Source: Castanea sativa (Eukaryota > Streptophyta > Magnoliopsida > Fagales > Fagaceae). Taken from it: DNA of 64,000 nt. The stretch lies in assembly GCF_040712315.1 (NCBI RefSeq), contig NC_134017.1:23726322-23790321 (forward strand). Direction: 5' to 3'. Below the pieces are notes generated by a model that did not search any database, had not been told where the DNA came from, and saw only the letters and a list, made by a program, of their open reading frames with translations. The position numbers and the translations under genes are program-made. Of this stretch, positions 1 to 64,000 are shown in pieces; positions within the stretch are counted from its first letter, which is position 1, and each line of letters opens with the position of its first letter.

Positions 1-23
1 TATATATATATATATATATATAT
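1..23. repeat. (TA)n microsatellite
   Basis: Uninterrupted TA dinucleotides open the window. The tract may continue to the left of the window. Confidence 0.95.
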
Positions 24-1423
24 AAAAGAAAGGAAAGAAACAATGGTAATTTATGAATAGCATACTTACATGGTTATGAACTCTTATTGTAGAAAAGAAT
101 ATTCCACTATCTAACGGTGGTTATAGGCTGGTGGAGATAGCCCTCTGTTCTGTCTCTCCACGCTTTATAATACCCATACCCTAATAACAACTCAGGTGGT
201 AGTAGTTGTACTTCTAGAGTGCTTCCTTGACTTCAACCAAAAAAAAAAAAAGAAGAGAGGGGAAAAAGGGTAAGGAATCAAAATTCCAAAATTGACAGCA
301 AACATAATTATGGACAATAGGAAAAGAAATTAGTCATAGATTAATTAAAAATTACCGATAGAGAATTTTCTGATATTGAGGTTGGGTCGGAGATGACAGA
401 CAGTCATGCCCTTGTAGGGTATTATTGTGTTGGGTCTGCATATGAGAGAGTGACAGTGGGAAGAAAGGCGGATGAGAGAGGGGATAGGTTATGCGCAGCA
501 TATGAATAAATGCAAATCGTGAAAGGTTGGTTTTAAAATTAAAATGTAAAAAAAAAAAAAAACACTATATCATAAAAATGGAAAATACTACTACACAATT
601 TTTTGTGTGAGATGAACTAATAACCAATGCTCTAATCAAAATATAATCAAAACTACATATAAATAACTGAACATTCATACCAGATTTTTGAAAATATTTG
701 GCTACATATTTGTTTGAATCTTTGAGAGAGATTAAAAACATTATCTTTAAAGAAGTTTTTTATAAGCCAAACATTTAAAAGGATCAATTGAGCCACAAAT
801 ATCAAATAAAAGGGAACAATGAGAGTTATAGATATAAAAAATTGAGTGATCAATAAACTGTGAATTTGTCAAAAAATCTTCACATAAAATAAAAAGGAAT
901 AAGTTACTTTCCCACCAACAATGAAAACCCAACAGGAACTCAATATGCCACAGAAAGAAGAAGAATAATTTTTATAGCTATCAATGATGAAACAGAATAA
1001 TAATAGAGCAAAACCACAATAGCATTAAAACATTTTGTATTGCTTGCCTAATACATTAGGAATAATAACTTTACAAGTATATGGTCTGTCTCTCTGTGCC
1101 TTACGGACTCTATCTGGGTGTATGATGGTCAGGTAGAAAGACTTGAAATAAGATTGAAAAAGGAAAATAAATATTAGAAATGAAAATGTCCAATGATTTC
1201 AATCCTATACTTATTTAATCTCAATGGTTTCATAAAGATTAGAAACAGAAGCACCCAAACTAAAATCAATATTTTTAGTAATTTTTGTACTCTAAAAAAT
1301 AGAACAAAAGCAAATATCTAAAATTGAGATAACAAATGTTTTTATAGAGAACCAAAAAACTTGAAACAAAAACGAATAAAATGTAAACATATCAACAAAA
1401 AACTCAATCAAAAGTAACGTTTC
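24..1423. other. AT-rich intergenic stretch, no gene seen
   Basis: No ORF with recognisable protein similarity on either strand. There are short poly-A runs near 240 and 549. The small reverse-strand ORFs at 653-932 are AT-rich hydrophobic chance frames. This is the left flank of the element 1 insertion. Confidence 0.6.
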
Positions 1424-1428
1424 ATACC

Positions 1429-1724
1429 TGTACATTTTTAGATCCTTGTAAACTAGATTGTTTGATCTAATTAATTAACCAAGTGAACACTTAGGTTTAT
1501 TATTTAGATCTAGGTTAAAACAATAACAATCATATCATGTGAAGCAGCGGAAAATATAAAGAACATAAAGATCTGATGACCTAGGAAAACCAAACTAGTA
1601 AAAAACCTAGGAAAGATTTAACCTAGCTATCCTCAAGGTAAAAAGCAAATCCACTATGAGAATTGAAGTTTGTACAATAGAACTTAGACCACTAACATTC
1701 TATTGCTACCTCGAGTAGAAAACT
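1429..1724 (-). repeat. Element 1 3' LTR, truncated
   Basis: Matches the first ~296 bp (plus-strand order) of the right LTR and then stops matching within GTAGAAAACT at about 1724, where gag sequence begins. This is the deletion junction. Confidence 0.85.
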
Positions 1725-2503
1725 GACCATCAACAAGCTTAAATTTTTCAAAAGAATATGAAACAATTTGTATGGACTTATGGCAAGAGAAATATCATCA
1801 CATATCCTAGACTGAAACACAGAATGCTTAAATTTCAATTTATGACAGTTAGGACGAATGTGACTGGAGACACTACAAAAGTGACAAACATGAACAAATT
1901 TAGGAACATCAGTATTCGTAACAACAAATCTAGTCTCAGATTTTTGTTTTTGCCTCAAAAAAGAACAATTTGGTCTAATATGACCAACAACACTACAAAG
2001 GTGACAAGTAGGCACAAAAACAAATTTATTTTGCTCTCTAACAGTAGGTTTAGAAACTTCAGCGTCCACATCAGAACTTTCACCTTTGTCTAACCTAGCA
2101 AAATAACCGTTTTATTTATTAATCCTCTTGAAGAGGGATATAAACTTTCTCAGTTTTAGGCTTAAGAGAAATAAAAATACTTCTGTTATCAACAGTAGGC
2201 TTGGTACTAGTCAAATTTTCAATTTTAGCTTTAGATTCAACTAACTCTTATTCCAAGCTTTTCATCTTCTCATCTTGAGAGGAAATTTGATTTCTCAAAA
2301 ATTCATTCTTTTTATTTAATCTAACAACCAAATCCTCTTTTTCAAGATTAGCCAATTTTAACACTTCCCTTAGCAATTTTCATAGATTTCAATAATTCCT
2401 TAAGAAGAGTTTCACAGGCATCAATAAGATCAATAGAAAAAACAGTGTACTTTTTATTCAAATCATCACAATCAAAAACAGTAAGACACTTAAAATTATC
2501 CAT
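1725..2503 (-). pseudogene. gag: Element 1 gag remnant with two zinc knuckles
   Basis: A capsid/nucleocapsid remnant. Reading from ATG at 2503, a short start (MDNFKCL...) leads into a lysine/glutamate-rich, coiled-coil-like stretch with stops and frame changes. It ends in two close CX2CX4HX4C zinc knuckles (CHLCSVVGHIRPNC and CHFCSVSSHIRPNC, about 1920-2035). Such knuckles bind genomic RNA in copia Gag. The open frame 1692-2069 runs through the deletion junction into LTR sequence, so its last residues are LTR-derived. No protease or later pol domain follows. Confidence 0.8.
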
Positions 2504-2565
2504 AATAACAGGGATCAAAGATCAACTCTTAGATCAAAAGATCTAAAACACATGACCTAACCTGC

Positions 2566-2577
2566 TTTGATACCACT
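2566..2577 (-). other. Element 1 primer-binding site (tRNA-Met type)
   Basis: The reverse complement reads TGGTATCAAAGC, one base from the plant copia consensus TGGTATCAGAGC, and lies 2 bp from the 5' LTR. Confidence 0.85.
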
Positions 2578-2579
2578 TG

Positions 2580-3501
2580 TACATTTTTAAACTCCTATAA
2601 ACTAGATTGTTTAACCTAATTAATTAACCAAGTGAATACTTAGGTTTATTATTTAGATCTAGATTAAAACAATAACAATCATATCATGTAAAGTAGTGAA
2701 AAATATAAGGAATACAAAGATCTGATGACCTAGGAAAACCAAACTAGTAACAAACTTGGGGAGGATTTAACCTAGCTATTATCAAGGTAAAAAGCAAATC
2801 CATTATGAAAGAATTGAAGTTTGTACAATAGAACTTAGACCACTAACATTTTATTGCTACCTTGAGTAGAAAACTTACTACCACGACCCCATGATAGCTC
2901 CGAGTCCACAGACTACTTCTTTCTTTGATTTGCAGCAACCACAATTTCTCCTACTTGTGAATCTTGATCTTCTTGAATGTTCTTTATGCAGCAATTGAAA
3001 TGATCACCAAGTTCTTGACATAAATCTTAATCTTGATAACCCTAAGTGTGTATAAAGGTAAACACCTCTAGATCTCATAGGAGATTCAACACACAACACA
3101 AACAAAAAGACTCTAGAGAGCTTTTGGGTACAAAACCCTAAATTTACAAAAGAGACACACTCTTCTCTCTCTTAAAATTATTTTTAAAAACGTGTTTAGG
3201 GTTTCTTTTATATGCTAGGAAAAGTAGATTTGAAACCCTAATCCTTAATGGGCTTGAACTACTATTTGGGCTTAATTCAAATTTTGCATATACAATTCTT
3301 GATCGATCGAGCCTTACTTTCGATCGATCAAGCTTTGCAATTTTCTACAGTAAGTTTCTACATTTAGCTCGATGCAAACTATAATAAATAAACTTTGAGC
3401 AAGCGTAAACCTAGACTCTTTTTTTTTTTTATCATGGTTTGCCAACACATTATAAATTGAAGTTCTAATACATTCAGTTCCTAAAATATTAGAACCTAAC
3501 A
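2580..3501 (-). repeat. Element 1 5' LTR
   Basis: About 922 bp, beginning TGTACATTTT and ending CCTAACA on the plus strand. Its left part is nearly identical to 1429-1724, which defines the LTR pair. The primer site lies directly beside its left edge. Confidence 0.88.
3206..3332 (-). promoter_or_regulatory. Element 1 U3: 13-bp hairpin plus TATA box
   Basis: A perfect inverted repeat has arms CTTGATCGATCGA (3298-3310) and TCGATCGATCAAG (3320-3332) around a 9-nt spacer. About 85 bp downstream in the transcription direction is a TATA box (3206-3213; reverse strand TATAAAAG). The pairing is visible directly; promoter use is inferred. Confidence 0.7.
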
Positions 3502-3506
3502 ATACC

Positions 3507-4436
3507 CAAATGCCAAAATCTAAAAAATGGGAAAACAAATTGTACCGGTTCTGATTTCGAGGATCTAGGTGGCAGATATATGGCCTACAAACTCTGCTTG
3601 GTTCCTCTATCTTTGTATCCCTTAATCAAAACCAAATTTGACACAAAATACCAATCTAAATCATAATTAACACCCAGTTGATTCTCCAAAGAAAAACCGA
3701 AAACCCTAAATTCTTAAATTTAAAACATAACTTTACCAATTGCGATTCCGATAATCGGCTAGTGAGTGGAGGCTTACGGTGATGATAGAAGATCTGGGTG
3801 GCGCCCTTACGGTGATGGCAGAAGATCACTCTATCTCTGTCTCTCTTTTCTCTCGATCTCTCTTTCTCCTTTCTTCGTGTAGCAATCTTTTTTTTTTTAA
3901 AAAGCGGTTAGTTTGCTTTTATACCAAGAGGGCCCCCAAATAGTATTTTAATGTAGTGAAACATTATAATTTATCGCTTTTAAATGGTGTTGTAGCGTTA
4001 AAAAAGAATGTAATTTATTGCTTTTTAACTTAAACATGGCTGAATTTTAGATGGGCATTTTTTCTATTTGGCAATACCTCCTTAGTTGCAGGGAAAGGCT
4101 TCTACTATGATATATAGTATATGATATTGATAGGATGAGGCATTTTGTTTTGTTTTTTGTTTTTTTTAACAATATGCAACATTTGCTTTTTGTTAAATTT
4201 TTTTACAATTGTTTATTTATTTTGTTACTATGATCGATTGATGTATTAGTTTTTTTAATACTATCTTTTAATCTTGCCTCCCCTAAACTAAAATCCTGAC
4301 TCCGCCACTGTTAGTGGTGAGTCCATATTAGAATCAATAAAAATTGGTCACATCAACGATTTGTAAAAATGTTATAAAATAATTAAAGCATTACACTTAT
4401 GACTTTAGTTATCAATAAAGTAAATTACTGATAATG
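3507..4436. other. Intergenic stretch, no gene seen
   Basis: Flanking DNA between element 1 and the transporter relic. The phrase 'cttacggtgatg.tagaagatc' occurs twice close together near 3773-3830. Near 4298 is a 'gactccgccactg' phrase that I associate with plant repeats, without further support. No ORF is recognisable. Confidence 0.5.
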
Positions 4437-4853
4437 GCTCCTGTTTCACCTTCTGTTTCTCCCTTACTGTGATTTCTCCAATATGGAGATCATGTTGGCT
4501 AATATAGGCAGCAGCAGTTCTCTGTGGTACAAACTCGTTCATGTCATGGCCAATATAAGTCACTCTGCAGAAAACTGGAGGAAAGTATTCATTTCCAAAT
4601 CAAAGACGAGACAACAGAGCTTCAATTAAGATAAAGGAGGAAATTCAAATAAGACTTCAAGCTGTAACAAGCACTAATTCACCTTTAGGTCAGGCCCAAG
4701 CTTTCCAGCCAAAGCCAACAACAATGTGGTCTACCCAGAACTTGGAGGACCCAATAGCAATGTCATTTTGCAAAACATATGTGAACTAAAAATGAGAACT
4801 GTTTGCCAGGCTTTCCCGCCAATGCCAACAACACTGTGGTCTTCCTAGAATTC
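4437..4853 (-). pseudogene. ABCG/PDR-type ABC transporter exon fragments, broken
   Basis: Full PDR transporters are plasma-membrane ATP pumps of about 1,400 residues. Reverse-strand translation of 4678-4752 gives GPPSSG-stop-TTLLLALAGKLGPDL, the Walker A loop of a plant PDR/ABCG transporter with the catalytic lysine codon replaced by TAG (4731-4733). Downstream, 4437-4564 encodes [20 protein letters not shown], the typical PDR segment after Walker A, preceded by an acceptor-like TTTCTGCAG (~4565). A second Walker-A-like piece (SRKTTVLLALAGK) lies upstream at 4806-4853, so part of this exon is duplicated. Only this patch of the first nucleotide-binding domain is here. Confidence 0.85.
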
Positions 4854-6280
4854 AGTTGATGAATATTACCAAGTGTGCCAAGATCTATCTACATTTATTT
4901 TCTTAGATTTTTGTATGTTTTCTTTTTTTTGGGGGGGGGGGAACGCTAATATGATCTCCTTGTGTTGGAATTTCTTTTTCTTTCTTCAAGACTATTTTTG
5001 GTTTTATTGTTTTGGGATGTGGTCCTTGTGGATCTGGTTTAATTTGTTGTGTTGGGAATCCTCAGATTGCATTCTATGTTTGTTTTAAATTTTCATGGAT
5101 TCTTGTTCGGAATACAGCTGAGTCCCAACCAAACACCTGAAATTAGGGGGCATTCATAAACTTCATAATATATAGGTACGATAGTCTAAGGCTCTGTCAA
5201 GTGATGTATTTCTTAAAAAACTTCTTCACTATTTACTCACATGCATGATGCAAGGGAAAGTTATACATAAACTTATTAGATATATCCACTTTATAATTAA
5301 AATCATTTCTCTAATATAAAACATGAAAAAAAAAAAATCTTTCTCTAGAATTAAGGTAGAGAAAATATTTATTCCTAAGTAACATTTACTTACAAAATGT
5401 AGTGTATTATCAAAGTACATTAGAAATTGATAATTATTCTCCAAAACAAACTTCCTTCAAATTCAAACACTCTCTATATATCCAAAAACACATTAGCTAT
5501 CTAAAGAATTATATATATATATATATATATAAAGAAACAAACAGATTTAGGATCTAAAACCCAATATAAAGATGATTCAAAATCTAAAATTTCTTTCCTT
5601 AATATCCAAAACAGAGGAAAAGTATCTAAAACATTGATAACAAATCAAAATTAAAATGAGAATTAAGCCATAAGAAATGGAATTTGTAATAATTAATTAC
5701 TTAAATAATTGATAGACACATTCAAATACATGATCTAGTCATGTCTGTTCTGATATAAATTCAAATGCTCAGTTCCAAATTAACTAAATATTAAACTAAA
5801 CTGGATTCAAATCTTCCTCAAAAAAAAAAAAAAAAAAAAAAAACTATATTCAAATCAAATTCATAATAGAGAGGGTTTGTGATGGGAAATTCAAAATACC
5901 AAAAGTATCAACCCAAAATAGAGTTGCAAAAAAGAATAAAAAATTCATTGCAAATATAGTGAAAACAATAGGTAAATCGGAGAGAGAGAGAGAGAGAGAG
6001 CTATAACTTTTCTTATTGTAGGAAGAACATGATATGAATGGGAGAGGTGTATAAGAAGTAATAAGAAATATATAGAAAAGAAGACAGGAAAAAGAAGAGT
6101 TAATAAAAGGAGATGAAAGTTCGAGGAAGAGTAACATTAAGATGAAGAATTATGAAGAAGGAGATTTAAGAAAGGGAGAAGAAGTGTAATATTAGTTTTT
6201 TTTTAAAGGTGTAATATTATTAGAGTTAATTACTATGCCTCTATTATTATATATTACATGGATATTTATATTTAATATTA
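4854..6280. other. AT-rich flank with simple repeats
   Basis: Contains a run of G (about 4931-4940), (TA)n near 5509-5531, a poly-A run near 5821-5843 and (GA)n at about 5979-6001. No gene is recognised. The duplicated bases CCAAC (6281-6285) mark the left edge of element A. Confidence 0.6.
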
Positions 6281-6285
6281 CCAAC

Positions 6286-7105
6286 TGTTTGTTTTTAGAC
6301 CCCTTTAAACACAATCAGATTAACCTAGTTATTTAGCCAAGTGATTAACTTAGGTAAATTATGCAGATCTAGGTTAACACATATAGATCATATCATTGTA
6401 AAGTATGAAAAATAAAGAACACAACAATATGATAATCTAGAAAAACCAAACCGGTAAAAAACCTAGGGAGGATTTAACCTAGCTATCCTTAAGGTAAAAT
6501 TGAATCCATTATGAAAGAATTGAATTTTACACAATAGGGACTTAGACCACTAACATCCTATTGCTACCTTTAGTAGGAAACTTACTATAACGACCACGTG
6601 ACAGCTCCGAGTCCACAGACTACTTCTTTCTTGAATTCCCAGCAAGCATAAGCACTCCTGCTTGTATATCTTTAAGCACTTGAATCTGCAACTAAATTGA
6701 TCACCAAGATCTTGATAACCTAAGTGTATGTAAAGGCAAACACCTATAGAACTCACAAACGATTCACACACACAGCATAAAGAGCATACCAAAAATATGG
6801 CTAGGGTTTTCCTTTTTATACCTAGGGCAAAACATAAAACCCTATACGTCAAACTGGGCTTGGGTTGAGTTGGAAAATTATGTAGAAAAACGATCTGCAC
6901 GAGCTTTGATCGATCGAGTCTAATTTTCGATCGATCGAGCTAAGCAAATTTACACAGTAAATCCTGCAGAACACTCGATTCCAACTTTACAACATAAACA
7001 TACTTTGAGCAAGTCTAAAAAAAGACTAAACGTTTTGATCATGGTTTGCCAACATTACAAATTAAAGTTCTAATACATTTAAACCTAAAGTCTTAGAACC
7101 CAACA
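6286..7105 (-). repeat. Element A 3' LTR
   Basis: 820 bp, TGTTTG...CCAACA on the plus strand, paired with 14173-14966. Indels against its partner: this copy retains ~55 bp near 6636-6690 that the partner lacks, but lacks a short stretch near 'aagatcttg'. The polypurine tract adjoins its right edge. Confidence 0.92.
6811..6936 (-). promoter_or_regulatory. Element A U3: GATCGATCGA hairpin plus TATA box
   Basis: Arms GATCGATCGA (6908-6917) and TCGATCGATC (6927-6936) face each other across a 9-nt spacer, the same geometry as in element 1. A TATA box (reverse strand TATAAAAAGG, 6811-6820) lies about 87 bp downstream. Confidence 0.72.
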
Positions 7106-7120
7106 AACTCCCCCTTTGGC
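7106..7120 (-). other. Element A polypurine tract
   Basis: The reverse strand reads CCAAAGGGGGAGTT immediately before the 3' LTR, the plus-strand priming site. It is preceded by GTCACGAATTG, a phrase that recurs near the tracts of H and E. Confidence 0.85.
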
Positions 7121-7627
7121 AATTCGTGACAAAACATAAACTTAAACAAAATGCTCAAAATTACAAACAAAACAGCCCTTTACAAAATCATAACCCAACA
7201 TAACAAATTCAACCTAACTACTATCCATTAGTTGTAAGTGTGGACAATAGTACGATTGAATCAACCTGTATATTCCTGTAACACTTAACAAACACATAAA
7301 CGCATGTGTGGAAAATACAAGTAATCAAATATAACTTCTTGATTTCACACAACACACAATAAAGACATATATCATGAATAACCTCATAAATATAAATCAA
7401 TAAACAATGTGAAACAACAAGAAATATATATAAACAAAGTATCTCTCCCTATCATGGATAACCCATACACAGTACATCATGAGCCAAAAATCTAAATACA
7501 GAATGAAGCACCTATATACAATCTAAAAACACATAGCTCCAAAACATCAAAATCTCCCCCTAACATCAAAAACTCCTCTCTACAACATATGTACTCCCCC
7601 TTTTTGTGACGAATTGCTAAAGGGCAC

Positions 7628-8716
7628 TCACTCATCATCAAAAGGAGGTGGCAGTCTAATACTCTCCAAATCCACTCGCAAAGCACGAAGCTTATCAAGA
7701 ATGTCCACCAAAAGCTGACCATGAGCGCCTGAACGGTCATGACAGTCTCCAACATACGACGAATGTTTGAATCATCCGAAGTAGAAGGTGGAGGAACATC
7801 AGTAGCAACAGCAGTCGGATCGACAAACGCCTCAGCAGAAGTATCACCTGTAGAGGAGGGAGGAGGAGGTGCGACATTAGAAGACTCAACTCTAGGACAT
7901 TTAAAGCTTGCTCTCATCTGAGCAGCCTTTTGCCTAAGAAAGGTGGCACCTATAGAAACAACTATATGGATAGGCTCATACGCGGGAAAGTTTTCTAAAC
8001 CTAAATGCAAAAGAATCCGATGAATAAAAAAGGGAAGAAAAGAGCATGAGAAATATAACTACTCCAATGAACCTCAATCAAAGAACGAATAAAAAGATGA
8101 GGAAAATCATAGAAGCATCGGTAATAAGGGCATACGAAAATGCACATCTCTTGATAGGAACGGTGTGCAAATGAGAGATAGGCTACAAGGAATGATATGC
8201 AATCCGAAAGAAAAGCTAATGAATCTCGGTCAACTCAGCAGACATAATCTGAGGATTAGAACCCCACTAGATAGAAGTACTAGTGATGTATGACATGATG
8301 TCATCAAGAGGTGGAGACTCATCATAAGGATAAATAGGATGTTGGACCAATGGCATCCCAAGAGCAACAGCCACTACTGAAGGAGTAATGATGTACTCGT
8401 CACCCCGTATTCAACTTCTCACAAGAGGATTGGAATCATAGGAGTGGACAGAGAGGTTCGAGTAGAACTCTCTAATCAAGGTAGCCGGAGGGGGATGAGA
8501 AATATCCAGCAATGGTAACTAACTCCTACGCTTAAAGTTTCTCCTAATCTTAGGATCAAGCTCATCTAAAACAACCTTTCTCTTTGCCCAGACGTTCCTA
8601 AACAAGTTCAAAGTCTCATACGTTTCCTAGTTCTTCTCACGAAGAAACCTATCACTCTCAAAGGAAGGAGTAGAAGAAGAAGAGGCTTTCCTATTGGCTC
8701 TCGTCTTCCTAGGCAT
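7628..8716 (-). pseudogene. Element A ORF3: plant-transposon-protein-like, broken
   Basis: The reverse-strand ATG at 8716 opens a basic start (MPRKTRANRK) and then a conserved-looking domain (...LIREFYSNLSV..., ...MPLVQHPIYPYDESPPLDDI...). A serine/proline-rich linker (VAPPPPSSTGD) follows, and a short helical tail ends ESIRLPPPFDDE at stop 7628-7630. It resembles the family called 'putative plant transposon protein' (PF20167/Transposase_32, recalled and unverified). In-frame stops (first at 8627-8629) and frame changes near 8070 and 7727 disable it. An acceptor-like AG (8721-8722) lies 4 nt before the ATG. The function of the family is unknown; it sits where some plant copia elements carry env-like ORFs. 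Confidence 0.72.
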
Positions 8717-8720
8717 GGTG

Positions 8721-9330
8721 CTAAGGATAGGACAAGACACACAGAAGAAACCAAAAGAAAAGAAAAAAAAAAACCAAGGGCAGACTGCAAGTTAGCACAA
8801 AACAATATAGAAAAATAACATCCTTTATGATGCATGAACAGTACAATTGAATGATGCATGATCTAATACAGTGAGAATAACTTCAATTTAACTTTAAAAA
8901 CACAAAATTGGCTTGAGCATAGAGTTAATATTGAAAACCCCAAAATTTTGAAAAACCACTTGTACAGTTTTCAAGAAATTTACCAATTTGATCATTAAAC
9001 AAGATAGATAACACATTATAATGATCAAATTAATCAATCCAACAAGCTAATTTCATCAATTTAAATCTAGTTGAACAAATTCCCCAAATCGGGTAATTTC
9101 AAGCCCTAGAAATTTCAATTTCTCAAAATACATCAAATTGATCAAATTAATGCACCAAGAATAGTTGTATATCATCCCACAACAAAAACCCATTGATCAA
9201 TTGTCAAAAAAAAATCTTAAATCATCACAAATCCCAATTTCCCTTAGGTTCGAAATTCTCCCCAAAATGCATGAAAAAATGCATGTAAACATGAAAATAA
9301 AAAGAAAAAGAAGGGGCAAAAAGGTCTTAC
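8721..9330 (-). other. Putative 5'UTR intron of ORF3 in element A
   Basis: Reverse-strand donor CCG|GTAAGA (GT at 9329-9330) and, 610 nt on, a pyrimidine tract ending CCTTAG (8721-8722) just before the ORF3 start. CATGCAT occurs near both ends. The layout matches the ORF3 upstream regions of D, B and E. Confidence 0.55.
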
Positions 9331-9482
9331 CGGTCTTAGATGACAAAAACCTTGCAAACATTTCAAGGGAAAACGACAAAAATCTTGCTTCGACTTTTAG
9401 ACCGATCTAATAGAGAGAGAAAAAGTTTTGAAATTTTGAAATAGTAATGAACACGTGAGAAAACTCAGATAGTAAAAAACTC

Positions 9483-9635
9483 TCTATACAACTTTTGATT
9501 GATCGAAAAACAAAATCGATCAATCAAAAATTCCTTCGATTGATCGAACATCAATCGAGACCGATCGAAACACACAAAATCAAACCAAAATTTTAATTGC
9601 AATTTTGATCGGTTGAGAAACAGGTTCGATCGATC
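9483..9635 (-). promoter_or_regulatory. Element A internal palindrome cluster and TATA-like site before ORF3
   Basis: Contains a perfect 14-bp inverted repeat (TTTTGATTGATCGA 9493-9506, TCGATCAATCAAAA 9516-9529, 9-nt spacer) plus further TCGAT cores up to about 9635, including CGATCGATCG. The cores match the palindromes in this element's own LTR. A TATA-like TGTATAGAG (reverse strand, 9482-9490) follows. Inferred to be the ORF3 promoter. Confidence 0.55.
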
Positions 9636-10789
9636 GAAATTCTAGAAAATCCAACTTTTTGGAAAACAAAGCACTTTTATGGAGAAACTCCTCAAAGCAT
9701 ATTGATTTATGAAAAAAATGCATGATTATGAGATGAAATGCTTTTCAAAAACACTTGCTTTGAACCCAGTTTTCAAAATATTAAGATTTTCAATCAATTC
9801 ACCTTAAATTTTCAAACTTCAAATACATTTTGCATAAAACTCAAGGAATTCTCAAACTTGGTTGGCCAAACCAAAATCACACACAATAACATGTACAAAG
9901 TTTAGCAAAGAGTAACTTGTGTAGTATGTGCAACTAGCAAAAGCTTGAGGTACATGTGAGATGATATGTGAATAGAAATCAGGCACAATTTCTACAAAAT
10001 CCATCACATACATTTAAAAGAGACTATCCCTTAAACAGTTACATCATATAACTCTCACATATTCTAGAATAAAAGCTTGCAATCAGGTAAGTTTCTTGAT
10101 TTGCCTCATAATGTACACACCAATTTTATTTGATTAGAAACTTATTGAGTATTAGCCAGGATAATGTATACACTAATTTTATTTGATTGATTTTAATTAT
10201 AGTCCAATAATGTACACACCAATTTTATCATTTAAACCGAGGCTACACCTTATGTTCTTTTTGTGCATGTGCTACACTTTCTTGAGCATAAAATCTTATG
10301 ATATGCACTAAGGTGTTCAAGATTGGCTAGTAAACAGTGGTGAGATGGTTATTTATGCCTTTCTCCTTAAGTTCAAGTCTAACAATCAAAGGCATGTAAC
10401 TTCAAGATCAAGACAAAGTGATCAAAAATCATAAACATCTTCCCACACAACATGCATTACAAAACTCAAACTAGTAAAGTGCAATAAAATAACCTCATCA
10501 AAGCTAAACAAGGTACATAAAACATGTTATGTAAAGATTAATTGGCCAACCTTGATTTCAAATCCAAGAAAAATAATGCAAAACACATTTTGCTTCCCTT
10601 TTCCTTCCTTTTTTTTGTTTTTTTTTAATTTTTAATTTTTGAAAAGAAATAACAAAAAAGACCTAGAATGAAATGCATGAATGTTATGCAATGCAAATCC
10701 TAGCAAGACAAAGAAAATAAAAACAACAAAGGAAAATGGCCACAAAGAGAAAAGCGATGAAGCACAAGGACCATGAAAGCCAAGGATGA
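9636..10789 (-). other. Element A spacer between RNase H and the ORF3 promoter
   Basis: AT-rich non-coding sequence of about 1.1 kb. No ORF is recognised; there is a T-rich run near 10610-10640. Confidence 0.6.
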
Positions 10790-11329
10790 CTAGGGACACA
10801 GAATCACACCAATTACTTGACGAAGTGTCTCAAACTTACTTCTATCAAGTGGTTTTGTGAAAATGTTAGCATTATGACGTTCAGTAGGGATATACTCAAG
10901 AGCAACAATCTTACGTTCAACAAAATTCCTAATAAAGTGATATCTGATCTCTATGTGCTTAGTCTTAGAGTGTTGAACATGATTCTCAGAGATATCGATA
11001 GCACTAGAATTATCATAATAAACAACCATGATGTCTTGTGATATCTCATAATTACTCAAAAGCTTTTTCATCCAAAAAAGCTATGAACAACAACTTCTAG
11101 CAGTACTATATTCTACTTCTGCGGTAGACAAAGATACAAAATTTTACTTCTTACTCATCCAAGCAACAAGATTGGCTCCTACATAAAAACACCCACCAGT
11201 GGTGCTTTTTCTATAATCAGCATTACTAGCCCAATCAGAATCAGAAAAACCAGCAAGAGATAGATTTGACTCTTTACTATAAAACAGTCCATAATCACAA
11301 GTTCCACCAACATATTTAATGATTCTTTT
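10790..11329 (-). pseudogene. pol: Element A RNase H domain
   Basis: Copia RNase H, which removes RNA from the RNA:DNA hybrid. It begins with the ...GFSDSDWASNADYRKST block, has an interrupted middle near 11085-11143 (a stop after the WMSKK segment), and ends with YYDNSSAI, the HSKTKHIEIRYHFIR segment and a TKPLD tail. It would be inactive because of the in-frame stops. Confidence 0.9.
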
Positions 11330-12634
11330 AACAGCATTCAAATGTGAAACCTTAGGATTATATTGAAATCTAGAACAGACACCAACACTAAAAGCAATAT
11401 TAAGCCGACTAGCAATTAAATACAAAAGACAACCAATCATACTTCTATATAATGTAACATCAACAGACTCACCTGATGGATCATTGGTTAATTTTGCATT
11501 TGCAGCCATTGGTGTTCTAGTATGTGCAGCTTTGTCAAGTCCAAATCTCTTGACTAGATTTCTTGCATATTTTGCTTGGTTGATGTAAATTCCAAAATCC
11601 GTTTGCTTCACCTGCAATCTCAAGAAATAAGTTAGTTCATCAACCATACTCATTTCGAACATTGCTTTCATTTCATCTGCAAAATATTGAGCAAGAGAGT
11701 CATTAGTAACTCCAAAAACAATATCATCAACATAAATTTGAGCTACTACAAATAAATCCTTATCCTTTCATATGAAGAGAGTAGTATCTGTAAATCCTCT
11801 TTTGAAGCCATGTTCAGTGAGATATGCAGTTAACCTATCATACCAAGCCCTTGGTGCTTGTTTCAAACCATAGAAGGCTCTCTTTAACTTGTAGACATCA
11901 TCCGATCTATGAGGATCAACAAAACCCTTTGGTTGTTCAACATATACCTCTTCTTGCAACATGTCATTCAAAAAAGCACTCTTAACATCCATTTGATACA
12001 GCTTGAAATTCAGACGACTTGTTATGGCCAAAAGTATCCTAATGGATTCCAGTCTTGCTACTGGTACAAAAGTCTCATCAAAATCAATCCCTTCCACTTG
12101 TGTGTAACCTTGAGCAACAAGACTTTATTTATTTCTTACAACAGTACTATGTTCATCTAACTTGTTCTTAAATATCCACTTAGTTCCAATCACATTGACT
12201 CCCTTTAGTCTAGGAACTAATTCCCACACATCATTCTGAACAAATTGATGAAGTTCTTCATGCATTGAATTAACCCAATCAGCATCTTGAAGTGCTTCAT
12301 CCACCTTTTTCAATTCAAATTGGGACAGATAGCATGAATGAGTAATCACATCCAAGGCCTTGGATCTCAATCTCATGTTATCATTCAGATTACCTAATAT
12401 ATTTGTGGCAAGATGATTCAACTTAACTCTAGAAGATGGACCTTTAACTAGAGATGTGGAGGCACTTTTCTGTTCTGATGGAGGACTAAGCTCACTTTGT
12501 TCTTGTTGAGTGTCATGGACTAGTGTGGATGGTCTTGAACTTGATGGTATTGAAACTGTATCATTCAACAACAGCAGCTCTTCCTTACTATGCTTGCCTA
12601 TATAATCATCAGGTAGTGAATCATCAACTTCCAT
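11330..12634 (-). pseudogene. pol: Element A reverse transcriptase with linker
   Basis: Copia RT. A serine-rich linker (12634-12300) leads to [56 protein letters not shown] and the catalytic YVDD at 11723-11734, then the GLDKAAHTRTPM and SMIGCLLYLIASRLNIAFSV segments. In-frame stops near 12122 and 11766 break an otherwise readable domain. Confidence 0.92.
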
Positions 12635-13263
12635 AATCTTTTCTTGAACAGGAGAACAATTTTCTAAATGACTCTCTAAAGCTTAATTCATCATTAATCA
12701 CAACATTGGAAGATTCCATGACTGTTTTGGTTCTCAGATTGTACACTCTATATACTCTATTAGTGGAAGAATATCCCAGAAAGTATCCCTTGTCACTCTT
12801 TGCATCAAAATTTTCTAGGTTCTCTCTATCACGTAGAATGTAACAATCACTACCAAATATTTAGAAATATTTGACAACAGGCTTTTTTCCTCTCCAGAGT
12901 TCATAGGGAGTTTGCTTGGACTCAGGTCTAAAATACACTCAGTTAAGTGTATGGCAAGTAGTGTTAACTGCTTATCCCCAGAAGGATTTAGGCAATTTCT
13001 TGTTGCGTAGCATGACACATGCCATCTCTTATACAACCCTTTTCTTCCATTCCACTATTCCATTTCTATTGTGGTGTCTTGGGAGAAGAGATCTCTTGAT
13101 GAGTGCCTTGATCATTGCAGAAGGTAGCCATCTTTGTGTTCTCAAATTCTCTTCCATGATCACTTCTGATTTTGGCTATCACAGTACCTTTCTCAACTTG
13201 CAATTTCTTGCACAAATGTATCATCTTTTCAAGAGCCTTAGCTTTATCTTTCAAAAGCATAAT
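12635..13263 (-). pseudogene. pol: Element A integrase core, decayed
   Basis: Copia integrase core and C-terminal part, in short open pieces separated by stops: the IRSDHGREFENTKMATFC segment (13066-13260) holds a catalytic-type aspartate, and HVSCYATRNCLNPSGDK and neighbours follow (12815-13036). It continues the frame of the pre-integrase region to its right. Confidence 0.85.
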
Positions 13264-13990
13264 CTAAGTATATCTAGTGAAATCATCCATAACAACTAGA
13301 ATATACCTCTTTCCACCTAAACTCTGAACTCTAACAGGACCCATGAGATCAATGCACAACAACTCTAGAGGTCTTGATGTTTGAACATCAGTTACAGACA
13401 GATGTTTGGACTTCACTTGTTTACCCATCTGACATGGTCCATAGATGCACTTTTCTATCTTCTCAAACTTAGGTAAACCAATAATTGCATCACATTTGGA
13501 AATCTTCTCTAATTTCTTGTGACTTTCATGTCCCAAACGTTGATGCCATGAGTCAACTTGATTGATCTTTGCACTAAAACACTTGTTGCTTATACTTGGT
13601 GTTATACCATAACAGTTGTTAGCTGTTCTCACACCAATACACATACAGTCACCTCCTCTATCAAGTATCTCACATTCATACTTGGTGAAGAGAACATTCA
13701 GTCCATTGTCACAAATTTGACTGATGCTGAGTAAGTTAGCTTTCAACCATCAACATTCCAGACATCTTCAAAAACTGGCAACCAAAGAATGTCCACAGTA
13801 CCAATGCCTTTGATCACAGATTTGCTTCCATCTCCAAACTTGACTGTCCCAATCTTTCCTTTAAAGAGTGTCTTGAATAAAGCTTTATTTCCTATCATGT
13901 GCCTGGAACAACCACTATCCAAATACCAAAGACAAAAATCTCATGCCTTTAAGGCAGTTAAAGCAGTATAACACAAATAATTATCATCAC
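13264..13990 (-). pseudogene. pol: Element A protease and GAG-pre-integrase region
   Basis: Reverse-strand WYLDSGCSRHM gives the aspartic protease active-site triad DSG at 13911-13919. A stop lies near 13746, then comes the pre-integrase domain with LLSISQICDNGLNVLF, the HQRLGHESHKKL and CIYGPCQMGKQ zinc-binding residues, and the start of the core (LLCIDLMGP). The DSG triad is intact while the frame around it is broken. Confidence 0.9.
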
Positions 13991-14159
13991 ATGTAATTAT
14001 GCCAAGATGCTTAAGGAAAGATTTAAGAAAAGCAACAAGAGACAAAAACAATAAATAGACAAGTTGACATATTAGCAAAAAGATCTTCCAAGAATCCATG
14101 ACAACAGGGGTCAAGGATCAACTCTTAGATCAAAGGATTTAAACACAAGAGCTAACCTT
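13991..14159 (-). other. Element A leader and gag deletion scar
   Basis: Between the primer site and protease there is only a leader (TTGACCCCTGTTGTCATGG on the reverse strand, ATG near 14100) and a short open stretch without gag features. A normal copia gag would need over 1 kb, so an internal deletion removed it. Confidence 0.75.
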
Positions 14160-14170
14160 CTTTGATACCA
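14160..14170 (-). other. Element A primer-binding site
   Basis: The reverse strand reads TGGTATCAAAG two bases from the 5' LTR, a tRNA-Met-type copia primer site with one change. Confidence 0.82.
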
Positions 14171-14172
14171 CT

Positions 14173-14966
14173 TGTTTGTTTCTAAACCCCTTAAAACACA
14201 ACCAGATTAATCTAGTTATTTAGCTAAGTGATTAACTTAGGTAAATTATGCAGATATAGGTTAACACATATAAATCATATCATTGTAAAGTGCAGAAAAT
14301 AAAGAACAAAACAATATGATAACCCAGGAAAACCAAACCGGTAAAAACCTGGGGAGGATTTAACTTATCTATCCTCAAGGTAAAACTGAATCCACTATAA
14401 AAGAATTGAAGTTTACATAATAGCGACTTAGACCACTAACATCCTATTGGAACCTCGAGTAGGAAACTTACTACCATGACCACGTGACAACTTCGAGTCC
14501 ACGGACTACTTCTTTAAGCTATTGAATTTACAACTGAATTGATCACCAAGCTCTTGACATCAATCTAGATCTTGATAACCCTAAGTGTATGTAAAAGCAA
14601 ACACCTCTAGATCTCACAAAAGATTCACACACACAGCATAAAGAGCATACCTAAAACATGGCTAGGGTTTTCCCTTTTATACCTAAGGCAAAACATAAAA
14701 CCCTACATGTCAAATTGGGCTTAGGCTGAGTTGGAAAATTTTGCAGAAAAACAATCTGTATGAGCTTCGATCGATCGAGTCTAATTTTCAATCGATTGAG
14801 CAAGGCAGATTTACACAGTAAATCCTGCAGAACGCTCGATTCCAACTTTACAACATAAACATACTTTGAGCAAGTTTAAAACAAGACTAAACGTTTTGAT
14901 CATGGTTTACCAACATTACAAATTGAAGTTCTAATACATTTAAACCTAAAGTCTTAAAACCCAACA
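14173..14966 (-). repeat. Element A 5' LTR
   Basis: 794 bp, paired with 6286-7105 and followed on the right by the target duplication CCAAC. It has a weaker version of the palindrome pair near 14767-14800. Confidence 0.92.
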
Positions 14967-14971
14967 CCAAC

Positions 14972-15712
14972 AAAAAGGGAGAAGAAAATTGATAGGAAAA
15001 TTGATTGATGTGGTTGTAACGTGGCACAATAGAAGCTTTACAAAATTAAATGCAATGCTTCTATTAGCTAACTTTTTTTAAACCCATACATTTCTAAAAT
15101 ATATAATGGTTTCACATTATCTATATTATTTATAAGAGGATTCTCTCTTTGAATTGGACTTTTAGTGGTTCAAAAATACCCCTAAACCTTACCTTTAACT
15201 CCATTTAAAATGCCTATAAAATATGACACTCTTCTATTAATCCATTTATTCAAAACAAACTTATCCAAATTTTTTTTTAAAAAAAAGGAAAATTATGACC
15301 ATAGACAAAAAAAAAAAAAAAAAAAAAATCATTTTGCACGTGTAATGAGGCTAATATATATATATATGTATATATATATATATGTATATATGTATGTATG
15401 CAGGTGTGTGTGTGATTTAGAATTTAATTGGTTTAAAATTCTTTGGTTTTTGCACCCAATAATTCACTTGCCACAAAAATTAAAAACTTAAATGCACACA
15501 TGGTGAAAAATTGGAATCCAATTTAGAATCTAATTGGATTTGAACTCTTCAATTTTACACTCAATAATTCACTTGGCACAAAATTAAAAATTAAATAGCA
15601 CACATGGCACAAAATTGAGAATGCAATTAAAATCTGATCAAAATATTAATTCATTATTTTTTATTAATTGGTTTATGCATTTATTTCTATGCACTAACTA
15701 TTTTTGTCCAAG

Positions 15713-15755
<43 letters not shown>

Positions 15756-16333
15756 AGGGTTGGGTTCAAGTTATATCTGATAACACTTTAAGCAACTCAA
15801 AATGTTTCTATTAAATATGAATTTTGACTAATCTACTGTTGAATTAGATTTTCTTCTTATACTTTATATGATTGCAGACGATTTAAGATCAATAACTATT
15901 TTATCTATAAGTTTTTAAAATTTTATGTTTTGATATTTTTAAATTATGCATAAAATATGAGTTTAGGGATCAAATGGTTAACAATATCCAATTAGCATGA
16001 ATTTCGGTATGTGTGTTAAAAAATATAGAAAACACACACACACACACACATGTCTAGACCAAGTTACACTTAATGTAACTTTAAATAATATTTCACCATT
16101 TTAAAAAAATTTATTAAACATTAAGGACATGATCAAATATAGGTGTAAGGTTTTGTTGATGTTATATGCTTTCAACATTTTTATTGGGTTAATACATTCA
16201 AAATCACACAGCTAGTAAATTGTCATTATTCTTAATTAACAAGCATGTCAAATTTTTTGTTAATCATATATTATTTACAATTTAATCAAATATTGTATAA
16301 ATAATATAGTTATTGATTTTTATTGGGTGGAAA
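14972..16333. other. AT-rich intergenic stretch with simple repeats
   Basis: Contains poly-A near 15307-15327, (TA/TG)n at about 15353-15400, (CT)n at about 15715-15751 and (CA)n near 16029-16049. The ORF at 15210-15491 translates these low-complexity runs and is not a gene. Confidence 0.65.
15414..15615. repeat. Imperfect ~100-bp tandem repeat
   Basis: Two diverged units share 'ttagaat(t/c)taattgg', '(c/a)aataattcacttg.cacaaaa(a)ttaaaaa' and 'cacacatgg'. No coding sense is seen. Confidence 0.6.
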
Positions 16334-16745
16334 TGGTATCAGAGCCATGTCTAGTGAATGTATGAGTTCTATTTCTTCTTAGTCAAGAAGTTACTAAGGA
16401 CTATTGTTATTTAGCTATTTGCTAGCATTGGTAAGCCTTGTAACTCGTTGGTAAGCTTCATTGTGAAGCGTTGGTAAGCCCGTGTTGAGCTGATGGATAG
16501 ACGTTTGGGTGCTCCCGATTGTAAGTATCAAATTGTTAGTAATAATATAATTAGCAATTATTGATTATTTAGAAAGAAGAATGAATCGGTTTGATAGATC
16601 ATCATCTAGTGCTAGTACAAGCACAGGAAATCAACCCTTAAATCCAAAAATAAATAATTTAAATCCACCCTTAAATCCAAACATAAATAATTTAGGATAT
16701 ATAAATTCAGAAGAAAATAACATAATGGATGATGGTGAATTATAA
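16334..16745 (+). other. Primer-site-like sequence plus short ORF; retroelement or pararetrovirus relic
   Basis: TGGTATCAGAGCC (16334-16346) is a perfect tRNA-Met primer-site match. After a ~230-nt leader with three 'ttggtaag' repeats, an ORF at 16581-16745 encodes 54 residues starting MNRFDRSSSSASTSTG with a short internal LNP.INNL repeat. Both copia elements and plant pararetrovirus relics use this primer site; nothing here decides between them. It is cut off by the gypsy element to the right. Confidence 0.4.
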
Positions 16746-16748
16746 ATT

Positions 16749-17460
16749 TGACCAACTCCATCTTGTCCAAAGGAGCCATCCAGAACATAAGATGCATCCC
16801 ACACAAGAAGGTCCTCCATGTAAGGATAACCGTCCGTGAGAAGGTCGTCTATATAAGGACGACCTTCCGTGGGAACAAGGTACCCTCGTCAGGAAGGTTC
16901 TTGGATGAGCCCTTGTTAGGAAAAATGAGAAGGTGGTTTATGAAAGGACGACCTTCCGTGGGAACAAGGTACGCTCGTAAGGGAGGCTTCTGGACGAGCC
17001 CCTGACACTTAGAAAAATTCCTAAGAATGAACTTGGCTACATGCTAATGTTCTGGGACATGAGTAAAATCCAGTGACATATCTACATACTACAACTCCTT
17101 ATCATATGCATAACCTCCATTGACAATTATATGAAAAAAATGTAACTCCTAAACGGTTGTGGAAGTTATTTCTAAACCCTCAAATCTCCTCAAATATAGG
17201 GGAAGTTACAAGCCTAATAACCATTTCTAGGGCGCACTATATAAATGCCCATTCAGGCCAGACAAATGTACGTTTTTACAATTCCTGAAAAGTTGGAACT
17301 CCAAAATTTAAGAGAGAAAACTTACTTTGGCATTGGAGGGTTCTTGGCCGGCAACCTCGGTCATCTTTGATCATTTTTCTTTCTTTTTCAGATCTTCAAG
17401 ATAGTCACCACTCCTTTGAAATCTAAGGCATCCAGTCTACTGATTTTCTCACCATCATCA
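16749..17460 (+). repeat. Element G 5' LTR
   Basis: Ends ...CATCATCA just before the primer site. It contains a direct repeat (next entry) and a TATA box, TATATAAAT, at 17238-17246. Confidence 0.65.
16856..17005 (+). promoter_or_regulatory. Direct repeat in the U3 region of element G
   Basis: The phrase 'aggacgaccttccgtggg' + 'aacaaggta.(g/c)ctcgt' + 'ggttcttgga.gagccc' (variants) occurs at about 16856-16913 and again at 16953-17003. It lies ~230 bp upstream of the TATA box, like an LTR enhancer repeat. Confidence 0.6.
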
Positions 17461-17461
17461 G

Positions 17462-17481
17462 TTGGCGCCGTCTATGGGAAC
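17462..17481 (+). other. Element G primer-binding site
   Basis: TTGGCGCCGTCTATGGGAAC, close to the primer site typical of Tat/Athila-side plant gypsy elements, 1 bp after the LTR. Confidence 0.85.
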
Positions 17482-17542
17482 CGTGTTCTTTTTGTTTGAT
17501 TATTTATTTTCAGCGATTCACCTTTCCTAAACAAAAGACTGT

Positions 17543-18737
17543 ATGGTTCGGAAAAGATCAAGGGCTACAAGCTCAGCCCATTAGGAGAGTAGGGATGCTT
17601 CTAGTAATCCCCACTGAGATCGTCAATCAGCACTTGTCATGCAATTACCTTCCATTCAACATATACAGTCCATGGTTGCCGTTATGGCAGAACTAACCTG
17701 TCATAACCAAGAGTTGAATAGGGAGATCAATTTAAGGAGGCAGCACCATGAAAGACATGCGGAAGGGCAAACCCAAAGTCAAGAAGGCAGAGGAGAAAAC
17801 GTTGAATCCGAGAATCAGTCAAGGGGTATTGCTTCAAGAAGAGTGCCACACTTAGAGAGAGAGATGGACCAAATAAGGAAAGCTATGGATGAAATTAAGG
17901 AGAATATGAGACGGGTGAACCTCATGGATGACTTATTCCACCGAACGGATTCCCCTTTTTCGGCTTCCATCAATAGTCATCCCCTACCCCCGAAGTTCAA
18001 AATGCCTTCCTTGGATTCATATGATAGAACTCGTGACCCGTGTGATCACATCGCTACCTTCAAGACTACCATGCATCTCCAAGGGGTTCCAGATGAGATT
18101 ATGTGCAGAGCATTCCCTACCACCCTTAAGGGACCAGCGCGGGTGTGGTTCAGCAAAATACCCCCAAACTCTGTGGACTCATTCGAGGAGTTGAGTAAGT
18201 TGTTCGTCAATAATTTTATTGGAGGAACATGCCATAAGCGTTCCTCTTCCAGTTTGCTAACTATAGAGCAAGGGAAAAATAAGAGTTTGCAATCTTTCAC
18301 TACCCAGTTCAATAGAGAAGCCTTGACGGTGGATGAAATGGACGACAAGTTGTTATTGGCCGCCTTCCACAATGGGGTCAACTTTGACTTGTTCATTCAT
18401 AAGCTCTACAAGCAAGAACCATAAACTATGACCGAACTCATCCATTTGGCCTAAATTTCATGAATGCTGAGGACGCGATCATAGCCAAGAAGAGGAAGAG
18501 AGCAGAGCGTTCGGAAACAGGTCACCTGAGTCATATAAATCAGGGTTCTTGTCCAAAGAAGGCTCGGGCGGAAGAGAAAAAAGATAGAGATAGTAAGAAG
18601 GCGAGCTCTTCAGCGAGAAATCGGTAATACACTCCCTTGAATACGCCACTGGAGCAAATGCTTATGCAAATCAAGGACGATCCGTCCTTGAAGTGGCTAG
18701 AGAAAATGAAAGGAGATCCTAACAAGCGCAATAGGAA
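17543..18737 (+). pseudogene. gag: Element G gag, broken
   Basis: ATG 17543 starts a frame (MVRKRSRAT...) that hits stops near 17582 and 17612 and then reads open from 17639 to 18424. That part has a coiled-coil-like N-terminus (LEREMDQIRKAMDEIKENM) and the gypsy capsid core (MPSLDSYDRTRDPCDHIATF, FPTTLKGPARVWFSKI, SFEELSKLFVNNF, QSFTTQFNREAL). After a stop and frame change a basic stretch (AKKRKRAERSE) leads to the nucleocapsid-type finger of the next entry. Gag forms the virus-like particle. Confidence 0.88.
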
Positions 18738-20134
18738 CAAGTATTGTTGCTTTCACAAAGACCATAGGCACGACACAGACGGGTGTTTTGATTTAAAGTA
18801 ACAAATAAAGAATCTTATCAGACAAGGAAAGTTGAGGAATTTCCTTGGATGAGACCACAATGACAAGAAGCTGAAGGCTAAGGTAGAGGAGTCATCATGA
18901 CCACCACTTGGAGAAATAGAAGTTATTATAGGAGGAACCTCTGCAGCTCAGTCGTCCAAATTAAGGAAGACATACTTGAAGGTGGTGCAAAATGTCTAGC
19001 TGCTTGGACGATCTCCCAGGACAAAGGAAGCTAATAAGTAAGCAATCACGTTCACGGACGAGGATGCCGAAAGAGTTCACCACCCACACGACGTCGCAAT
19101 TGTCATTACCTTGCTTATTGCCGATTATATGACCAGGAGGGTGTTGATAGACAATGGTAGCTCGGCGGACATACTATATTACCCCGCCTTCCAACAAATG
19201 ATCCAAGTATTGCCGCTTTCACAAAGACCATAGGCACGACACGAACAAGTGTTTTGATTTAAAGTAGCAGATAGAGAATCTTATCAGACAAGGAAAGTTG
19301 AGGAATTTCCTTGGATGAGACCACAAGGACGAGAAGCTGAAAGCTAAGGTGGAGGAGTCATCATGACCACCACTTGGAGAACTAGGAGTTATTATAGGAG
19401 GAACCTCTGCAGCTCAGTCATCCAAATCAAGGAAGACATACTTGAAGGTGGTGCAAAATGTCTAGCTGCTTGGACGATCTCCTAGGACGAAGGAAGCTGA
19501 TAAGCAAGCCATCACGTTCACAGACGAGGATGCCGAAAGAGTTCACCACCCACACGACGACGCGATCGTCATTACCTTGCTTATAGCTGAATATATGACC
19601 AGGAGGGTGTTGATAGACAATGACAGCTCGACGGAGATACTATATTACCCCGCCTTCCAACAAATGATCCAAGTATTGTCGCTTTCATAGAGACCATGGG
19701 CACGACACGGATGAGTGTTTTGATTTAAAGTAGCAGATAGAGAATCTTATCAGACAAGGAAAGTTGAGGAATTTCCTTGGATGAGACCACAAGGATGAGA
19801 AGCTGAAGGCTAAGGTGGAGGAGTCATTATGACCACCACTTAGAGAAATAAGAGTTATTATAGGAGGAACCTCTGCAGCTCAGTCATCCAAATCAAGGAA
19901 GACATACCTAAAGGTGGTGCAAAATGTCCAGCTGTTTGGACGATCTCCCAAGATAAAGGAAGTTGACGAGCAAGCTATCACGTTCACGAATGAGGATGCC
20001 GAAAGAGTTCACCACCCACACGACGACGCGATCGTCATTACCTTGCTCATTGCAGATTATACGACCAGGAGGGTGTTGATAGAAAATGGTAGCTCGGTGG
20101 ACATACTATATTACCCCGCCTTCCAACAAATGAT
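18738..20134 (+). repeat. Three tandem 466-bp copies of the gag-finger/protease segment
   Basis: Units start at 18738, 19204 and 19670. Each encodes a finger-like Y-C-x-F-H-x-D-H-x-H-D-T-x-x-C-F-D-L-K segment, a linker, and the protease active-site block. The period is 466 bp, one more than a multiple of three, so each junction shifts the frame. Active-site versions are DNGSSADIL (copy 1), DNDSSTEIL (copy 2) and ENGSSVDIL (copy 3). Confidence 0.9.
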
Positions 20135-20600
20135 GCTAGGACGAGATCAACTTCGACCAGTGAATTAGCCATTGGTAGGATTTGGAGGAATGAAGGTGCA
20201 GCCTATGGGCACCATTGCATTACCAGTAGTAGTTGGAGTATACTCGCAACAAATAACCACAGAGGTAAACTTCTTTGTTGTTGATTTTTCATCATCATAT
20301 AATGCTATCATTGGAAGGCCAACTTTGAATAGTTGGAAGGCAGTAACCTCCACCTACCATTTGTCCGTCAAATTCCCGACTGAGCATGGAGTGGGTCAAG
20401 TATAGGGAGATCAGTTAGCTGCCAGAAAGTGTTTTTTAGCCATGTTGGCAATGGATGAGCATGTGCAGACAATGAGCATAGACGAGAGAAGGATTATTGT
20501 AGAGCCCACTGAGATGTTAGAGGATGTCTTGCTAGACGAGAATAGCCTCGAGAAGTTTACTAGAATTGGGGCGAGTATGGAAAGGGAGACAAAGCATACC
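19914..20600 (+). pseudogene. pol: Element G protease (third repeat copy and downstream part)
   Basis: Reads MVQNVQLFGRSPKIKEVDEQ, ITFTNEDAERVHHPHDDAIV, then VLIENGSSVDILYYPAFQQM. After a TAG stop at 20166-20168 it continues with GTIALPVVVGVYSQQIT and NAIIGRPTLNSWKAVTSTYH. The family has DNGSS at the active site; here the aspartate is glutamate, so this copy should be inactive even without the stop. Confidence 0.85.
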
Positions 20601-21244
20601 CTAGTCTAGTTTTTGAAGAAAAGCCTTGATGTCTTTGCATGGATTCATGAGGACATGCCAGGTTTGTTTTGAAACCTGTGCGTCAAGAGAAGAGGATTTT
20701 TGCTCCTGAGCGAGACAATGCCATCAAAGAAGTCCAGTCTCTTATCGGACAAGTTGCCGCCCTTAATAGGTTTGTTTTGAAAGCTATTGAAAAATGTTTA
20801 CCATTCTTTAAGGTCCTCAGGAAGGCATTTGAGTGGACAGATGAGTGTTAGAAGGCCTTCCAAGACCTGAAGACTTACCTCACGACGGCACCGTTACTAA
20901 ACCCATCTGTACCTGGTGAGGAATTATATTTGTATTTGGCAGTGTCCCCACACGCAGTGAGCTCGGCATTGGTTAGAGTGGAAGGGTGGAAGGACGATAT
21001 CCAATGTAGAGAAACTAGCCTTTGCTTTGATCATGACTTCTAGGAAGCTGAAGCATTATTTTCAAGCTCATGTTATCAACGTCCTAACAGACCATCCCCT
21101 AAAGAAGGCAATGAATAAGTTGGAAGCCGCAGGATGACTAATCTAATGGGTAGTGGAGCTTAGTGAGTTTAATGTCAGATACCAGCCAAGGAGCGCGATA
21201 AAGGCACATGCGTTGGCAGTTTTCGTTATGGAGTTCACCCCTAG
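20601..21244 (+). pseudogene. pol: Element G RT remnant with deleted core
   Basis: The entry to RT is present (FLKKSLDVFAWIHEDMPG, then RQEKRIFAPERDNAIKEVQ). The next residues are SLIGQVAALNRFVLKAIEKC, which belong downstream of the RT palm in this family. All central RT motifs, including the YVDD region, are missing. Downstream pieces (AFEWTDEC, AFQDLKTYLTTAPLL) are the RT/RNase H connection. Confidence 0.85.
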
Positions 21245-21890
21245 CTAGGACGAGCTAAACAAAGAGGTAGGAGCTAAAAGGTGGGTTATTAATATAGACA
21301 TATCGTTCACACTATACGCAGGAGGGATTGGAGTCATACTAAAGTCCCCAAAGGGTGATAAGTTAGAATACGCAGCTCGTTTATTGTACCAAACCACCAA
21401 CAACGAAGCTGAGTATGAAGCTCTACTCAAAAGGCTGGAATTGGCTAAGTCTTTAAGGGCAGAATCAATAATAGTCAAGGGAGACTCTCAACTAGTCATC
21501 AATCAAGTGAGTGGAATGTGTGAAGTTAAGGAAGATCGAATGAAGAAATACCTTAACAAGGTGAAGTGGCTTGTCCTGAAGTTTAAAGAAGTGAGTTTTG
21601 TTCAACTTCTGAGGGAGGAAAATATGAAAGCAGATGCCTTGGCAAGAGCAGCTTCGGTAGGAGGAGTTATGGACGAGTATGACAAAATCCAATACATGCC
21701 AAGCATAGATCTTCCAGATATACAACAAATAGGAGGAGGAGAAAATTGGATGAGTTCAATTATAATCTATCTTAAGGATGGAAGGCTTCCAGAAGACAAG
21801 GACGAGGCTAGAAAGCTGAGGGTTAGGGCTGCCAAGTACGTCCTTATAATGAAGTGCTATAAAAGCGAGGCTTTTCTCAACCCTACTTAA
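21245..21890 (+). pseudogene. pol: Element G RNase H domain
   Basis: Plant Tat-type RNase H: VINIDISFTLYAGGIGVILK, then YQTTNNEAEYEALLKRLELA, IIVKGDSQLVINQVSGMCEV and the tail REENMKADALARAAS. The 168-residue open frame at 21384-21890 is one of the best preserved parts of the element. Confidence 0.88.
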
Positions 21891-22691
21891 GGTGCCTGGC
21901 TCCAGACAAGTCAAACTATGTGTTGAGGGAGGTCCATGAAGAAGCATGTGGGAACCACTCGGGAGCAAGATCGCTTGTCCATAAGGTCGTCCGTGCAGGC
22001 TACTACTGGCCTACTATTCAAGCATATGCTTAGGCTTATGTTAAGGTGTGTGACTAGTGTCAGCACTTCAGCAACGTTCCTAGATAGCCATCAAAGTACC
22101 TGACCCCAATGATGGCCCCATGGCCCTTTACACAATGGGGACTGGATATCCTAGGTCCTTTCTCCCTAGGAACTAAACAGATGAAATTTTTGGTAGTAAG
22201 GATTGACTACTTTACCAAGTGGGTGGAGGCCGAACCTCTTGTAAAAATTACTCAACAAAATGTTAAGAACTTTGTTTGGAAGAACATTCTATGTAGGTTC
22301 GAGGTACCTAGAGTATTAATATCTGATAATGGATGACAATTTGACAACACACCTTTTAGGGACTTTTGTGAATAGTTCAAAATTAAGAATCACTATTCTT
22401 CACCCTCTCACCCACAACGGACAAGTAGAAGTAGCAAACCGATCCCTACTAAAAATCATCTAGACTCGACTCGAGGGGGCAAAGGGGATATGGCCAAATG
22501 AGTTGCTAGGTATTTTTTGGGCCTATAAGACGACTGTGAGGACACCAACAGGAGAAACCCCCTTCAAGCTAGCCTATGGAAGTGAAGCAGTCATACCTTC
22601 AGAAGTTCATATGGCTAATCATCGAGTGATGAAGTATCAAGAGAAAGAAAATGAGGAACAACTTTGGCTTGACCTCGATCTCATTGAGTAG
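21891..22691 (+). pseudogene. pol: Element G integrase, truncated
   Basis: The zinc-binding part reads VHEEACGNHSGARSLVHKVV and VKVCD-stop-CQHF (an HHCC pattern with a stop inside). The core follows: WPFTQWGLDILGPFSLGTKQ, VVRIDYFTKWVEAEPL, VPRVLISDNG (22109-22336). After stops comes the end of the core, FWAYKTTVRTPTGETPFKLAYGSEAV (split here: FWAYKTTVRTPTG, ETPFKLAYGSEAV; 22503-22691). The C-terminal domain is absent. Confidence 0.85.
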
Positions 22692-23603
22692 TCACAATTG
22701 GCATGATATTTTCCTCTCTGGTATGTAGTCTCTTAGCCCTACGGGCATTAGTCTCACCCATACCCTCAAGATTTTGTCTCTTCCCCATTGGGCAGCAGGG
22801 AGAACACATCAAATAGGACCTCTTTTGCATTTGGTCTTTTGGCCCCATGGGCGATAGCATCACCTACACATAATCAAGGAACCTCTTCCCCCTATGAGCA
22901 GCAGGGATGAACACGTCATCCAAAGTGAAGGGGCACTGACCTAGATTTGATTCATTTGTCACAAAGACTACGAAAATCAAATCAGGTGATTACCAAGAAA
23001 TCACACATGGCATAGAGTTAAAATAACATAAAGCTCACATGTTACATTTTCTTTCAAATACATAGTTTATATATAGGTAGTTTTAGAAAAACCTTAAACA
23101 ACCAAAACTTTTGCAAAGTTTGTAAGGTTTCCAAATTCATTCCTTGTCAACAAGATTTTCTATTACTTTCCCAATAATAAAAGTTAAGATAAACGTCTTT
23201 ATTATTTCCAAATAATACCATAAGTCAATGAAATCCACTATCAAAGGAATTCAAATATGATTTCTATGTCAAATATTCATGCATTTCCCCATATGCAATA
23301 TTAAACATGATGTGCTTTCATATATAATCATATATAGTAGGGTCACATCATAACACTTTTTAAGAAAACATAGTTCCACAAATAATTTTTTGAAATGTGT
23401 TTGACCTTAAAACAATGTTTATGCAACATTGTTATTTTCCAAAAATCCAATTAAAAAGCTACTTACCTTATAACCCGCAAGGCCTAATTCTCCAAGCTCT
23501 AAAGGATATTAGATAGAACCTAAACAATATAAAGCAAACCTATCACAATAAGCATAAATCTTAAAATTGTATCTAGCTACAAATTAGGAATTGCCAAATA
23601 AGT
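22692..23603. other. Unassigned stretch with a ~106-bp imperfect tandem repeat
   Basis: Two diverged units start at about 22728 and 22834 and share 'gtct.tt.gccc.a.ggg', 'tctcaccca/atcaccta' and 'ctcttcccc' + 'gcagcagggatgaacac' (or agaacac). The rest is AT-rich with no recognised gene. It joins integrase on the left and a B-like LTR on the right. Confidence 0.45.
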
Positions 23604-24197
23604 TGTTGGGTTAAAATAGATTGACCCCGGTTAATTGTTTTAGTTACTCAAGTTGATTAATTAGGTCAAATTACTTGCAAATCATGGAGGCCCTAACAAA
23701 TCACCAAATAACTAATATGCGATGGAATATAAATTAATATGATGATTTGTTGACAAATGGGGAAAACGTCTCACAAGGCGAAAACCCCACCGGGTGAATT
23801 TAAGGTCACCACCTCCAAGAATCCACTAATCAATAATTATGCAGTTACAAGTATGAGGAATCTTACCACTACCTAGGCATATCCCATATACCAACCTACA
23901 GTTGAACCTTTGCTTCAATACCCAATTGAACTTGATATTGTAGTAGCCTTCTTTCCTTTGTTGCACAAATCTCTAATTTGTGACTAACTCCTTTGCACAA
24001 ATCCAAGTACGTGAATAACTCCAACAACTTGATTGATTGTTGTTGGTTGCATAGTTCTTCACTTCATAAACGATGAAGATCAGGAAACACTTTGTTACAA
24101 AACCCTAAAGTGCACAAATGCATTAGCTTTTCCCAATGTATATGAGTTCTAGGTCTCTGTTTTTGTGTATGATGACTTTTGAAATAAACCTTATATA
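23604..24197 (-). repeat. Element H 3' LTR, first part (B-like family)
   Basis: Diverged but alignable to the LTRs of B and E in reverse: 'gattgaccccgg', 'gacaaatggggaaaacgtctc', 'aaaccccaccgggtga' + 'tttaaggtcaccac', 'tacccaattgaactt'. It is interrupted at 24197 by element C and resumes at 46575. Confidence 0.72.
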
Positions 24198-24791
24198 TGA
24201 TGGAAAATACATGTTTGTATCACATACAAAACATACGCAGCGAAAAATTAACGGATCTACTTCATTCGCAATTGATAACATGTACTTTGTAAACTTCAGA
24301 ATTTAAGAACAAGAGAGCGTACCTTGATGCTGTGAAATTCAAAACAAGAAGCAAAAGTACTCGGGAATACTTTTAATCTTCACTCCAATTTCACTCTACA
24401 TCCAAGATGTGTGGTCTCTTAATCAGTTTCAAAGGGAGAATGACAGAGTGTCTCACTCTCACATACACACCATTTCACAATGATGTCTTTTTTTTTCATA
24501 TGTTAAAAATTTTGTATATTTCTCTCCCTATAACTAATTATCTAATTGGGCTAGCCTTTTGGGCCTTTCCAATTGGGCTTGAGTGTGTGGCTTGGAGTTG
24601 GACCAAAAGGGACCAATAAGACACTAGTGCCAATGGGCCTTGGGCTTTTCTGTCAACTCTTGACAAGTCCAAAGTTACCATTAACTATATTTAATACCAC
24701 TACATAAATATAGTTGCACTCTAGGCCTTATTTATAAATTATATCCCAAGAATTTATTATACATACAACCCCTTCATAAAATATTCATAGT
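24198..24791 (-). repeat. Element C 3' LTR, first part
   Basis: Begins TGATGGAAAATACATG and aligns to the 5' LTR at 44778 onward. Interrupted by element D after ATAGT. Confidence 0.9.
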
Positions 24792-25845
24792 TGAAAGCTC
24801 GGAATTGTGTTAAAAACACAAGAGCTATTTAGACCCCAAAATAAAAAAAATACGGCTCGGTTAATTTTACTCTAACTTAAACTAAGTGTGAAATAGAGTA
24901 AATGTGAGCAAACAAACAAAACAACTACTCTAGGCCATATTCAATAAAGCACATCAGTAAAATGAAAGCTATAAGAGTAGGAAAGAGAGATGCAAACACA
25001 AGATAACACACCGATGTGTTATCGAAGAGGAAACTGAAGAACTCGGCGAAAAACCTCTCCGCCGCCCTCCAAGCGGTAAATCGATCCACTAGACAATAAG
25101 TTGGGATACACGAATAACAAAAGACCCTTCAAGCCTATTCTACCCAATGCACCTAAGCCCTCCAAGCTCCTACTCCAACAAGGCTTCTCATAACTGTGTC
25201 TTGTCTAGCTTTCCGGATCTCACAATGCGCCTGATTGCACCCACCAAAGCTTGGCTTCTTCCAATACTTCCCAGCAGCACCAAAACACACTGAACACTTA
25301 GTATGAGTGTGGTAAGTGTTTGAGCTATCAACCACTCAAGGATTTAGAAATGGACATGTAAGAGTAGAGGAAAACCACAATTGATATTGTGTAGAATTGT
25401 GGGTATGAAAATCTCACACTCTCAAGGGTTGAGGCTTGGGTTTTCTCTTTTGAAAAGCTCTCTACTTAATATGTGGGTGATAATGGTATATATACTGTGA
25501 TTGAGAATGTAATGGAGTAGATAGGACAAGATAGTAGAACAAACTGTTTTGCGGGTATCTCGCGGGAAGGCCTTACTCGCGAGACACTCCCAAAAACCAG
25601 TTATCACCATCTGTAATGACTCTTCGCATTCCAGTCATGTGCAGGGCACATGCATCATTTTACGGGATGCTTATTTGCGAGCTACCCGCGAGAAAACTTA
25701 TTTCTTCACATGCTTGAGTCTTCACACACTCTCTCTCTATCACACAACCTTTACAATAAAATCCTACATAAAGTACAAGGAGATTGAACAAGATTATAAT
25801 CAAATTTGGTACCGAATTAGATCCAATACAAAATAGTTGTAAACA
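24792..25845 (-). repeat. Element D 3' LTR
   Basis: Starts TGAAAGCTCGG. About 230 bp longer than its partner because the 5' LTR lacks 25125-25375 or so. The right edge is uncertain: the pair agree up to 'aaaatagttgtaaa', after which the partner has 'tcacaactttaca' and this copy does not. Confidence 0.8.
25487..25695 (-). promoter_or_regulatory. Element D U3: CGCGAGA palindromes plus TATA box
   Basis: Arms TCTCGCG (25558-25564) and CGCGAGA (25578-25584) form a hairpin with a 13-nt spacer containing GCCTTACT, the same phrase found in the element 1 spacer. A further 'tgcgagctacccgcgagaaa' lies at 25675-25695. The TATA box (reverse strand TATATATACC) is at 25487-25496, ~60 bp downstream. Confidence 0.68.
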
Positions 25846-26367
25846 AAATAAACAAGATATAAGCTATGAAGCATAACCTGATCATACAAGAACAGTAATT
25901 ACACTAGTAAACGATCATTTAACTAGTAAACGATCAAAACATGAATGGACTACAATGATCATTTAACTAGTAAATGATCATCCGGACACGCAATGCAATT
26001 AAGTGCAAAGCAAGAATCAATTGCATGTCCAAAACACTCAACCAATGCAAAATACCAAAGTATTTGCATTAAGGATACACAATCCAACAAGGGCACAAGA
26101 GTGTGGTACTCAAGATAAACTATAAGTACAAAAAAAATGCTACAAAGCAATGAGATAAACACAAAATACTGAATTTAAATCAAAGTACTTAAAGCTTTAA
26201 AAGAAAGCAATGTAAAAGAAAAGAGTTATTGACTATGGCATAAGCAAATAAAATACTAAACCACAAAAAAATAACCAAAAGTCTAAGTCTCTATGTTTCT
26301 CCCCCTCAAAATGTGCTACTCCCCCTCAAAATGTTCTCCTCCTTTTTTACCAAAATGGCCAAAGGAG
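25846..26367 (-). other. Element D 3' non-coding part with PPT-like repeats
   Basis: Contains two copies of 'ctccccctcaaaatgt' (26299-26335; purine-rich on the reverse strand) right after the ORF3 stop, and a small repeat of 'taactagtaaacgatca' near 25900-25980. Confidence 0.6.
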
Positions 26368-27473
26368 CTAGAACTGATCAGATTTGGAGTCGGATCCATG
26401 AGCTATTGACATATCCTCAATCTGAGATGATAGGGCAGTGATTTAACCTTGGAGATAAGCAAATTGCCCCGCAGTATGCTGCACATGAGACTTAAGCATG
26501 CCATATATCTGATCAACTATGGTAAGAAGGTGATCAAGACGATTGAATCCTCATGAAGGTGCTGAAGAAGATGGTTGTGCTGAAGGTTCCAGGGTAGAGG
26601 CGAAGCAATCAATCTCATCATCTGTATCTCCACCTTCATCTTGAGCAGCAGCTCTTGGAATTTGAGAAGTACCTGTCTTTGATCCTTTGATGTGAGCTAT
26701 GCTTCAAATCACTGTGTGACCACCAATAGGATAATCCCTTTGCACAATAGTAAGTCTGCTTGGAACTTTCAACTTTTTTTTGCAATGAGACCCATAATGA
26801 TAGTAAGGAACGACATGGTTATCCTTGAGTTTCTTTTGGAGATGCTCTTGGTCAGCAGATGATAGATATGTCCACATATATCAATCTTTTTATGTGTGAA
26901 GAGATTGTGAAAAAAGATGGTCCTCGGCTTGGACAATGTTGTCAAGTTAGTGACCGAGTACAAGTTGTGGATCATGATATAAGCCAATGTCCTCATCTCC
27001 ACAACAAAAGAAATGGTGTTCATTGACCTCTTGTTTAGTGTACCACTAAGCAGTTTTACCATGTCCTCAATAGAATCCAAGCGATCATCGTATTGCATGA
27101 CAATCGGCTGAGAAGGAGGACGAACTTCAAGGAACTCTTGAATTGAATCCCTTGTGATGATGAACTCTTTATAATGCACCCAACAACTTATGTTATCTTC
27201 TTCCACTATGGCATTAGCGAATAATTCCTTTATGAGTTCACCGTACACATTTCCACTTGGATTCAATAGCTTTGTCCAAGTTCTTTCCTTGAAAATCTCA
27301 GGAATGACAGTATTCTTGAGAGTCTCCATTCGAACAACCCTTTCCATAATGATTGTTCCGCTCTTGAAAAAATCATTGTAGGCCATGTTTACCTCAATGG
27401 AACGAAAATTTGTCGAGTCAGTTCGAGCACGCTTTGAGGATTTCTAGATAATAGCATGCTTGGTGAAAGGCAT
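26368..27473 (-). pseudogene. Element D ORF3: plant-transposon-protein-like, nearly full length
   Basis: ATG at 27473 lies immediately after an acceptor-like TTTTGCAG. A stop follows soon (near 27445), then a 205-residue open part (27386-26769): IFKERTWTKLLNPSGNVYGE, LIKELFANAIVEEDNISCWV, EFLEVRPPSQPIVMQYDDRL, MNTISFVVEMRTLAYIMIHN, LFTHKKIDICGHIYHLLTKS. A frameshift in an 8-T run (26772-26779) moves the rest to another frame: QRDYPIG, an acidic linker, a coiled-coil tail and DSKSDQF-stop at 26368. I recognise this as the 'putative plant transposon protein' family (PF20167, unverified). Biochemical role unknown. Confidence 0.8.
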
Positions 27474-28152
27474 CTGCAAAACCAAACATAAAGCACAAAC
27501 AAGAAAATACAAAACAGACCACAAACACTTGATTAGATTCAAGTTAGTCCAAAACAAAAATAAAAAAACATCTTAAAACAAAGTATAATAAACTCAAAAC
27601 ATCATGTTATATAAAATAAAACATATAAACATGAATGCAATACAGAAAGAAATGACTGTGCATGTGTGTGCATGTGCTAATGCCTGTGTGTGCATGTGCT
27701 GATGCATAGTGTGTGCCTAGGTGATGCATGACATGGCATTGTGAGGCACACAATGGGTAAAGTGTGTAAAACACACACCCAATGATCAAAACATGTCAAA
27801 CATGGTTAATCAAGGGTAATCCCAAACATTGGAACTCATTTGAGTTTAAACTAACACAAAAATGTCACTTGGACATTTTGTTGAACACATAGCATGCAAC
27901 ACAGTTCTACATGAATGAACAGTGCATGAACACAAAGAAATCTGACTAAATACATGTTCAAAAAGCCACAAGGGGCCAACACAAACACAAACACAGCAAA
28001 TGGGACTCAGCCTAATCAAAATTTAAAAGAAAATTTCACACAAATTAGAATCCCAACCCATTTTATGAAAATCCCCAATTTTTAAAAACCCTAAGTTGAA
28101 AACTACAAAAATCTAAGACAAAAGTAAAAAACAATGTTTAAGTAACACATAC
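27474..28152 (-). other. Putative 5'UTR intron of ORF3 in element D
   Basis: Donor TTCAAG|GTATGTG (GT at 28151-28152) and acceptor TTTTGCAG (AG at 27474-27475) enclose 679 nt. The donor context 'aaatcactt' also precedes the donor in element B. The 3' half is rich in ATGCAT/CATGCA. The acceptor directly touches the ATG. Confidence 0.62.
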
Positions 28153-28261
28153 CTTGAAGTGATTTTGTAGAGTTTTTTGTTTGAAAGTGATGGGGTTTGA
28201 GTTAAAGAAAGTTTTGGGTTGAGAGGGGTTTGAGAGACAAAGTGAGGGAAAGTGAGTGATT

Positions 28262-28590
28262 CAAAAATATGTCACATATGGTACTTAAAAATTGAAAACA
28301 TGTGTTTTTTGCGGGTTAGACAGTCGGGAGATTAGTCGTGAGACACATAGAGGCTTTCACGAGAAGTTCTTAGTAGCGACACAGTTATGAGACACTCACG
28401 AAAGTTTCTGTGTAAACTTGAAAAATTCCAGTTTTTGCCTAAAAGCATTTCATAAGTAGAGTTTAGTTGCAAAATACTCGCGAGACAATAGCGAGACCCT
28501 TTGGATGAAAATGTGACTATTTGATTTCCCTTAAGCACATTCCGCAAGTAGCTGTAAGTCACGAGCTGCTTGCGAAAACGCCTCTGAACC
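28262..28590 (-). promoter_or_regulatory. Element D internal palindrome cluster before ORF3
   Basis: 28310-28590 holds many LTR-like cores ('tcgtgagacac', 'actcgcgagacaat', 'gcgagaccctt', 'cacgaaagtttc'). Its TATA-like site is weak (reverse strand TTTTTAAGTACC, about 28283-28294). Inferred promoter for ORF3. Confidence 0.5.
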
Positions 28591-29818
28591 AGTTTTTTGA
28601 AGAAAACACAAAAATGCATTTTGAAACCAAAAAAAAAAAAAAAAAAAACTTAAAACACAAAAGTATAAAAACACTCTAAAAAACGTATAAAAATACTCAA
28701 AAATCATTTTGGTTTTAATTGGCAAGAAATTGAGTATACACATCACATTTGATCATGTACAATCACGTAAATGAAATAAGCATTCATTGAACAAAGTCTT
28801 GTGCGTTGTGTGTGAGTATCAAATGTGGTATAGTCCATAGTCTAGAGTGAAGTTTCAATGATCAATTCAATCAAGTCATACACAATTAGTACTAAGTCAA
28901 GTGGACTATCTCAATTATAGAAATGAACATATATGATCTCCCACAAGAATGATTACATAACTTTGAAACTTTTCATTTGGCTCCATTACAAAACATGACA
29001 TATGATCATTTTTGAACAAAGTACATCTCATTTTGAGATCGATGCCTAAAATTTTGATATTTCAACTTTGTAAGTGAGTAAGCCTTTGGCTTTTTGAGGC
29101 ACCATACATTTCAATACAAGTCACTTTCCCATTTTCCTAGTCAAATACTAGTATGTGTGACGGCTTTTGCAGCTTAATATCTCTTTTCAAGATTTGACAT
29201 TTGATGAGTTCTTTAAGCAAAAACATAAAAAACGTGGGAAAAGATATAGGCACAAGTCTATGCATGTATCAAGATCAACAAGACTATTGACTAATTATTC
29301 ATGACAAGCTTAAAGATCGATTTACAACTATCACACACAGATTTCAAGATTTTTCCCACAAAGATAGATGTGCATACAAAACAAACTAAGCTCATAAATG
29401 CATTACGCCATTAGTACAAAATTACTAGGCTAAACTCACATGTGATATACACAACACAAGCGATCAAACTTTTTAAAGATTTTTCAATTTTTATGAGTTT
29501 TTGAAACTTCTCAACACACTCAAGAAAATAACACGAAAAGTAAGATCAACAAAAACAAATAACAAAAGCAGCTAGCAAAAGAAACATACTATGAATCAGA
29601 AGCAATGACATAAAAATGTTTTGCATAACATGATGCATGAACCTATGACCCTAAACATGAAAGAATTGAAACATGGACATAGGAGATAAATCATGCATGG
29701 GTACCCTTCCTCACCAACACTTTTCGAGTGTTTTGGGTGAAAGCCTTAGATGGAGGTGCAGGACCAACATAGCTTTCCAACCTCGGAGTGAAGCTAGCAA
29801 GGCATAGAGATATGTTTT
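28591..29818 (-). other. Element D spacer between gag and the ORF3 promoter
   Basis: AT-rich non-coding sequence; poly-A near 28629-28648. This is where pol would be in an autonomous element; no pol motif is present. Confidence 0.7.
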
Positions 29819-31617
29819 TCAGCATTTCCATGACGTCTCCAATGAGATGTCCTTCATTTTCTCCCTGGGAGTTCCGTTTGGTTTCTTCTTTGAAATTTCT
29901 TGGTCAAGCATCAAATCAGATTTCTTAAGTGAATGTTTCTTGAAACAGTTGGGTCTTGTATGCCCTTGATCGCCACAATGATGACACACATGCTTCACTT
30001 GAGGCTCCCTCTGATTTTTGGGTAATGACTTCCCTGTACCTTTTGGTCTTACACCAATAGTTCTTTTCTCAGTAGTAGGGGTCTCAGTCTCAGTCACCAC
30101 TTCTTTAAGTTTCTCAACATTCTTGGCTGATACGAACCTTACTTCCTTCTTTGGTTCGCTGTTGGAGCTTCCTTCTCCAGTATAGCCCAAATCGGTCTTG
30201 TCATGTGAAGATTTTTGTGACGACAGCACACTATCAAGTTTCTTGGTGGAGATACGCTCAACCTTGACATTGGCTTGGATTATCTCAAGCTCTAGAAAAT
30301 TGATCTTAGAGTAAGCTTCAACTAGCTCTCCCTTGAGTCCTTCTACTTCACATTTTGCTTCCTTGAGTTGCACAAGAGTACACTTATGCTCCTCTTCAAT
30401 TTTCTTCATCTTTCTCACAACATGGTTTGCAACCTTGGCATATTTTCCACAGTCTTCTAGAAAAGAATCATATGCTTCTTGAAGATTGCTCTCTCCTTCA
30501 GTTTGGCACACATCTTCGTCTTCCAATTCTTCAACTTCCTCACCTTCTGAATGCTCACCAAGTTCATTCACCAAGTTGCTCAAATCATCCTTAGATTCAG
30601 TGGAGGTAATTACCATGAAAGCCCTATAATTCCCATCACTGTCACACTCTTCTTTCAAGTCTGAATTTGAGCTTTCAGAGTTGCCAAGAGTAATGGCAAA
30701 CACCTTGCCCTTCCCTCTCAAGTAGTTATGACATTCTTTCTTAATGTGACCATGGTCGTTGCATTCAAAGCACACAACTGCTTGGGAGGATTGAGAGTCC
30801 TTCCCATTTTTTTTCTTGAACTCCTTTCTACCACCTTTAGATGATGAGAACTTTCCTTTGCCAAAGGACTTTCCACTGTTCTTCCTCTTCAGAAATTTTT
30901 GGAAGTTCTTTGCAAGGAATGCTACTTCTTTCTCTACATCATCTTCTTCGGAAGAATCGTCTATCCTCTTATTGATGGTTTTGAGTGCAAGAGATTTGCC
31001 TGGCTTGTGAGAAGGTAGTCCAAGTTCATATGTTTGGAGAGATCCAATTAACTCTTGAATCTTAATCTCATCCAAATCTTTGCTTTCTTCTATAGCAGTA
31101 ACCTTCGCACGATAACTCTCTAGTAAGGACCTCAAGATCTTTCTCAACACCTTAGCATCCTCAATCTTTTCGACGAGATTAAGCTTGGTAATCATGATTT
31201 CGTTGAGCTTCCCATAGAATGAATCAAATGACTCATCGCCACTTATTTTGAGCTCTTCAAATTGAGTGGTAAGCATTTGAAGTTTTGTGTCCTTGACCTT
31301 CTTGGTACCTTCGTAGGTATTCTCAAGAATCGTCCAAGCTTCCTTAGCGGTCTTCATATGCGATATCCTGTGAAATTCATCAGTAGACACACCACAAAAT
31401 ATAGCGTTAATTGCTTTGCTATTAGTATTTTCCAATGCAAGAGCTGCCTTGTCCCATTCAGGCTTGGCTATTGTGGGTCTAACATACACATTCTAAATGG
31501 AGTCCCATACGGACTCATCTATAGAAGAAAGAAATGCCCTTTATGAACTTTCCAAAAAGCATAGTTGCTCCCATCAAAGAATGGTAGAGCATTGAGAGAT
31601 TGTGACCGATCCATCAT
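29819..31617 (-). pseudogene. gag: Element D gag, almost intact
   Basis: ATG 31617 (MMDRSQSLNALPFFDGSNYA). One frame slip near 31520-31530 and one TAG near 31494 precede a 556-residue open frame (31489-29819). Parts in order: UBN2-type capsid (NAIFCGVSTDEFHRISHMKT, AWTILENTYEGTKKVKDTKL), a lysine-rich patch, zinc knuckle 1 CFECNDHGHIKKEC, a ~190-residue acidic and coiled-coil region (CTLVQLKEAKCEVEGLKGEL), zinc knuckle 2 CHHCGDQGHTRPNC, and a basic tail. It ends in a true stop with no pol fusion. It is the best preserved retroelement gene in the window. Confidence 0.9.
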
Positions 31618-31668
31618 AAAAAGGGTCTTGGATCGTACTTAGGTAATGAAACCATAACAAGTGAATCC

Positions 31669-31680
31669 GCTCTGATACCA
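31669..31680 (-). other. Element D primer-binding site
   Basis: The reverse strand reads TGGTATCAGAGC, an exact copia primer site, 2 bp from the 5' LTR. Confidence 0.93.
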
Positions 31681-31682
31681 AT

Positions 31683-32503
31683 TAAAAGCTCGAAATTGCG
31701 TTAAAAACACAAGAGCTATTTAGACCCCAAAATAAAAAATTACGGCTCGGTTGATTTTACTTTAACTTAAACTAAGTGCAGAATAGAGTAAATGCGAGCG
31801 AACAAACAAAACAACTACTCTAAGCCATATTCAATAAAGCACATCAGTAAAATGAAAGCTATAATAGTAGGGAAGAGAGATGCAAATACAAGATAACACG
31901 CTGATGTGTTATTGAAGAGGAAATAGAAGAACTAGGCGAAAAACCTCTCCACCGCCCTCCAAGCGGTAAATCGATCCACTCAACAATAAGTTGGTATACA
32001 TGAATAACAAAAAAACCTCGCAATGAATAGTGTGTAGAATTGTGGGTATGACAATCTCACACTCTCAAGGGTTGAGGCTAGGGTTTTCTCTTATGAAAAG
32101 CTCTCTACTCAATAAATGGGTAATGATGGTATATATAGTGAGATTGAGGATGTAGTGGAGCAGATATGACAAAATAGCAGAATAGACTGTTTCGCGGGTA
32201 TCTCGCAAGAAGACTTTACTTGCGAGACCCTCGCAAAAACCAGCTGTTACCATCTGTCATGACTCTTCGCATTCTAGTCATGTGCAGGGCACATGCATCA
32301 TTTCGCAGGATACTTAGTCGCGAGCTACCCACGAGAAAACTTCTGTCTTCACATGCTTGAGTCTTCACACTTTCTCCCTATCACACAACCCTTACAATAA
32401 AATCCCACATATAGTACAGGGTATAAAAGATTGAACAAGATTACAATCAAATTTGGCACGGAATTAAAGCAAACACAAAATAGTTGTAAATCACAACTTT
32501 ACA
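31683..32503 (-). repeat. Element D 5' LTR
   Basis: Starts TAAAAGCTCG (the terminal TG appears mutated to TA) and ends CAACTTTACA. It contains the same palindromes (32191-32342) and a TATATATACC box on the reverse strand (32129-32137). Confidence 0.85.
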
Positions 32504-32508
32504 GTAGT

Positions 32509-32908
32509 AATACAAAGTCATGAATGTAGATTGCCACTTTGTAAATATGTCTTAACTCTTAAAACATATCAACATGTCAACTAGAAATCTCCATTTCCAT
32601 GATCAAGACAAATCATCTTAGTTGATACGTTATAGTCTTCGCAGATGAAATGCCTAATTTTATCACCAACTACGAACTACAATTCTAAGTTTATAAAGAA
32701 CTTGTGATTTATATCTTCTGTGACTTTCCACATAAATCACATACTATACATCTCATGGACTATATTATAATGTCCCATATTTATGTTACCACTATGATAG
32801 ATTATAATAAAACAACTTTATTAATCACAATATTAAGATATACATCATGTCATACATAATATTGTACATAGCATCATACAATAAGATTTAAGGGCACTAA
32901 TCCTAACA
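32509..32908 (-). repeat. Element C 3' LTR, second part
   Basis: Resumes at 'aatacaaagtcatgaatg' and ends AATCCTAACA. It lacks part of the middle present in the other C-family LTRs (sequence jumps from 'ctttgtaaat' to 'atgtcttaactc'). The reverse strand of the adjoining bases, GGGCAAGTGGGAGAT, is the polypurine tract. Confidence 0.9.
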
Positions 32909-32939
32909 ATCTCCCACTTGCCCTAAAGACTATTGTGCA

Positions 32940-33437
32940 CTAATCTAACTCCCGTTCCCTCCAAATGTGACTCGAAAGTCGTTTGAGGCAAGGCTTTAGT
33001 AAATGGATCTGCTAAATATTTGGAATTTCAATCTTTGCTACCACTACATCTCCATGACTAACAATGTCTCGAATGATGTGGTACTTCTTCTCAATGTGCT
33101 TTCCTTTCTTATGATTCATTGGATCTTTGGATTGTGCAACCGCTCCACTATTGTCGTAAAACAATGTGATAGGAACTTGTTCGATACTCACAACACCAAG
33201 ATCATAAAGGAATTTCTTGAACCAAACAGCTTCCTTTTCCGCTTCACAAGTAGCAACATACTCAGCTTCCATGGTGGAGTCCATAATACAAGATTGCTTA
33301 ACACTTCTCCAACTTATGGCTCCACCTCCCAAGGTGAAAACACATTCTGAAGTGGATTTTTTGAAATCTAGATCCGATTGAAAATCTGAATCTGTATAGC
33401 CAACAGGAATCAAATCCTCACACTGGTAAACAAGCAT
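32940..33437 (-). pseudogene. pol: Element C RNase H
   Basis: A 141-residue open frame (33012-33437): PVGYTDSDFQSDLDFKKSTS, GGGAISWRSVKQSC, STMEAEYVATCEAEKEAVWF, PITLFYDNSGAVAQSKDP, KGKHIEKKYHIIRDIV. A stop at about 33009 separates the last tail. The DSD and E residues of the copia RNase H pattern are retained. Confidence 0.92.
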
Positions 33438-34424
33438 ATAATCTTTTGTTCTTCGTAGATACTTGAGAATATGCTTTACAGCTTGCCAATGTTTTGGTCC
33501 TAGATTTTATTGATATCGGCTGACCATGCCAACTAAATAACAAATATCCAGTCTAGTACAAAGCATGGCATACATGAGACTTCCCACTACAGAAGCATAA
33601 GGAACTTGTCTCATCATATTTTCTTCCTTTTATGTCTTAAGGCCTTTAGTCATTAGACAAATGAACTCTATGTCTAAAAGGAAGCAATCCTTTCTTTGAG
33701 TTTTTCATGCTAAAACGTTTTAGAACATTATCTATATATCCAGCTCGTGATATGCCTAACACCTAATTCTTGCGATCTTGCTAAAGCTTAATCCCTAGAA
33801 TAAAGTTAGCCTCACCCAAGTCCTTCATATAAAATTGGCTTAACAACCAAACCTTTATCGATGACATTACCCCTACATCATTCCCAATGAGTAGAATATC
33901 ATCAATATAAAGCACTAGGAACATTACTACTTTATCTCGATGTCTTTTATACATACATGGTTCATTAAGATTTTGTGCAAAACCAAATGATTTGATTGCT
34001 TGATCAAATCTGATGTTCCATGACTTATGCTTGCTTTAGTCCATAAATGGACCTTTTCAACTTACATACCATATGTTCTTGGTTCTTTGCTATGAAACCT
34101 TTCGGATGCATCATATAGATTTCCTCTTCAAGATTGCCATTGAGAAATGCAGTCTTGACATCCATTTTCCAAATTTCATAATCATAATGAGCAGCAATGG
34201 ATAAGAGAATTCTGATAGATTTAAGCATTGCTACTAGTGAAAAGGTTTCTTCATAATCAATACATTCTTTTTTTGTATACCTATTCGCCACTAGCCTTGC
34301 TTTAAAGGTTTCAACCTTTCCATCTATCACTCTCTTTCTCTTGTAAACCCATTTGCAACCAACAGGTTTAATGCTGTTAGGCGCCTCTACAAGATCCTAA
34401 ACTTGATTGGAATACATGGAATCT
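33438..34424 (-). pseudogene. pol: Element C reverse transcriptase
   Basis: 34330-34025 is open: FKARLVANRYTKKECIDYEE, TFSLVAMLKSIRILLSIAAH, MDVKTAFLNGNLEEEIYMMH, CKLKRSIYGLKQA. After stops the catalytic motif appears as YIDD at 33899-33910, followed by MKDLGEANFILG-type sequence and SLMYAMLCTRLDICYLVGM. Several stops lie between 34024 and 33440. Confidence 0.9.
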
Positions 34425-35581
34425 AATTAAGATTTTATAGCATTGACCCAATGATATGCATCTATATCATTTATTGCTTCATCATAAGTGTAAGGATCTG
34501 TTTCAGCCTCTTCTGAGATAGCTTTATAAGTTTCTCCCAAACCTATAAATCTTATAGGAGGCCGAACAATTCTCCCACTACGACGAGGCACCTGTGTACT
34601 AGACATCCCATGAGTAGTATCTTGTGGTGTATCCAATACAGCCACATCATCCCTAGTTTTATCCAATGGTTGTTGATTTACAGATTCATTCATTTCAGCC
34701 AATACAACTTTACTTCTAGGAGTAAAATTATTCATGTAGTCATTTTCCAAGAATTTAGCATTTATACTAACAAAAACTTTGTTATCCTTACGACTATAGA
34801 ATAAATAAGTCCTAGTTTCTTTTGGATAACCCACAAGCAAACATACTTCTGATCTTGGTTCCAACTTATCAAGCTTCCCCTTTAGCACATGTGCTGGACA
34901 ACCCCAAATGTGGAGATATCTTATGCGAGGCTTACACCCACTCTATAATTGCATGGGTGTTTTGGGAGCAGAGTTTGATGGAACTAAATTCAAAAGATGT
35001 ACTGCTGTTTCTAAGGCATACCCCCAGAAAGAAATTGGTAAAGTTGAGTAACTCATTATGGACCTAATCATTTCCAAAAGAGTCCTATTCCTTCTATCCA
35101 CTACACCATTTTGTTAAGGAGTTCTAGGTGCAGTCAATTGGGATACAATTCCATTTTGAATTAAGTAATCCTTGAAATCCCCAAGAAGGTATTCACCAAC
35201 TCAATCAGATTGAATGACCTTTATGCATTTACCTAATTGATTCTCAACTTTAACCCTAAACTCTTTGAACTTTTCAAAGGCTTCAAACTTCGGTCTCATT
35301 AGGTACACATAACCATATCTTAAGTAATCATCCGTAAAAATGATGAAGTACTCATAACCTCATTTTGCTTGGGTTGACATAGGATCACATACATCTGTAT
35401 GAACTAATTCAAGCAATTCTTGGGCTCTTCTACCTTTTGCATTAAAAGGTCGTTTGGTAATTTTACCTTCCAAACAAGATTCGCAAACAGGAAATTCATC
35501 AAAGTCCATGGGCTGTAAAAGTCCATCTTTGATTAGTCTTTGAATCCTATTTGAATTAATATGACCTAAATGCAAGTGCAA
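34425..35581 (-). pseudogene. pol: Element C integrase
   Basis: 35581-35360 holds the pre-integrase/zinc part (LHLGHINSNRIQRLI, CESCLEGKITKRPF, LELVHTDVCDPM). The core from 35360 to 34889 is broken by stops; it includes a catalytic glutamate-type context near 35090-35130. 34888-34427 is the C-terminal part (LEPRSEVCLLVGYPKETRTY, a linker, PRRSGRIVRPPIRF). Confidence 0.88.
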
Positions 35582-36132
35582 AGATATGCATCATTAGTAG
35601 AAGGAAACTTTCTCTTTAATGATTTTACATGAGAGTCATTATCTAATTCAGAATTATGTAATTCATGCTTAGCAGGAGTTAAAATATAAAGACCATCCAC
35701 AATATTGCCAGAACAGATAAACATTTTATCCTTCTTTATTACAACATTGTCCTTTAGGATAACACAATATCTATGTTTACCTAAATAAGTTGTAGAAATT
35801 AAATTCCTACGAACGTTAGGTACATACAAATAGTCTTGCAATATTAGAACTCTAGAATCAAAGAAAAAATTAACAACACCAACAGCGACAACCGGAATCT
35901 TGTTCCCATCAAGCAAAGTAAGAAACAACTCCCCTTCATTCAGCTTTCTGGTCTCCTGAAACCCCTGCGAAGAATTGTAGATATAATTAGTACAACCTAA
36001 ATCCACACACCAGGAATCTATGGGATTCTGTACCAAACATATTTCAAGAAGAAAGGAGCTTTTCATACCCTTATTCTTGGCAGCTTTGAACTTTGGACAA
36101 TTCCTCTTCCAATGTCCTTTCTCACCACAATG
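35566..36132 (-). pseudogene. pol: Element C protease and end of gag
   Basis: Starts with the second half of a zinc knuckle (CGEKGHWKRNCP) just left of the B insertion, then protease. The expected DSG triad is DLG in SWCVDLGCTNYI, a Ser-to-Leu change from a single C-to-T step. The later DGNKIPVVAVGVVNF and LYVPNVRRNLIST segments are typical. The protease would be dead. Confidence 0.88.
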
Positions 36133-36137
36133 GAAAC

Positions 36138-37049
36138 TGTTAGGCCATATGTGGTTCAATTGTTAAGAACATATGTCATTATTTTATGTAATTGGCTAAT
36201 CCTTTGACAAAATGCACTTTACTTGTAATTGGGTAAATCTAGAATGTTTTTGATACTTCAAGAAAAAAGCTAAGAAATGCTCTTTATTAAAGCTCGACAA
36301 CTGCATCTATCGAGCTTTAAGAAGTTGTTCCATCCCCGTGGCTCGATAGCTGCTCGACAACACCTCGACACCTCTAGCTGTAGAGATTTAAGAAAAACAG
36401 CTTTTCAATACTGTTTTGATTCTAATCCGTGGACATGTCTTTGAGCCTTCTTTTCTCATAACCCTAGACATATAAAATGATTATTTTAAGGGTCGTCAAA
36501 GTAAGCATAAGTTGCACAAGCATTGAGCAAAGTCTGTTCAAGCAATTTGTAACCGGAGACAAAGTTTGCCCTAGTTCATCTCTTTGTGAAGAAGTTGTTG
36601 TGTCTTTGCACCATAGGGTTTTGTAACCAAGCATCTTCTCATTCTTCATTGTGAGGATGAACTGAAGAACTTTGCAGCCAACATCTTTCTCAAGTTGGTA
36701 ATTAAAGTCGCATATTGGGATCCGCACAATTGGTTAGTCATGTATTGGGAGTCGTGCATTAAAAATGAGAGATTGTCACTACAGAACAAGTTCAATTGAG
36801 TATTGGGGTAAGGGTTCAACTATAGGTTGGTATAAGGTACTGGGATTCCTTTACTTGTAACCGCTTGTTGTGATAATAATGGATTTTTGGGAATGGTGAC
36901 CTTAAAATCACCCTGTGGGGTTTTTTCATTGGAGGTTTTTCCCATTAGTAAACAAATCACCGTGTCAATTTATTTTTCACTATACTTTGGTTTATTGGTG
37001 ATTTTTTTGTGCTACCATCACATGGGGTCAATTCATTTTTGGCCTATCA
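36138..37049 (+). repeat. Element B 5' LTR
   Basis: 912 bp, TGTTAGG...CCTATCA. It lacks two stretches present in the 3' LTR (after 'cttcaagaaa' and before the end). ORFs on the opposite strand (36464-36727) are chance frames. Confidence 0.93.
36287..36477 (+). promoter_or_regulatory. Element B U3: TCGA hairpins plus TATA box
   Basis: Arms TTAAAGCTCGA (36287-36297) and TCGAGCTTTAA (36310-36320) pair perfectly over a 12-nt spacer. More TCGATAG/TCGACA cores follow to about 36390, and a TATA box (CATATAAAAT, 36469-36477) comes ~80 bp later. The 3' LTR keeps the hairpin (about 42068-42101), adds CTCGACA/TGTCGAG, and has TATATAAAAG at 42251. Confidence 0.72.
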
Positions 37050-37051
37050 AG

Positions 37052-37065
37052 TTGTATCAGAGCAG
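37052..37065 (+). other. Element B primer-binding site
   Basis: TTGTATCAGAGCAG, a copia tRNA-Met site with TGG changed to TTG, 2 bp after the LTR. Confidence 0.88.
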
Positions 37066-37119
37066 GCACACTCTGATTAAGGTTTAGTCTTTGTGTATAA
37101 TCCATTGACCCCTGTTGTC

Positions 37120-38854
37120 ATAGATAGAGGAAAATCTCTTATTAGCCCTCCTTTATTTGATGGGACTAACTATGCATACTTAAAAATACACATGAGAGCT
37201 TTTTTGAAGTCTCTAGATGGGAAGGTGTGGCAAGCTGTAGAGATTGGCTGGACGAAGCCAAAGGAAGCATCGGCTGATTAGGATGAGGCAAAGATCAAGG
37301 TGGCAAACTTCAACAGCTAGGCATTGAATGCTTTGTTCAGTGCAGTTACAAATGAGGAATTCAAGAAGATATCCTCCATTGAAATTGCAAAGGAAGCATG
37401 GATCATTCTCCAGACAACCTATGAAGGAACTAAGGCTGTCAAGGATTCAAAGCTGCAGCAGCTTACTACAAGCTTCAAAGAGATAAAGATGGAGGAGGAT
37501 GAGTCATTTGATGAGTTCTATGCAAAACTCAAAGACATAGTGAACTCTGCTTTTAATCTTGGAGAAACTATCCCAGAACCCAAGATTGTGAGAAAAGTGC
37601 TCAGATCTCTATCCAAAAGATTTCATGCCAAGATCACCGCAATTGAGGAATCAAAGGATATTGATAAAATTCCTTTGATAGAGCTGGTTGGAAATCTATA
37701 GACCTACGAGTTGGGTTTGTCTAGAATCGAAAAAATGAGTAAGTGTAAGAATATGGCACTAAAGGCCAAGAGCAGTGAGACGAAAGAGTCTTCAGACAAT
37801 GAAGATTCTAAGATGAAGTCCTATATCACCAGGAAATTCAAGAAGTTCATGAAGAATGCTAATGGGAAAGGCTTCAACAAGGACCGTAGGCAATCCAGTT
37901 CTTCTTAGTTCAAGGGTCAAGACAAAGGGAAGATGGATGCAAGGGATGGCGGTCAGTACACTGTTCCTACAGGACCTAAGTGCTTTGGGTGTCAAGGCTT
38001 CGGACACATGAAACAGGAATGCCCAACGTATCTCAAGATGATTGGGAAACGTATGGCACTTGCTGTTACACTAAGTGACACCGAGCCTAAAGATGATTTC
38101 GACAATGAGGATGATGGAATCTTGAATGCCTTCACTGCCACAGTTAATCCTACTGAGGGGATTATTGAAGATGTGGATGAAGAAGAGGAATTGGTGGAAG
38201 CCAAGTTTGAGAAGATGGAGGATCAAGATGACATTCACACAGCCTATGTAAAATTATATAAGGTCTCAGAAAAGCACAAGAAGCTGTATAGGTTGACCAC
38301 CAAGAAGCTTAGTGATGTGGAGCTTGAATGTGAAGAGCTTTCCATAAAGTTTGATGAAGCAAATCAAACTATTGGGGCACTAAGGTTTGAAAATAACTTC
38401 TTGGCTGAGAAGACTAAGCAGCTTGAGGTAGAACTATTCCAAGTCAGAGCTCAGTTAGAAAGGACTTCAAGTGCTAAGCTCGATAAAATGCTTGGCTTTC
38501 AAAATTCTGCTTTAGATTGAACAGGATAAGAAGGAAGTTAAAAACCCTAGGGCTAAGAAGGCTATCTCTCAAAGGCCTAAACAAAAGAAGTAGCATCTTT
38601 GTCATCACTGTGGAGCAGCTGGTCATACTCGACCAAATTGCTATAAATGGTTAGCCACTCAAACTAACAATAACATGTTGGTGTCGGGAAACCAAAATCA
38701 GTTTCCGTCCTCGTTTGCTCCTCTTGGAGATCTTAAAGCCCTCATGTTCCTTCCGAACTTGAATGGTATCAATTCTTCCCCCTCACCGCAGGTTCAAGTG
38801 TATGTTAACAGGAAAGGTTCTTCCAATGTGTGGAAGGAAAAGGGTTCCAAGTGA
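37120..38854 (+). pseudogene. gag: Element B gag, start codon and several codons lost
   Basis: The expected ATG after the leader TTGACCCCTGTTGTC is ATA (37120-37122); elements A and 1 have ATG there. The frame reads SPPLFDGTNYAYLKIHMRAF, then capsid (KEAWIILQTTYEGTKAVKDS), with TAG stops near 37279, 37318, 37699 and 37906. Next come zinc knuckle 1 CFGCQGFGHMKQEC, an acidic and coiled-coil region, a frame change near 38518, zinc knuckle 2 CHHCGAAGHTRPNC and a stop at 38852-38854. Domain order matches D gag. No pol follows. Confidence 0.9.
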
Positions 38855-40004
38855 TCTAATAACTTTTTCTCGCTCTTCTTCTGTTTTTGTTTTTGTTTTT
38901 GCATTACTTGTGTGTTTTGCTTTAATATTTTGAGTCAGTCTAGTTTTTATGCATTTCTTTGTTTTACTTTACATGTTTTTGGCTATTAGTTTTTTAGTTT
39001 TAGTTATTTTGTTTTGCTTCAAATAAAAATATAATAAAAATTGAAAAATTCAGAAAAATACAAAAACAGTGTGTGTTTATGTACATTGGTTCTTGTGAAC
39101 CTTAAAATGGCAATTAAAATTGAGTTTTCTAAACTTTGTATCTCTTGTAGCTTAGATGGGCATCTTTATGCACAACTAAGCAAGTGAGCTTTGTGGCTCT
39201 TTGTTTGTGATGAGTAGAGTTAAGTGATCTCTTATACTTAACACTCGTATCACTCTTTTTGATAGGAAGGACTAGAAAATCCTAAGAAAAAGGCAGTAAA
39301 TAACTATCTCACCACTGTTACCCGCCAATCATGATATGACATCTATATGCTTCGGCATAGCAAAAGTGCAATGTCAATGACATCAATATGCTTCGGCATA
39401 GCAAAAGTGCAATGTCAAAAGCATAACACAATTGGGTATTTCTTCTCTCTCCTTTGTATACCCATGCATGGTTTGCTAAATAAAAAGAAAATATGCAAAG
39501 AAAATAAAAGCAAAAAGAACAAAAATGCTTTAAAATATGATTGTTAGTGTGTTTTCTAGGAGATGTGGGAGTTATAGGATGTATCTCAAAGGTGATAGTC
39601 CTCATCAAATAGTTATGATTGTGTGTGAGTTAAAGTGATTTTCTCATATCTCAAATCTTTATAACTTTGAGACACTCATGCAATCTTGCGATGTTTTTCA
39701 TACACAACACGCAATATTCTTTTCTACTCTTGATACATGTGCAGGTACATTGTGAATTGTCCATCACAAGGTTTACATGTGTTGATATATGCTCACTAAA
39801 CTGTCTTAACTTGTTTTTGAAATATAAAATTGGTTAGACTTGTCTAATGCGTGTGTGTGTTTTTGGGAGCTAAATACTTAACTCTTTTTTGATTGAGAGA
39901 TGTTTTGAGACGTTAAAATGTTGGTTGGGTCATTGGCTGAGTTGTATGCTTGATTGCATTCATATTTGTGTTTTTCTCCTCTTTGAAAAAATGTTTTTAA
40001 GCCT
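38855..40004 (+). other. Element B spacer between gag and the ORF3 promoter
   Basis: T-rich non-coding sequence. Part (about 39290-39790) is shared with element E at 47578-48005, including 'ctatctcaccact' and the 'gcttcggcatagcaaaa' phrase, which here occurs twice. Confidence 0.7.
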
Positions 40005-40309
40005 TCTCGATACCTTCTCGACACCTCTCGATACCTGGCTCATTTGTCATTTTTTCAGTTGCATCTGATCGCAATCTCGATAGCTCCTCGATAGCTTCTG
40101 GATCGATCGAGAAACCTCCTGACCTCTCGATAGATTCCGGACAGCTTCTGGATCAATCGAGCTTCTTACTTGTGTCTGATGTTTTGTTCCTCGACACCTC
40201 CTCGATAGCTGCATCTGTCGACGTCTTTTTCTTGACACCTACCTCGACACCTATCTCGAAACCTCTCGACACCTCTATCTGTTAAGATTTACTGAGGTTC
40301 TATATAAAG
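40005..40309 (+). promoter_or_regulatory. Element B internal palindrome cluster and TATA box before ORF3
   Basis: More than fifteen TCGA cores in TCGATAGCT, TCGACACCT and GGATCGATCGAG forms (40005-40283), the same vocabulary as this element's U3, followed by a clear TATA box TATATAAAGG at 40301-40310. About 520 bp separate it from ORF3. Inferred internal promoter. Confidence 0.65.
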
Positions 40310-40443
40310 GTTCTCATACGATTTGGACTTCATTCTCTCGATTTCTCTCGATCTATCCGCACATATTCCTTTGCCAAACACTCTTTTCTCACTCAAACCT
40401 TCAAACCACGTGTTTTTCAGCTTTTCTTGCTTCAAATCACTTG

Positions 40444-40830
40444 GTATGGTTCTTTTTCTTCATAATCTTTTCATGCAATCATATCTAGGTTTTGAGTTTT
40501 TGAAAATTTTTGGGGTTTTTCAAAATTTGTTGAGTTTTTGAGAAATTTTTGGATGGTTTTTGTCTAAATGTGTTTCAAATCTGATGCATTGCATCACATA
40601 AGCATAATAATTGTATTATCATGCATTTAGATGTGTGCATTTTGATTGTGTGCTGGTAGGATTAGATTGGGCGGAGCCCATGATGTCTTTTATATCGCAT
40701 GCCACATGTTCATGCATTTTTCATGCATGCGTTCTTTCCTTTCTATATACTTGCTATAGTTGAATTATGTTGGAACTTTTTTGAGTGTTTCTTTCTTCCC
40801 CCGCTCTTTCTTTTTTACATTAATGCGTCA
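40444..40830 (+). other. Putative 5'UTR intron of ORF3 in element B, acceptor lost
   Basis: Donor CACTTG|GTATGG (GT 40444-40445). Near the end are CATGCATTT, TTCATGCATGCG and a pyrimidine-rich run (about 40787-40816), but the bases before ATG are GCGTCA with no AG, where D has GCAG. The acceptor seems to have been lost by one base. Confidence 0.5.
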
Positions 40831-41877
40831 ATGGCACCAAAACGTAAGTTTGCTCCTATCCAGAACCCTCTGGGTTCTAGGGCCTCTTCATCTTCCGATC
40901 CAACTCCCTCCACTGTTCGGTTCCATGATGAGAAAGCCTAAAAGGACTTCTTGGAGAACTTTTCTAAACGAGGTGTTCATTTGGAACACAAAGTTATCTT
41001 GTCGACTTTTGTTGACACTGACCTTCCTAATGTTATTCACAAATGGGAATGGGAGTCACTGTGTGACGTCCTGGTCACATGTCCTATCGTGCTAATTCAG
41101 GAGTTTTGCTCCAACATGCATGGAACTGATCCTTCAGTACCTCTCTTTCATACTCGCATTTGAGGTATGCGCATTGTCGTCACACTGGAGTTGGTATCCG
41201 ATGTGCTTCGTGTTCTGAGGGTTGCGCATCTTGACTACCCTAGTTGTGAGCATCTACGGACTGTGTCCAAAGACGAGATGATCTCTGCTTTCTGTGAGCG
41301 TCCAGCTAATTAGGGTGAGTATCAATTTACATCATGTCGACCTTTTGCTAAAGGTCCTAGATTCTTGAACATGGTGATGACTTTTGTGTCGTATTCTCTC
41401 TCTCACTACAACTCCATTACAGAGTCTCATTCTCATTTTCTGTTGTCTCTTCTTGAGGATCTATTTATAGACTTTCCTTCACATTTCATCTTTTTTATCA
41501 TAGATGTATATAGGGATACGGCTACCCGTGATAAGCACATATTTCCTTCTACTATCACGCGGTTCTTACACCACTTCTCTGTTCCTTTTCCCTCAGCCGA
41601 CCACTTCTCCTTTATGTGTGCCATTAACTACGCTATCGTTAAATGGAGTGAGGTGCAGTTTTGTGTGAGGCGGTCTGGGTCGACAGCTCCTCCCACTCTT
41701 TCGACTCCTTTTACCTCCGCTCCCTCTTCTTCAGCGGGAGGTGTGACTTTGGATGCGATCATGGTGCAGCTTCAGCGCATGGATGCTCACCTTGATACAC
41801 TTTCTACGGAGTTGTATCAGGTGAACACTTGTGTTGGCCGCATTGCTAGACAGATTGCCAAAGGGGGAGATTGTTAG
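40831..41877 (+). pseudogene. Element B ORF3: plant-transposon-protein-like, three in-frame stops
   Basis: ATG 40831 (MAPKRKFAPIQNPLGSRASS). One frame is kept throughout, with stops at 40939-40941, 41161-41163 and 41311-41313. Segments: HLEHKVILSTFVDTDLPNVI, IVLIQEFCSNMHGTDPSVPL, RFLNMVMTFVSYSLSHYNSI, FIDFPSHFIFFIIDVYRDTA, TRDKHIFPSTITRFLHHFSV. A Ser/Pro/Thr-rich linker and a coiled-coil tail (MDAHLDTLSTELYQVN) follow. The last codons KGGDC-stop are written by the polypurine tract and the first LTR bases. Close relative of the E copy. Function unknown. Confidence 0.8.
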
Positions 41878-42890
41878 GACATATGTGGTTCAATTGTTAA
41901 GAACATATGTCATTATTTTATGTAATTGGCTAATCCTTGGACAAAATATACTTTACTTGTAATTAGGTAGATCTAGAATGTTTTTGATACTTCAAGAAAC
42001 AAGGTTTCAAGATCAAGTGTTAAAGCCATGCAAGTCTGTCCAAGAAACAAGATAAGAAGTGCTCCTCATTAAAGCTCGACAGCTGTATCTATCGAGCTTT
42101 AAGAAGCAGTTCTAGCCCCGTGGCTCAACAGCTGCTTGACAGCAGCTCGACACCTCTAACTGTCGAGATTTAGGAAAAACAGTTTTTCAATACTATTTTT
42201 ATTCTAATCTGTGGACATGTCTTTGAGCCTTCTTTTCTCATAATCCTAGATATATAAAAGGATTATTTTAAAGGCCATCAAAGTAAGCACAAGTTGCATA
42301 AGCATTGAGCAAAGTCTGTTCAAGAAATTTGTAACCGGAGACAAAGTTTGCCCTAGTTCATCTCTTTGTGAAGAAGCTGCTGTGTCTTTGCACCGTAGGG
42401 TTTTGTAACCAAGCATCTTCTCGTTCTTCATTGTGAGGATGAACTGAAGAACTTTGCAGCCAACATCTTTCTCAAGTTGGTAATTGAAGTCACGTACTGG
42501 GATCCGCATAATTGGTTAGTCACGTACTGGTAGCCATGCATTGAAAAGGAGAGATTGTCACTACAAAACAAGTCCAATTGGGTATTGGAGTAAGGGTTCA
42601 ACTATAGGTTGGTAAAAGGTACTGGGATTCCTTTACTTGTAACCGCTTGTTATGATAATAGTGGATTCTCGGGAGTGGTGACCTTAAAATCACCTGGTGG
42701 GGTTTTTGCCTTGGAGGTTTTCCCCATTCGTAAAAAAATCACCGTGTCAATTTATTTTCCTCTGCACTTTAGTTTATTGGTAATTTGTTTGTGCTACCAT
42801 GTGTTTGCATGTTAATTTGATTAATTAATAAACTTGGCTAATTAATCAACTTAATCCATCACAAGGGGTCAATACGTTTTTGGCCTATCA
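41872..42890 (+). repeat. Element B 3' LTR
   Basis: 1,019 bp, TGTTAGGACATATG...TTGGCCTATCA, pairing with 36138-37049. The polypurine tract AAAGGGGGAGAT (41860-41871) adjoins it. Confidence 0.94.
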
Positions 42891-42895
42891 GAAAC

Positions 42896-43581
42896 ACTTT
42901 CCTTTGTCAGCAGCCCCTAAGGAAATTTTTTTACCCTCTTGCTTAGTGAAGTCCTTCTTCTTCTTCTTCTTCTTCTTACCCTTGCCTTTCGACTTAGTTT
43001 AAGAAGTAGAAGCTTCACCCACATTGGCTTCAACACTAGAAGTACCAAGGATGTCTTCCACCGCTACTAACTCATTCATTAATTCAGACAAAGAATAAAT
43101 CTTTTTCTTTTTATGTTATAATTAAGTCTGAATTCCTTGAATAATTTCAGTAGTGACTGGAGTATCATATCCACTTGGGATTCTCCATGAATGTCGGCAC
43201 CTAAAACTTCCAATGTATTCAGATTAAAGATCATTGTAAGACAATGCTCTTTCTTTGAACTACCTTCAGCCATTTTGGTATTATAAATTTGTCTCATGGT
43301 TTCTTGCCTTTCCAAATGGCTTTGCTCACTAAACATCTCCTTCAGACTTAGCATAATGTCCAAAGCTAGTTCTACATCCTACATTTCTACCAACGATCAT
43401 ATCGCTGTTTTTCCTTAGGAGGAACATCTAATGAAGGAAAGATAGGACATGGTTGAGTAAGCACATATTTGTGCTCTTCAGCTGTAAGAACAATGTCCAA
43501 ATTTCGTTTCCAGTCAACATAGTTGGATTCAATTAGTTTCTTTTGATTAAGAATAATAACAAGTGGTCTAAATGATTCCAT
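42896..43581 (-). pseudogene. gag: Element C gag
   Basis: ATG 43581 starts MESFRPLVIILNQKKLIESN and YVDWKRNLDIVLTAEEHKYV, typical of copia UBN2-type gag. A stop and frame change near 43385 is followed by MLSLKEMFSEQSHLERQE and LEVLGADIHGESQVDMIL. Near the end a lysine run is encoded by a (TTC)n microsatellite (about 42954-42978). The zinc knuckle begins at the end (KGKCF) and is cut by element B at 42890. Confidence 0.85.
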
Positions 43582-44763
43582 GTTCAAATCTGAAAATAAC
43601 AAACATGAATATAATAAGTAAACTGGACATTATCAATTTAGCATATAATATGGAACCTTAATAAAACCATAAAATATTATATTGAAACCCAATCCCATGT
43701 TTAAAATTCCTTGGAAGCAAGTAAATTATAAACACTATGATTGATTGAGAACTATCCTCATTATTAGTGCTATCATGATAACTCTTATCAAACACTAATA
43801 ATATGCCGTTTTTCCTTTAGCCTCTAAGTAATAATGGCATAGCTTCGAAGGAAGGTTAACATTAAACTTAGTCTAGTGTACACCATTGACTGAATTCTAT
43901 GTGAGTCATTAAGTAACTCCACGGTGGCGTGGCCGTTCTTAATTAAAAAACACATATCATCCATCATTAAGAAGTTTGATCTGTAGTACCATGAATTAAA
44001 CACCGTCCAAAGGGAGCAAGGCATATATGCCAAGGCGAGGTGCCTAATCACACTACTATAAACCGACAATGGAGGCCATGAGATCTAACCCTTGTATCTC
44101 TCTCCCACTAAATTTTTTAAATTAAAGGTTTTTAAATATAAAACATGCATAATCTAATTACACACAGCCTTGCACTTTATATATATGAAAACACTTAGAA
44201 ATAGTTCAAAATTCCCTTCAGTGGCATTTTCGTGGGTATCTCATGACTAAGTTCTTCCCGCAAAAATGAATTATAGCAAAAAAAATGAAAACACAAAATT
44301 CAGACAGACTTTTGCGACTGTCTCGTGAGTGTTTCGTGAGTAAAGCTTACCCACAAAAATTTTGCGAAAACATAAAATTCAGATAGAAGCTTTCGTGACT
44401 GTCTCGAGACTATTCCGCAAGTAAAGCTTACCCGCGAAAAACTTGTGTTTTCAGTTTTTCAAAGGGAAGATTTGAAATGTTTTCAACGGTTTTCCATGAA
44501 CAAACAACCACCATATGAACGTGATAGATAAAAATTGATATCAAAACTGAATTCCATTGATGCTAAAGCCTTAAAGATCAATTTAACATTCTTAAATTCA
44601 TATCAAAACAACATCATAACATCAATATATGTTTTTATCAAATCATAGTTTCAACAACCATGCAGAAAACTAAATACATATATAATCTTCTAACATGTTG
44701 AAACTATTATTTCTAGTTCCAAAACTCACAAAACATGTTATACAAATTCGAATTGAAAACCTA
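43582..44763 (-). other. Element C 5' leader, non-coding
   Basis: About 1.2 kb between primer site and gag. It has no convincing ORF and contains a cluster of CG palindromes listed separately. Confidence 0.65.
44219..44450 (-). promoter_or_regulatory. Cluster of CGCGAG/TCTCGTGAG-like cores in the C leader
   Basis: Three diverged units each have a 'tttcgtg(g/a)...tctcgtgag' part and a '(t)taccc(g/a)cgaaaa' part. They resemble the palindromes of element D (TCTCGCG...CGCGAGA, acccgcgagaaaac) although C's LTR is of another family. Function unknown. Confidence 0.45.
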
Positions 44764-44775
44764 GCTCTGATACCA
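44764..44775 (-). other. Element C primer-binding site
   Basis: The reverse strand reads TGGTATCAGAGC, the exact copia tRNA-Met primer site, 2 bp from the 5' LTR. Confidence 0.93.
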
Positions 44776-44777
44776 TT

Positions 44778-46569
44778 TGATGGAAAATACATGTTTCCAT
44801 CACATACAAAACACACGCAGCGGAAAATTAACGGATCTACTTCATTTGCAATTGATAACATGTACTATGTAAATTCAAGAATTCTAGAACAAGAGAGCAT
44901 ACCTTGATGCGGTGAAATTCAAAACAAGAATCAGAAGTACTCGGGAATACTTTTAATCTTCACTCCAAATCCACTCTACGCCCAAGATGTGTGGTCTCTT
45001 AATCAGTTTCAAAGGGAGAATGATAGAGTGTCTCACTCTCACATACACACTATCTCACAATGATGTCTCTCTTTTTCATATATTAAAAATTAGGGTAAAC
45101 TACGTATTTGGTCCCTATCCTATACACCATATTTCAATTTGATCCCTAACCTTTTAATTATGTCAATTTGGTCCCTAACCTTTCTTTACTGTGTCAATTT
45201 AATCCTTACAGTTATCTTTTGGATGAAAATTAATGACATGTCTAATGACTAAAATAAAAAATTAGCTTCTGTTGATGTGATAATAAATTAAAATTTTATT
45301 TTGCCTATTTGCTATGTAAACAATTTTCATCTAATATATAATGATAAAGACTAAATTGACACGACATTAAAAGGTTAAGGACCAAATTGACACAATTGAA
45401 AGGTTAAGGACCAAATTGAAATATGGTGTAAAGGCTAGGGACTAAATATGTAGTTTACCCTAAAAATTATGTATGTTTCTCTCCTCATAACTGATTATCT
45501 AATTGGGCTAGCCTTTTGGGCCTTTCCAATTGGGCTTTAGTGTGTGGCTTGGAGTGGGACCAAAAGGGACCAATAAGACACTAGCTCCAATGGGCCTTGG
45601 GTTTTTCTGTCAACTCTTGACAAGTCCAAAGTTACTATTAACTATATTTAATACCACTATATCAATATAGTTGCACTCTAGGCCTTATTTATATATTATA
45701 TCTCAAGACTTTATTATACATGCAACCTCTTTATAAAATATTCGTATTAATACAAAGTAATGAATGTAGACTGCCACTTTGTAAATTACTACATCTTATC
45801 CTTGAGTACCTAGTTTAATCCTTTGAAGTTATTCAAAATATATTTATGGAATCCAATTTCATAAATATATACTTTAGTAACTTCTTACCAAAGTGGTTAG
45901 GCCTAACTCTCTGAATAACCGATCCATTAAACTTATCTCAAGGGAATATTTTATATCTCCGTTAAGAGACTATGAATTGCATCTTGAGAGTATATGTTCC
46001 AACAACACTAAATGTGGTTGCCCAACATACTGAGATTTTGACCGTTACTTTAGATCTCACTCCTGATATATCAAAGCAACCAACACTTCATGATCAGGTC
46101 CATTATCCTCTCAAGATTAAGAGTTTATGCAAATATAAGTCGTGAGATTTATTATTCAATTGACAGTCGTTTAGAGAATAATAAATCTCACAGCGGTCCA
46201 GTTTAATATGTCTTAACTCTTAAAACATATCAACATATCAACTAGAAATCTCCATTTCCATGATCAAGACAAATCATCTTAGTTGATACGTTATAGTTTT
46301 CGCAGATGAAATGCCTTATTTCATCAACGACTATGAACTACAATTCTGAGTTTACAAAGAACTTGTGATTTATATCTTCTGTGACTTTTCACATAAATCA
46401 CATACTATGCATCTCATGGACTATATGATAATCTCTCATATTCATGTTACCATTATTTTAGATTATAGTAAAACAACTTTATTAATCACAATTTTAAGTC
46501 ACAAATCATGTCATACATAATATTATACATAGCATCATACAATAGGATTTAAGGGCACTAATCCTAACA
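44778..46569 (-). repeat. Element C 5' LTR with MITE inside
   Basis: 1,792 bp including the 370-bp MITE and its 7-bp duplication, so about 1.4 kb of LTR proper, the same size as 62240-63655 and 51601-53000. Confidence 0.92.
45085..45468. mobile_element. 370-bp MITE in the C 5' LTR (TSD AAAAATT)
   Basis: 45092-45461 begins AGGGTAAACTAC and ends GTAGTTTACCCT, perfect terminal inverted repeats; the similarity of the arms continues inward through 'ggtccct', 'catatttcaatttg' and 'ggtcc.taacc'. It is flanked by AAAAATT (45085-45091, 45462-45468). The other C-family LTRs read straight through this site, proving an insertion. No coding capacity. The superfamily is not certain from a 7-bp duplication. 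Confidence 0.88.
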
Positions 46570-46574
46570 ATATA

Positions 46575-46915
46575 TGACTAGGGTTATAAGAAGAGAAACC
46601 CTAATTATTCAAGTCATAATGGGCAGAATTTCAGATCTGGAATTTCTGAAATCGTAGATCTTGATAAATCGAGCTTGTGTCGAGCTTTTCCATTAATCTT
46701 CGATAGCAGCATCTGTCGAGCTTGTGTTGAGACTTAATAAAATAGCTTTTGTTTGCTTGTTTCTTGGATCAACTTTCATGTCTTTAATGATATCACTTGC
46801 TATGTTTGAACAACATATTTCTTGATACATTAAACCCAACTTATATCTACCTAATTACAAGTAAAGTGTGTTTTGTCAAAGGATTCGCCAATTACATTGA
46901 AAATATGACCCTAAC
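46575..46915 (-). repeat. Element H 3' LTR, second part
   Basis: Continues the LTR broken by C and ends ...CCCTAACA. It contains TCGA-type palindrome cores near 46678-46725 like the U3 of B. Confidence 0.72.
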
Positions 46916-47029
46916 AATCTCTCCCTTTGGCAATCTGTGACGAAACCACAAGCATAATAATGAGAGAAGTATAAAACAACAATCTCCATAACTATTACAC
47001 AAAAAGTACATAAGTCTAACTAATACAAT
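46916..47029 (-). other. Element H polypurine tract and internal remnant
   Basis: The reverse strand reads GTCACAGATTGCCAAAGGGA-GAGAT directly before the LTR, a polypurine tract with the same upstream phrase as in A and E. The remaining ~90 bp of H stop where element E begins. Confidence 0.65.
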
Positions 47030-47575
47030 TGTTAGGACATATGTGGATATTGTTAAAGACATATGTTATGTAAATTGGCTAACCCTTTGAAAAAATGCAC
47101 TTTACTTGTAATTGGATAGATCTAGGATGAGTTTATTACTTCAAGGAACAAAAGTTCAAGTTTAGTATTGAAGCCATGCAAATCTGTCCAAGAAATAAGT
47201 GAAGAAGTGTTGTTCATTAAAGCTTGACAAATCCATATCCATCGAGATTAAATGCTGATGCTTGACAGAAGCTTGACAGAAGCTATATCTATCGAGAATT
47301 ATGAAATTCAAATTTCCAGATCTAATTTCATGCATATCCATATGTATTTGTGTAGGGTTTCTTTTCTCATATAAGGATTATTTTAAGGGCCATCAAAGGT
47401 GATGCAAAGTGATGTAACTCAATGAAAATTGATTGTGCACGCAAATTATGACTAAAGACAGAATTTGCCCCAGTTCATCATATTCCTTGTAGAAGCTGCT
47501 GCATATTTGCGCTAAGGGTTTTGTAACCAAGGAGCTTCTTAATCTTCATCGTTGGATGAAGATTAAGCATAGCAT
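47030..47575 (+). repeat. Element E 5' LTR, truncated
   Basis: TGTTAGGACATATGTGG...; aligns to 50817-51320 and to B's LTRs until about 'cttcatcgttggatgaag', where it switches to internal spacer. Confidence 0.8.
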
Positions 47576-48242
47576 AACCATCTCACCACTAAAGCCTGCC
47601 AATCATGAATAACATTTGTGTGCTTCAGCATAGCAAAATTATGATGTTTAAGCTTAACATAATTGGGTATTTCTTCTCTCTCTCTCTCTTATATGCCCAT
47701 GCATGATATGCTTAAAAGAAAAAAAATATATGCAAAGAATAACGAAAGCAAAAAAAAAATCAAAATGCTTTTAAACATGGTTACAAGCGTGTTTCTAGGA
47801 GATGTGGGAGTTATAGAACATATCTCAAAGGTGATAGTCCCCATCAAGCAGTTATGATTGTGTGTGAGTTAAATTGATTTTTTCATATCTCAAATCATCA
47901 TAACATGAGACACTTATGCACTCTTGCGATGTTTTCATATACAACATGTAAATTCTTTGCTACTTTTGATACATGTGCAAGCTCAATGTGATTTGGCCAT
48001 CACAAGGGATACATGTGTTAATGTATGATCACTAAATGGTCTTGACTTATTTTCGAAATATAAAATTGGTTAGATTTGTTTTGTGTGTGTGTGTGTGTGT
48101 GTTTTGGATCTATGAGTGCTTTGCATTTTTCTTGTTAAAAGATATTTTTGAGAGCTTAAAATGTTGTTTGGATCTTTGGTTGAGTAGCTTGCTTGATTGC
48201 ATTCATTTCTATGTTTTTCCTTTCTTTGAAAAACTGTTTCTA
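47576..48242 (+). other. Element E spacer
   Basis: Homologous to B 39290-40004 ('accatctcaccact', 'aattgggtatttcttctctc', 'aggagatgtgggagttatag'). The ORFs at 47663-47857 and 48036-48368 are chance frames in this spacer. Confidence 0.7.
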
Positions 48243-48552
48243 TCAAGCTCGATAGCTTCTCGACAGATCTTAACAGCTAGCTATCTATCGAGACGCTTGG
48301 ACTTCTTTTCTCGACAAATCTTAATGCATTTTCAATCCATCGAAGCTTTTTGGAATTTGTCTCGATAGCTTCTTGATAGATTTTTGATACATCGAGAAAG
48401 GTTTTTCCTAGCCGATAGCTTTTCGATAGCTATTCGATCCATCAAGGTACTTTTGCCATCGACAGATCCTCGATAGTTGTATCTGTCAAGAATTTATGCT
48501 TGACAGTTCGATAGATGCTCGATCCATCGACATGCATTTTCCTTAAATAGCT
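48243..48552 (+). promoter_or_regulatory. Element E internal palindrome cluster and TATA-like site before ORF3
   Basis: About fourteen TCGA cores (TCGATAGCTTCTCGACAG, CATCGACAGATCCTCGATAG and similar) up to 48535, then TATA-like CCTTAAATAGC at 48541-48551. Equivalent to 40005-40309 of B. Confidence 0.58.
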
Positions 48553-48687
48553 TTAACACAAAATCTGGCTCATTTCTCTCCTTTTCTCTTGACAGAAACA
48601 CTTCTTTTTCTCTCCCAAACACTTTTCCTTCAACCCATTCATCTTCCCCCACTTGTATTTCGGTCTAATCCTTGCTTTTTCCCTCTG

Positions 48688-49084
48688 GTATGCTTCTCTA
48701 ATCTCTCTTTCTTCATGCATTTCACACATTTAGACCTAGGTTTTGGGTTTTCTTGAAATTTTAGGGGTTTTTGAAAATCTTTGAGTATTTTGTGAAATTT
48801 TTGGGTTGGGTTGGGTTTTGCTTATATGATGTTATGTGCCCATGCATTGCATTACATTTGCATTTTCACAATATTTCATGCATTATAGATGTGTATTTAT
48901 AAGTTGGAACCTTATGTGCTGTTAGGATTGGATTGGGTTGAACCCATGATGCAATTTTCTTTGTACGTCACATGCTCATATATTGTTCATGCATACATAC
49001 ATTTTCATTTCCATATTTGGTACTCTATGTTGATGGTGCTTTTCTGTTTTTTTGTCTCTCTCTCTCTCTCTTTCTCTCTCTCAG
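48688..49084 (+). other. Putative 5'UTR intron of ORF3 in element E
   Basis: Donor CCTCTG|GTATGC (GT 48688-48689); acceptor after a long (TC)n tract, TCTCTCTCAG (AG 49083-49084), 11 nt before the ORF3 ATG. Length 397 nt. CATGCATT, TTCATGCATT and TTCATGCATACATAC lie inside, as in B. Confidence 0.6.
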
Positions 49085-49095
49085 ATAGTTTACAC

Positions 49096-50249
49096 ATGGC
49101 AGCCAAGTGCAAAACTACTCCATCCTGGAACCCTCTTCATTCTGGGGCATTATGTTCTGATTCTACTCCTCTTCATATCAGGTTCCGTGATGAGAAGGCC
49201 CGTTAGGACTTCTCGAAGAACTTCTCCAAACATGGCATTCATTCGGAATGCCACTTGATTCTATTGGATTTTTCTGATACTACTCTACCCACTGTCATTC
49301 ACAGTCGGGGTTGGAGATCTCTATGTGAGATACTTGTGATCTATCCCTCTGTGATCATATAGGAGTTTACTCCAATATGCACGGTTTTGATTCTTTTGTG
49401 CCTTGGTTTATTACTCATGTTCGAGGTACATGTATAGTAGTCATTTCGAAGCTTATCTCTGATGTGCTACATGTTCTGAGGTTATTGCATCCTCATTACC
49501 CTAGATGTGTATGTCTGACGACTGTGTCCAAAGACAAACTTCTGTCTCTCTATTGTGAGACACCTCTTCATGGGGTGATCGCCAAAAGGTCCGAGGTTCC
49601 TGAATATGGTGATGACATTTGTTCTTCATCCCTTGTCTCACTACAACTCCATTACCAACCCTCATGCTCGCCTTTTGCTTTCCCTCATTGAGGACCTTAC
49701 TATAGACTTCCCTTCTCACTTCATTCTTTCCCTTATGGATGTCTATAGGGATACGGCGACCCGTGATAAGCTTATCTTTCCTTCTACTATCACGTGGATC
49801 ATTCACCATGCCTTTGTCTCCTATTCAGAGTTTACTCATTTTACCATCATGGGTGCCATCAGTATAGTGTCTATTCAACGAAGTGAGGCCAACTTTGACC
49901 AAATCGGCCACGAACCAAGACGGCAACTCCTCCAGCCCATTCCACTCCATCCACCTCTACTTCTTCTTCTTCTTCTTTTGTGGGTGGTGTGATGCTTGAG
50001 CACATGGATGTTCGCCTTGATACACTCACTGCTGAGTTGTATCAGGTTAACACTTATGTTAGTCGTATCGCACAATGACATGCTCGCATGAGTGGCTTCA
50101 CCGCTTCTCTATCTCCTTCTATATCTCCATAGGCTTCAAAGGACAAGGACAATAATGATGGCTACGATGATGATGATGATGATGATGATGATGATAAAAA
50201 TGAGGATGCTAGCTCTTCTGATGATGAGGAGATGACGGCTTCTCAATGA
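49096..50249 (+). pseudogene. Element E ORF3, broken
   Basis: ATG 49096 (MAAKCKTTPSWNPLHSGALC) with an early TAG (about 49204), frame changes near 49360, 49590 and 49910. Segments match B ORF3: SNMHGFDSFVPWFITHVRGT, FLNMVMTFVLHPLSHYNSIT, FPSHFILSLMDVYRDTATRD, LTAELYQVNTYVSRIAQ. The tail continues past B's end into an aspartate run encoded by (GAT)n (50166-50194) and a SSSDDEEMTASQ stop near 50249. The extra acidic tail shows the full-length C-terminus B has lost. Confidence 0.75.
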
Positions 50250-50816
50250 TTTGCCATTTGTCATTCGTGACAAAAATGGGGAGTAGTTTTGGGTTAAGAG
50301 TAGTCATGTCCTTAGGGGGAGAGTTTGCATAGGACTTTTTGATAGGGGCAGTGTTTGATTTTTTTGAGGGATGTAGTGAGAATTTATGTATCTTTTCTTT
50401 TCTTTCTTTTTTAGATACATTATCTTTTTGTATACCGGTCATGTGACCATTTTGTGATAGCAACTTTGTACTTATATCTCTTATATATATATGATGATGT
50501 TGTTATCATTTTCACCTATCTCTCCACGTGTCATTTCTTTTCTCTTTTTATACACAAGTTTCTTATTATGTATGCAATCTTTTATTATTTTTTCACACTA
50601 AGATGTCTTGATGAGTTTTGTTTGAAGTGTTTCAGAAAGAAAGGTTGTCAAAGTTTATCATGCCATGAACTTTCTTCTTACAAAGTTTTTCAAGAGTTTG
50701 TGTTAAAATTAGATTTTATTGTATTCAACAAGTGATTATGAGTTGAGTGGTTTATGATTTCTCTCATACTTCATTTGTTTGTTGTGGTTTTGTCACGGAT
50801 TGCCAAAGAGGGAGAT
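50250..50816 (+). other. Element E 3' non-coding region and polypurine tract
   Basis: Begins with GTCATTCGTGACAAAAATGG + GGAG just after ORF3 and ends with GTCACGGATTGCCAAAGAGG + GAGAT at the LTR, two related purine-rich phrases ~530 bp apart. Confidence 0.65.
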
Positions 50817-51595
50817 TGTCAGGACATATGTAAAACTTGTTAGAACATATGTCATATAGACTTGGCTAATTCTTTAACAAAATGCACTTTACTTGTAATT
50901 GGGTAGATCTAGGATTTGTTTAATACTTCAAGGAACAAGAGTTCAAGTCTAGTACTGAAGTCATGCAAATCTGTCTAAGAATCAAGTGAAAAAGTGTTAT
51001 TTATTAGAGCTCGACAAATGTATCTATCAAGATTTAATATGTGATCTTGATAGCTCTTGACAGAAGTTGTATCTATTGAGAAGTACGAAAATCAGATTTC
51101 CAAATCTATTTTTCATGCATATCTAAGCTGTTTGTGTAGGGTTTCTTTTCTCACAACCTTAGACATATATAAGGATTATTTTAAGGGCCGTCCAAGGTGA
51201 TGCAACTTGATGCAAAGTGATTATGCATTTGTGATTATTTTAAGTGTCGTCCAATTTGCCCTAGATCATCTTTCTCTTGAAGAAGCTACTGCGTTTGTGC
51301 GCCAAGGGTTTTGTAACCAAGGAGCTTCTTGATCTTCATCACCTGGATAAACTAAAGAACTTTGTAGCCAACATCTTTCTCAAGTTGGTGTGTTAGTCAC
51401 GTACTGAGATCCATGCATCAATTGGTTAGTCACGTACTTGGAGATATGCATTGAAAGGATAGATTATAACTAAATTGCAAATCCAATTGGGTATTGAGGT
51501 AAGGGTTCAACTATAGGTTAGTATTGGGTACTGGGATTCCTTTTACTTGTAACCGCTTATTTTAATAATATTGGATTCTTGGGATTGGTGACCTT

Positions 51596-53005
51596 AAATT
51601 TGTAAGTATTAGTGCCTTTAAATCCTATTGTATGATGCTATGTATGACATTATGTATGATTTAATGTTGTATGAATAAAGTTGTTTTATTATAATCTAAA
51701 ATAATGGTAACATGAATATTGAACATTATCATATAATCCCTGAGATGCATAGTATGTGATTTATGTGAAAAGTCATAGAAAATATAAATCACAAGTTCTT
51801 TGTAAACTTAGAATTGTAGTTCATAGTCGGTGATGAAATTGGGTATTTCATCTGCGAACACTATAACATATCAACTAAGATAATTTGTCTTGATCATGGA
51901 AATGGAGATTTCTAGTTACTATGTTAATATGTTTTAAGAGTTAAGACATATTGAACTGGACTACTGTGAGATTTATTATTCTCCTAACGACTGTCAAATG
52001 AATAATAAATCTCACGACTTATATTTACATGAACTCTTAATCCTGAGAGAATAATAGACCTAATCATGACGTATAGGTTACTTTGATATATCAGGAGTGA
52101 GATCTAAAGTTACGATCAAAACCTTAGTATGTTGGGCAACCACATTTAGTGTTGATGGAACATATATTTTCAAGATGGAAATCATAATCTCTTAATAGAA
52201 ATACAAAATTTTACCTTGAGATAGGTTTAACGGGTTTGTTATTCAGAATATTAGGTCTAATTTCTTTAGTAAATAGTTACTAGAATATATATTTATGAAA
52301 TTGGATTTCATAAATATATGAAAGGATTAAACTGGGCACTCAAGGATTATGACGTAGTAGTTTACAAAGTGGCAGTCTATAAAGTGGCAGTCTACATTTA
52401 TGACTTTGTGTTACTACGTATATTTTATGAAGGGGTTGCATGTACAAGAAAGTCTTGGGATATAATTTATTAACAAGGACTAGGGTGCAATTATATTTAT
52501 ATAGTGGTATTAAATATAATTAATGGTAACTTTGGACTTGTCAAGAGTTGACAAAAAGCCTAAGGCCCATTGGAGCTAGTGTCTTATTGGTCCATTTTGG
52601 TCCCACTCCAAGCCACACACTTAAGCCCAATTAGAAAGGCCCAAAAGGCCAGCCTAATTAGATAATCAGTTATAAGGAAATAAACATACAGAATTTTATA
52701 GAGCGAGACATCATTCTGAAATGGTGTATGTGTGAGTGTAAGTCACTCTCACTAATTCTTCCTTGGAAAACTGATTGAGAGACCACACTTCTTGGGCGTT
52801 AGTGGAATTGGAGTGAAGATTGAAAGTGCTCCCAAGTGCTTTTGATCTTCGTTTTTGAAATTCACCACATCAAAGTACACTCTCTTGGTCTTAAATTCTG
52901 AAACTTACATAGTACATGTTAACATTTATGAATGAAGTAGATCTGTTATTTTTCCGCTGCGTATGTTTTGTATGCGATACAAACATGTATTTATCCATCA
53001 AAATT
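51596..53005 (+). mobile_element. Solo LTR of the C family (TSD AAATT)
   Basis: 51601-53000, TGTAAGTATTAGTGCC...TTATCCATCA, a C-family LTR in plus orientation with AAATT on both sides (51596-51600, 53001-53005) and no internal region. Produced by recombination between two LTRs of an earlier full insertion. Confidence 0.93.
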
Positions 53006-53133
53006 CAATCGATGGGGTTTTGCCTTGGTGGTTTTCCCCATTTGTAAAGAAATCACCTGTATCAAATTTATTTTCCATTGCATTTAACTTAGTTGGTGAT
53101 TTGTTTGTGCTACCACGCTTATTGCATGTAATT

Positions 53134-54484
53134 GAATCTAATAGGCTAAAAACGTATTGGCCCCTTGAGATGGATTAATTAATTAATTAGCCAAGTTTAA
53201 TTAATTAGCCAATTTAATCATGCAAACGCATGGTAGCACAAACAAATTACCAATAAACTAAAGTGCAGCAGAAAATAAATTGACACGGTGATTTGTTTAC
53301 GAATGGGGAAAACCTCCAAGGCAAAAACCCCACCGGGTGATTTTAAGGTCACCACTCTCGAGAATCCACTATTATCACAACAAGCGGTTACAAGTAAAGG
53401 AATCATAGTACCTTATACCAACCTACAGTTGAACCCTTACCCCAATACCCAATTGGACTTGTTCTGTAGTGACAATCTCTCCTTTTCAATGCATGGTTCC
53501 TAATACGTGACCAACCAATTGTGCGGATCCTAGTACGCAACTTCAACTTGAGAAAGATGTTGGCTGCAAAGTTCTTCAGTTCATCCTCACAGTGATGAAT
53601 AAGAAGATGCTTGGTTACAAAACCCTACGGTGCAAAAACACAGCAACTTCTTCACAAAGAGATGAACTAGGGCAAACTTTGTCTCCAGTTACAAATTGCT
53701 TGAACAGACTTTGTTCAATGCTTGTGCAACTTGTGTCTCAGTTATGTATCCAAATACGGCCTTTAAAATAATCCTTATATATGTCTAGGCTAAAGAAGGC
53801 CCAAAGACATATCCACGGATTGGAATCAAAACAAATTTGAAGTTTTGTTTTTCTTAAACCTCGACAGCTAGAGGTGTCGAGGTACTATCGAGCCTCGGGG
53901 CTAGAACAACTTCTTAAGCTCGATAGATGCCAGCTGTTGAGCTTTAATGACAGGTAACGAGTAACTGCATCACAAATAATCATTCAAAATTAAAGCATAT
54001 CTCAATATCACAAACAATCAATCACAATATGTCAAAGAATATAAATCACAACAACTAATAAGTTCATATACCTAGAGTTTGAAGGGTATATTGGTAAAAT
54101 ATCATTTAATTAAACGGGTCAGACGGGTCAAATGGGTTCCATGTGTTCAACACTAACCCAACCCATTTATTAAACGGGTTAGCCGTGTCAACCCAAATAT
54201 AACACGAACCCGTTAAGCCTCAACCCATAACCTGCTAATTTCATGTCGTGTCGTGTCGTGTTCGCGGGTCGTGTCAAATTTTGCCACCCCTAACAGGCAC
54301 TTCTTCAACTTGTTTCTTGGACAGACTCACATGGCTTTAACACTTAATCTTGAAACCTTGTTTCTTGAAGTAATAAAACATCCTAGATCTACCCAAATAC
54401 AAGGAAAATGCGTTTTGTCAAAGGATCAACCAATTACATAAAAGAACGACATATGTTCTGAACCACATATGTCCTAACAGAATC
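53134..54484 (-). mobile_element. Solo LTR of the B-like family (TSD GAATC)
   Basis: 53139-54479, TAATAGGCTAAAAACG...GTCCTAACA, a reverse-oriented B-like LTR flanked by GAATC (53134-53138, 54480-54484). It carries a further 338-bp insertion. Confidence 0.9.
53950..54297. mobile_element. Unclassified 338-bp insertion in the solo LTR (TSD ACAGG)
   Basis: 53955-54292 interrupts LTR sequence that is continuous in B; ACAGG stands on both sides. The right half contains 'aaacgggt' phrases, (TCGTG)n (54246-54260) and ends GCCACCCCTA. The ends are not inverted repeats of each other, so the class is open. Confidence 0.65.
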
Positions 54485-54552
54485 TAATTAATTTCACTTG
54501 GCCAAATTAATTGATTAATTTACCAAAGGGGTCAATACATTTTTGGCCTATT

Positions 54553-55383
54553 AGAATTTACTGCAGGTGCATATTCATGTCATACTGTGTGCAAAGTCAC
54601 CGCGGTGTGACCATCTCGATCCATGTCACCTAGTGACATTGGTTTCCCCATGTATGCGACACGTATCAATATGCTTGATGCTTTAAGGGGTTCCGGCTTG
54701 TTCTAACTCGAGGATGTTGGCATGTGCCATATACACATGCATGAAACCTTGCCGGTGCGCCATAGTGCACCAAATGCGAAACTTTTCCATAAATTTCGTC
54801 GTGAAATTAGGGCATCCCCATTGTCGTATTCTCATGGTGAAAGCTTGGTGAGAATAGTATTTTGTGTGCTATGATGCACCTGAGGCAAAGTGCTGCCAAA
54901 TTTTTGCCACGAAATTTAAGGTGAAATGCTGCCAGATTTTTGCAGTGGCCCAATTCCATTAAAGCCCCAAAAGCTAATGCTAGTAGCTTGTTTTAATCAC
55001 CAATGTCCTTAAATTAAGATTTTACCAAAACAAATGACTGTCTACGAACAGGCGTTATGGTGTGCGCCACACGTAACCAGACTTCCGAACTCAAGAATCA
55101 AGGGTTTTTATCCATTCATGTTAGATTAGGAAAAACAACCTTTTTCTTAGCCTAGGATTGGTAATAAAATCAAATATAACCAGGTGACCAATCACACCTT
55201 AAAAAACCCAATGATTGGTGGCAACTTCACTTACCTTTGGTAACTTAATTAAAATTGACTCACTTTCCAATCACATACTAGAGGTATACCCTTCTTCACA
55301 TCACCCGAGTTCCGAGCTTGTATTGCCCAAGAGCATGCGAGCATCGCCGCAATGGGTGGTCGAATAGCCTCGAGGCATTGACA
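54553..55383 (+). repeat. Probable 5' LTR of element F
   Basis: Unique sequence ending GGCATTGACA just before the primer site. Its left edge is lost at the junction with element E, so the start is unknown. Confidence 0.5.
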
Positions 55384-55386
55384 GAC

Positions 55387-55405
55387 TGGTAACTCCACTG
55401 GGGAC
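55387..55405 (+). other. Element F primer-binding site
   Basis: TGGTAACTCCACTGGGGAC, close to the TGGCGACTCC(A/G)CTGGGGAC tRNA-Arg-type primer site known for Ogre-like elements. Confidence 0.78.
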
Positions 55406-56928
55406 ACTTAGAGAGTTTAGCCTTTAAAGCTTTTGATAAGATCCTAATCTTTGGACATTGGCTTTCAAAAATGTTGAAATTGGCATTAGCCTCCAGGGCT
55501 TTCTTTTTGAAAAATCCTTTTACTATATCCTAGTAAACTATTTTCAAATCTCAAAAATGTTTTCCAAAAATGTTTGCAAATGGTTTTCCAAAAATTAGCT
55601 TTGAGGTATTTTCGTATGTGTGAAGCTTTCCTGCTTTCTTAAACATGCTTTACAGCTTTCCTTCACAGGTGTGAACAGAGGGTAGTAGACTTAATTTCTA
55701 CTACACCTTTACCTATTCATATATCTGTTGGGCTTAGAAAGCCTTTCGCCTTTCATTTCAAAATGCATGACATCACCCTTCATATTAGGTTGAACCTGGA
55801 CTCAACATTGTCAGCGAATGCTGGATGCATAAACCTTAGATAGTTACTAGATGCTGAATTGTAGGCTTTTCCTAGGTCCATGGGTGGACAGGATTATGTT
55901 GAAAAGGCCCCCTTGATGCTTTATCCCACAACTTCTATGAAGGGAAGGATTAGATGATCGAGGTCCCCCCTCAGAATAGGACCAACTTACCAATTAAGCC
56001 GTGTCTCATAAAGTTGGCCTAGACTAAGTCAAAACCTGTAAGGACTAGGAAGAGCCAAAGTCGAATGAACATCCAAGCCTAGGGTAGGATATCCTTCATA
56101 GGATTGCTTTCAAAATGATTCAAGGGGAAAGGGGTCAGCTTCCGTTTGCAAGTTTGCCCTTTTGCTTACATCAAAGAGTTGTGCTCTAATTTAGGTTCTA
56201 TCTATCCTGTTTACATAGCATGTGTGATTAACCCCTAGGTAAAAGCAATCCTGTTGCTTACACATTGGATTATACCCAGTCCCTTAGGGTTTCCAACCAT
56301 ACAAGGGTATGCATGCATACACTAACGACTACGTCATGTAAATGCATATAGATAAAATTTGTGGCAATTAGCCGGAACTCTGCGCCAAGGAGGACATTGC
56401 CAAGAATTCAAGATCTTCTCTGAGAAGGCAAGGCCATCCAAAATGAAGCCTATTCATTGTAAATTTGAAATTTCTTGTATTGTAAAAGGCCTATTGTTAG
56501 AGCCATTGTTTGTAGCCCATGGTTTGGGGGCATTGTAAAGAAGCCAAAAGTTTTGTAAAAGCATTGTTTTCTATGTAATCAAAAGGGAAGGGTCCATCCT
56601 GCAATTCCAAGCATGACAGTTCCAAGTTACTTGCCAACTTTGTGCATTAATTTTGCATCACTATAGAAACTCACCATGATAAAAACCTGCTTAAGGATCC
56701 AAGCCAATATTTCGAAGATGATAGGTGCATTTTTAATAAGCGAGAACCTAAACTAACTCCGTGTTTGTATTGTGTTTCTACATTATCAAATTTTAAAATG
56801 CACTCCATTTCTTTCCCATCCCATTATTTTCCTTTCCAGGATTATAAAGAAAAAAGATTGTTAAAAAGAAACTGTCCAAGTTACCATCACACCATGATCC
56901 TATCATCACTAGGTTTTACGCTAAAGAG
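55406..56928 (+). other. Element F leader
   Basis: About 1.5 kb between primer site and gag. Ogre elements often have an extra ORF here, but I see none that stays open. Confidence 0.55.
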
Positions 56929-59279
56929 ATGTCTACTAGTGGTCCTTCCCCCATTGAGGAAAACACTCCTGAGATCGCTCTTATGAAATAGTAAATGGCC
57001 GAAATGATATTCGTGATGCAACAATTGGTTGTAGGAGGGAATCGAGATTCATCTGGCCCCATTCCCGAGGGCTTTGTACCCCAATTTGATAATGAGGCCG
57101 AGCTGCCGCCAGATCCAAATCAAGGCCAAGCCACACCGCCATTCGTCCCACAAGGGGGTGACCAAGAATTGAATCCTTCTAGGGATAAGTCCTTAGAGTC
57201 TGGTTATGGTCAGGTCAAAATTCAAGTGGAGACCTTGACTGAGAAAATCCATATCATAGAGGGCTCTAGTGCTCGAGGAAGTGTCGATCTGGACAGCCTA
57301 ACCAATTTCCCTCAAGTCATTATGCCTCCCAAGTTTAAGGCCCCTGAGTTTGTCAAGTATGATGGCACTGGAGATCCTTGTGCCCATCTGTGCATGTTCT
57401 GTAAGAAGATGGCACCCTATAGAGAGAATCATCCTTTACTTTGCCAAATTTTTCTTGATAACTTGACTGGCCCTGCAGCCACATGGTATGTGACATTGCA
57501 AAAGACCTCCAGTTGGAGAGAGATGGCTAATGCATTTTTGGAGTATTACCTGCTCAATACTGAGATAGCTCTTAACCACACAGTTCTTAAGAGGAAAGAA
57601 AAGAAAAGTAGGGAATCTTTTTGTGAGTATGCCTAAAGGTGGCGCGAGCTAGCCACACAAGTGCTTCCCCCCATGATGGAAGACAAAATGATCAAGTGGT
57701 TCATTGATAGCCTTAAGCCTCCTTACTATAAGAAGATGATCAGTGCCCAAGTCACTCACTTTGCAAGCCTGATTCCAATTAGGGAGCATCTTGATGAGGG
57801 TGTTAAGAGCAAGAAAATGGTCATTCTTGAGGCTTTGAATTCTATGATAGAATAGCAAGTGAAAAAGGCAACAAGCCACAAAGGGAAGTAAGCTGATGTC
57901 CATATGATCGACAAAACACCTAAAGGACTAGGGGGTGTCGTTTCTTCTTATATAGCCCCAAATGCTTGGCCTTATCAACAACAAGTTTAGCTAGCCCAAG
58001 AACTTTACCGAGCATTTAATTAAAGGGGAAGGCCCGATCAACCCCGATATCCCAAGGTGAAGCCATGGAAATTCTATTCGTTACCCATGCCCATGGAAAA
58101 GCTTTATGCTTATCTATTGGAGAAGAAGCTAGTAACTCTAATATTTGTAAAACCTAGAGATGGTCCTCCTCTGCACGTTTTTGACCCATCTAAGAAAAGT
58201 GAGCACCATTTTGGGGTTGAAAGGCACACCTTGGAAGAATGTGTGCATTTGAGACATTGAATTCAAGATCTCATCAACAGCAAGTTAGTACAGTTTGACA
58301 ACACGGCTGAGCCAAATGTCATCACCAATCCTTTGCCTCCTCATCCAGAAGGGAACGTGAACACTATCTCTACAGTAGAGGAAAGGATCCCAGATTCCTC
58401 ATCCCCCTCATTCCCTTAGAAAGCGATGTTACGGGCCCTAGCTCAAGAAAGTTACATTGTTTTGGAGAAAATTAGAATCCCAGGTTTCAACTGGAAAGTC
58501 TACTCTTTCTGTGACAATGAGGATAAGCATACCCTAGTCGATTATAGAGTGCTCAAGGCACAAGTTCAATAGGATCAAGGAAATACTAGGACAAATAATT
58601 GTAGGAGCACCTTTGTAAGGTTCCTACAGGAATGAGGACGCCAGCCCTGCGACTTCGGTCGATATCGAAGAGGTTATAGAATTTCCTGTGGATTCAAGAG
58701 TGCTAGCTCTAAAGAAGGAACAAACCATGCCCACCATTGAAGGTTTTGCTCCTTTGATCTTATCTTTGCTTGGGATCGCCGAGACATCTCCAGGATTTGT
58801 CTTGAAAGGGAGCCCCTATAATCCTCGTCATTCGAGGTTTCGATACTCTAGTTCTACGAAAACCTATCCAAGAAAACTCTAGGGCTTTTAGCCCAATGGC
58901 TTTAGAAGCTGCTCTGCCCAACCTAGTCATCATCAACTTGAAGATGTTCTCCCTACTGCCAAGTCTACAGAGTCAAAAAGGCTTGATCATCCGTATCCCA
59001 AAGCCCTTCCCTTACAATGATAGCCATCATGTTCCAGGGAAGTATGATGTGACTTTGATCTCCACTTGAACTGGAAAGAAAGAGGATTGCTCTAATGTCT
59101 CTTCAAGTCTATCTGGACTTACAAGGAGTGGCCGATGTTATACTCCTAAGGAATTGGAGAAGAGGAGGAAAGAGATTGGCGAGGGCACGACTGAGCCAGT
59201 CATGAATAAGGTCACCATTAAAGAAGCTGAGGAATTCTTGAAAACCATCAGGAAGGCCGATTATAGTGTGATTCAATAG
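56929..59279 (+). pseudogene. gag: Element F gag, broken
   Basis: ATG 56929 (MSTSGPSPIEENTPEIALMK) meets two stops at 56989-56994, then a 213-residue open part: IMPPKFKAPEFVKYDGTGDP, ENHPLLCQIFLDNLTGPAAT, SWREMANAFLEYYLLNTEIA. A stop near 57634 is followed by MMEDKMIKWFIDSLKPPYYK (57661-57855), a spacer with stops and KPRDGPPLHVFDPSKKSEHH. An H-x3-H-x4-C remnant (VERHTLEECVHL, to 58260) replaces a usual zinc finger. More stops follow to 59279. Confidence 0.85.
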
Positions 59280-60420
59280 TTGAACAAATCTCCAGCTCAG
59301 ATTTCTATTTTAACCCTATTGCTACCTTTTAAGGTTCATTGTGAGGCTCTATTGAAGGTATTGAAGGAAACACATGTTCCTACTGGTATTATAAACTCCT
59401 TCTTCGAGGGTATGGTATCATTGGTGTTGGCCACCAACCAGGTCTCCTTTTTAGAAGATGAGTTGCCTCCAAAAGGAAGAGATCATACTTTGGCCATGTA
59501 TATCGTGGTCAAGTGTGAAGACATGATTGTCGCAAGGGTATTAATCGATAATGGATCAACCTTGAATGTCTACCCGATGGGCACTCTTATGTGCCCGAAA
59601 GTGGATATGTCTCTTGTACAGCCTAGCACTATGATTATCATAGCATTTGACAACACGTGTCGCGAAGTGTACAGTGAAATTGAGCTAATGATTGAGATCA
59701 GCTCAAGATCCTTCATGGTCAACTTCCAAGTGATGAAAGTGGACTCTCCATACAATATGATTTTAGGGAGACCCTGGTTACATACAGCAGGTGTAGTTGC
59801 GTCTACCCTCCATCAAAGACTCAAGTTCATCTCTGAGAATTAGTTGATCACCATTATGGCTGAGGAGCCCATGACTATCTTCCAAGAGCCATCTATTCCC
59901 TACATCGATGCTAATGCTTTTCTAGAAGCGTCCTTTCATAGCTTTGACTAGTTTCCATGATTCACAATGCTTCAGAGCTTAAGTCCGAATGGCCCGCAGT
60001 AGTTTTGATAGCCGCAAAGAAATTGCTCATGTTTGGGTATAAGTTAGGCCAAAGCTCTCAGATAACAAAAGGAATATTCAGTTTGGGGTATGATCCTACT
60101 CAAGAAGAACTCTTTCAAGCTTCCATAGGAAAGAAAAAGAAGTGTGTTGCTTCAGGGATGACTATTCCCCACATTAGGGCCACTTTTCCAGCTCTGGTCG
60201 AGGTTATTTTACAAAAACCTTTCAAGCAATTGGAAGATGAATAGTTTGATCTAGCTTGCATTATTCAGCTCTGTCTCAAAGAGTTCTCCATGAACGCTAT
60301 CACATCTTCTAAGGATGATCTGACTTTTACTATTCGACCATGGATGCTAGGCAAGATGGCAGGCCTTTGGACCATCGAGCCTTGCTTTGTGGTTGCACTG
60401 GCTGATTAAGGAGTATTCCA
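59280..60420 (+). pseudogene. pol: Element F protease and following G-patch-like region
   Basis: 187 residues open at 59280-59843: NKSPAQISILTLLLPFKVHC, MVSLVLATNQVSFLEDELPP, active site VLIDNGSTLNVYP, VNFQVMKVDSPYNMILGRPW, ASTLHQRLKFISEN. The catalytic DNGS is intact. After a stop, 59957-60244 reads AAKKLLMFGYKLGQSSQITK and GIFSLGYDPTQEELFQASIG, the segment following protease in Ogre-like elements. Stops at about 60242 and 60408. Confidence 0.85.
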
Positions 60421-60469
60421 TCATCAAGTGATTGGGTGTCTGAATCACTTGAGAGGGCTGGAATAGCAT

Positions 60470-60738
60470 ATTTATTGTGTTTTGCATGCTTATGCCATTT
60501 CCTGATTATTTGTATTCCCTATTCATTTCCCCAATTTGTTTTCCCAGAAATAACAAAAAAAGAGTATTTCCCCTTTATCATTATCAGGCATAAACTTTGT
60601 TTTCCCCTACCCATAGTCCATTAATAAAATATTCAGCATATTATTTAGTAAAATTCTTACATCTCTCTTTATTTGCTTTCCTATGAATATGTCTGTGCAA
60701 ATTATCTTATGTTTCTCTGTAAATATTCCGCTCTATAG
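60470..60738 (+). other. Putative intron between protease and RT regions of element F
   Basis: Non-coding, T-rich stretch ending in a pyrimidine-rich acceptor (TTCCGCTCTATAG, about 60726-60738), after which the frame resumes (ICSDSQAGTSSLCHNEG...). Ogre elements are known to carry an intron between protease and RT. The exact donor was not identified. Confidence 0.5.
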
Positions 60739-60982
60739 GATCTGTTCTGATTCCCAAGCGGGTACATCATCCCTTTGCCATAATGAGGGTGTGAGTAATG
60801 TGAATGAGATAATAGATATGAATCATGATATTGAAGGATTGGAAGAGGTCCCAAACTTATCTCAAGACATCCTAGAAGCTCTGAACAGAGAGAGTGAAGG
60901 TTCTAAGCCCAATATAGAAAAGAAAGGGGTCACAAACCTAGCCGATGAAGGTGAGAAGGAAAACCAGTCAAGATCGGGGTAG
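60739..60982 (+). pseudogene. pol: Element F acidic linker before RT
   Basis: Open frame with DIEGLEEVPNLSQDILEALN and an acidic tail ending ENQSRSG-stop. Resembles the linker ahead of RT in Ogre-like elements. The RT itself does not follow. Confidence 0.5.
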
Positions 60983-61100
60983 ACTTTCCCAAAGACATCT
61001 TTGTTTCCACCTTCTTTCCATTTTGAAGCATGCCTTACCAACTAAACTATGCTTTAAAATCTCAAAAGTGGAAGGCTGTACATACATGATGGAATACTAA

Positions 61101-62239
61101 CTACATAAGCCATGTGTAGAAATGAAAAGAAACAGAAAAGATTCCAACAAGTGAAACATGGCCCAAACGGTCTAACACTACGCTGTATAGCACTCCAAAG
61201 CCAGTAAGAAGAATCAGATCATCCGAGGTATGGGTACGAAGCAACCCTGTAGCATCAAAGCCCAGATCTCTCACAATCTCGCTAAGCCTGCTATATGAAT
61301 GTTGAAGACGAACCAGTTCCCTTTTCAGACTGGGACTTGAGGTGCAACTCTGCCTCTCTGTATCAAGCATAACTCGCAATGTGCTAATCTTAGTAGTAGC
61401 AACTCTCAATGCCTTCTCTTTCTCGGCTACCTCAGCCTAGAGATAATGAAATGCCAATTGTGGCTCACTAGTCTCATCACCTGACCCATACTTAAGACTC
61501 AAAGTAGAGTGAATGTAGGATCTAGCCTGCACTAGCCTTATGGCTAAATCATCAGCCCTGCTGCTCGCCTCGGCACAACTAGCCATAGCGTGGCCTTTTC
61601 CTCATCTCTCGTCTGGCCTCAGATAGTGAATCTTTGAGTAAGATCTACCAACTCACTCTCCAAGCTTGTAACTTGAGATCTCAACTAAATGCACTTAGCC
61701 TCTATGGCCGAAGGGATCTAACCTCTCTATGCGAGCTCTGCTTGAAGTGTGGTAGCTCAGCCTCTTATGTCCTCCCCATCTCATCGAAGTCCTTTATAGT
61801 GGCATCAAGGACCTTCTTGTAGCAATCCCTATCCCTGATAGCCTCTGTCAAGCACTCTTTCAAGTCCCTAAAAATTCTTTCAACTCTGACTACAAACTTT
61901 AGTGCATAATCCCTCAATATATCAGCTGGAAGCCGAGGGTCAAGTGGATCCAGAACTGACAAGTCGATGACGGAACACAGATCCTTGGTGGCTCTCCAGT
62001 CTCTAAACTCAATGGTAGACCACTCACAATCATCCCTAGGACGGTAATCAATAGTCGAACTGCGCTCCTTCTAGAAATCATAAATGCAATCTATGATGAC
62101 TTTGTCAATATCCTAGAAACCATACTTGTAAGTGATGATAGAAAGATCTTGGAGACCATACTCACAAGCCTCATGGCAATACCCGGATAGTACCCTGTAC
62201 AACCCCAGATTCCCACCAAAGGGACGCTAAGTAACATAG
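61101..62239 (-). pseudogene. Unidentified reverse-strand coding relic
   Basis: Minus-strand pieces read as one broken protein: GLYRVLSGYCHEACEYGLQD and YRPRDDCEWSTIEFRDWRAT (62200-61990), then SVLDPLDPRLPADILRDYAL and a helical stretch (61962-61765), then after stops MLDTERQSCTSSPSLKRELV and LQHSYSRLSEIVRDLGFDAT (61409-61101). The latter parts look helical/coiled-coil. I do not recognise the family. Its upstream end is cut by the LTR at 62240. It could be an extra antisense ORF of a gypsy element or a captured host fragment. Confidence 0.45.
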
Positions 62240-64000
62240 TGAAGGAAAAATTCTGGTTTTGTATCTCATACAAAACACATAGCGGAAGCAACAAACAAGG
62301 ATCTATTTCATTCATGATTGATAACGTGCACAATACAAATTTCAGAATTTAAGAACAAGATAGCGTACCTTGGTGTGGAGAAATTCAAAACAAAGATTAG
62401 AAGCACTTGGGAATACTTTTAATCTTCACTCCAATTCCACTTTACGCCCAAGATGTGTGGTTTCTCAATCAGTTTTCAAGGGAGAATGAAAGTGTCTCAC
62501 ACTCTCTCACACACCGTTTCTTATTTCTCTTTTTTCACTAATAAAAATTTTGTATGTTTCTCCCTTTATAACTAACTGATTATCTAATTAGGCTGACCTA
62601 TTGGGCCTTTCCAATTGGGCTTTAGTGTGTGGCTTGGAGTGGGACCAAAAGGGACCAATAAGACACTAGCACCAATAGGCCTAGGGCTTTTCGTCAACTC
62701 TTGACAAGTTCAAAGTTATCATTAATTATATTTAATATCCCTATATAAATATAATTGCACTCTAGGCCTTATTAATAAATTATATCCCAAAACTTTATTA
62801 TACATGTAACCCCTTCATAAAATATTCGTAGTAACACAAAGTCATAAATGTAGACTGCCACTTTGTAAATTACTACATCTTATCCTTGAGTACCCGGTTT
62901 AATCCTTTAAAGTTATTCATTATATATTTATGAAATCCAATTTCATAAATATATACTTTAGTAATTTCTTACTAAAGTGGTTAGGGCAAACTCTTTGAAT
63001 AACTGAACCCATTAAACTTATCTCAAGGGAATATTTTATATCTCCATCAAGAGACTATGAATTCCATCTTGAGAATATATGTTCCATCAACACTAAATGT
63101 GGTTGCCCAACATACTGAGGTTTTGACCGTCACTTTAGATCTCACTCCTGATATATCAAAGTAACCTACACTTCATGATCAGGTCCATTATTCTCTCAGA
63201 ATTAAGAGTTCATGCAAATAGAAGTCGTGAGATTTATTATTCATTTGACAGTCATTAGGAGAATAATAAATCTCACAGCGGTCCTGTTCAATGTGTTTTA
63301 ACTCTTAAAACATATCAACATATCAACTAGAAGTCTCCACTTCCATGATCAAGATAAATCATCCTACTTGACACATTATAGTCTTCACAGATGAAATGCC
63401 CAATTTCATCACCAACTACGAACTATAAATTCTAAGTTTACAAAGAACTTATGATTTACATCTTCTGTGACTTTTCACATAAATCACATACAATGCATCT
63501 CATGGACTATATGATAATGTCTCATATTCATGTTACCATTATTTTAGATAATAATAAAATAATTTTATCAATCACAATATTAAGTCATACATCATGTCAT
63601 ACATAATATCATACATAGCATCATACAATAGGATTTAAGGGCACTAATCCTAACAATTTCCCACTTGTCCTAAAGACTATTGTGCACTAATCTAACTCTC
63701 ATTCCCTCCAAATATGACTCGAAAGTCCTTTGAGGCAAGACTTTGGTAAAGGGATCTGCTAGATTATTCGCACTTTCAATCTTTGCTACCAAAACATCTC
63801 CACGAGCAACACTGTTTCGAATGATGTGGTACTTCCTCTCAATGTGCTTTCCTTTCTTGTGATTTCTTGGATCTTTGGATTGTGCAACCGCTCCACTATT
63901 ATCGCAAAACAATGTGATGGGAACTTGCTCCATTCTCACAACACCAAGATCAGAAAGGAATTTCTTGAGCCAAACAGCCTTCTTTACTGCTTCACAAGCA
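62240..64000 (-). mobile_element. Element I: C-family copia element, 3' end only
   Basis: 3' LTR 62240-63655 (TGAAGGAAAAATTC...AATCCTAACA, 1,416 bp), polypurine tract (reverse strand GGACAAGTGGGAAAT, 63656-63670), then pol running off the window. The LTR has no MITE and gives the empty-site sequence for the insertion in C. Confidence 0.92.
63670..63939 (-). CDS. pol: Element I RNase H C-terminal part (partial pol)
   Basis: Open reverse-strand frame of 89 residues: PITLFCDNSGAVAQSKDPRN, HKKGKHIERKYHIIRNSVAR, GDVLVAKIESANNLADPFTK. This part is unbroken and includes the terminal segment that is frameshifted in C, so element I is the younger-looking relative. The rest of pol lies beyond 64000; the reading continues to the window edge upstream of the M used here. 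Confidence 0.85.
   Translation of the reverse strand: MRMEQVPITLFCDNSGAVAQSKDPRNHKKGKHIERKYHIIRNSVARGDVLVAKIESANNLADPFTKVLPQRTFESYLEGMRVRLVHNSL

Follow-up and report, generated by a model that had tools for sequence, protein, structure and literature searches.

Palindromic boxes have been described in the LTRs of Sireviruses and additionally upstream of their third gene (ENV), for which an internal promoter was discussed and supported, although it was not conclusively identified (Bousios et al. 2010; PMC2829016, in excerpt). The same excerpts give a polypurine tract (PPT), AGGGGGAG, located 10 bases before the 3′ LTR as the Sirevirus pattern. They also report CGG-CCG in 12 out of 13 Sirevirus motifs (Tnd-1 being the exception) and LTR boxes in four Sireviruses without ENV, so a third gene in cis (ORF3 in the elements studied here) is not needed for LTR boxes.

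The preliminary description of our locus was aware of no described plant retrotransposon built in this way. That impression has to be given up in light of the Sirevirus boxes in the LTR and before ENV (PMC2829016) and of the promoter of the Grande accessory gene (PMC7264820), both taken from parts of these papers.

Results

Four ORF3-carrying elements in the window

The analysed stretch of DNA (the window) covers 64 kb of a 716-Mb genome (G000:C5:23726322-23790321). It holds four ORF3-carrying LTR elements, of which A and D lie on the minus strand and B and E on the plus strand. The two LTRs are 91.1% identical in B (881 columns), 90.3% in A, and 89.4% in D; at 89.4-91.1% identity, these three are therefore old, decayed copies. 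As for coding content, B and D have gag and no visible pol, A has pol and no gag, and E has neither.

Element B starts with a 5′ LTR (36138-37049) that contains one 22-base dyad, CTCGAYA-N8-TRTCRAG, at 36293-36314. It is followed by a gag remnant (37081-38851), broken into pieces, in which two CCHC knuckles were recognised by eye; no pol was seen between this remnant and ORF3. An internal cluster of CTCGATA/CTCGACA palindromes (40005-40291), with one 22-base dyad at 40201, precedes a TATATAA box (40301-40307), a pyrimidine-rich leader predicted to be an untranslated exon 1 (40308-40443), and a predicted leader intron (40444-40823). ORF3 itself (Transposase_32, PF20167; 40831-41877) carries three in-frame stops, so the B copy is a relic. 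The PPT AGGGGGAG (41862-41869) lies within the end of ORF3 and starts 10 bases before the 3′ LTR (41872-42890), which has dyads at 42075-42096 and 42146-42167 and a TATA at 42251. Compared with L009-L028, the interval from ORF3 to the 3′ LTR is about 650-700 bases shorter in B (window 41850-41872): the distance from the ORF3 start to the LTR is 1676-1746 bases in 14 out of 17 B-family copies and about 1032 in window B.

In element E, a truncated 5′ LTR (47030-47560) has half-sites at offsets 18 and 29, not 15. The internal palindrome cluster (48245-48534, dyad at 48469) is followed by a frameshifted ORF3 remnant (49096-50100, end approximate) and by a 3′ LTR (50817-51598) with a decayed dyad at 51010, cut by another repeat at about 51598. 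The E LTR motifs are strongly decayed.

Element D comprises, on the minus strand, part of a 5′ LTR (31680-32490), a copia-type gag with a 557-aa open stretch (29822-31492; Pfam Retrotran_gag_2), and no pol that we could see. Its internal cluster is of the CTCGCGA/CGCGAA type (28300-28600), the acceptor TTTGCAG abuts the ATG of ORF3 (Transposase_32; 26370-27473, end approximate), and the shared part of the 3′ LTR (24791-25870) has CGCGAG dyads ahead of TATATATA. Parts of the repeat on either side of D (24195-24791 and 32544-33250) recur at 44775-46571, 51597-53000 (minus), and 62241-64000, and D was probably inserted into that repeat.

Element A, also on the minus strand, has a 5′ LTR (14166-14966) and a pol remnant (10793-13940) with gag_pre-integrase, an integrase below the cut-off, and RVT_2; no gag was seen in it. 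A cluster of the TCGATCGATCGA type (9480-9640) precedes the ORF3 remnant (7628-8717, 3′ end approximate), and in the 3′ LTR (6279-7105) a TCGATCGATCGA pair lies ahead of TATAAAAA. Elsewhere in the window, at 18738-20134, a 466-base unit is repeated three times head-to-tail (300-base cores 90-93% identical), flanked by Retrotrans_gag and RVT_3 reading frames.

Judged by sequence, the four are best described as decayed Sirevirus-type Ty1/copia elements, where "Sirevirus-type" names a layout and not a proven clade. The order gag_pre-integrase and integrase before RVT_2 in A and the Retrotran_gag_2 domain in D are of copia type. All seven AGGGGGAG octamers of the 64 kb (three in A, two in D, one each in B and E) lie past ORF3 (in B, within its last bases) and ahead of the 3′ LTR of these elements. 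The spacing of exactly 10 bases was found in A (PPT start at 7115, LTR at 7105) and B (41862, LTR at 41872) and was not found in D and E. A palindromic motif is present, as in Sireviruses, both in the LTR before the TATA and before the third gene, with class III loci (see below) as the exception (0/4). The motif cores are TCGA, CGATCG, or CGCG, and a CGG-CCG core is absent; we did not use this as an exclusion, because the Sirevirus paper itself gives an exception (PMC2829016, in excerpt).

CG palindromes are shared between the internal cluster and the LTR

Nowhere in the window is TCGA denser than in the cluster of B, with 13 TCGA and 16 CG in one 250-base bin. This cluster contains 15 TCGA against 4.4 ± 1.6 in 500 dinucleotide shuffles (maximum 9) and 10 CTCGAYA words against 0.2 (maximum 3). 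In the E cluster, 14 TCGA were counted against 4.0 in shuffles (maximum 9). The A cluster has 8 GATCGA against 1.0 (maximum 5), but its 9 TCGA (4.6 expected) only equal the shuffle maximum of 9. The D cluster is weaker, with 2 CTCGCGA against 0.0 and a shuffle maximum of 2. A cluster of CG-centred palindromes before ORF3, as first noticed, is thus present in all four elements, and it stands out least from shuffles in D.

The CG 6-mers of each U3 were then scored over 1089 non-LTR 300-base windows. Those of A and B peak at their own internal cluster (scores 39 and 49). The E words score 42 at the B cluster and 40 at the E cluster, and the D words reach 26 at their own cluster, second to 29 at a D-like orphan cluster at 44201. 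The earlier proposal that each cluster uses the core of its own U3 therefore stands for A and B; in D and E the core is shared, with the own cluster in second place. The 22-base dyad, always with an offset of 15, occurs in the internal clusters of B and E, in both B LTRs, and, at the 3′ end, in the LTR of E. Palindromes that lie before ORF3 are also found in the LTR upstream of its TATA in motif classes I, II, and IV (defined below).

The orphan cluster (44201-44440; CTCGTGAG, CCCGCGAAA) contains two 75-base copies, 81% identical, and no ORF3 follows it. The complement of TGGTATCAGAGC at about 44762, close to this cluster, may be part of another repeat.

Outside the CG words, no excess of sharing with the own LTR was observed: non-CG 9-mers gave 71.5 for the own 3′ region and 75.4 for those of others. 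By blastn, matches between the B internal region and the B LTRs are short (27-38 bases), and the internal regions of A, D, and E matched no LTR at E 1e-3. Since sharing is confined to CG words, it is the motif that is common and not the LTR itself. Of the suggestion that the internal region copies the control sequence of the LTR, we retain the CG motif and drop the rest.

As single strands, the clusters of A (9480-9660) and E (48240-48540) fold much better than shuffles, and that of D does not (z-scores: A -4.8, E -3.8, B -2.5, D -0.1). The A and E clusters are a possible source of small RNAs.

TATA, leader, and intron sites before ORF3

GT donors were located by eye in all four elements (B 40444, D 28152, A 9330, E 48688), and AG acceptors precede ORF3 in A, D, and E (in E at 49083-49084). 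By eye, the only canonical TATA is that of B; its place is taken by TTAAATAG in E, and A and D have no clear TATA. At the acceptor, the window copy of B reads TTAA. The order originally put forward (cluster, TATA or TATA-like box, leader, GT, intron, ORF3) thus holds for the clusters and the GT in all four elements, but the TATA is canonical in B alone and the B acceptor has been lost.

The B-family alignment (17 rows, namely 16 loci and window B, with L022 excluded for its shortened spacing) shows a TATAWAW box in 13/17 sequences and, read off the aligned rows, the GT in 17/17 and an NAG before ORF3 in 14/17. Mean pairwise identity is 0.78 in the TATA, 0.85 in the cluster, 0.80 in the leader, and 0.88 in the intron. 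The TATA box is therefore no better kept than its surroundings, which speaks against the promoter idea.

Among 12 loci of classes I, II, and IV with a found ATG, 10 have a G/GTAWG donor, located 330-560 bases past the start of the cluster peak. Of 23 loci, 6 have a YAG placed exactly at the first in-frame ATG (5 if L058, with its ATG in intron-like sequence, is set aside), and 14 have one no more than 7 bases away. An AAG/GTATGT or AAG/GTATGTT-like donor is combined with an acceptor directly at the ATG in four class II loci (L033, L043, L045, L054), as in D. In the 10 class I/II loci that have a donor, the stretch from the cluster to the donor contains no TATAWA. The recurrence of these sites suggests a leader intron before ORF3.

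Relatives across the genome

The B internal region gave at least 47 matches in the genome (40 of 1486 candidates scored). In 17 of 20 copies taken from the best B-family matches, the cluster, ORF3, and the 3′ LTR follow in this order, and L011, L013, and L024 lack it.

In a PF20167 search of the genome, 150 of 3562 candidates were scored and 30 were made into loci. At least 9 CG per 250 bases were present upstream of ORF3 in 20 of the 30, against 30% of 1200-base stretches drawn at random from the window. Motif classes were assigned by words picked after inspection of the sequences, at least 2 hits being required, and wD, L033, and L046 have just 2 upstream words each. Outside a tandem trio, 21 of 27 loci were recognised (class I 3, II 12, III 5, IV 1), and the remaining 6 have no recognised cluster class.

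In the class III loci (L035, L037, L039, L041, L042), inverted repeats of the form AACTCGATT...AATCGAGTT recur ahead of ORF3. An LTR counterpart of this motif within 3.9 kb was found in 0 of the 4 loci tested (all except L037), and AGGGGGAG is absent from the examined stretch in 3 of these 4.

The trio (L029, L030, L031; G000:C11:8.316-8.340 Mb) consists of tandem, intact Transposase_32 genes of 443-459 aa with pairwise dN/dS of 0.51-0.67. With a maximum of 2 motif words they show no clear cluster, AGGGGGAG is missing from the stretch, and they are possibly domesticated ORF3 genes.

The motif before ORF3 varies with the LTR and with the ORF3 protein

Internal and LTR-side motifs were compared in 22 elements, that is, the four of the window and 18 of the 30 loci, whose 3′ side was retrieved; these 18 were picked with a bias to CG-rich ends, which for minus-strand loci is the LTR side. 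Own upstream/downstream pairing exceeded all 20000 permutations at k=5, 6, and 7. In these 22 elements, the LTR-side and internal sequences of one copy are thus more alike than those of different copies, a comparison that the preliminary description had proposed. At k=6, the own LTR ranks first in 4/22 and within the first three in 9/22; it is seldom first because whole classes have a common motif.

Motif classes on the ORF3 side and the LTR side agree in 14 of 22 elements (permutation mean 7.46; 23 of 100000 permutations as high) and, without the window elements, in 11 of 18 (mean 7.2; 915 of 100000). Disagreement was observed for L033, L035, L039, L041, L042, L049, L052, and wE.

On the tree of the ORF3 domain (33 rows, 24 labelled and 9 unlabelled), motif class changes 3 times, the minimum for four classes, and 0 of 200 shuffles were as low; these 3 changes are few independent events, and the permutations leave relatedness in. 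wE gave no row, and L030 and L031 are unlabelled despite 2 class II words each. Evolution of the internal cluster in step with the LTR, as proposed earlier, is supported by the class agreement (14/22), with shared motifs in classes I, II, and IV and none in class III (0/4). These comparisons of sequence support an LTR-like internal control region that appears to track the LTR motif between families.

The ORF3 protein

One search returned 3452 relatives of ORF3. Named relatives are from Quercus suber and Lithocarpus, which makes an oak-family host probable. With the PF20167 profile, D ORF3 scores 56.6 bits over a 224-aa stop-free piece (cut-off 45), the B fragment scores 20.8 bits (below the cut-off), and the A fragment gives no match. 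All 65 members of the alignment of B- and D-type homologues match PF20167 at E up to 1. Among viral contigs, three stretches fitted a pattern, and none was confirmed as a relative.

The maximal 19-residue hydropathy is 1.06-1.38 in five proteins out of seven; the two others, P0263 and P0213, reach higher values, but before the usual MSPT start. By this measure, the ORF3 core has no membrane helix in the 7 proteins. The N-terminus is basic, and three B-type proteins have an acidic tail. Confidence in the two structural models is low overall (pLDDT 46.8 and 54.0), but a long helix at the C-terminal end exceeds a pLDDT of 90 and looks like a coiled coil. No DNA-binding fold emerged, and a PDB profile search gave one chance-level match (E 0.44).

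Variation in ORF3 is modestly higher at third codon positions (0.147) than at the other two (0.130 and 0.113; transversion ratio 1.40). The phases of the intron, used as a control, differ too (0.110, 0.124, 0.122), so these values point only weakly to past selection for the protein. A search of the genome for DUF1985 yielded 64 candidates and 1 match below the cut-off, PMD-like by eye. In a weak test with a single sequence, ORF3 showed no profile similarity to this DUF1985/PMD-like protein.

Discussion

On the sequence evidence, we consider it rather likely that genomic RNA and ORF3 are under shared cis-control by one regulator, possibly ORF3 itself. In classes I, II, and IV, family-specific CG palindromes lie at two places, as a dense cluster before ORF3 and in the LTR upstream of the TATA. 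The internal cluster would be a putative promoter or enhancer giving rise to a short spliced mRNA (leader exon, intron, ORF3), as the recurrent splice sites suggest. A single sequence-specific regulator would then drive both promoters, the LTR for full-length RNA and the internal one for ORF3 mRNA. More speculatively, this regulator may be encoded by the element, most likely as an ORF3 dimer sitting on the spaced dyads, and ORF3 might activate transcription or counteract silencing and, in doing so, also stimulate its own promoter.

The shared-control reading draws on clusters beyond chance, the sharing with the own LTR, the constant dyad offset of 15, and the 17/20 copies in order. It also draws on the class agreement (14/22), the fit to the ORF3 tree with 3 changes, and the recurrence of donors and acceptors. 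It is weakened by the lack of TATAWA in 10 class I/II loci, the own LTR ranking first in 4/22, the result for class III (0/4), the 6/27 loci without a recognised cluster, and the LTR boxes of ENV-less Sireviruses.

Alternatively, the palindromes could be bound by host factors or targeted by host silencing or small RNAs, both sites being host-read promoters and ORF3 having another role. We regard this as a serious though somewhat doubtful option. Sireviruses that have LTR boxes and no third gene (PMC2829016, in excerpt) fit it, and so does the folding of the A, E, and B palindromes as RNA, but the D palindromes fold no better than shuffles. Moreover, a fixed host factor does not easily account for a motif that shifts between element lineages within a single host genome and goes with the ORF3 clade.

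It is also conceivable, if unlikely, that ORF3 expression is env-style, by 5′ LTR transcripts spliced into the acceptor that precedes it, so that the cluster would be an enhancer or insulator and not a promoter. Many loci have an acceptor at or close to the first in-frame ATG, which would suit such a mechanism, as would the absence of a TATA from cluster to donor in the 10 class I/II loci and the spliced env cited for Bagy2 (PMC7264820, in part). Nevertheless, an acceptor-only model has no need of the recurrent donor (10/12 loci; GT in 17/17 B-family sequences), and the B-family TATA is at its expected place in 13/17.

We find it very unlikely that the common CG words reflect relatedness or mutational bias only, with no function. 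Related elements do have common classes, the permutations keep relatedness in, and a density of 9 CG per 250 bases is reached in 30% of random 1200-base stretches (against 20/30 loci). Methylated repeats are expected to lose CpG quickly, yet dyads of the same pattern persist in both places at the same spacing, and the cluster keeps a fixed place before ORF3 in 17/20 B-family copies. Finally, an origin of the internal cluster as a remnant or transposed copy of LTR DNA, to which the 27-38-base stretches common to the B internal region and LTRs might point, is hardly credible and was rejected, given the null blastn results in A, D, and E and the non-CG 9-mers without own-LTR excess (71.5 vs 75.4).

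Shared control by one regulator can be taken a step further by analogy with known systems, to a proposal that we put forward tentatively and hold to be rather unlikely as it stands. ORF3 would be a lineage-specific DNA-binding activator or anti-silencing factor acting on the CG dyads of the LTR and of its own internal promoter, with sites and protein changing together. Such VANC- or Tas-like feedback would be the role of the Sirevirus "env". The third gene of Sirevirus-type elements is often called env-like, and a clade of its protein is now linked to a motif in both control regions. If the proposal is true, plant copia elements possess a loop of activation or anti-silencing comparable to the one known in VANDAL transposons, which could help explain the spread of families in large plant genomes.

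Comparison with known systems

The likeness to foamy viruses and to VANDAL is one of mode. Foamy viruses have a second, internal promoter for a regulatory gene, and the encoded Tas activates both it and the LTR, as described in the parts of the literature we draw on; they are animal retroviruses, and we claim no homologue. VANC is an element-encoded, sequence-specific protein that co-evolves with the repeated non-coding motifs of its own family, but VANDAL is a DNA transposon, its proteins contain DUF1985/DUF287, and its motifs lie in one orientation in tandem repeats (Hosaka et al. 2017; PMC5735166, in part).

Among plant LTR elements, two further cases are comparable. Grande and Athila belong to Ty3/gypsy, and gene23 of Grande is antisense to gag-pol; ORF3, in contrast, is sense and resides in copia-type elements. 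Maize Grande gene23 resembles ORF3 as an accessory gene between pol and the 3′ LTR with its own promoter, and it encodes a nuclear protein (Gomez-Orte et al. 2013, as cited in PMC7264820 and PMC11728184). Athila has PF20167 in a sense extra ORF at the 3′ end, and the excerpts of PMC11728184 report no promoter cluster before it.

The env-containing Sireviruses are similar in their element-specific palindromes before the LTR TATA and directly before the third gene, and in the PPT spacing (PMC2829016, in excerpt). Two of their motifs have cores as found here, namely CGGTCGACCG of Vitis and ACAATCGATTGT of Tnd-1. The elements of the window differ from the Sireviruses in those excerpts in that they have no CGG-CCG, have donor and acceptor sites of a leader intron, have a TATA in one family, and, in B and D, lack pol. 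Unlike an env-like protein, the third-gene product here has no transmembrane helix. In the portion of the literature on Sirevirus internal promoters that we consulted, we found no report of co-variation between motif and ORF3.

Thus, motif boxes in the LTR and before the third gene are already known, and so is the idea of an internal promoter (PMC2829016, in excerpt). Our analysis adds TCGA/CGCG cores without CGG-CCG, leader intron sites, the co-variation of motif and ORF3, and an ORF3 (Transposase_32) without a membrane helix.
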